25,818 nt of DNA from positions 1 through 25,818 of IMG/VR virus record IMGVR_UViG_3300030098_000224, one strand, 5' to 3'. Origin of the DNA: a virus. The position numbers and the translations under genes are program-made. This document shows, one piece after another, positions 1 to 25,818 of the stretch. Each line of letters opens with the position of its first letter. Within the stretch, counting starts at the first letter, position 1. The notes under the pieces are model-generated. The model was not told the origin of the DNA. It saw only the letters and a program-made list of their open reading frames with translations, and did no database searches.

Positions 1-32
1 ATTCTAACAAAGATTTACTTTATTTCTCGTTC

Positions 33-51
33 TAATTAGATAAGCTAATTA
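33..51. repeat. Short inverted repeat near the left edge
   Basis: Perfect 7-bp arms TAATTAG and CTAATTA flank a 5-nt loop. It lies upstream of the plus-strand ORF at 98 and beyond the 3' end of the minus-strand array. The stem is pure AT-type with a single GC pair and has no convincing T-tract in either direction, so it is a poor intrinsic terminator. It could be an operator or simply chance in AT-rich DNA. Bases 1-97 hold nothing else I can assign. Confidence 0.25.
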
Positions 52-97
52 AAAATTAATTAAGGGGTTGTATTCAGTGTCAAAGGGAAAGGATAAA

Positions 98-247
98 ATG
101 AATTTAGAAGCAAGATTAATTAGATTAAAGGATAAATTAGATAAGCAAGCATTGAGAGACCCAAGAACACCAAAAGAATTTAAAATTAGAAATGATTGGG
201 AAAGGGTTAGAATAATTTTAATTAGAAGGTATAAGCGTTTCGATTAA
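98..247 (+). CDS. Small basic hypothetical protein (49 aa), convergent to the array
   Basis: This is the only plus-strand ORF I would keep. It encodes 49 residues, starting MNLEARLIRLKDKLDKQ and ending in an Arg/Lys/Ile-rich tail (IILIRRYKRFD), with the charged, helix-forming composition of a real small protein. The start ATG follows a purine-rich GGGAAAGGA tract, a plausible though closely spaced ribosome site. Its last 30 bases overlap, tail to tail, the end of the minus-strand gene ending at 218. If real, it is the last gene of an oppositely transcribed module lying left of the window. I do not recognise the family. The alternative is a chance ORF in sequence lying past the end of the operon. 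Confidence 0.5.
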   Translation: MNLEARLIRLKDKLDKQALRDPRTPKEFKIRNDWERVRIILIRRYKRFD

Positions 248-508
248 ACTAGTTTCGTGTAATGTTTTAATTTCTATTATACAACCTTTTGGAAAACATT
301 GAGTACGACCGAGTAAATCATCTTTATCCTCTTGAATATCATTGCCATCTATATCTGCGGCTATCGTAATAAATTTATCAGTCTCGTTTACTAACCATCC
401 AACGCTTGCGACTTTGCATGGTCTATCTTTCTTGGCTTCCGCCATTGAAACCCATCCGCTATCGCTTGTTTCGTTTGTGTCGTACCAGACTACTTTTACG
501 AGTTTCAT
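218..508 (-). CDS. Conserved phage protein of unknown function (96 aa)
   Basis: A 96-residue soluble protein beginning MKLVKVVWYDTNETSDSGW. It resembles a widespread small phage family with the layout 'MKLVKVVW...D..SGW', then 'C.SVGWLV.ETD..I.IA', then a 'PKGCI.EI' ending; here the equivalents are VASVGWLVNETDKFITIAA (about residues 33-51) and FPKGCIIEI (about 72-80). No catalytic motif or membrane segment is visible and the family function is unknown to me. It is the last gene of the minus-strand array and overlaps the plus-strand ORF 98-247. The start has only a purine-rich AAGAAAAAGAAAAAG tract as ribosome site. Confidence 0.8.
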   Translation of the reverse strand: MKLVKVVWYDTNETSDSGWVSMAEAKKDRPCKVASVGWLVNETDKFITIAADIDGNDIQEDKDDLLGRTQCFPKGCIIEIKTLHETSLIETLIPSN

Positions 509-566
509 TCTTTTTCTTTTTCTTACGCTTTCTTTTTAGCGGTGCTTTGCTGATTTGGAAAGGCAT
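459..566 (-). CDS. Possible tiny polybasic protein (35 aa), weak
   Basis: An ATG-started 35-codon ORF begins 10 bases after the stop of the 515-residue gene. It starts MPFQISKAPLKRKRKKKKK and then runs about 50 bases into the following gene in another frame. In its favour, it fills an otherwise empty 68-base gap and resembles the other polybasic miniature proteins of this phage. Against it, there is no recognisable Shine-Dalgarno sequence and the overlap is long. The purine-rich Lys/Arg codons may instead simply be the ribosome site of the downstream gene. Confidence 0.3.
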   Translation of the reverse strand: MPFQISKAPLKRKRKKKKKNETRKSSLVRHKRNKR

Positions 567-576
567 TTGTGAGCGA

Positions 577-2124
577 TTAATAACCATAGCCTCTAAAGTT
601 AGCTATTCCGCCATTTTTAAAGTTAAACGGGCCAATGTACTGACCATCTCTCATAAAACCTCCGCCAATCATTCTTCTTTCTGGGCCACCCGTGTAGTCA
701 TAATTTATGGGTAAACCAAAAACATTGTAAGTTAAATCGCCTTGATTAGTAGTTCCACCACCGGAACCACCACCTCCAACGCCTTGACCACCTTGACCTT
801 GTTGTCTTTGTGTTCCTGCTTCTCCGTAATTTACAGTTGGATTAAATCCACTTATTCTAAAACCATCTGGAGTAAACTGTGGAGTTCGGTCTGGGCCCGG
901 AGGGCCTTGTGTTGCCGTTGCAAAGTTGTATGGTATTACACCTGTTTGAGGTTGTGGTTGTAAAATATTTGGGTCTCCCAAAGTAGGATTAAAATTTGGA
1001 CTCATCGGGTCTGTAGGGTCTAACAAAGGATTTTGTATTGGTGCAATTGTACCACCAACATCAATTATGTTTCTTAAATCTACAGGAACCTCTGCAAATT
1101 TTTTAGTTCCCAATATCTCACCAACAAAACCTTTCTCTTGGTCTTTTAGAACTGCTTCTGGTGTTACATAGTCTGGCACTTTAAATGTTTCAGACCAATT
1201 CTTCGCACCTTTTTCTGTTAATCTAATTGAATATGTTCCGTCTTCATTTTGTACTGCTTCACCCCAACCATTTCTTTTTAAATTATTACCAACAACTAAC
1301 CCTATATCTCCTCTAATTTTACTCATTAGGATGTTACCAAAAGTTCCTATTGCACTAATTGAGAATGGGTTAAAATCTTTTTTTTGTTTAGCTAATGTAA
1401 AAAAGTCTTGGAATGCTTGTGGCCTTTGTTTCATAAGAGCTCTCAAAGCGTGCTCTGGTTTCATATCAGCAATAGCTATTCCTGCTCCTCTTTGATACTC
1501 TCTTGTAAATACGCCTGCATTGTCTTGGCTAATACCAAGTGCTTTTGCAGTATCTGTTTGATAACCACCACCTTGTGCACTTGCACCACCTGTGTTTATT
1601 ATACCACCTGTGTATGGGTTTACTGTTATTCCAGAACTATGTACTATTAAAGGTACCTCTTTGACTGTGCCATCAGCCATTTTTAAATTTGTGTATTCTA
1701 TTTTATAATTACCTTTAGCAAGTCTATCTGCAATTTTGTCTGCTACTTTATCTTTAGTATTTCTTACACCACCACCAAATAAATCTTTTCTATCTCCGTA
1801 ACTCCTATAACCCTGTCCATTTTTTGCCCACCAATTTACAACCTCTTGTGCAGTCATTCCTGCTTTCTTTTCGGCTTCTTTATTTTTTTGTTCTAATTGT
1901 GTATTAGTTTTTGTGCTTGTGCTTGTGCTTGTTGGTGCACCAGAGCCTCTAGTTTCTGTAATTCTTCCACCAGAAGGAGGTGCTTTATATGTACCTCTTT
2001 TTTTACTTTGTTCTCTTCTTACGCTTGGAGGAGTATAACCCGGACTGCCTGTAGGCTTGCTTCTACGTCTAGCTCCAACATTTCCACCGGCTTTACCTTT
2101 GTTAAAATCAGATACAGTTACCAT
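577..2124 (-). CDS. Gly/Pro-rich hypothetical protein, probable virion-associated (515 aa)
   Basis: Residues 1-75 are basic and Pro/Gly/Ser/Thr-rich with a TSTSTSTK run. A central mixed alpha/beta part (about 85-345) contains VVNWWAKNGQGYRSYG and an Arg/Lys-rich helical stretch. The last 160 residues are Pro, Gln and Gly-rich, including a GGGGSGGG linker. The C-terminus ends FKNGGIANFRGYGY, whose GGIxxFR tag recurs as GGVMDLR in the ejection-type protein at 17131-17787. There is no signal peptide or enzyme motif. The start codon overlaps the preceding stop (TAATG) and follows an AAGAGGAAAAAA ribosome site encoded by the Lys/Arg tail of the upstream gene. Structural or scaffold-like use is inferred from composition only. 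Confidence 0.75.
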   Translation of the reverse strand: MVTVSDFNKGKAGGNVGARRRSKPTGSPGYTPPSVRREQSKKRGTYKAPPSGGRITETRGSGAPTSTSTSTKTNTQLEQKNKEAEKKAGMTAQEVVNWWAKNGQGYRSYGDRKDLFGGGVRNTKDKVADKIADRLAKGNYKIEYTNLKMADGTVKEVPLIVHSSGITVNPYTGGIINTGGASAQGGGYQTDTAKALGISQDNAGVFTREYQRGAGIAIADMKPEHALRALMKQRPQAFQDFFTLAKQKKDFNPFSISAIGTFGNILMSKIRGDIGLVVGNNLKRNGWGEAVQNEDGTYSIRLTEKGAKNWSETFKVPDYVTPEAVLKDQEKGFVGEILGTKKFAEVPVDLRNIIDVGGTIAPIQNPLLDPTDPMSPNFNPTLGDPNILQPQPQTGVIPYNFATATQGPPGPDRTPQFTPDGFRISGFNPTVNYGEAGTQRQQGQGGQGVGGGGSGGGTTNQGDLTYNVFGLPINYDYTGGPERRMIGGGFMRDGQYIGPFNFKNGGIANFRGYGY

Positions 2125-2261
2125 TATTTTTTCCTCTTCTTTTTTTTCTTTGCTTTAGACAAGGCAATAGCAACAGCCTGTTTCTGAGGGTATCCCTCTT
2201 TACGCAGTTTACTTATGTTGCTACTAACTACCTTGTCTGATTTACCTTTTCGTAGTGGCAC
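2124..2261 (-). CDS. DUF6496-like small basic protein (45 aa)
   Basis: A 45-codon ORF starting at GTG (TAGTG overlap with the upstream stop) and ending at TAATG shared with the next gene. The protein reads [16 protein letters not shown], then [20 protein letters not shown], then a tail of Lys/Arg only. The 'MPL.KGKS...(I)S.NI..L...[12 protein letters not shown]' pattern is the hallmark of the DUF6496 family of short phage and prophage proteins, whose role is unknown. The internal helix is amphipathic. The polybasic tail suggests nucleic-acid contact, but its codons also form the ribosome site of the downstream gene. Confidence 0.85.
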
Positions 2262-2410
2262 TATCTTTTTTTCTTTCCTTTAGCTCTTTTCTTCACACGC
2301 TTCTTTGCTCTCTTCTTAACAGAGCCTCCGCCTTTGAATTTTTTCTTAGCCATACCGCCACCACGCATCATGGTCATCATATTTTTAGCTCTTTTTTTCA
2401 TTCCGGGCAT
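2261..2410 (-). CDS. Polybasic Met/Gly/Lys-rich miniature protein (49 aa)
   Basis: An ATG-started 49-codon ORF with a strong ribosome site (AGGAGA, 7 bases upstream) located inside the end of the preceding gene. It begins [19 protein letters not shown] and continues as an almost pure Lys/Arg/Ala/Gly sequence ([10 protein letters not shown], then a KKRAKK-type run). About half the residues are basic. Composition resembles protamine-like DNA-binding peptides. It overlaps the upstream gene by 26 bases and the downstream gene by 1. No family is recognised. DNA condensation or packaging is conjecture. Confidence 0.75.
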
Positions 2411-2969
2411 ATTTTAATCTCCTATATGATTGTCGTTTTTTAACAGTCCCTTCGTAGTAGTCGCTTGGCCAACTGCGATAGAAACCAATTTTATCTAGAT
2501 TAGCACTTGCCTTCTCTAGTTCTTCAAATGGTTGTATTAAAACCATAAGAAACTCGTTATCTGGAACCCAATCTGTATCCTCAAGAAATGTTACAGGTTC
2601 ATCCTCCTCTTCATCTTCTGGATGAAAACACATAAGGTAAACATCCTTCGGAACAAAGATATGATTAAATGCATGTATAAAATCATTTAACTCATCGGCT
2701 GTGTAAAACAAATCATCACAACCAATTATTGTAATTTGTTTATTAAATTTTTTAATATTTTGACACTCGTAGACAATTGTCTCAAGCAGTGTATCTGATT
2801 TATGTAATTCTATAATTCTAAGTTTATTATTTAATCTAGCTCTTTTTGCGTAAGGACAGGCAGGAACATTACCAAGATGTTTGTTTGGTAGTTCAATAAA
2901 GTCTCTTGACCAAGAGATTATATCCTCTGTGATGGTCTTAGCTTTTCTTTTTTTTGTGTCTGTCTGCAA
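2385..2969 (-). CDS. Conserved marine-phage protein with CPYAKRA motif (about 180-194 aa)
   Basis: A soluble protein resembling a small family I associate with marine phages, with an 'PNKHLG.VPACPYAKRARL' N-terminal signature (about residues 28-46), a central alpha/beta part (ITIIGCDDLFYTADELNDF) and a C-terminal YRSWPSDYYEGTVKKRQSYR segment. Function is unknown. The start is a problem: no ATG exists between the last in-frame upstream TAG and the conserved region. The longest choice uses TTG at 2969, inside the end of the DUF6321 gene and without a clear ribosome site. The true start may be this TTG or a rare codon near 2935. An A8 run lies in the overlap. Confidence 0.8.
   Translation of the reverse strand: MQTDTKKRKAKTITEDIISWSRDFIELPNKHLGNVPACPYAKRARLNNKLRIIELHKSDTLLETIVYECQNIKKFNKQITIIGCDDLFYTADELNDFIHAFNHIFVPKDVYLMCFHPEDEEEDEPVTFLEDTDWVPDNEFLMVLIQPFEELEKASANLDKIGFYRSWPSDYYEGTVKKRQSYRRLKYARNEKKS
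2418..2423 (-). promoter_or_regulatory. Ribosome-binding site AGGAGA
   Basis: AGGAGA sits 7 bases before the ATG at 2410 and lies within the coding sequence of the upstream gene. It fixes the start of the 49-residue polybasic protein and supports that this short ORF is translated. Confidence 0.65.
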
Positions 2970-3213
2970 ATGCTTTAGCCGATTTTTTTGAGCGGAAACC
3001 CCATGCTCTAAGTGCTAAACCTAGTCTAGTTGGCTTTCCCTTTTCATCTTTTTCTTTACCCTTCATCCCTGCAAATCTCGCAGCGAAAGAAATTCTTCGT
3101 GGATTGACACCCCGTTTGACCGGAGGCTTTAAGTTAGAACCTTCTTTCTTTTTAAAAAAGGCTCTACCTTTAGCCGTTAAACCACCTTTGGGATTCTTAT
3201 GTTCTTTTCTCAT
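2938..3213 (-). CDS. DUF6321-like basic protein (91 aa)
   Basis: The sequence HKNPKGGLTAKGRAFF, then GSNLKPPVK, NPRRISFAARFAGM and GKPTRLGLALRAWGF matches the order of motifs in DUF6321: 'NPKGGL...GR..F....G..LK.PV....NPRR.SF..R..GM......GKPTRL.L.LRAWGF'. That family occurs in tailed phages and some bacteria and has no known function. The protein is strongly basic and ends HKKKKS. Its ATG overlaps the previous stop as ATGA. Its 3' end overlaps the next gene by 32 bases across an A8 run. Confidence 0.85.
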   Translation of the reverse strand: MRKEHKNPKGGLTAKGRAFFKKKEGSNLKPPVKRGVNPRRISFAARFAGMKGKEKDEKGKPTRLGLALRAWGFRSKKSAKAFADRHKKKKS

Positions 3214-3341
3214 CTCTTGGCAGTTTGTTTTGCTCTTTTAAATTGAGCAGCAGTCGGTGCACCTTTTGCACCTTTCTTTCTCATCTTTTCTCCACGCTTT
3301 CTTTTAGCATGGATGTTTGCATATAATCCTCGTCTAGCCAT
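3210..3341 (-). CDS. Small conserved phage protein, GLYANIHAKR type (43 aa)
   Basis: An ATG-started 43-codon ORF, MARRGLYANIHAKRKRGEK, continuing MRKKGAKGAPTAAQFKRAK. This is the recurrent phage miniature protein pattern '(K)GLYANIHAK..R...GSGE.MRKPG.KGAPT...F..A..TAK'. Function is unknown. It is strongly basic. AGGTGATT precedes the start as ribosome site, overlapping the stop of the tiny upstream ORF. The stop overlaps the next start as ATGA. Confidence 0.85.
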   Translation of the reverse strand: MARRGLYANIHAKRKRGEKMRKKGAKGAPTAAQFKRAKQTAKR

Positions 3342-3347
3342 AATCAC

Positions 3348-3386
3348 CTACTTTGTTAAACAAGCTCCACCGCAATATTCACACAT
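3348..3386 (-). CDS. Candidate 12-residue Cys-rich micro-ORF
   Basis: The ORF encodes MCEYCGGACLTK. It has an ATG start with AGGAGT at ideal distance (4 bases) and a TAG stop 7 bases before the next gene's ATG. The CxxCxxxC arrangement could bind a metal ion or form a disulphide. Tiny Cys-rich ORFs beginning MCxYC occur in other phage small-gene clusters as far as I recall, but I cannot verify conservation here. It might instead be a leader or coupling ORF for the 43-residue gene. Confidence 0.45.
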   Translation of the reverse strand: MCEYCGGACLTK

Positions 3387-3390
3387 ATTA

Positions 3391-3396
3391 ACTCCT
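3391..3396 (-). promoter_or_regulatory. Ribosome-binding site AGGAGT for the micro-ORF
   Basis: AGGAGT stands 4 bases before the ATG at 3386 in the short gap after the gene ending at 3409. It is among the best ribosome sites in this small-gene cluster, and its only nearby start codon is that of the 12-codon ORF. Confidence 0.55.
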
Positions 3397-3408
3397 ATAA
3401 GTTACCAT

Positions 3409-3600
3409 TTATTTCTCGTGACACTCAAGAGAAAATCTATAAAATTGATTTAATTCATGTTTTATCCAATTATTCTGGACTATCTTACACTCCTCAAATG
3501 GCATTGGATGATTTAAAACCATTTGATTTCCAACATAAACCCATTCGTTACTAGCTGTAAGTCCCCATAAACTAATTACTAAAACATATAGTGTTTCCAC
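3409..3600 (-). CDS. Small exported or membrane-anchored two-cysteine protein (63 aa)
   Basis: Starts at GTG (TAGTG overlap). Residues 1-17 (METLYVLVISLWGLTAS) form a hydrophobic signal-like segment. The remaining short domain has two cysteines about 20 residues apart (EECKIV ... LECHEK) and aromatic residues around NQFYRF. The layout is like the 78-residue protein at 21504-21740, suggesting related small periplasmic proteins. A lysis accessory, such as a spanin-like subunit, is possible but there is no lipobox. Function is unknown. Confidence 0.65.
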   Translation of the reverse strand: METLYVLVISLWGLTASNEWVYVGNQMVLNHPMPFEECKIVQNNWIKHELNQFYRFSLECHEK

Positions 3601-3854
3601 TATCTCTTTTTCTTTTTAGCAGTCTTCTTTTTCTTACCACCTCTGAGTAAATCTTTATCTGCTTTTCTAGCTCCACCTTTCCCAGTCGCAAAACTCCGCA
3701 CACGCCCTGATGCCCATGCATGCTGTGAAACTTTAGGTCTTGAACCCGCAGAAAAATATGCGGCAGCACCTCTTGAATATACTTTACTTAAAGTTGATTT
3801 AGATATGCCACTTGATTTGTGATACTTATCAATAACTGCTTGTTTGCTACTCAT
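3600..3854 (-). CDS. DUF5824-like basic protein (84 aa)
   Basis: Residues about 19-66 read TLSKVYSRGAAAYFSAGSR, then SQHAWASGRVRSFATG and ARKADKDLL. This matches the DUF5824 pattern 'L..VY.RG.AA...GSRPG.S.H.WA..RV.SF..G....KADKDL'. The family is common in phages and nucleocytoplasmic large DNA viruses and is uncharacterised. The last 15 residues are almost all Lys/Arg. Their codons AAGAAAAAGAGA precede the TAGTG junction and serve as the next ribosome site. The start is ATG, in an ATGA overlap with the upstream gene. Confidence 0.85.
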   Translation of the reverse strand: MSSKQAVIDKYHKSSGISKSTLSKVYSRGAAAYFSAGSRPKVSQHAWASGRVRSFATGKGGARKADKDLLRGGKKKKTAKKKKR

Positions 3855-4042
3855 CCTTTACTCCTTTTTTTGCTAATAGCTTTCATCATAGCAGGAGTTA
3901 GTTTTCCTGCTTTATAAAGTTTTGCTGTTCTTTTTATTTCAGCTTCCCTTGCTTTTGGGTTTTTTGCACCACGAACATACTTAGTAGGAACACCACCTTT
4001 TGTTTTTGGAACAGGTTTAAATTTTCTTTTTTTCTTTTTCAT
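3851..4042 (-). CDS. Small conserved basic phage protein (63 aa)
   Basis: After a Lys-rich start (MKKKKRKFK) it reads GGVPTKYVRGAKNPKAREAE, then IKRTAKLYKAGKLTPAMMKA. The repeated phage pattern 'GVP.KY..GAKN...RE.EI..TA..Y..G.LTP.MM..ISK.RS' is familiar from other phage genomes, always as a short protein of unknown role. It is predicted to be mostly helical and very basic. ATGA overlaps join it to both neighbours, which suggests coupled translation. Confidence 0.8.
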   Translation of the reverse strand: MKKKKRKFKPVPKTKGGVPTKYVRGAKNPKAREAEIKRTAKLYKAGKLTPAMMKAISKKRSKG

Positions 4043-4269
4043 ATTTTGTTTGACCTATTCTTCTTTCTAGAAAGTATTCTAAGATTACTTTTCTTGTTGT
4101 TTGCTGTGTTCTTATCTTTGTGATGCACATCTTTTTTAGAATATTTTTTTACTCTACCTTCTCTTATCGCTTGTCGTCTAGCTTTATTTCTTTGTGCTCT
4201 TCTTTTTTTTTGTTCTTTACTTGCATGGTATGTTGCATATTCACGCTTGTAATTACGAACTCTTGTCAT
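4039..4269 (-). CDS. Small HNH-like protein (76 aa)
   Basis: The N-terminal half is an Arg/Lys-rich helix (YHASKEQKKRRAQRNKARRQ). The C-terminal half carries KDVHHKDKNTANNKKSNLRI (about residues 46-65), an HNH-type core with paired His, Asp, Asn and a NLR turn. Such short proteins, with 'Y...P.QK.RRA.RN.ARR' before 'DVDHKDGNP.NN...NLR', are common next to phage packaging or structural genes. It may be a DNA nicking or packaging accessory, or a structural remnant of an HNH domain, since it is much shorter than typical HNH nucleases. Confidence 0.75.
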   Translation of the reverse strand: MTRVRNYKREYATYHASKEQKKRRAQRNKARRQAIREGRVKKYSKKDVHHKDKNTANNKKSNLRILSRKKNRSNKI

Positions 4270-4658
4270 TTCTTTTTAAACAAAGAAATAGCACCAGAAC
4301 CTGCCTTGATACCAAAGCTCGCTGAAATTGCGATGTAAAGTAAGTTGTGATAATATGCCGGCAGGTCTTGCAAAGCAATGAACCCACGATGCACATGCTC
4401 TTGAAAAGGCGTGAAGACTAAAACGGCCGGAAGGAGTAGTACAATTAAACTTACCTCATCTTTCCACGACCCCTTCATTTGGTCTACAGCACTTTGCTCC
4501 CAAGCAACTTTACCTGCAATCTGGTCTTGTTTAAGTTTTTGTTTTGCTTTAATTTCGGTGACGGCTAACTCAGCTTTTGCTTTCTTTGTTTCTGCAAAAG
4601 ACTTTACGCCATCCGCCACCACACCTAGTAAAGGTTTTGCTAATAATTGCCAAACCAT
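4266..4658 (-). CDS. Putative holin, GTA_holin_3TM type (130 aa)
   Basis: The layout matches the 3TM gene-transfer-agent/phage holin family (Pfam GTA_holin_3TM). A weakly hydrophobic N-terminal segment (about 5-15) is followed by a charged coiled helix (21-60), the conserved SWKDE before the first strong membrane span (about 69-84, SLIVLLLPAVLVFTPF), a loop with GFIALQDLP, and a second span (about 104-119). The C-terminus is FKKK. By family, it permeabilises the inner membrane at lysis. No endolysin is seen nearby, so this is a family-based call. It overlaps the upstream 35-codon ORF by TAATG. Confidence 0.8.
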   Translation of the reverse strand: MVWQLLAKPLLGVVADGVKSFAETKKAKAELAVTEIKAKQKLKQDQIAGKVAWEQSAVDQMKGSWKDEVSLIVLLLPAVLVFTPFQEHVHRGFIALQDLPAYYHNLLYIAISASFGIKAGSGAISLFKKK

Positions 4659-4765
4659 TAGAAAATTTGTCCCCAGATAATTAAGACAACAATGGCTACT
4701 AATGCAACTGATGCAATTTTACCCTTCTTACTTAATCCACTCCATATATCTTTAATTTTTTCCAT
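4658..4765 (-). CDS. Single-span membrane miniprotein (35 aa)
   Basis: An ATG-started 35-codon ORF with AGGAG 7 bases upstream. The first half is charged (MEKIKDIWSGLSKKGK), followed by one membrane span (IASVALVAIVVLIIWGQIF). It ends in a TAATG overlap with the holin gene. Position and topology suggest a holin partner, either antiholin or pinholin-like, but this is inference. Without the strong ribosome site and the exact junction it would be too short to trust. Confidence 0.7.
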   Translation of the reverse strand: MEKIKDIWSGLSKKGKIASVALVAIVVLIIWGQIF

Positions 4766-4910
4766 ACTTTTTCTCCTTTTTAGGTTTTCCGTATAATTTA
4801 ACATTAACTCTGCCTATGTCAGTTTTAACATCAAAACCCTCTTTATGTCTTAGTGCTTCCACCAGACTTTTAAAATCATTTCTTTTTGTATTCTTCTTTG
4901 ATGATTTCAT
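4752..4910 (-). CDS. Small hypothetical protein (52 aa)
   Basis: The ORF bridges the otherwise empty interval between the DUF3310 gene and the membrane miniprotein. It encodes MKSSKKNTKRNDFKSLVEAL, then GFDVKTDIGRVNVKLYGKPK and a short Lys-rich end. The predicted helix-strand-strand layout with 'DVKTDIGRVNVKLYGKP' looks like a real compact domain. The start overlaps the preceding gene by 35 bases and has AAGGCAAGG as a loosely spaced ribosome site. The end contains the ribosome site of the next gene. A GTG 13 codons later (V17) is an alternative start. The family is not recognised. Confidence 0.6.
   Translation of the reverse strand: MKSSKKNTKRNDFKSLVEALRHKEGFDVKTDIGRVNVKLYGKPKKEKKYGKN
4773..4777 (-). 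promoter_or_regulatory. Ribosome-binding site AGGAG for the membrane miniprotein
   Basis: AGGAG within AAAAAGGAGAAAAAG lies 7 bases before the ATG at 4765, inside the end of the upstream 52-codon ORF. It decides the start of the 35-residue membrane protein. Confidence 0.6.
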
Positions 4911-5121
4911 TAAGATAAAACCTTGCCTTTTCTAAATCTTGCAAGGGATTGCCCTTCGCATCAAATCTAAACATATACTGAACACATTGTGTCCACAATG
5001 ATGCTTGAAACAAAGTCATGTTAGATTTGTCTAACTTGGCTTTCAACACATCCAACAGTTCAAACCCCTCGAACCGGTAGTGTGGAGGATAGTTTACTAA
5101 ATCTTTTTCTTTCTCTTCCAC
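4876..5121 (-). CDS. DUF3310 family protein (81 aa)
   Basis: The pattern VNYPPHYRFEGFELLDVL (about 9-26) and, later, QCVQYMFRFDAKGNPLQDLE with ARFYLNEII matches DUF3310 ('VNHP.HY....E.ID.I......F..GN..KY..R...KG....DL.KA.WYL..L'). The family is frequent in tailed phages, where it is sometimes labelled a nucleotide-kinase-associated protein. Its biochemical role is not established. The start is GTG with a weak ribosome site, overlapping the phosphoesterase gene by 25 bases. The family's usual glycine in 'GN.IKY' is replaced by QCVQY. Confidence 0.85.
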   Translation of the reverse strand: MEEKEKDLVNYPPHYRFEGFELLDVLKAKLDKSNMTLFQASLWTQCVQYMFRFDAKGNPLQDLEKARFYLNEIIKEEYKKK

Positions 5122-6155
5122 AGTATTTCTTCAGATGCCTCCTGCAAATTAAAAACTGGTTTTATAAATCTCAATGGCTCATCTTGACTAGGGTCAATGA
5201 TAAAACACATAGACTCCCATATTTTATGATTTCTAAACCCTTTCTGCAAGGAATATTCGTCTAACTCCTTGTATCCTGCCACTCTTACAGCATGTGAAAT
5301 CTTGCCGGTTTCGTGGTCTTTTACTATTTGATAGCCAGAAACATGCTTATGACCTGCTGCATAAATATCATCTGAGCCAAATCTAGCTGCCTTTGATACA
5401 GAGTGTGACTCATTCCATTGACTGTGACCTGCAAAATCATGTCTACAATTTAGTTTTATAGACCTGCCATTTGGACAAATTAAGTTTAATCTAAAGCCAT
5501 GATTTTCATAAACACCCGGCTTTGTTCTCATTATAAAATCTAAAACATTACCATGTTCATGTCCCCAAAAATCATGGTTACCACCTACAACTCCTGCCCA
5601 ATAAACTCCGCTACTACCAAGATACCACTCAATAAGTTTTATAGCTTGCTGTCTTGTTGTTTCTTGGTCAGCATACTTTGCCATGAGTCTGCCAATCCAA
5701 TTGTTTGTCAAATCTCCTATGTTTATTGCAACCATAGAAGAATCAATCATAGCTTTGTTATCTTGTGTTATGGCTTTCCAATTACAACCATCGTCATCAA
5801 GGTGTGGGTCTCCAACTATTGCAACTCCAAATACTCCATTAAATTTATTAGATAAATTTATGTTGATTAGTTTTCTAGCATTGTGTGCTGCTTGTTTTCT
5901 TTCCCATCTCTTTACACCTCTATCTACTAATTCTTCTGCTGATAAATCACCATCCGGTAATTCATCTACCCAGAAAGGAGGGTCTGACATTTCATCAGTA
6001 GTATTGTTTCTTTCTTTGTATTGATTAATTCTAAATCTAACTGTGCCTTCACTAACATTAAGTTCTCTTGCTACTGTCTGTGTTTTGCCATTGTGTTTTT
6101 TCCAACAGTCAAAAGTTTTTTGTAATATTTCGTTAGATGTTCTCTTTGCAGGCAT
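5097..6155 (-). CDS. HTH-calcineurin-like metallophosphoesterase (352 aa)
   Basis: Two parts are visible. Residues 8-50 form a helix-turn-helix (KTQTVARELNVSEGTVRFRI), like transposase or resolvase DNA-binding domains. Residues about 105-330 form a calcineurin-like phosphoesterase with all metal-ligand motifs: GDPHLDD (D116, H118), GDLTN (D148), GGNHD (N193, H194, D195), the C237-x-HDFAGHS region (H239, H244) and GHKH (H269, H271). By family it hydrolyses phosphoesters using two metal ions, with DNA or nucleotides as likely substrates in phages. The DNA-binding head suggests a nucleic-acid target. It sits between the late structural and small-gene blocks. Joined by TAATG to the upstream gene. 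Confidence 0.85.
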   Translation of the reverse strand: MPAKRTSNEILQKTFDCWKKHNGKTQTVARELNVSEGTVRFRINQYKERNNTTDEMSDPPFWVDELPDGDLSAEELVDRGVKRWERKQAAHNARKLININLSNKFNGVFGVAIVGDPHLDDDGCNWKAITQDNKAMIDSSMVAINIGDLTNNWIGRLMAKYADQETTRQQAIKLIEWYLGSSGVYWAGVVGGNHDFWGHEHGNVLDFIMRTKPGVYENHGFRLNLICPNGRSIKLNCRHDFAGHSQWNESHSVSKAARFGSDDIYAAGHKHVSGYQIVKDHETGKISHAVRVAGYKELDEYSLQKGFRNHKIWESMCFIIDPSQDEPLRFIKPVFNLQEASEEILWKRKKKI

Positions 6156-6394
6156 TACTTAATACCAATTGCTGTTTTCACTCCCAATACTAATAGAGCT
6201 ATGGCACCCGATATGATGAAACCAATAATAATAAATCTGACACGCAGACTAATCTTTTCATGTAATTTTCTTTGTTCTCGCAAATACATAAAATCTTTTT
6301 GGGCCTCATAAATTTCTTCCGAGTTAAGTCCCATTTTAGCGAGGGTTTCGTCAACTGTTTTTGATACTATTTCTTTTACCTCGTTTTCCGTCAT
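6155..6394 (-). CDS. Small membrane protein, DUF6127-like (79 aa)
   Basis: An N-terminal acidic helix (MTENEVKEIVSKTVDETL) carries the pattern 'ALGL(N/D)..D' as KMGLNSEEIYEAQKDF. A basic segment (EQRKLHEKISLRVR) is followed by one membrane span (FIIIGFIISGAIALLVLGV). The order resembles the small phage and prophage family DUF6127, of unknown function. The ATG at 6394 gives an ATGA overlap with the polyvalent gene. A GTG at 6406 would add four residues. The ATG is preferred because of the junction type and the GGTGG 8 bases upstream. A lysis or superinfection role is possible but unproven. Confidence 0.75.
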   Translation of the reverse strand: MTENEVKEIVSKTVDETLAKMGLNSEEIYEAQKDFMYLREQRKLHEKISLRVRFIIIGFIISGAIALLVLGVKTAIGIK

Positions 6395-9300
6395 AGCGTA
6401 AACCACCTCTCTCTTTTGACTCTTTCTCCCGTTTTTTTCTCATATTCAAGAACTTGCTCTATTAATGCTCTAATCATGTCATTTTTTAAAACATTAAGTT
6501 GTCTTACTTTGTCTATAATTTCAGCGTTAGATAGTCTCTTATCGGCCTCAATTAACCTTATTTGTCTATTTATTTGCTGTATTTTACGATTTACTCTGTT
6601 GTAGGATTTACGCCACACAAGTAAATTTTTCTGTTCAGTGGCTACATTCATAGCTTTTTCCCATTCACCTCTAGATTCATACAATCTTTGTAATGCAAAA
6701 ACCTCATTCATTTCTTGCAATTGGTCGTAAAACTGTGTTTTGTATTTAGATTGCACACTAGGTAAAGATTTAAAGAAACCCATAGCTAATGGAGTATCCC
6801 AACCTGTAGATGTGAATCTTGCATACTGTCTTGGATAATCTGTAAACGATACTGCTGCCGCAACTGTTGAACCAACCCATCCAAAGTAACCTTGAACTAA
6901 GTGTTCTATTTGCACAGGAGATAACCTTATTTTATCAAATGATATAGTATTTAATATTTTAGATGTGTTTACATAGGCAGAGCTTGTGTATGCATATTTT
7001 CTTTCTGTAGCAGGTAACCTTCTAAAAGCCATGCTTTCAACAGGTCTACCTGTAAAACTATCTTTGTTAGAGTAAACCTCTAAAGCAGGAGTTAAGAGTT
7101 GTGGTCTATAATCAAATGCAAAAGTCTCTGTAATTACATGTTGTATTCTTTCAGCTAATAAAGCTCCATGAACATCATCATCAACCATTTGCTCAACCAT
7201 TCTTTCAAAGATAACTCCGATAGCTCCTACCTCAAATGGTCTAGGTATTCTAAATACACCTTCTGTTCCGGGTATCTTAAACCAATGATATGTATCTCTA
7301 TCCCATTGTTCTCTTTGTTTAAAATCTTCATCATCTTTGTATGCAAGATATAAACCAATTGAAGCCAAAGAATAAGTTCCAAGAACAGCAAACAATTGTG
7401 CTCTTTGCTCTGGGCCCATTGCTCTTGTAAGTTTATCTAAACCTTGTAATCTTGCATTTAAGAAAGGAACAGATTGAGTTAAGAACCTAACAATAGGATT
7501 AGCACCATGTCTGCTAAAGTTTAATAAATCACGAGCTTGATAACTAGCTTCAAAGTGACTGACACCTTTATCTCTTAATTGTTTATAAAGTGCTGCTCTG
7601 TTTACATTCTCTGAAAAAGCACCTACATCCTCCCACCATCTAGCTGCTCCGCCTAATTGTTTGTATAATAATTTTCTTGCACCTGCACCCCAACCATTAG
7701 ATTTCATAATAGTGTTAGCATCAATCTGTCTATTTAATAACATTTCAGAAGCATTTGGGTCTGCTCCGTAAATATGTCCAAAGTGAATGCTACCACCACC
7801 AAAACCAAGTCTTGCTCTAAGCTCTGATGCTTGTTTATTTTTATCTTTTTTTAAACTACCAAATCCCTCTAATACGTTTCCAAGTGGATTAACTTTTAAT
7901 TTACCAACAGCAACAGAATGCACTGAATCTCTAATTAAGTTTCTAATTCTAAATGCAGGACTTGCAGTTACACCATAAGTTAAAAATCTTTTAAATTGTC
8001 GTAGTGTTCCCATCGCAGGATTTTGCCAACCATTCCAATTTAACGCTGTTAGAGATTGTAACACCAAAGGTTCATCAACCTCATAGAATACTTTTTTACC
8101 ATTCTTTCTTACAAATACAGATGTTTTTGTTGGAAACTTAACTTGTCTGGTTACACCCATAGTTGCACCTTTTTCAAGTGTTTTTAAACCTGCTGCATTT
8201 TTTAAAGATGCCTCAGTTAAGAAAGCATAGTTTTGAATTAAATTATTTAACAAATCATTTACAGGTAAATCAGAACCACGAAGAGCAGGATAATCTTTTT
8301 GATTAACAATATCAGCAGCAGCTTTAGGCCCACTGTTGCTAGCCTTGTCGTCTAGTAATCTATAGAAAGGTATGTAAAAATTAAATCCATCAACCTCAGT
8401 CCAAGCCTTTCTTGATTGTGGGTCTAAGTATCCAGATTTAACAGCTATATCTAAAAATGCGTTATTAAATTCTTGTAAATCTTTTAAACCTTCATTAAAT
8501 TTTTTTTCTCTACCTTTTTGTAAATCTTTTATTGCTACAATTACATCTGCTCGACTGGATAGTCCTGCTTCCATTCCTCTGTCGTATATAGCTTTTGCCC
8601 TGTTTGCTGCTACCCAAGTTAAAAAATCTGTAAGGTCTGGCCCTAATTTTTCTAGTCTTGAAAATAAACCTTTACCTAGAGTATTTGCTTTTAAATCTAT
8701 AGCACCATCTTTATCCATAAATGGAACACCATATAATAATGCTGATTCCGTAGCACCACTAGAACCATAAGTCATGGTTAATGCTTTGTATGGTTCTTCA
8801 CCTATAAATTTTTTGACTGATATATATTGGTCAGTTAAACCTTGTTGTAATCTAACACCAAAGTTATCTGCGTACTGTTTCCAAAATCCTGCAATAGTTC
8901 TTCTAGACCTTTTAGGATTTACTGTTGCTTGTACTCTTTGAGTTGCTTCTTCATATTTTCTATCAGTAACGGCAAACTCTAAATTGTTTTCTATAAGTTT
9001 TTCTTGCGATAACGTATCTAGTTCAGACTTACCTACGTTTTCTTTATCACCTTCTGTTTCAAACTTGTAAAGAACTTGTGACTCAATGTTATCTAATGGC
9101 TCTGGTGCATCCTCTCTAGAGTAATACTCTAGTTCGCCTTCTGTATACACTTTAGTGTTAAACATTACGGCATCACCCTTAATAGATTTAACAGCAAACC
9201 CAGATGGGTCTACAAACAAGTGATGATTGAAAGGATTAAAGTTTAAAACTACACCATCTAATTTTGGTTTCTTACTAGAGTATTGACCTCTAGCAGCAGC

Positions 9301-12300
9301 CATAGGGAACTTGTTTTCTTTTTTAGAAGCTATATTTGCTCTTGCTCGTTGGCTTACAAATAAAGTTGGATTAGTTACTGTTACCGCACCATCGTATCCT
9401 AGAGCTTTATTTAGATTATTGCCCGGATGAATAGTTTGTATAAATAATTTGTTTTCGTTTTTCTCTACCTTACCCTTTAAGTTTGGTCTAACAGATACTC
9501 TCTCACCATCTTTAAGTTCTCTGTTTTTAAATAGTTTTGCTTTTACTCTATCTGGTATACCTGCTGATTCTGATATTTCTTTATCTGTAAGTAAATCTTC
9601 TGACACTGAAAATTGCAGCTCATCTGCATCTTTCATTTCTTTATCAGTAACAACCTCTCTTGTTATAAATGCATCTTTACCTACGACACCGGCTTTTTTT
9701 CTTGCACCTGTAATCCTTAGACCAGAGTATTTGGTGACACCTAGTCTATCTTTCATTTGTTTTGCAACTTGTCGCCACAAATTAACGGATGCTACCTTTG
9801 ATGGTTCGTTTAAAGTAAAATCAAATAACGATGTATTAGCTACATAAAAAGTGTCACTCTCTGTAATGGCACCTTGAATAACGCCTACGGGTTTATCATC
9901 TACGTCAATACCAATTTTAAATCTGCCTGTTCGGTCACCAAAATCTTTTACCTTTTTAAGTTTTTCGCCAGAATCAATTTCCATAATTCTAACATCACCT
10001 ACCTCTGCGTCATAGAAATCTGGACTAGGTTCGTCAAAGAAAACTAATTTTACTTTACCATCTATTTTTTTATCGGATACAGAAAACTCTTTTGGTATTA
10101 CATCTGTTAAATTATCAGAGACGCTTAAATCTTTTTGTCCTTTTGGTTGTCTTGTGATTCTTTCGCCATCTACTTCAAACCCTGCTCTCTTGTACCAATC
10201 AGCTAATTTTTTCTTACTTAAACCTTTATCTCCAAATGGGTCAATGATACCTGTAATTACAGAACCCTCTTCATCTGCTACTTTAATAATTTCTCCAAGT
10301 GCTTCTGATGCGTAACCTTGTCCTCTGCCTTCTTTTGGAACAGATATAGCTGATAAATCTAATGCATCTTTGTCAAATATATTTAATTCTACTTCTACAT
10401 AATTACCTGTTTTAAATATATTATCGAATTGTTTTAAACCTTTTTCTGGTTGTATTGCATCACTAGGAAGCAACATAAAAGTATAGCCTCTTTTTAAAGG
10501 ATGTTTTCTTACGCTATATTTACCAAATTTATTTATTTCTTCGAAATTATTTGCTTTAGCTAAAATTTCATTTGTAAACATTTGTTGACCCTTGACCATC
10601 TCTGGTTTGAATCCTAATATTTTTTTAAATGCTTTTTCTGATGTGCTTAATGAAAACTGAGGTATTTCTCCGTCATCAGTTTGTTTTTTTATTTGTTGTC
10701 TTTGGCTGACTGAGAGTTGTCTTGTTTCTGTTTTTTCTTTTGTGACTCTTTCTTCATCTTTTTGTCTTCTAAGTCTAGCCTGAGATTCAATGCTTGGCTG
10801 ACGATTTTTAAGCTCTCTTTCTCCATAGTTTTTTCCTTTATCAAAATTATCTATATACTTTTGAGCACCCTCTGACAAGTACATAGCACGAACTGTTCTA
10901 ATACCTAAATCTCTGTAAAGATTGTGCTCATAAAACCAATGCACAGCTTGTGCATCTTTAGCAGATAAACCTACTCTTTTCCCTAAATCATTATAAAATT
11001 GGTCACCTCTTTTAATATGTTGAGATAGAAAATCTGCTCTTACTCCATCTTTCTGTGTTTTATCTGTGAGCATACCAAACTGTCTGTAAAAACTTCTTGT
11101 TGCCCACAAATCTTTTGTTACTGCTTTACCTTCTTTGTCAGCAACACCAGATATGTTTAAAAAATATGAACCAACTTTGTTGCCAAACATATACGCACCT
11201 AAGTGCTCACTATCTAAACCACCAAGCATATCAGATGGTTCAGCAGTTTTACCATAATTTAGTTTAAATACACCACCATAGTCTTCTTCTCCAGACTTAA
11301 CCATTATATCTTTCATAGTTCTTTTGGTATGAATACTGTTTAAAAATCTCACAGCACCTTTTTCACCTTTTGAGTCTATTAGATATTGTAATAAAGCAAG
11401 CTGTTTACTAATTGTATCTCTACCAAAAAATTTATCTGTATTAGATGGTTGCTTTAAAGGTAAAGCTCCGAATTTTTTGTAATAAGAAAATACTCTACCT
11501 GCCCTTTCAATATTTTCTACTGGAGTAGATTGAGGAGATGTAATACCAGTTATTACTGTAAACAAATCTTTGTCGTACTGATTTTTTACCTGTATTTTTT
11601 TATTTAAAATTTTAAATTTCTTTATAATATCTTTATCATACCAACCACGACCATCGTCTTCTTGACTTTCTATTTGATATCTTATTTCTTTTTCAGCAGC
11701 ATCTAGTGCACGATTATATGCGGCATCATCAAGTGGGTCACTTTTATTTACTAATTTATCAAAGAAAGGCCCTGCTTGATTTACTTTTTTTAATTTAGTT
11801 GTAGGTTTTTCTCTAAATTTTACAGTAGATACAGCTAGTTCTAATCCCGGTGCTCTCTCTACTGCTCTTGCATAAGCCTTACCTATTCTTGTTAATTCTG
11901 CTTGTCCGTATTCTTGACTTACATTTCTACCAGATGCATCACCTATTCTTGCTGTTGCACCAGTAACATCATCTCTAACAATTATGTATTCTTTATCGCT
12001 GAGTAATTGTTGTTCGTTATTTGCTAATAATACAACATCCTCTGCTTCACCTTTTTGCTCTGGTCTTCTTCTTGCGACCTGCATTTTAAGAAGTCTGTTA
12101 CCTGTTATACCTCTGTTATAAATTGTTTTAATTATCTCTTCCCCGTAGTTCGGGTCAATATTAGGTATAATAGATTTGATATCACCCTTGTCTGTTTTAA
12201 CAGTCGTAAGTGATAATTCTTTTTTATCTTCTCTTGCTAGTGCTTCTTTTCGTAATTGTTCTACACCCTCTTTAGGTTTAGCTCTCTTACCTATCTCACC

Positions 12301-14295
12301 TGTTCTAGCTTTTTCAAACAGTTGGTTAACATTATTAATTTTGTTTTTTCTAAATACATTACCTGCACGCTTGACTAATTCAAACAAGCGATTAAATGCT
12401 CTTATGACTGGATTAGGTGCTGCAAGGTTTTTCTTTTTAGCTTTTAATGCAGTGTATGCTCCAAAGGCATAAGCTTGCATCTCTCTGTTAGAAAGATTGT
12501 TTTCTCCATGTCGCTCTTGCAATCTCTGCATAACATCTTTGCCGAGACCACGCTGTACAGACGGAGCGATTTCAGATACTTTACCACCCGGCAAAAAAGT
12601 GTCTAGTGCCGTTTGTTCTGCTTCCAAGAATAAACCACTCTGATAACCACGATTTATCTGTCTCTGCAACGCATGAAAATTTTCATGTGCAGTAGTTTCT
12701 ACGGCTTTTGATTGGTCTATTAATGAGATTGCTGCTAGGTCACTTGTTCTGTCATACCAACCATCGACTACGGAAAACTCGTTTCCGCCAGATGCTTTGA
12801 CATTTGACAGATTGCCTTTTGGTAAGGCTATATTTTTTTGAAAGTAAACTTGTTGTACATGTGGTGCAATAGTGTTTCCAACATCTTCTAATTCATTGAT
12901 TAGATTACCTACAGTTGGGTTTTCTTTAACTATAGCTTCTTTAGTAAAGTATGTTTGTTCTGTTAATTTGTTTTTTTGGTCTTCTTGTTTTTGCTGCTCT
13001 GCTGTGGCTTCTGCTTCGGTATTAAATGTTCCAATTGTACCTATACTCGATACATTTCCTGCTGTATCTAAGTCCTGTCTTTTTAATGCAAATTTTTCTC
13101 CCTGCTTTTCTACTACAAAGTTTTTGGGTTTGGCTTGCTCTGTTTTTACCTGTTCTTCAGTTGCTGTATCAATTTGTTCTGGCGTTACTTTAGTGTCTTG
13201 TATTACACCTTTTTCTACCTTTGGTGCCTCTACAGGTTTTTCTACAGGAGTTGTAGGAGTTGGTTGTACTGTTCTAGCTGTTTCACCTGCTACAGTTGAT
13301 ACACCACCAAGTAATCCACCGACAAAACCACCTGCAAAAGCTGCTTCTTTATACTCAGCCAACGCCTCTGGTGAATCTATTGGTAAACCTGCTTGATATC
13401 TTTCAAGAGCTTGCTGACCTACCTCAGTTGCTGCCTCCGTTACTAATCCTGCTGTCGAACCTTTGGCAACACGACCTAATGTTGCTTGACTTAAAATATC
13501 TGAGAATTGTGTTCTTGTAAGTGGGCCAAATAATCTACCCATTATAGGGTACATTAAAGATTCTGCTGCTGCTTGTGGCAATGCTGTAAAAGCAGCTAAT
13601 CGCTCATCTATTGTTTCTAGATTACCTGCATTAACTTGTTCTTGCTGTCTACTAATATTAAATTCAAACAATCTTGGAAACGCTGCTGTTGCACCACCTA
13701 AAAGAGCACCTGCCGCAGCACCTAATGGCCCTGCAAAACGACCTATTTTTGCACCTGCTATCGCACCTGCTGCACCCTCTACTATGAAAGGTGATGATTG
13801 TCCAAAAGCTGATAAACCTGCTTTAACAAAAGTGCTTAATCCTGCATCTGGGCCCTCTGTTGCTTGTGCAAAACTTACATAACCAGTGCCTCTTAATATG
13901 TTTGCATCTTGAATTTCTGCTTGGTTGTATAATTGTGCCGCTCTCTCTTCGTCTCCCATGAGACCTGCAATACCACCTCTTAATCTTGTTATTGCCGGGC
14001 CCCACGACCTTGCCCAACTTGATTTAAGTGGGCCTGTCAACGCTTGACCAAAACCTACATCGGATGGACTTTTGGCAGGAGCAAAAGCTCTCTTACCACC
14101 TGTACGAATATCGGGAGATGTTAAATCAGTAGGACTAGCAACAGGAGAAACTTGTCTTTCTTCTGTTAAACTTTTAATAAATTGTTCTGGACTTAAATCA
14201 CCTTGATAGTCATCTAGAAGTTGCTCTATAAGCTCATCGTCACTTACATAAGCAAGACTAGGGTTTTCATCTCTAATCTGGTCTAATAAACTCAT
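6391..14295 (-). CDS. Giant phage polyvalent protein with HExxH, GNAT and LPD38-like regions (2634 aa)
   Basis: This is the largest gene, about 31% of the window. The N-terminus (SLAYVSDDELIEQLLDD) is followed by Ala/Gly-rich hydrophobic segments at about 155-218 and 320-340 that could enter membranes. Next come a Gln/Lys/Glu-rich linker (about 350-450), an HExxH motif (H537-E538-H541), a domain around 850-1130 with TGITSPQSTP and KDLWATR, a GNAT domain (about 1214-1390, GRGQGYA 1323-1329), a second alpha/beta module (1404-1562), a module with GYDGAVTVTNPTLFV and FNPFNHHLFVDPSG (1562-1774), and a long helical C-terminal region matching the LPD38 type (about 1900-2634, FRIRNLIRD and LQGLDKLTRA), ending in a coiled coil. 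Polyvalent proteins are thought to be packaged and injected with DNA to act on the host. Eight [FL]-[SA]-[VL]-[ST] peptides separate the modules. AGGAGT precedes the ATG. Confidence 0.85.
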   Translation of the reverse strand: MSLLDQIRDENPSLAYVSDDELIEQLLDDYQGDLSPEQFIKSLTEERQVSPVASPTDLTSPDIRTGGKRAFAPAKSPSDVGFGQALTGPLKSSWARSWGPAITRLRGGIAGLMGDEERAAQLYNQAEIQDANILRGTGYVSFAQATEGPDAGLSTFVKAGLSAFGQSSPFIVEGAAGAIAGAKIGRFAGPLGAAAGALLGGATAAFPRLFEFNISRQQEQVNAGNLETIDERLAAFTALPQAAAESLMYPIMGRLFGPLTRTQFSDILSQATLGRVAKGSTAGLVTEAATEVGQQALERYQAGLPIDSPEALAEYKEAAFAGGFVGGLLGGVSTVAGETARTVQPTPTTPVEKPVEAPKVEKGVIQDTKVTPEQIDTATEEQVKTEQAKPKNFVVEKQGEKFALKRQDLDTAGNVSSIGTIGTFNTEAEATAEQQKQEDQKNKLTEQTYFTKEAIVKENPTVGNLINELEDVGNTIAPHVQQVYFQKNIALPKGNLSNVKASGGNEFSVVDGWYDRTSDLAAISLIDQSKAVETTAHENFHALQRQINRGYQSGLFLEAEQTALDTFLPGGKVSEIAPSVQRGLGKDVMQRLQERHGENNLSNREMQAYAFGAYTALKAKKKNLAAPNPVIRAFNRLFELVKRAGNVFRKNKINNVNQLFEKARTGEIGKRAKPKEGVEQLRKEALAREDKKELSLTTVKTDKGDIKSIIPNIDPNYGEEIIKTIYNRGITGNRLLKMQVARRRPEQKGEAEDVVLLANNEQQLLSDKEYIIVRDDVTGATARIGDASGRNVSQEYGQAELTRIGKAYARAVERAPGLELAVSTVKFREKPTTKLKKVNQAGPFFDKLVNKSDPLDDAAYNRALDAAEKEIRYQIESQEDDGRGWYDKDIIKKFKILNKKIQVKNQYDKDLFTVITGITSPQSTPVENIERAGRVFSYYKKFGALPLKQPSNTDKFFGRDTISKQLALLQYLIDSKGEKGAVRFLNSIHTKRTMKDIMVKSGEEDYGGVFKLNYGKTAEPSDMLGGLDSEHLGAYMFGNKVGSYFLNISGVADKEGKAVTKDLWATRSFYRQFGMLTDKTQKDGVRADFLSQHIKRGDQFYNDLGKRVGLSAKDAQAVHWFYEHNLYRDLGIRTVRAMYLSEGAQKYIDNFDKGKNYGERELKNRQPSIESQARLRRQKDEERVTKEKTETRQLSVSQRQQIKKQTDDGEIPQFSLSTSEKAFKKILGFKPEMVKGQQMFTNEILAKANNFEEINKFGKYSVRKHPLKRGYTFMLLPSDAIQPEKGLKQFDNIFKTGNYVEVELNIFDKDALDLSAISVPKEGRGQGYASEALGEIIKVADEEGSVITGIIDPFGDKGLSKKKLADWYKRAGFEVDGERITRQPKGQKDLSVSDNLTDVIPKEFSVSDKKIDGKVKLVFFDEPSPDFYDAEVGDVRIMEIDSGEKLKKVKDFGDRTGRFKIGIDVDDKPVGVIQGAITESDTFYVANTSLFDFTLNEPSKVASVNLWRQVAKQMKDRLGVTKYSGLRITGARKKAGVVGKDAFITREVVTDKEMKDADELQFSVSEDLLTDKEISESAGIPDRVKAKLFKNRELKDGERVSVRPNLKGKVEKNENKLFIQTIHPGNNLNKALGYDGAVTVTNPTLFVSQRARANIASKKENKFPMAAARGQYSSKKPKLDGVVLNFNPFNHHLFVDPSGFAVKSIKGDAVMFNTKVYTEGELEYYSREDAPEPLDNIESQVLYKFETEGDKENVGKSELDTLSQEKLIENNLEFAVTDRKYEEATQRVQATVNPKRSRRTIAGFWKQYADNFGVRLQQGLTDQYISVKKFIGEEPYKALTMTYGSSGATESALLYGVPFMDKDGAIDLKANTLGKGLFSRLEKLGPDLTDFLTWVAANRAKAIYDRGMEAGLSSRADVIVAIKDLQKGREKKFNEGLKDLQEFNNAFLDIAVKSGYLDPQSRKAWTEVDGFNFYIPFYRLLDDKASNSGPKAAADIVNQKDYPALRGSDLPVNDLLNNLIQNYAFLTEASLKNAAGLKTLEKGATMGVTRQVKFPTKTSVFVRKNGKKVFYEVDEPLVLQSLTALNWNGWQNPAMGTLRQFKRFLTYGVTASPAFRIRNLIRDSVHSVAVGKLKVNPLGNVLEGFGSLKKDKNKQASELRARLGFGGGSIHFGHIYGADPNASEMLLNRQIDANTIMKSNGWGAGARKLLYKQLGGAARWWEDVGAFSENVNRAALYKQLRDKGVSHFEASYQARDLLNFSRHGANPIVRFLTQSVPFLNARLQGLDKLTRAMGPEQRAQLFAVLGTYSLASIGLYLAYKDDEDFKQREQWDRDTYHWFKIPGTEGVFRIPRPFEVGAIGVIFERMVEQMVDDDVHGALLAERIQHVITETFAFDYRPQLLTPALEVYSNKDSFTGRPVESMAFRRLPATERKYAYTSSAYVNTSKILNTISFDKIRLSPVQIEHLVQGYFGWVGSTVAAAVSFTDYPRQYARFTSTGWDTPLAMGFFKSLPSVQSKYKTQFYDQLQEMNEVFALQRLYESRGEWEKAMNVATEQKNLLVWRKSYNRVNRKIQQINRQIRLIEADKRLSNAEIIDKVRQLNVLKNDMIRALIEQVLEYEKKTGERVKRERWFTL
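10129..10653 (-). other. Embedded GNAT acetyltransferase domain
   Basis: Residues about 1215-1389 contain the beta4-alpha3 acetyl-CoA loop as AISVPKEGRGQGYASEAL (Q/R-x-x-G-x-G/A satisfied by RGQGYA), a downstream beta5 (SVITGIIDP) and the typical C-terminal KLADWYKRAGFE. The domain is bounded on both sides by paired junction peptides (1194 and 1214; 1390 and 1404). Substrate is unknown; a host protein or amino group is plausible for an injected effector. Confidence 0.75.
12673..12687 (-). other. HExxH zinc-metallopeptidase motif in the polyvalent protein
   Basis: Codons 537-541 read H-E-N-F-H in the context TTAHENFHALQRQ. HExxH with an upstream threonine/alanine helix is the zincin signature (two His ligands plus catalytic Glu). 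A third ligand is not obvious; candidates are acidic residues in GLFLEAEQTALD, about 15-20 residues later. Activity is therefore inferred, not shown. Confidence 0.6.
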
Positions 14296-14299
14296 TTAG

Positions 14300-14305
14300 A
14301 CTCCT
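14300..14305 (-). promoter_or_regulatory. Ribosome-binding site AGGAGT of the polyvalent gene
   Basis: AGGAGT lies 4 bases before the ATG at 14295 and overlaps the TAG stop of the upstream gene. It fixes the start of the 2,634-residue protein. Confidence 0.7.
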
Positions 14306-15860
14306 AACCAAATTTAAATAATTCTCTAAAGAAATCTCCATAATCAAAACCACCACCACTCTCTTCTGCTGCTTTATTAGCAGAGGCAATGTTAGTGTTT
14401 GCAATTCCTAAATCTTTAGCTAACTCTTGCTCTATTAATTTTTGTTTTTCTGCTCCATCCATAATATCCCAATTTGGTGTTATACTTGCTAAATATTTTT
14501 CTATTTCTGGTCTGCTTCTTACAGCAATTGCAGGAGTGCCGTCAGCTTTTAATATTGGTTTAAATGTGTTAGTAGATGCATCAAAGGTTGCATATACTCT
14601 TTGACCTTTATCATTTGTAATAATAGTTGGTGATGACTTACCTGTTCTACCCTCACCTCTGTCAAATGCCGCTCTCGCTTCTAACGCTTCTATTTCAGCA
14701 TCAGTTTTTCTTTGTGCTGCTTTCTTACCTCTCTGCTCTTGTAAAGTTGCAATACCTGCTTGACCTGCTTCTCCTAATGCTTGTAAGAAATAAGGACTCT
14801 TAGATGCCATCATAGCAAAACCTGCTGATGCAAGTGGTAGTGCCCATTCTGGAATATCTTTTTTACCTTTATTTCCTGTAAGTTTAGCTAAATCATCAGA
14901 TGTTTCTTTTGCTTCTTTTGGTGTTTGCTTATTTGCAGGGTCATCAAGACCTGCTGCTTTTCTATATTCTCTCTCTGTATCTGGCACATCAAAATCAGCT
15001 ATACCGCCCTTACTGTCTGGTTTAGGTTTAGGTTTTATTTCTGGTACAACATCATCTTTTTTAGGCATACCTTTTTGTGTATCTTCTTCTTCTCTTTTCT
15101 TTTGTTCCTCTGTAACTCTTGGTAATGGTTTTTTATCTTCTTGTCCTTCAAATAATTCTGGTACTAAGTTTCTAAAAAATTCTCCAAAATCAAAACCATC
15201 ATCTTTTCTTTCTGTAGGTATACCTCTTATACCTTCTTCTTCATCAAACTTTTTCTGTGGTATAGGATTGATAGGGCCTACTTGTTTAGGAGGTGGTACA
15301 AAATCAGATGGTTTTTGTTCATCCTCAGCATCTCTTTGTTGTTGTTCAATGTTATCTGGCAATCTAGGACTAGTTGGGTCTGGTGTTACATCCACTACAC
15401 CGAATGGTGGTTCTGCTTGTGTGCTACCTTGAAATGTTTCTGTTGGCAGTGGAGGTTGTGATTCCATAACACCGGATGCTTTTAAATATTCTTCTTCTGT
15501 ATTTTGTGCTAATATTTTTTTTGCAAGTTCTTGACCCTCATCTGTCTGTGCTATTTTGTTTGCTTCATCTTGTACTTGTGGGTCATCCTCTGATTTGCCT
15601 AAAAGTTTAGCAGTTACTACTACTATTGCTCTATATATTTCTGCAAAACTATAAGGCTCTCCGCCATCTTGATAGCCAAGTGCCATAGGTAAAAAGCCAG
15701 ATGTTACTTTCATATTACTTTGTGGTATACCCGCTCTAACTTGCCCTCCGTTAGCGTAACCCTGTGGGTTAGTTTGCATAAAAAAGTTTAAGTGTTTAGT
15801 TTGCGGTAAAGTAGTTTTAAAATTTCTAGTGTCTGCGTATAGTCCTATTGATTTTTTCAT
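14304..15860 (-). CDS. Hydrophilic ejection-module protein with repeated FFR motif (518 aa)
   Basis: The N-terminus carries GYANGGQVRAGIPQ and GYQDGGEP, short double-Gly tags seen in other putative virion proteins here. Residues about 140-310 are Pro/Lys/Asp/Glu-rich and look disordered. A helical Ala-rich part follows (about 330-400, with IPEWALPLASAGFAMMASKS then a Gln/Ala/Arg coiled helix), then a small folded part containing ITNDKGQRVYATFD. The motif GFDFGEFFRNL at 222-232 recurs at the extreme C-terminus as GFDYGDFFREL (504-514). No enzyme motif is seen. Location directly before the polyvalent gene suggests an internal virion or scaffold-like partner. TAATG overlap with the upstream gene. 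Confidence 0.75.
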   Translation of the reverse strand: MKKSIGLYADTRNFKTTLPQTKHLNFFMQTNPQGYANGGQVRAGIPQSNMKVTSGFLPMALGYQDGGEPYSFAEIYRAIVVVTAKLLGKSEDDPQVQDEANKIAQTDEGQELAKKILAQNTEEEYLKASGVMESQPPLPTETFQGSTQAEPPFGVVDVTPDPTSPRLPDNIEQQQRDAEDEQKPSDFVPPPKQVGPINPIPQKKFDEEEGIRGIPTERKDDGFDFGEFFRNLVPELFEGQEDKKPLPRVTEEQKKREEEDTQKGMPKKDDVVPEIKPKPKPDSKGGIADFDVPDTEREYRKAAGLDDPANKQTPKEAKETSDDLAKLTGNKGKKDIPEWALPLASAGFAMMASKSPYFLQALGEAGQAGIATLQEQRGKKAAQRKTDAEIEALEARAAFDRGEGRTGKSSPTIITNDKGQRVYATFDASTNTFKPILKADGTPAIAVRSRPEIEKYLASITPNWDIMDGAEKQKLIEQELAKDLGIANTNIASANKAAEESGGGFDYGDFFRELFKFG

Positions 15861-16711
15861 TATCCGAATGCTCCAAATAATCCTGCACCCGCAGCTCCTA
15901 AACCTGCTAGTTGTTGAGCCATACTAGGGCCGGGTTGTTGTGAATAAGCTGTCATCATTTGTGCAGCAGGAACACCAGATAATAAATTACCTAATGTAGC
16001 AGCTTGCGTGAATGGGAACTGCTGTTGTCTTAAGAAGTCTTGATATGCAATATCCATACCTCTTTGCAATTGCTGTTGACCTTGAGCACCCGCTTGTCTT
16101 AATCCTTGTATACCTTGCTGACCAAGTTGCATACCTTGACCTGCAATAGTGCCAAACGCACCTGCTCCAGATAATTGTTGTGCTTTTTGTGCTTGTGCCG
16201 CTCTTAGAGCTTGGTCGTAATTTTGTTGTGCTAACTGTGTTGCAGTTCTAGCTTGTTGCTGTTGCAAGTTTCTCTCTTGCTCTGCTCTCTGCACACCAAA
16301 TCTACCACCACCAAATGCACCAGAACGCACGGCAGCATCAGATAATCTTTGTCCTGCAATATCAGATTGTCTTCTCATTTCATCTAACACATTACGGGTA
16401 ACAGACTGTGTAAATGGATTTTGATATTGCTCTATGTCTTGCTGTGTTATTGGAGAAACAGCCATAGATGTTAAACCTCTTGCTTGTGCTAAATCTGGCT
16501 CAAAGGCTTGTTGTTGTTGCACTGCTCGCTGCCTAGCTAATTGTTGTTCAAACGTAAGTGGTGCTAATCTTTGTCCGCCATAAGGCACATAGCCTACACT
16601 AGGGTCTGTAACCGCTCTTGCTTGTTGCGTTAACTGTTTGTACGCATCTTCAAGAAAAGCAGGTAGTTCTCTTTTTTCTGTTGTTGTATATATTGGTGCT
16701 CCAAAACACAT
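15860..16711 (-). CDS. Gln/Ala-rich coiled-coil virion protein (283 aa)
   Basis: The order of features matches a protein widespread in marine phage structural clusters. An N-terminal PYGGQRLAPLTFEQQLA is followed by YQNPFTQSVTRNVLDEM (about 96-112), SDAAVRSGAFGGGRFGVQR (124-142), a long Gln-rich coiled coil (143-230), and an Ala/Gly-rich C-terminus (LAGLGAAGAGLFGAF). The 'NP(Y/F)T..V......E..R' plus 'SGAFGGSR' combination is what I rely on. It is probably an internal or ejection protein forming a trans-envelope channel with its neighbours; the role is inferred from context. GGAGGT lies 9 bases before the ATG. Confidence 0.8.
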   Translation of the reverse strand: MCFGAPIYTTTEKRELPAFLEDAYKQLTQQARAVTDPSVGYVPYGGQRLAPLTFEQQLARQRAVQQQQAFEPDLAQARGLTSMAVSPITQQDIEQYQNPFTQSVTRNVLDEMRRQSDIAGQRLSDAAVRSGAFGGGRFGVQRAEQERNLQQQQARTATQLAQQNYDQALRAAQAQKAQQLSGAGAFGTIAGQGMQLGQQGIQGLRQAGAQGQQQLQRGMDIAYQDFLRQQQFPFTQAATLGNLLSGVPAAQMMTAYSQQPGPSMAQQLAGLGAAGAGLFGAFG

Positions 16712-16712
16712 A

Positions 16713-17144
16713 TTACTTGTACCTCCAAATGTTACCCATATCTTTAAATCCTAATCTTTTGTATAATGCAGGTGTATCGTTACCAGAGCTAATAGGTAAT
16801 TGAATTGTTAACTCTCTAGTTTTTGCATACTCCTTTAATTTTTTTAACAATGCTCTCGCTGTCTTAAAGTTTCTATATTTTGGTAAAATATAAAACCATG
16901 TTTCAGCTAAAAACTTTTCATCGCTAAACCACCACTCTGATTCAAATGCTGCTATACTACCAATAACCATACCATCTTGATATGCATTGCATATAAAGCC
17001 ATCATCAAAGTGTTTTTGTATTGCTATTGCAACACGAGTAATGTCAGCCTCCGGATAAATATCCGCAAACTCTTCTCTAAACACTAATAAAAGTTTTAGT
17101 GTGTCTTTTAAATCTTCGTACTTTGGTTTTTTAACTTGGAACAT
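16713..17144 (-). CDS. GNAT-family N-acetyltransferase, virion-module type (143 aa)
   Basis: GNAT topology is visible across 143 residues: an N-terminal helix pair, CNAYQDGMVIGSIAAFES (beta2-beta3), then ETWFYILPKYRNFKTARALL (81-100, beta4 and acetyl-CoA loop) and ALYKRLGFK near the C-terminus. The loop R91-N-F-K-T-A replaces the usual R-G-x-G-x-A glycines, so CoA binding may be altered. Similar stand-alone acetyltransferases are frequent among phage tail and internal protein genes, with unknown targets. It overlaps the upstream gene by 14 bases and its 3' end holds the next ribosome site. Confidence 0.8.
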   Translation of the reverse strand: MFQVKKPKYEDLKDTLKLLLVFREEFADIYPEADITRVAIAIQKHFDDGFICNAYQDGMVIGSIAAFESEWWFSDEKFLAETWFYILPKYRNFKTARALLKKLKEYAKTRELTIQLPISSGNDTPALYKRLGFKDMGNIWRYK

Positions 17145-17787
17145 TCTGTTCAGCTTGGTTCATAAACTGATAAAGTTTTTTAGCTCCTGCTGCTCTATTG
17201 CCGTTTCCTATTCCTCGTACTGCTCTTGCCGTTAAAACAAACTCACCATCAGATAACATAGCAGGTATATCATCAGATTTTTCTGTACCCGGCCCTAAAC
17301 TCATACCGCCCTGTCTTAAATCCATAACGCCACCCTCTGCAACTTTAGGAACTAATTCAGATTGTACTTGCATGTCCTCAAAGCCTTCATAATTTTGTGG
17401 TGCTTTTGCTGTTTGTTTTAAAATTAATTCTTGTAACTCTTCGTCTGTTCTATCTGGATACATGTCTCGCATACGCTTCATCATTTCTTGTTGCTCTGCA
17501 AAAGCTATTGCAGGTAAACTTGCTGTTGCTGCTGCTGCGACAGGCACTGCGGCTTTACCTAAACCAGATAATGCTTTACTACCACCTAAAAATTTACCAC
17601 CAAGTCCTGCTGTTAATCCTGTTAACAAAGCAGAGCCGGGTTTTTGACCTTGTAACAATGCTCCAATACCACCACCCAAAGCAGGTGCTAAAAAAGAAGA
17701 ACCGGGCACAAGTATACTTGCTATGCCGGCTCCTGCTATAGGTGCTGCTACTTTTGCTATTTTTTTAAGTGACTTAAATAATCCCAC
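17131..17787 (-). CDS. Ala/Gly-rich ejection-type protein with SDDIPAMLSDGEFV motif (218 aa)
   Basis: Residues 1-97 are a chain of small-residue hydrophobic segments (PIAGAGIASILVPG, APALGGGIGALL, AAVPVAAAATASLPAIAFA) that could line or insert in a membrane. A charged helix (98-127) follows. Residues 151-206 contain EGGVMDLRQGGMSLGPG, then SDDIPAMLSDGEFVLTARAV and RGIGNGNRAAGAKKLY, a motif that recurs at the ends of tape-measure-like and internal proteins in marine phages. The start is GTG with GGAG upstream and a TAGTG junction. It is probably an internal virion protein injected into the envelope; this is inferred. Confidence 0.8.
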   Translation of the reverse strand: MGLFKSLKKIAKVAAPIAGAGIASILVPGSSFLAPALGGGIGALLQGQKPGSALLTGLTAGLGGKFLGGSKALSGLGKAAVPVAAAATASLPAIAFAEQQEMMKRMRDMYPDRTDEELQELILKQTAKAPQNYEGFEDMQVQSELVPKVAEGGVMDLRQGGMSLGPGTEKSDDIPAMLSDGEFVLTARAVRGIGNGNRAAGAKKLYQFMNQAEQNVPS

Positions 17788-18071
17788 TATTTTCTCCTCT
17801 TATTTGCTCTTCTTATTGCTTCTTTGCCTTTTTTAAAAATGTTTACTACTTGTGTCTTTCCCATAACCTTTGCTCTTTGTTCCCCTACAGTAAGTATCTG
17901 TATTTTTCTTGCAAAAGGTTTGTTAACTTTTTTTACTCTTGCAACAGTCTTACTAGCATCAGCAGGCGTTGCAAATTTTATGCCAACAGTATCACGAGGG
18001 TTTTCGTCAGTGTATAATCTTCTGCCACTGCCTTTTGGTTTTTTACCTGTGCCTACTCTTGGGTCTGCCAT
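17787..18071 (-). CDS. Small basic conserved phage protein (94 aa)
   Basis: Begins MADPRVGTGKKPKGSGRRLY and continues NPRDTVGIKFATPADASKTV, then VARVKKVNKPFARKIQIL, and a helical basic tail ending ANKRRK. The 'KPKGSGRRLYTDENP.DTV.IKFATP.DA' segment looks conserved across marine phage genomes, but I cannot name a family. There is no membrane segment and no cysteine. With many Lys/Arg residues in a virion gene cluster it might be a neck or DNA-contacting protein. TAATG and TAGTG overlaps join it to its neighbours. Confidence 0.75.
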   Translation of the reverse strand: MADPRVGTGKKPKGSGRRLYTDENPRDTVGIKFATPADASKTVARVKKVNKPFARKIQILTVGEQRAKVMGKTQVVNIFKKGKEAIRRANKRRK

Positions 18072-18439
18072 TAAGTCATTTCCAGTATTGATGCTACTAA
18101 ATGTATATCACTACCTGTTGTTGTTGCCTTTAATATCTCTGATGATTTTAAAATAATAGGATTAGCTCCTACGATAGAGTCATCTGCTGTATCATTCTTC
18201 ATTGTGCCTGTTGCTAACAATTCTTGTGAACTAGCTTTTTGTATAACTCTATTTATTTCTAATATAAATTCTACATTAGAAGAATCAGTAACACTAAGTG
18301 TAACATCGTGGTCTGCATTCTCATCTGTGTTTGTTATGCGAATAGATTTTACTATTGATGTGCCAGATGATGGTGCTGTGTAGATTGTAGTCCTACCTCG
18401 TAATTTTACTTTTGCATTTGTATATGTATTTGTAGACAT
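18071..18439 (-). CDS. Small beta-rich virion protein (122 aa)
   Basis: The sequence is dominated by Thr/Ser/Val beta strands: TTIYTAPSSGTSIVKSIRIT, HDVTLSVTDSSNVEF, then ANPIILKSSEILKATTTGSD and a final LVASILEMT. This is the pattern of a family of small phage structural proteins ('.TVYT.P..TT..V.S..I.N.D......VT..V.D.S......I....I......L........L..GD.L......A.D....ASILEI'), probably a decoration or tail-adaptor beta-sandwich. The precise role is unknown. TAATG overlaps on both sides. Confidence 0.8.
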   Translation of the reverse strand: MSTNTYTNAKVKLRGRTTIYTAPSSGTSIVKSIRITNTDENADHDVTLSVTDSSNVEFILEINRVIQKASSQELLATGTMKNDTADDSIVGANPIILKSSEILKATTTGSDIHLVASILEMT

Positions 18440-18612
18440 TAGTTACTCAGAAAAAAATTAAATCTCTCCATAACAACTTTGTTTTCTTCAGCAGTGTAAC
18501 TTGTATTAAGTGTTAAAACAATTGTTTCTATTGCTCTTATTGTCTCGTTTTGTTGCTGAACATTATATTCTTGAGAGGGTGAAGGCAATCTTACATTAGT
18601 TATTTTACTCAT
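18439..18612 (-). CDS. Small conserved phage protein, MSKITNVRLP type (57 aa)
   Basis: A 57-codon ORF that exactly fills the gap between two virion genes with TAATG overlaps at both ends. It starts MSKITNVRLPSPSQEY, followed by a helix QQQNETIRAIETIVLTLNTS and the end ERFNFFLSN. The pattern 'RLP.P...Y.......I.R.IE.I...LN..(Y/F)T....N....FNFF' is common in tailed-phage tail modules, always as a short protein. Function is unknown; tail assembly is likely from context. Confidence 0.85.
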   Translation of the reverse strand: MSKITNVRLPSPSQEYNVQQQNETIRAIETIVLTLNTSYTAEENKVVMERFNFFLSN

Positions 18613-20444
18613 TATCTTTTCCCGTCTGGTTGTACTTCAAATCTTAGAGTTCCTAATCTCCAATCTTCTCCTGTAGCATCATTGTTTATATTATTAAACC
18701 CGTTGCTTTCAAGTCTTACTGCAATTTGTCTTCCTCGTGTTCTTGTATTAATTTTAGAACTTGTGGTGTTATATCTAAAAGGCCCTTTAGATGTTTGTGT
18801 ATCTGTAGGGAAATATCTAGATTTTAGTGTAATGTTTACATTACCAACTTGATTTTTAAAATCTGGTATTAGTTTGTTAACAAACATTATATCATCACCA
18901 TCACCTATATCAAAGTCACCACTTTCAATAAATGATGTTAGCGTTGAGCCATCATCATCTTTGCCAGACTCATGTATAAATAACGTAGAGTTAGTTCCAT
19001 CGTATTTAGTTGCATATGGTAAAGGATAAGTACCAGAGTCAATCCATGTACTTCTATCTAAACTACCTGTGTACCAAAGATTTTCTTGGTAATTCCATAT
19101 AACATATTTGTCTACTTGGTTAGATGCAGTTGAGCAATAAAACCACCAAACTTCACCATAAGCAGAATTACTTCCTGCCCACACTTGTTCATATTGTGTA
19201 GTATCTATCTCATCAAATACAAAATCCTCAACAGTACATGGTAATTTTCTTACAGTTCCGTCAAAGACAAAAAAAGCATCGCTACCCATCCAATACGCTA
19301 CGCCATTAACATCTATTGCTGCATGTGGACTTATAGCACCACAATTAGAACCAAGTTGTTGAAAACCAAATACAAATGGTGCTCCAATAAATGACATACC
19401 ATGAGCAGAGGTATCTGTTAATATAAGTATCTGACCTCTTGTTCTAAGTGCAGTAACAATCTCACTACCACCAACAATTCTTTGTGAACCAGAACTGTTA
19501 GTTGCAGTTGGTGTCCAATCTGTTTCATCATCTTGGGATGACCAACGAATAAACATTGGGTCTTGTGATGATGTTTGACCTATTGTTTCCTCTGTTCCAA
19601 AACATATGACATGTCTATCCGGATTTGAAACAATCATAAATTTAGATTTAGTAGGAGCGTTACTAACTTGTGCAGCAGTATTAGTTGCTGTTAAAACACC
19701 ACCAGATGTATTCCACAAAAATAATTTACCATCAACATCTAAAGCTAATATGTCTTCACCCCAGTTGTCTATTGCCCAGTTTCTTAAAGCTATGATTACT
19801 GAACTTGATGTGTTGGGGGAATCCCAAGTTTGTCCTGAGTTCCAAGTTCCTGTACCCCACCCATATCCAGATAAAGCTCTGTCCCTACCTGCTTGAATTT
19901 CATATTGTACTGTGCAATTACCCGTAGTTGATACAGCAGAAGAGGCGTTAGTGCCAACATCAATAGTATAAGTATTAAGGGTAGGTACCGATTGAATTTC
20001 ATATTCTCCGTTTACAGTTGATGCCGCAACTCCCCCAATAGTTGCACTTGTTGCTGATATAGTTACATAGTCCCCTTCACTTGCACCATGACTACTATGA
20101 GTCACTGTAAAAATAGAAGAACCATTTGTAGTTGTAAAACATGATGTAATATCAGCATCTAATCTTGTAGGTGTTGCATCAAAAAAAACACCTTCGTTAT
20201 AAATATATAATTTTTTGTTTGTTCCTAAAGCATCGTAGGCTGTGCCATCCAAAGAATTCCAAGCAAGTTGTGCTCTTGCAACTCCTATAAATTCTGTTGT
20301 AGAAACTTTTTCCCAACCACCAATTTTTTCTGGGTAAGCGTATCTAAATCTTACTTTGTCTCCATCTATCCATTTACCTTTGCTTGTAATATCGGTATTT
20401 TGTTTATCAAATCCCGGAGCAAATTGTATTTTATTATATGGCAT
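18612..20444 (-). CDS. Tail hub/accessory protein, phage-stabilisation-like (610 aa)
   Basis: The N-terminus NKIQFAPGFDKQNTDITSKG, then DGDKVRFRYAYPEKIGGW, is the signature of large beta-propeller-like tail accessory proteins of short-tailed phages (P22 gp10-type 'stabilisation' proteins and their marine relatives). Aromatic, Gly/Asp-rich repeats (NWGEDILALDVDGKLFLWN, GVAYWMGSDAFFVFDG) support a propeller. Residues about 105-180 look like an inserted beta-sandwich (FTVTHSSHGASEGDYVTIS to NTYTIDVG), a module also found in other marine phage proteins. Expected role: closing the tail and linking fibres. ATG start in a TAATG overlap. Confidence 0.8.
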   Translation of the reverse strand: MPYNKIQFAPGFDKQNTDITSKGKWIDGDKVRFRYAYPEKIGGWEKVSTTEFIGVARAQLAWNSLDGTAYDALGTNKKLYIYNEGVFFDATPTRLDADITSCFTTTNGSSIFTVTHSSHGASEGDYVTISATSATIGGVAASTVNGEYEIQSVPTLNTYTIDVGTNASSAVSTTGNCTVQYEIQAGRDRALSGYGWGTGTWNSGQTWDSPNTSSSVIIALRNWAIDNWGEDILALDVDGKLFLWNTSGGVLTATNTAAQVSNAPTKSKFMIVSNPDRHVICFGTEETIGQTSSQDPMFIRWSSQDDETDWTPTATNSSGSQRIVGGSEIVTALRTRGQILILTDTSAHGMSFIGAPFVFGFQQLGSNCGAISPHAAIDVNGVAYWMGSDAFFVFDGTVRKLPCTVEDFVFDEIDTTQYEQVWAGSNSAYGEVWWFYCSTASNQVDKYVIWNYQENLWYTGSLDRSTWIDSGTYPLPYATKYDGTNSTLFIHESGKDDDGSTLTSFIESGDFDIGDGDDIMFVNKLIPDFKNQVGNVNITLKSRYFPTDTQTSKGPFRYNTTSSKINTRTRGRQIAVRLESNGFNNINNDATGEDWRLGTLRFEVQPDGKR

Positions 20445-21502
20445 TATAATCCTGTTGCTATAAAGAAATTAACTACAGTAAATGGTTGCATTAATGCGTT
20501 ACTGAAATCGCTTCCAGAACCTATATTACTACCACTCTGCATACTTTCAAAACCTCCTGTAGCACCAAGACTTCTGGCTGATAATCCAGAACCCGAACCA
20601 GAGCCTATAGGTGTTCTACCTTGTAAGTCTGGTAAGTTAAATGTGGATGAACCATCACCAGTTCCGTATGTTGTAGATACAGCAGAAAACAAAGATGAGT
20701 ATGTGCTTCTGCTAACTGCTTGACCATTACACAATAAATATCTTTTAGTAGAACTATCTGATTTAGTTGGTTCACTTGCAAATCCTGCTAATATAATACC
20801 TCCGGCAGGAACTGTGTCTTTAACATCTTGTCCAGAACCAGAAAACAAATTACCGGTGATAGTAGATGATGCTGTGATTGCTCCTGTTACATCTAAGGCT
20901 ACTGAGGGACTGCCATTTAAAATACCTACTCTATCGTTTCCGCCATCTACAAAAATAGCATTAGCGTTACCATTTGATTCAACTCTAAAGTCTACATCAG
21001 CAGAGCTTTCGTTTATTGTTACGTTACCTCCATCAAGGTTTACTGCTCCCGCAACATTTAAAGTTCCTTTACATACAAGATTATTAATACCAGTAGCAAA
21101 AACATCTTTTACAAATGTTCCGTTAGAATACATTAATGCATGAGAACCTTGCTTTACTTCTGTTCCCGTTCCGGTATTTCCAGTAGTAGCAACTGTCAAA
21201 GTTTGACTACCTGCTGTATTATTAAATACAATGTAATTAGATTCAACAGTTGGTAATAAAACATTAATATCACCAGATAATGTGCCAGTAAATTCTAAAA
21301 CTTTTTGTCTTGTTTCGTCTGCCGTTGCATTACTGTTTGTTAAAGTTACATCAGAAGAGCCTGCTACACTTTTAGATGCATACCCGTTAATAGATTCATC
21401 TATTAAATCAAAGTTTGTATTTGTTTTATCACCCCAAGTATTTGCATTTTCACCTGTTGCTTGTTTTTCTAATCGTAATCTTGTCGTAAATGTTGAAGCC
21501 AT
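20444..21502 (-). CDS. Tail fibre with C-terminal tail-collar domain (352 aa)
   Basis: Residues 1-35 (TRLRLEKQATGENANTWGDK, then NFDLIDESI) form the usual virion-attachment end. A beta-rich shaft follows, including GNDRVGILNGSPSVALDVTG (about 187-206), typical of trimeric fibres. The C-terminus (about 232-300) has RYLLCNGQAVSRSTYSSLF, TTYGTGDGSSTFNLPDLQGR and TPIGSG, the Phage Tail Collar domain (PF07484). The usual GGEExHxL loop after it is changed to LGATGGFESM, so the metal-binding His is not present. Likely receptor-binding fibre. Start supported by AGGAGT 5 bases upstream. Confidence 0.85.
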   Translation of the reverse strand: MASTFTTRLRLEKQATGENANTWGDKTNTNFDLIDESINGYASKSVAGSSDVTLTNSNATADETRQKVLEFTGTLSGDINVLLPTVESNYIVFNNTAGSQTLTVATTGNTGTGTEVKQGSHALMYSNGTFVKDVFATGINNLVCKGTLNVAGAVNLDGGNVTINESSADVDFRVESNGNANAIFVDGGNDRVGILNGSPSVALDVTGAITASSTITGNLFSGSGQDVKDTVPAGGIILAGFASEPTKSDSSTKRYLLCNGQAVSRSTYSSLFSAVSTTYGTGDGSSTFNLPDLQGRTPIGSGSGSGLSARSLGATGGFESMQSGSNIGSGSDFSNALMQPFTVVNFFIATGL

Positions 21503-21503
21503 T

Positions 21504-21740
21504 CTACACTCCTAAATTAATTTTGTTTAAACCACTTATTGGAAAACTCTCAAACTCTACACAGTATGCTTCCATTTGTGTGTTTTTTTTATATGCCTCT
21601 GATTTAAGTTTAAAGCCTTCTTGTAACTCGTACTTTGCAAACTCGCAATCACCTTGAGTAGAATATATGTAACCATTATATTTTACTGATGGTGCATTTG
21701 GAAATGAAAACAAAACTAACATAAACCAAATCTTAACCAT
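21504..21740 (-). CDS. Small exported two-cysteine protein (78 aa)
   Basis: A signal-like N-terminus (MVKIWFMLVLFSFPNA) precedes a short domain with two cysteines about 30 residues apart (GDCEF ... EAYCVEF), aromatic residues (YNGYIYS) and a C-terminal Pro-Ile-Ser stretch. It has the same layout as the 63-residue protein at 3409-3600. No lipobox is evident. It lies between a membrane-anchored coiled-coil protein and the tail-collar fibre. The stop overlaps the ribosome site of the fibre gene. Function is unknown; periplasmic location is inferred. Confidence 0.7.
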   Translation of the reverse strand: MVKIWFMLVLFSFPNAPSVKYNGYIYSTQGDCEFAKYELQEGFKLKSEAYKKNTQMEAYCVEFESFPISGLNKINLGV

Positions 21741-22258
21741 TATCCGCCTAATGGATTAGACGTAGATAATTTTAATTCCTCTATTTGCACATCTTGTAAT
21801 TCATTTTCCTTTTTAATAATTGCAATACCTTTAGAATTTTCTTCAATGTCCTCTTCTAATTCCCAAGCATACTCCTCTAATTCTTTTATAGGCGTGCGTA
21901 ATTTTTTATCTAATTTATCTATGTCATCGTTAGATGCTGCATCTGCTAAAACAGATTGTATTACTTTAATATCTTTTATTATGTCTTGTGTAATAGCTTT
22001 AATATCATTGCTGTTACCTGCAATGTCATTTCTTAAATTATCTAATACATCATTATCTAAACTTATTATTGTAGTTTCTAATTCTTTCAATTTAACTTCT
22101 ATGTCTGTTAAATCTACAGTTTCATTTACCACAAACTCTTTATTTTCTATTTGGTCTAATCGCAAATTAAATTGACCCCATGTGTAGAAACCTCCACCTA
22201 TGGCACCGATAACTCCAATTAGTGCTGCGTATGTGCTTAATTTTTCTATAATTTTCAT
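21740..22258 (-). CDS. Membrane-anchored coiled-coil protein (172 aa)
   Basis: One N-terminal membrane span (about 10-28, YAALIGVIGAIGGGFYTWGQ) follows a short cytoplasmic MKIIEKLST. The rest (about 30-165) is a highly charged helix with heptad-like Leu/Ile spacing (IEVKLKELETTIISLDNDVL, LDKKLRTPIKELEEYAWELE), so a type II membrane protein with a periplasmic coiled coil. The topology is that of inner-membrane spanins, though they are usually shorter and lack this much acidic content. A virion trans-envelope factor is equally possible. Linked by ATGA and TAATG overlaps. Confidence 0.7.
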   Translation of the reverse strand: MKIIEKLSTYAALIGVIGAIGGGFYTWGQFNLRLDQIENKEFVVNETVDLTDIEVKLKELETTIISLDNDVLDNLRNDIAGNSNDIKAITQDIIKDIKVIQSVLADAASNDDIDKLDKKLRTPIKELEEYAWELEEDIEENSKGIAIIKKENELQDVQIEELKLSTSNPLGG

Positions 22259-24069
22259 TTTTTCAATGCCTCCAGTTCAGCTAATATTTTATTTTTCTTT
22301 TTATTTATATCTAAAAGTTTAACTCTGTGTATCTCCACAGGGTCATTGTCAGTGTAAGAACTTAAAGATGTATTAACATATATTTCACCAGAATATGTTG
22401 ATAAATCTATTTGGAGAAAAAACCCCATATTCGTATTGTCATATATTTCTTTAGCTGTGTAAAAAACTATTTCTGAATACGAATCGAGGTCATTTCCCTT
22501 AAAAAATATATCCTCTTTTGACAAGTTATTCGTTGTTTCTTTTGTAACTTTAGCAATCTGTTTTGCTATAGTTTTTAAATTCTTTTTTAATTTTGTTTCG
22601 GTAGCTGCAATATCTTTAACAACTTCAGTATCTGCATTGACCTCTTCCGATTGTATGTCTTCTTGCTCTCCACTCTCTTCTGTTGATACATCGGACTCCT
22701 CAGATTCTGTGCTATCGGGTTTCTCCTCCTCTGTTTCATTTTTCGCTACTTCTTTTTCTTCTTCTACTTCATCTGACTCAGTAACATCCTCCACTGTTTC
22801 TGTTTCATTCTCCTCAACCTCTGAAAGGCTTTCTTCCTCCGTTGTGATATCTTCCAGTGGCTCTTCAAACTCCTCAAAAGATTCCTCAGTAAGTTCATCA
22901 TTGAACTCCTCCTCAGTTATCTCTTCAAAAAATTCTTCGGCCGTAATACCTTCTTCTTCTAGAAACTCCATAAACTCTTCTTCCATGCCAGTTTCTTCTA
23001 AAAATTCTGTAAAGTCCTCCTCAAACTCCTCTGTAAATATTTCTTCTGTAACCATCATAGGTTCAGAAAACTCTTCTTCAAAAAATACCATTTCCATTTC
23101 TGGTATTTCTTCAAAAACCTCCATATCAAATTCTTCTATTGGAGGAAGTTCGTCTATGTATATTTCTTCAAAAGTAAAAGTATCATCAAATGTAAAATCA
23201 TCTTCGATAATTATTATATCATCTTCAAAATATAAATCGTCTGTATTCCAATCAAAATCATCTGGAATATTTTCAACAATATCAATTATATCCTCGTTAA
23301 TATCTTCGATATCGTCTTGTGTGTTTTCATCTATAGGGTTAAACTCTACATTGTTGTAGGTCATGTTTAAAGATGCACCTAATAAGTTTGGCCCTTGTCT
23401 AGATTGATTACTATAATTACTATCTGTGCCAGTCCAAGACCAATCTACATTGTTAGCACCAAGACCAAGATAGATTATTCTATCGTTATATTGACCACAT
23501 GCTCCTGCAACTGCACCAGATGAACCCGGATAGCCATTGCAATTACCTTGAAATCCTGTAACTTCAGTTCTTGTTTGTGACACAGTTGATAAAGTGTTAC
23601 CACTATTATCTTTTAATACTACAGTTGTAGTATGAGAATCATTCGCACCACCTTTAGATTCACAATTACCTTGCGTGCTTTCACAGTTTGCAACATCGAC
23701 ATGACTATTTAAAGTTATGCCATTATCTAACATTGGTTGAGTTATAGTATTGCTGTATAACTTTACATCACTAGCAGATACTGTGGCAGTGCCAGTTACT
23801 TCAAAGTCACCACCAACATCATACTTGTAGCCACAATTAGCCTGCCCAGTAGGACAAGTAATTGTAAAACCATTTACGTTTGCACCATTAGAAACAAAAC
23901 CACTACCACCATCATTAATCATGTCAGTAGACGATGAGTTCCAATCTACACCATCATTAGCATTTGGTAATAAATTACCAGTTGTAATAGTTTGTGTATT
24001 ACCTACACTGTATATGCAAAGAAAGGATATCGCTATGGATAACCATATGCTGTAATATAAATATCTCAT
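22255..24069 (-). CDS. Exported protein with Cys-paired beta domain and extreme acidic region (604 aa)
   Basis: Residues 1-25 are a signal peptide (YYSIWLSIAISFLCIYSVG). Residues 26-240 form a Gly/Asn/Thr-rich beta domain with three cysteine pairs (CPTGQANC, CESTQGNC, CNGYPGSSGAVAGAC), consistent with disulphides outside the cytoplasm. Residues about 242-486 are dominated by Glu and Asp with repeated FxEF/EFLEE-type units (EFLEETGM, EFLEEEGIT, EFFEEIT). The last 115 residues are a mixed domain with a basic coiled end (LKKNLKTIAKQIAKVTKE). I recall similar acidic proteins in marine phages but no function. Calcium binding, a solvation coat, or cell-surface targeting are possibilities. ATGA overlaps on both sides. 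Confidence 0.7.
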   Translation of the reverse strand: MRYLYYSIWLSIAISFLCIYSVGNTQTITTGNLLPNANDGVDWNSSSTDMINDGGSGFVSNGANVNGFTITCPTGQANCGYKYDVGGDFEVTGTATVSASDVKLYSNTITQPMLDNGITLNSHVDVANCESTQGNCESKGGANDSHTTTVVLKDNSGNTLSTVSQTRTEVTGFQGNCNGYPGSSGAVAGACGQYNDRIIYLGLGANNVDWSWTGTDSNYSNQSRQGPNLLGASLNMTYNNVEFNPIDENTQDDIEDINEDIIDIVENIPDDFDWNTDDLYFEDDIIIIEDDFTFDDTFTFEEIYIDELPPIEEFDMEVFEEIPEMEMVFFEEEFSEPMMVTEEIFTEEFEEDFTEFLEETGMEEEFMEFLEEEGITAEEFFEEITEEEFNDELTEESFEEFEEPLEDITTEEESLSEVEENETETVEDVTESDEVEEEKEVAKNETEEEKPDSTESEESDVSTEESGEQEDIQSEEVNADTEVVKDIAATETKLKKNLKTIAKQIAKVTKETTNNLSKEDIFFKGNDLDSYSEIVFYTAKEIYDNTNMGFFLQIDLSTYSGEIYVNTSLSSYTDNDPVEIHRVKLLDINKKKNKILAELEALKK

Positions 24070-24797
24070 TCATGCACATTGATAATTGGTTGTTCTTCAA
24101 TAACTTCTATTTCTTCTTCTATTTTTGACTCATGTAATTTTTTAGCGTTTTCTTCTGCTATTCTTTTGGCCTCTTCTTGTCTCTCTATCTCTGCTAATTC
24201 TTCATCTATCTTAGACCTTGTTTCTAATTTAGATACATAAGAATTATAATCTGGTCTTTCAACATCGTATTTTTTCCATTGTGCTATTGCTTCTGCACCA
24301 ATCTTACCTTCAAACGGACACGGAGTTCCTGCCATTTCCATCGCAAAAAAAACTCGTTCATCTTGACACAAAATTGACACAGCCGCAATCTTCATGCCAT
24401 AATCGAAAAGCACCTTACTGAGCTTTATTCTTTCACAATTAAGGTCACGAAAATGCTTGCCGCCAGAAATACCAACACCAAGAGTAGATAAAGAACCACT
24501 AATCCCCATGCTACAAACATCTTGAGACATAGCTGAATAGGAAGGTGCATTAGCTGAGTTAACGGGTATATCTGACCCATTGGTGGTTGAATTATTTGTT
24601 GTTGTTGATGTAGTTGTATTTGTTTGACCATCGTTATTATTTGTTGTTGTTGATGTGTATCCACCTGTTATTTGTGTATTACTACCAGATGAATTTGTTT
24701 GTGAATTATTATCATTTGTAGAATCAGCAAATATAGGTTTAGAAAATATTACAATTAAAGTTAATAATATAATATTTATTAAATTAAATTTAAACAT
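24066..24797 (-). CDS. Exported four-cysteine protein with Asn/Thr repeat (243 aa)
   Basis: A clear signal peptide (residues 1-24, hydrophobic core LINIILLTLIVIF, cleavage after PIFA) is followed by a low-complexity Asn/Thr/Ser stretch (26-75). A compact domain (about 85-170) has cysteines at 95, 121, 144 and 160 (QDVCSMG, LNCERIKLSKVLFDYGM, ILCQDERVF, TPCPFEG). A charged coiled helix (185-235) closes the protein. The SMGISGSLSTLGVGISGGKH segment is Gly/Ser-rich. I recognise it only as a recurrent unknown of marine phages. The signal peptide and paired cysteines place it in the periplasm or outer surface. TAATG junction upstream. Confidence 0.7.
   Translation of the reverse strand: MFKFNLINIILLTLIVIFSKPIFADSTNDNNSQTNSSGSNTQITGGYTSTTTNNNDGQTNTTTSTTTNNSTTNGSDIPVNSANAPSYSAMSQDVCSMGISGSLSTLGVGISGGKHFRDLNCERIKLSKVLFDYGMKIAAVSILCQDERVFFAMEMAGTPCPFEGKIGAEAIAQWKKYDVERPDYNSYVSKLETRSKIDEELAEIERQEEAKRIAEENAKKLHESKIEEEIEVIEEQPIINVHE
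24592..24656 (-). repeat. In-frame 45-bp-spaced direct repeat (Asn/Thr tract)
   Basis: An identical 20-base unit occurs at 24592-24611 and 24637-24656, 45 bases (15 codons) apart. It encodes a shared T-S-T-T-T-N-N unit in the exported 243-residue protein. It looks like a slippage or duplication-prone linker whose length may vary between strains. Confidence 0.6.
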
Positions 24798-25147
24798 TAG
24801 CTAGGCTTAGTCCAAACTGAATGTGTTAGTTTACCATCACTATCTCTAGCTAAAAGTTCATCATACTTTGTTTCTGTTGTGTTGTTTTGCGGTAGGTCAC
24901 GAAGAGTTTGCCTCCAAGTTTTTACTGCGTCACTCATTGTTACATCTGATAAAGCAAGATAATCTGTTTCAGAAAGTTTTTGATTTCTAATTGCTCTTAT
25001 TTCAACAATTTTATTATCAGATTTTTCTTGTTCACTGTCATTCCAATCTTTTAGAACTGTTTGTCTTTCATCATCTGTTAAATTAACAACATCATTATTA
25101 ACTATTTTTGTTGTAGGTATTTCTTCAATTTTCCAAACTTTAACCAT
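24797..25147 (-). CDS. Tail-fibre assembly chaperone-like protein (116 aa)
   Basis: The central segment IRAIRNQKLSETDYLAL (about 50-66) followed by MSDAVKTWRQTLRDLPQ (71-87) and the C-terminal HSVWTKPS matches the phage tail assembly chaperone pattern 'IRAERN..L..TDW......(T)...W..YRQALRD(I/L)P.....VWP..P' (PF16778/DUF4376-like). Such proteins assist fibre folding and are encoded next to the fibre they serve, as here directly after the fibre at the right edge. The usual DW is DY here. TAATG overlaps both neighbours. Confidence 0.75.
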   Translation of the reverse strand: MVKVWKIEEIPTTKIVNNDVVNLTDDERQTVLKDWNDSEQEKSDNKIVEIRAIRNQKLSETDYLALSDVTMSDAVKTWRQTLRDLPQNNTTETKYDELLARDSDGKLTHSVWTKPS

Positions 25148-25818
25148 TATGAACTACTCCCACTTAAACCATAAACTTTTACATTACCAAATTCTAAATT
25201 GCCACTTGATGCAAAAAAATTAAAACCTGTGGCTGTGTGATTCGCAATAGTGTCTATATAATTACTTGCATGATAGTATGCTCTCACTCTATTAGCACCT
25301 TGGTCTGGTGAAGTTTTGTAAAAACCTGCCATAGAAAAAGTATTTGAATGACTTGTAGTTCCATGACCATTATTTAAATGAACATGTAAAATTCCATGAA
25401 CACCTCCATCATCATACCCTTGGCTAATACTATTAGCAAGTTCTATGTAGGTCGCACTTTCTCCAGAGCCAGAACCAGGACTTCCGTTACTTTCAAAATT
25501 TCTACTAGCGTATTGATATTGAGACTCTGACCTTTCTCCTCCACTATCAACTATTCTAAATCTTAAAGCGGCGGCATTGTTTGCAAAATGAAAATAAAAA
25601 TGAATAGTATAAAAATCATAAGTGCTACTAAAACAATTTGTAACACTGACCGATGAACCTGCACTACTTGTAAAAAAAGATGAACCTGTTTGCACATGAG
25701 TTCCACCCCCAACATAACTTTTTATTCTAGAAGCGGCAGTTTTTCTGTTCGTGCCTCCTGCTCCGTCATCAATAATAAATAAATCAGAATCAACTATATC
25801 TGCTCCAATATCTGTGCC
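25147..25818 (-). CDS. Tail-fibre-type protein, N-terminus outside the window (at least 223 aa)
   Basis: The reading frame is open to the right edge, so the start is not in the window; the GTG at 25695 is internal. The edge segment reads DIVDSDLFIIDDGAGGTN, then RKTAASRIKSYVG, a repeated unit typical of marine phage tail-fibre shafts ('(A)D.DLF(I/V)(V/I)DDGA.GTN(K/R)K..ASR(L/I)K.Y'). The C-terminal 180 residues are a Gly/Ser/His/Asn-rich beta domain with GVHGILHVHLNNGHGTTSHS, possibly a receptor- or sugar-binding tip. The stop overlaps the chaperone-like gene as TAATG. Confidence 0.75.
   Translation of the reverse strand, partial: GTDIGADIVDSDLFIIDDGAGGTNRKTAASRIKSYVGGGTHVQTGSSFFTSSAGSSVSVTNCFSSTYDFYTIHFYFHFANNAAALRFRIVDSGGERSESQYQYASRNFESNGSPGSGSGESATYIELANSISQGYDDGGVHGILHVHLNNGHGTTSHSNTFSMAGFYKTSPDQGANRVRAYYHASNYIDTIANHTATGFNFFASSGNLEFGNVKVYGLSGSSS

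Follow-up and report, generated by a model that had tools for sequence, protein, structure and literature searches.

Recurring junction peptides between exchangeable modules of a giant phage polyvalent protein, candidate sites of limited proteolysis

The stretch of viral DNA analyzed here (the window; 25,818 nucleotides, positions 1 to 25,818 of IMG/VR record IMGVR_UViG_3300030098_000224) encodes on its minus strand a giant polyvalent protein in which modules alternate with short recurring peptides, as listed below with the junctions numbered at the F/L residue.

6391..14295, minus strand: LPD38-bearing polyvalent protein, 2634 aa (LPD38 at residues 2322-2483, E 4.2e-30)
12673..12687, minus strand: HENFH zinc-peptidase-type motif, residues 537-541, invariant in family alignments of five and of four rows
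12205..12219, minus strand: junction 694, ELSLT (EFSLT in L003, EYSIT in L020, EYSIL in L022)
11839..12213, minus strand: fast-evolving module, residues 695-819, between junctions 694 and 820; AlphaFold block ~695-815
11827..11841, minus strand: junction 820, ELAVS, where high DNA identity to L001 stops
10717..11835, minus strand: DUF7178-like module, residues 821-1193 (weak Pfam match, E 0.018, and a home-made family HMM)
10705..10719, minus strand: junction 1194, QLSVS, opening the variable cassette array
10645..10659, minus strand: junction 1214, QFSLS (pattern scan and AlphaFold model)
10129..10653, minus strand: GNAT cassette, residues 1215-1389 (weak Pfam GNAT match; absent from L022)
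10117..10131, minus strand: junction 1390, DLSVS (pattern scan; empty-site comparison with L022)
10075..10089, minus strand: junction 1404, EFSVS (pattern scan)
9613..10083, minus strand: module M2, residues 1405-1561, present too in L020 and L022
9601..9615, minus strand: junction 1562, QFSVS, right end of M2
8977..9609, minus strand: module M3, Phage_L5_gp82-like (Pfam), residues 1563-1773, with a free-standing copy in contig L018
8965..8979, minus strand: junction 1774, EFAVT, where the conserved C-terminal core starts (a phrog_18222 match begins at 1775)
6394..8973, minus strand: conserved C-terminal core with LPD38, residues 1775-2634, containing none of the eight peptides

We compared this protein with four family relatives, L001, L003, L020 and L022, the last three of which are full-length. 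Of 88 rows of matches 60 were used, duplicates and short contigs being left out by hand, and nine of eleven matching genomes were taken in (G010 was already included and the G128 frame has only 489 aa). As in phage polyvalent proteins, several effector-type domains and an LPD-type domain share one polypeptide; the modules of the window protein are gp82-like, weakly GNAT and weakly DUF7178-like, and the MTase, YunG and gp82 modules of the relatives exceed the Pfam cut-offs. The polyvalent proteins of Iyer et al. 2017, in the accessible portion of that paper (PMC5512222), are likewise giant and multidomain, with LPD38, HExxH and effector-type modules of the GNAT and MTase kind. The polyvalent protein probably enters the host by ejection; a neighboring gene (15860-16711) has a match to a PHROG annotated as DNA ejection protein (E 7.6e-13).

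A scan for [FL][SA][VL][ST] returned precisely the eight sites named by the sequence-only reading (694, 820, 1194, 1214, 1390, 1404, 1562 and 1774). In the range given there, 8971-12219, the end at 8971 cuts the last peptide; the real extent with the preceding residue is 8965-12219. Against 0.83 matches expected, eight were reached in 0 of 2000 whole-protein shuffles and, with shuffling inside 100-residue blocks (mean 0.85, maximum 5), in 0 of 5000, although these figures overstate significance because the residue class was picked after the protein was seen. The acidic or amide residue said to precede the F/L was found at every site: the D/E/Q/N condition retained all eight against 0.21 expected. 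Among the 24 orders of the four residue classes, the present one gives eight matches, the runner-up five and the remaining 22 from none to three. The runner-up's matches can only be the [FL]S[VL]S sites, which number five in the same eight.

When the preceding residue was left free, [FLY][SA][VLI][ST] matched 20 times in the window protein, L003, L020 and L022, and all 20 matches follow E (15), Q (3) or D (2); the three relatives contribute 12 of them, every one after E or D. This recurrence, partly at non-homologous junctions, is independent support for the motif. In 31 hand-compiled family sites, gathered by a pattern limiting P1 to E, D or Q, P1 is E in 26, Q in three and D in two, followed by L (14), F (13), Y (3) or V (1), then S (21) or A (10), then V (17), L (7), I (4) or A (3), and then, at P4', S (21) or T (4). 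Chance, or ancestral leader peptides kept by every module at its inherited end, is a very improbable source of this pattern. The choice of the motif class after the fact would suit such an origin, but the shuffles speak against chance, and inherited ends are at odds with a relative of the GNAT cassette that lies inside a 2482-aa protein of Tenacibaculum phage Gundel_1, in which the motif occurs 0 times against 0.6 expected; the peptide therefore follows the lineage of the window protein rather than the GNAT module.

As the earlier reading had it, the peptides lie between modules, all eight being outside the eight module blocks that make up 79% of the protein, blocks drawn with the site positions known beforehand. 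It had also proposed modeling to see whether the sites are exposed linkers, and in two AlphaFold models, both poor overall (mean pLDDT 58.1 and 49.6), all eight fall in segments with pLDDT below 50, consistent with predicted disorder; the block at ~695-815 has a pLDDT of mostly 72-88 and low-confidence flanks. The further claim that pairs of junctions frame the GNAT domain exactly is borne out by a Pfam GNAT match inside 1214-1390 (E 0.019, weak and below the cut-off) and by L022, which is without precisely the GNAT insert between the equivalent junctions and represents the empty site for this cassette.

Predicted disorder at every site would also suit linker elements that are never cut, hinges or short docking motifs aiding head packing, unfolding through the tail and refolding, which we consider unlikely but far from negligible. 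Peptide-level conservation (below) is compatible with such elements, as is the N4 virion RNA polymerase, an intact ejected protein in which flexible linkers join globular units according to the available text of PMC12633501. A plain hinge, however, requires flexibility and not a recurrent succession of acid or amide, hydrophobic, small, aliphatic and Ser/Thr residues, and the low-confidence residues 644-693, just ahead of junction 694, hold no further copy of the motif. In the docking variant, an extended strand would be bound by a partner, the packaging core or neighboring modules. Nothing found here argues against a docking motif.

The relatives exchange cassettes and keep the junctions. Between the junctions lie an MTase in L003, YunG/M2/MTase in L020, M2/gp82 in L022 and GNAT/M2/gp82 in the window protein, a layout of variable cassettes within a conserved boundary, as at VENN-like junctions. 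Junctions 694, 820 and 1774, or close variants, are kept in L003, L020 and L022, and the equivalent of 1194 is kept in L020 and L022, not in L003. M2 has other neighbors in L020 and L022 than in the window protein and carries the junction peptide at both ends; at its right end FSVS is invariant in all three proteins and the codons differ. One L020 module boundary has no recognizable motif. The motif is thus seen at domain boundaries of the homologs L003, L020 and L022 while the intervening modules differ, and, judged by these comparisons, the peptides are junctions. In viral contigs, the GNAT cassette alone and M2 alone had no relatives in a scan sensitive to close relatives only, and M3 matched L017 and L018, the latter a contig whose capsid gene is of the T4 type (Gp23, E 3.8e-95). 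Neither the alignment scans for M2 and M3 nor a scan for the zincin region yielded contigs beyond those of the set, and the M3 of L018 and the M2 region of L022 have no match among named phages.

At the fixed junctions, identical codons number 2 of 11 at 694 (3.7 expected), 4 of 14 at 820 (4.8) and 4 of 8 at 1774 (2.7). These junctions retain the peptide and not the codons, and selection therefore acts on the peptide. Over all non-orthologous junction pairs codon identity is at chance, 181 of 599 against 183.5 expected, in a test of 29 sites (L022 1245 and the L001 sites left out) whose pairs are not independent, L003 and L020 being close relatives.

DNA is nevertheless shared at some junctions. 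The codons of 1194 (CTC TCA GTC AGC) are the same in the window protein, L020 and L022, the run with the most three- to six-fold degenerate identical codons in the open reading frame (4; next 3), and the Pro-Glu array sites share 43 of 58 codons against 19 expected, in a subset picked after inspection. DNA identity to L001 stops at 820 and resumes a few codons before 1194, and a 54-nt island, 87% identical, is common to L003 and L020 at one junction, with no blastn similarity immediately to its left or right. All this would be expected if the repeated peptide were only a by-product of short homologous DNA used for cassette exchange. We regard that as quite unlikely, however, because the codons drift at 694, 820, 1774 and the right end of M2 while the peptide stays, the non-orthologous junctions as a whole share codons at chance, and a third L001 identity switch, at ~codons 346-361, has no motif. 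Crossovers are few, two of the three L001 switches at or beside junctions plus the one junction island in the other pair; from those two switches and the DNA-level conservation at 1194 we infer that some junctions are also seams; the junction DNA would have this second role, as a recombination seam, within the variable array (1194-1774). Recombination seams, as proposed earlier, are directly supported at some sites and fail as the whole story. The sharing at 1194 and at the Pro-Glu array sites is superfluous to the peptide argument and counts against the proteolytic reading favored below.

Among 57 more distant proteins of at least 1500 aa, which include some overlapping loci of one contig, none was enriched in the looser pattern [EDQ][FYL][SA][VLI] at p ≤ 0.01 (lowest 0.05). 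With the same pattern the window protein, L020 and L022 pass, L003 reaches p 0.015 (6 against 1.8) and L001 is too short for the test. By these counts the trait is lineage-specific. The suggestion that FS-type linkers occur generally in phage polyvalent proteins found no support in 17 held-out proteins, where [FY]S..R occurs 7 times against 9.8 expected, [FY]S[PLNRAQ].R 5 against 4.4 and a form of the window protein's own motif 5 against 3.6. In up to 41 non-redundant distant proteins, [FY]S[PLNRAQ].R, a motif picked after inspection, occurs 24 times against 4.9 expected and the broader [FY][SA]..R 42 times against 41.3; in the distant proteins the dipeptides are mildly raised (FS 139 against 111.7, YS 97 against 86.7). 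With the held-out test failed, a general FS-type code was dropped and retained as possible lineage-specific cases; at least one distant protein, L091, has its own repeated junction-like peptide, F[SA]PRQG.

The HENFH motif is accompanied by Glu605 (NREMQAYAFGAY), invariant in the same alignments (five rows and four rows) and the likely third ligand, and the sequence thus contains the HExxH and downstream Glu of zincins. A weak Pfam match to DUF5700 (putative zinc peptidase; E 0.053) is below the cut-off. Sequence searches of solved structures gave no zincin and nothing informative (best E 0.099 and 0.0075, the latter a yeast protein judged unrelated), and a fold search with the weak 440-840 model gave nothing below E 2 (best E 2.2).

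Tentatively, and at somewhat less than an even chance, we favor the peptides as sequences recognized in limited proteolysis, for which the HENFH domain of the same chain is the most plausible enzyme. They would be lineage-specific punctuation, in disordered linkers, between interchangeable effector modules; the zincin-like domain would cut next to the bulky hydrophobic residue, and each module would become a protein of its own, either inside the host cell or while the head matures. Since the same peptide flanks each cassette, cassettes could be gained, lost or exchanged without breaking the scheme. Such cleavage would suit a motif that is conserved as a peptide, lies in linkers and belongs to a protein that itself has an HExxH. 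HExxH is present in 50 of the 57 distant proteins although none of these is enriched in the motif, and zincin and motif are therefore not generally linked. Separate translation of the modules from internal starts near the junctions found no support, since no consistent Met follows the sites.

Zincin processing of polyvalent proteins has been proposed before (PMC5512222), but the portion of that paper available here names neither a sequence at which cutting occurs nor a junction peptide that recurs, and does not contain the word "linker"; the present family differs in having a defined junction peptide that is kept across the lineage. The same portion describes the N4 virion RNA polymerase as having an HExxH domain and yet being packaged unprocessed. 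That protein is giant like the window protein and also has HExxH and flexible linkers; in the part of PMC12633501 at hand, however, it was solved as one intact chain and no repeated junction peptide is mentioned.

Cleavage in trans, by a prohead or host protease instead of the protein's own zincin, is decidedly improbable. T4 prohead protease sites have L or I at P3. The Glu that mostly occupies P1 (15 of the 20 unconditioned matches) does recall the xxE cutting of ejection proteins, head proteins bound for ejection that in SPN3US and phiKZ are cut after Glu, with A (SPN3US) or S (phiKZ) at P3 in the accessible part of PMC5694885; the AxE sites of SPN3US are likewise a precedent for Glu preceding the cut under the favored reading. 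In the present family, by contrast, P3 is free (11 residue types in the 31 sites) and the residues after P1 are constrained. A closely similar pattern occurs once in the 26 other genes of the window against 0.49 expected, and an S78 protease was found in 0 of 10 records, which may be incomplete; in the S77 protease search the control matched nowhere, which made it uninformative. The free-standing M3 of L018 begins with a short leader ending in IAE, directly before SFSLA, which would suit a protease in trans; we take this leader to resemble a removable head-targeting one.

In CDI/Rhs polymorphic toxins, VENN and DPxGL are junction motifs before swapped toxin tips. There too a conserved short sequence borders interchangeable effector cassettes, and self-cleavage is proposed or known in some. 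Polymorphic toxins mark one C-terminal tip, whereas the window protein has eight internal junctions along a string of cassettes. PT-VENN and autoproteolysis are treated in the consulted part of PMC3482391, from which DPxGL is absent.

At stake is how giant ejected phage proteins work, as a single chain or as a set of effectors that are released. The question is directly testable because there are eight exact candidate sites, comparisons of empty and filled cassettes and a single putative catalytic residue to change. On the doubtful side, though conceivable, is the wider idea of a self-punctuated polyprotein, whose built-in zincin would read a fixed E/[FL][SA][VL][ST] code (cut at the slash) and free swappable anti-host effectors after ejection, other lineages using other codes such as the F[SA]PRQG of L091; were it true, the free movement of cassettes would be owed to the junction code, which would evolve together with the zincin. 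Unannotated effector modules in phage proteins would also be easier to parse with a junction code. Outside the polyvalent proteins, Rhodoferax phage P26218 has a small gene similar to the GNAT cassette (tblastn E 6e-5; no Pfam match); together with the free-standing M3 phage protein, this gene was counted for the reading in which modules are released.

The largest gene of the window, a complete viral record of 25.8 kb, encodes a polyvalent protein:

6391-14295, minus strand, polyvalent protein gene (2634 aa)

LPD38 is the single clear Pfam domain of this protein, and its C-terminal core is common to proteins of other phages. A pattern scan confirmed all eight [FL][SA][VL][ST] peptides that the sequence-only reading had listed, at residues 694, 820, 1194, 1214, 1390, 1404, 1562 and 1774 (numbered at F/L), against 0.83 expected from shuffles; a slightly wider pattern in the 26 other window genes gave 1 match vs 0.49 expected. 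The peptides had been described as lying between modules, and none of the eight falls inside the eight module blocks (79% of the protein) that we defined from Pfam, family alignments and AlphaFold, although the nominal p of 3e-6 is too small, the blocks having been drawn with the sites already known. Across two AlphaFold models, each of the eight sites lies in a segment with pLDDT <50 (nominal p 0.002, such segments covering about half of all modelled residues). The clearest domain edge is that of residues 695-815 (pLDDT mostly 72-88), of whose low-confidence flanks one ends at ELSLT 694 and the other starts just before ELAVS 820. Because both models are weak overall, we regard this placement as supporting evidence only.

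We searched [FLY][SA][VLI][ST], with no condition on the preceding residue, in the window protein and in the full-length close relatives from viral contigs L003, L020 and L022, and found 8, 3, 5 and 4 matches, respectively. In all 20 the preceding residue is E (15), Q (3) or D (2), and further junctions occur as close variants (EFSAS in L003, ELSVD in L020, ELSVR in L022). Junctions 694, 820 and 1774 are retained, as motif or close variant, in all four proteins and the equivalent of 1194 in three, while the modules between 1194 and 1774 differ: GNAT (a weak Pfam match), M2 and the gp82-like M3 in the window; a methyltransferase (above the Pfam cut-off) in L003; YunG (above), M2 and a methyltransferase (below) in L020; M2 and gp82 (gp82 above) in L022. 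M2 is flanked on both sides by junction peptides in the window, L020 and L022 despite its differing neighbours; in L020, no recognisable motif separates the methyltransferase from the module that follows 1581. L022 aligns with the window on both flanks of the GNAT insert (...LSVS / ...VAVSENLEDVI...), and by this alignment L022 represents the empty site and the window the filled one.

The junctions had also been suggested to be recombination seams, and this has support at some of them. Codon identity between orthologues is near that predicted from codon usage at 694 (2/11 vs 3.7 expected), 820 (4/14 vs 4.8) and 1774 (4/8 vs 2.7), as it is over all non-orthologous junction pairs (181/599 vs 183.5); therefore, the DNA at these sites drifts under a conserved peptide. 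Junction 1194 behaves differently: its codons CTC TCA GTC AGC are identical in the window, L020 and L022 (12/12 vs 3.9 expected), the run with the most identical three- to six-fold degenerate codons in these ORFs (4, with 3 in the next-best run), and three of its codons are uncommon in the window ORF. Array sites alone gave 76/180 vs 55.3 expected, and their Pro-Glu-preceded subset, chosen after inspection, 43/58 vs 19. Against the partial relative L001, DNA identity in 15-codon blocks is 52-82% up to codon 345, 93-100% over 361-795, 89% over 796-825, 44-81% over 826-1185 and 98-100% onward to the contig end. The ELAVS codons contain the second switch; the third precedes QLSVS by a few codons, and the first (346-361) coincides with no motif. 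L003 and L020 share a 54-nt island, 87% identical, which in essence consists of the QNLDELTPELS[VI]S junction, with no blastn similarity directly flanking it on either side. The switches and the island, few events in all, argue that some junctions act as seams. The end of the L001 contig coincides exactly with the second array junction (QF; codon 1210 of L001), as if assembly fails where cassettes vary.

The recurrent positions of the junction would correspond to P1 and P1'-P4', with P3 free, and zincin peptidases typically favour a hydrophobic P1'. HENFH (537-541) is invariant in the family, being the same in L003, L020 and L022 (complete ORFs) and L001 (partial), and the partial L004 is almost identical there to the window; Glu605 is likely the third ligand. 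Family, structure and fold searches with this region gave weak support or none. We propose that the HENFH domain would cut its own polypeptide at the junction peptides, freeing modules. Iyer et al. (PMC5512222) had put forward self-processing of polyvalent proteins by a zincin. N4 vRNAP, with its own HExxH, remains intact according to PMC5512222 and PMC12633501, so junction cleavage is a hypothesis here, one that does not follow from belonging to the family. Counterparts of two modules occur as separate genes:

4232-4846, contig L018, free-standing gp82-like protein (M3), near a T4-type capsid gene (Gp23)
5080-5472, Rhodoferax phage P26218 (L128), small gene similar to the GNAT cassette (tblastn E 6e-5), between terminase and portal genes

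These suggest that the modules can work when separate. The Rhodoferax phage gene had no match in a Pfam search. By eye, the first 21 residues of the L018 protein end in IAE and look like a removable head-targeting leader.

The motif has a narrow range: of 57 more distant proteins, none carries it at p<=0.01, and 50 of these have HExxH without motif enrichment. FS-type linkers did not hold up as a general feature either, since a broader motif that had seemed enriched after inspection failed in 17 held-out proteins. In the 3538-aa polyvalent protein of L091 a different peptide recurs, [FY][SA]PR (5 vs 0.15 expected), placed around RadC, DUF7178 and HExxH modules:

residues 565, 583, 1113, 1461, 2162, 2406 and 2657, L091, F[SA]PRQG and variants, junction-like

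Other lineages may therefore use other junction codes. Single polyvalent proteins of L039, L034, L059, L073 and L092 contain [FY]S-x-x-R repeats (MFSRKR, FSRERNPQ, FSAPR and similar); such peptides showed no enrichment in the held-out set. Searches of an open-access library returned no title or abstract opening that describes such a repeated junction peptide for this protein class; what is new here is the explicit punctuation of a polyvalent protein at its junctions.

Two other window genes are:

22255-24069, protein of 604 aa that contains a long run rich in Glu (no Pfam family passed the cut-off)
16713-17144, separate GNAT acetyltransferase gene (143 aa; Pfam E 2.9e-11), among structural genes

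By eye, 2938-4269 holds several small, almost consecutive Lys/Arg-rich proteins reminiscent of DNA-condensing or head-internal proteins.

Follow-up and report, generated by a model that had tools for sequence, protein, structure and literature searches.

The locus examined here raises the question of why a phage would keep a long stretch of extreme acidity inside a protein that looks exported. The window, meaning the whole stretch of DNA that was analysed, is a virus record of 25,818 nucleotides (25.8 kb), and no close DNA match to it was found among 50,697 phage records. Because the relatives of the window's proteins belong to Pelagibacter phages and viral contigs, the host is presumably a member of SAR11, the most common bacteria of the ocean. 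The coordinates of the protein, its domains and its neighbours are given in Table 1.

Table 1. Positions in the window of the three-gene set, a frequent companion and the domains of the middle protein.
Feature	Position	Strand	Description
243-aa exported protein	24066..24797	-	First gene of the trio; contains a domain with four invariant cysteines; phrog_20531
604-aa ORF	22255..24069	-	Middle gene of the trio; sugar-binding-like head followed by an acidic tract and a C-terminal coiled domain
Residues 1-26	23992..24069	-	Signal-type N-terminus; model helix 2-21; unrelated signal-like sequences in relatives
Residues 27-242	23344..23991	-	Beta-sandwich head; six invariant cysteines; CBM-like; exchanged as a block
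Residues 243-340	23050..23343	-	Acidic spacer 1; net -39; mostly predicted disordered; dN/dS 0.36
Residues 341-404	22858..23049	-	Conserved acidic helical module; dN/dS 0.08
Residues 405-482	22624..22857	-	Acidic spacer 2; predicted disordered; dN/dS 0.60
Residues 483-604	22258..22623	-	Conserved C-terminal domain; coil and terminal helix; also present in T4-like pelagimyophages
172-aa protein	21740..22258	-	Third gene of the trio; membrane segment at the N-terminus, then a coiled coil with the end NPLGG
78-aa protein	21504..21740	-	Exported-looking, with a cysteine pair; frequent companion of the trio

Residues 242-486 of the 604-aa protein, described as mostly Glu/Asp in the initial annotation, contained 110 acidic residues in 245 (81 E and 29 D), together with 23 F, 20 I, 4 K and 0 R, giving a net charge of -106. 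In the 17 other window proteins, the D/E fraction was at most 0.24 in any 245-residue stretch. The extreme acidity was thus upheld, while the actual share of 45% does not amount to "mostly". AT-rich genome composition was ruled out as the cause because AAA (Lys) would then be enriched too; Lys was nearly absent, and the other window proteins were not acidic. A serine-rich ORF of 240 aa lies on the plus strand at 22637-23359, antisense to the tract, and is best read as a by-product of the GAA/GAT codons of the tract.

The acidity had also been read as repeats rather than random acidity, and this did not hold for the window protein. The off-diagonal self-similarity of the tract was 103, compared with 78.8 ± 13.5 (maximum 118) in shuffles, which is no excess (z 1.8), and periodicity across the whole stretch was not significant (p = 0.07-0.08). 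Weak local periods of about 6 and 4-4.5 residues were present in the sub-segments 247-340 and 341-430, respectively, and TRF found only minor arrays, of 3-11 bases. Tandem repeats in the window protein were ruled out by the shuffle comparisons. Some relatives, however, carried real tandem repeats, with a spacing of 17 residues and units such as EEEMIEEEPPMMTESFP in L047, L060 and L129-L131, a related repeat in L056 (z 8.5-15 for these six), and a spacing of 9 residues in L058, L059 and L068 (z 6-8). Repetition is one way in which the tract changes in the family and is not the state of the window protein.

The first model, built with AlphaFold2 from an alignment of 36 sequences, placed a beta sandwich at about 57-242 (confidence mostly 65-85) after a hydrophobic N-terminal helix at residues 2-21. 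It continued with a helix at 248-266, disorder up to 340 (confidence about 30), three helices at 341-389 (about 70), disorder up to about 480, a coil at 481-514, a poorly modelled segment and a last helix at 577-603. A second model, of residues 335-604 with 46 sequences, gave the helical module again (about 81-83) and the last helix at above 90; a PDB fold search with this model returned no match. The tract is tripartite, with two disordered, fast-evolving acidic spacers flanking a strongly conserved acidic helical module. Of the acidic amphipathic helices proposed for the whole tract, only those in the module of about 50 residues at 341-389 were recovered (pLDDT about 70-83), and the rest was mostly predicted to be disordered (pLDDT about 30). 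The motif DFTEFLEETGMEEEFMEFLEEEGITAEEFFEEITEEEF in the module recalls a SAM domain; the SAM_2 profile of Pfam reached E 0.027 and 15.1 bits against a cut-off of 20.5, and with this sub-threshold match and no PDB fold match a SAM domain is not claimed.

The Cys-paired beta domain reported on one flank was confirmed, as C72, C79, C129, C136, C177 and C191 were invariant in 36 aligned relatives. On the other flank, the basic coiled end was limited to a basic coil at about 481-514, and the whole end at 483-604 had a net charge of +1. Foldseek matched the first model, through its head, to the Fbs1 sugar-binding domain and to CBM structures (E 6e-6 to 1e-3, modest TM-scores), and the modelled head appears to have the beta-sandwich fold of sugar-binding domains. 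Pfam matched the window head to no CBM family, and the HTVC033P head gave CBM_4_9 at E 0.011, which fails the cut-off. The N-terminus is a hydrophobic signal-type helix, and relatives carried signal-like sequences unrelated to that of the window. From these signal-type N-termini of differing sequence, the conserved cysteines and the exported neighbours, we infer that the 604-aa protein is exported, in agreement with the initial annotation; on sequence grounds it at least looks so.

Identity and dN/dS were computed by region in 14 close relatives. The module at 341-404 was the most constrained region (89% identity, dN/dS 0.08), the head and the tail had dN/dS values of 0.19 and 0.30, respectively, and both acidic spacers evolved faster (0.36 and 0.60), with many indels. 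In 85 distinct relatives, the acidic tract measured 215 ± 36 residues, with 42 ± 4% D/E (range 33-50%) and a net charge of -86 ± 22 (range -38 to -126). The acidity is under selection, being retained in these relatives while the sequence changes. The stretch itself is a real feature; it is mostly disordered but contains a single folded acidic module. The module is also found in the T4-like phage Mosig and its relatives (E 5e-7 to 9e-5), as is the C-terminal domain. Counterparts with a neutral linker or no tract, which would speak against the initial reading, were found in MW202481, where the middle gene was assigned by gene order only and encodes a near-neutral Pro/Lys/Glu linker (net -1), and in the roseophages CRP-207 and CRP-810, which have the same gene order and middle proteins with no acidic stretch, whereas the 85 relatives stay acidic. 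In L166 (PBDY01000027.1, 8410-10215; recognised by gene order), DDDSSMG repeats and Ser/Glu runs replace the EEF-type acidic tract at the same position.

The head was exchanged as a unit in L041, where the signal sequence was similar (83%), the head different (25%) and the remainder the same (88%), and the downstream partner was nearly identical. A collection of bacterial and archaeal genomes contained no relative matching a profile of the core and C-terminal domain; the family therefore looks viral, and a host or chromosomal origin was ruled out. The four-cysteine domain matched only nine contigs there, from metagenome-assembled genomes with scattered labels, which were read as phage contigs in bins.

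The 604-aa protein did not occur alone. The four-cysteine exported protein was encoded upstream in 108 of the 108 loci with room for it, at most 830 bases away, and a membrane-anchored coiled coil, in most cases with NPL at its end, was encoded downstream in 111 of 111, at most 360 bases away; these loci are redundant and correspond to 92 distinct focal proteins. Small exported-looking proteins with a cysteine pair were found in 55 of the 92 neighbourhoods. The same order of the trio was found in the isolates HTVC033P, HTVC202P, HTVC023P, Baldr, S28C10, HTVC115P and Mosig; the trio is spread over unrelated pelagiphages, from podophages to the T4-like Mosig. The isolate counterparts shared the signal, beta head, acidic tract, C-terminal coiled domain and both neighbours with the window protein, but they had other head types and acidic tracts that were shorter or differently composed (111-216 aa). 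The third protein had a membrane segment of moderate hydropathy, with a charge pattern predicting N-in, C-out topology in 82 of 82 members, and matched no Rz-like spanin profile. The proteins encoded just downstream of the window protein had net charges of -17 and 0, which ruled out the basic small partners once suggested for the acidic tract. No description of the three-gene module was found in the sources searched. Within this module, the most fitting view of the acidic stretch is that it serves as the spacer in an exported envelope protein whose head is swapped. Third-gene coiled coils have been annotated as DUF2730 or lysozyme in AP013540.1 (L085 9358-9582), CRP-810 (gp51) and CRP-207 (gp73); for the two proteins tested, from S28C10 and CRP-207, Pfam did not support these labels.

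The explanation that we favour, tentatively and at somewhat less than even odds, is that the 604-aa protein is an exported, modular envelope protein. It would belong to a three-part complex that spans the envelope, binds sugar and contains a polyanionic spacer, with lysis or release as its most likely purpose. Gene order, conservation, head swapping, predicted disorder and helices, and retained acidity are computed results; export, glycan binding, the physical complex, the spanning of the periplasm and the lysis role are inferred. The signal peptide would carry the protein across the inner membrane, and the sugar-binding-like head would make contact with a glycan, either in the envelope or on the cell surface. 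The acidic tract would act as a mostly disordered polyanionic spacer, broken by the conserved helical module, which probably docks a partner. The C-terminal coiled domain would bind the membrane-anchored NPL coiled coil of the adjacent gene, and the four-cysteine protein would be the third part of a complex that extends from the inner membrane through the periplasm. This complex would most probably act late in infection, disrupting the outer membrane or freeing progeny cleanly, much as a spanin does.

A role in lysis or release is suggested by gene neighbours in several lineages. The trio was adjoined by a GTA_holin_3TM protein in Mosig and by a peptidase M15 in HTVC023P, a lysozyme was near it in HTVC033P, an endolysin and a holin-like gene were its lysis neighbours in L167, and a Phage_lysozyme cluster was present in 16 of 92 neighbourhoods. 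In L168 (NZEU01000035.1), a 118-kb myophage-like contig, an overlapping Rz/Rz1-like spanin pair (5595-6375) lies just upstream of the trio (7728-10608) in the same gene run. Because L168 has both, the trio is not simply a spanin substitute, and the idea that it is a universal one was weakened. Against a lysis role, the trio of HTVC202P and that of Baldr are next to the terminase gene, a long way from the endolysin, and in the window tail genes flank the trio on both sides while a holin-like gene is about 17 kb off. Head swapping is also not obviously needed for lysis.

As in two-component spanins (Rz/Rz1), the trio appears to combine an inner-membrane protein bearing a predicted periplasmic coiled coil with exported partners, sometimes beside lysis genes; it differs in having three proteins, a sugar-binding-like head and no lipobox o-spanin, and in occurring alongside such a pair in L168. 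Lipobox ORFs were sought with a crude pattern match, which recovered lambda Rz1 as a positive control; none turned up in HTVC202P or over 50 of the 53 kb of HTVC033P, a result counted in favour of the lysis reading. In Baldr (L158), a 54-aa ORF that lacks annotation but has a plausible lipobox occupies the gap between two annotated genes on the minus strand at about 37085-37250 and is possibly a missed lipoprotein gene. The Mu releasin (gp25, DUF2730; PMC9239132) is small, with an N-terminal membrane segment and a coiled coil like the third trio protein, and one third-gene relative is annotated DUF2730; the third protein has the opposite predicted topology and no Pfam model match, and releasin was ruled out, since five third-gene proteins did not match PF10805 (E up to 1). 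The CsgGF proteins of pelagimyophages are exported envelope proteins, as proposed for the trio, in phages of streamlined marine bacteria, with a proposed role in lysis timing (PMC9004378); they are curli pore proteins with no acidic tract described, and they are not the trio. TonB-type periplasmic spacers are likewise extended low-complexity linkers, and the gene-order relative MW202481 is annotated 'transport protein tonB', but the window tract is acidic rather than Pro/Lys-rich, has no TonB domain and belongs to an exported protein, whereas the TonB type is anchored by its own N-terminus.

Swapping of the sugar-binding-like head fits a specificity role, which makes receptor masking or superinfection exclusion a serious rival, although an unlikely one. 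The exported head would cover the surface glycan used by the phage's own tail fibre, stopping progeny from re-adsorbing to debris and excluding competitors, and the acidic spacer would push the head outward. The block swap in L041 is what would be expected of a specificity determinant, and tail fibre and chaperone genes are the immediate neighbours of the trio in the window; however, no known exclusion family was matched, no outer-membrane anchor emerged from the lipobox search of HTVC202P and most of HTVC033P, and the trio stands beside lysis genes in several lineages. The head could instead belong to a virion receptor-binding protein, as implied by the host-recognition reading published for similarly named marine phage genes (PMC3909814). 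We regard this as improbable: S28C10, a record of that naming scheme, is a family member and the head resembles carbohydrate-binding modules, but every relative has a signal-type N-terminus and the neighbours are exported or membrane-anchored. Of the similarly named genes, that of S28C10 alone was confirmed as a member, so that an overlap of the family with the 14 metaviromic-island genes is a lead rather than a finding, and no pelagiphage virion proteome was found in the literature searched.

The two remaining readings concern the tract itself, and both are very unlikely. Repeated acidic helices binding divalent cations, as first proposed, would agree with the high D/E density and with the tandem acidic repeats of some relatives, but the window protein has no repeats, Pfam found no calcium-binding domain, and most of the tract is predicted to be disordered; the features of a calcium-binding acidic repeat protein were thus absent. 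DNA mimicry, offered alongside it, gained no support either and would make little sense for an exported protein. A passive low-complexity linker with no function of its own could account for the fast evolution of the second spacer and the many indels in both, but the module between them is the most constrained part of the protein, the 85 relatives hold their acidity within the ranges given above, and L166 has a different acidic motif at the same position.

No confirmed account of how pelagiphages breach the SAR11 outer membrane was found in the literature searched, and the trio offers a concrete, conserved set of apparently exported proteins for this question. Isolated SAR11 phages carry relatives of the trio; they include HTVC033P, which ranks among the most abundant pelagiphage isolates (PMC9038755). 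It is conceivable, though on balance doubtful, that the trio is an undescribed envelope machine of alphaproteobacterial marine phages, in which an exported, lectin-like protein with an exchangeable head and a partly folded, polyanionic spacer, held by the inner-membrane NPL coil, breaks or opens the SAR11 outer membrane. If that were true, annotations as a tail receptor-binding protein would be wrong. The sequence of the acidic spacer turns over on both sides of a single conserved module while its acidity persists, which clearly illustrates selection acting on composition.

Searches against defence and NCBI families gave no meaningful match. The holin-like gene of the window (4266-4658, minus strand) encodes a membrane protein of 130 aa that resembles the phrog_2524 family and is holin-like by topology. 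A 2634-aa protein with the large polyvalent protein domain LPD38 (PF18857) is encoded at 6391-14295 on the minus strand, two genes away from a match to a DNA ejection protein family. Three small and very basic proteins (63-84 aa) are encoded in a row at 3600-4269, also on the minus strand.
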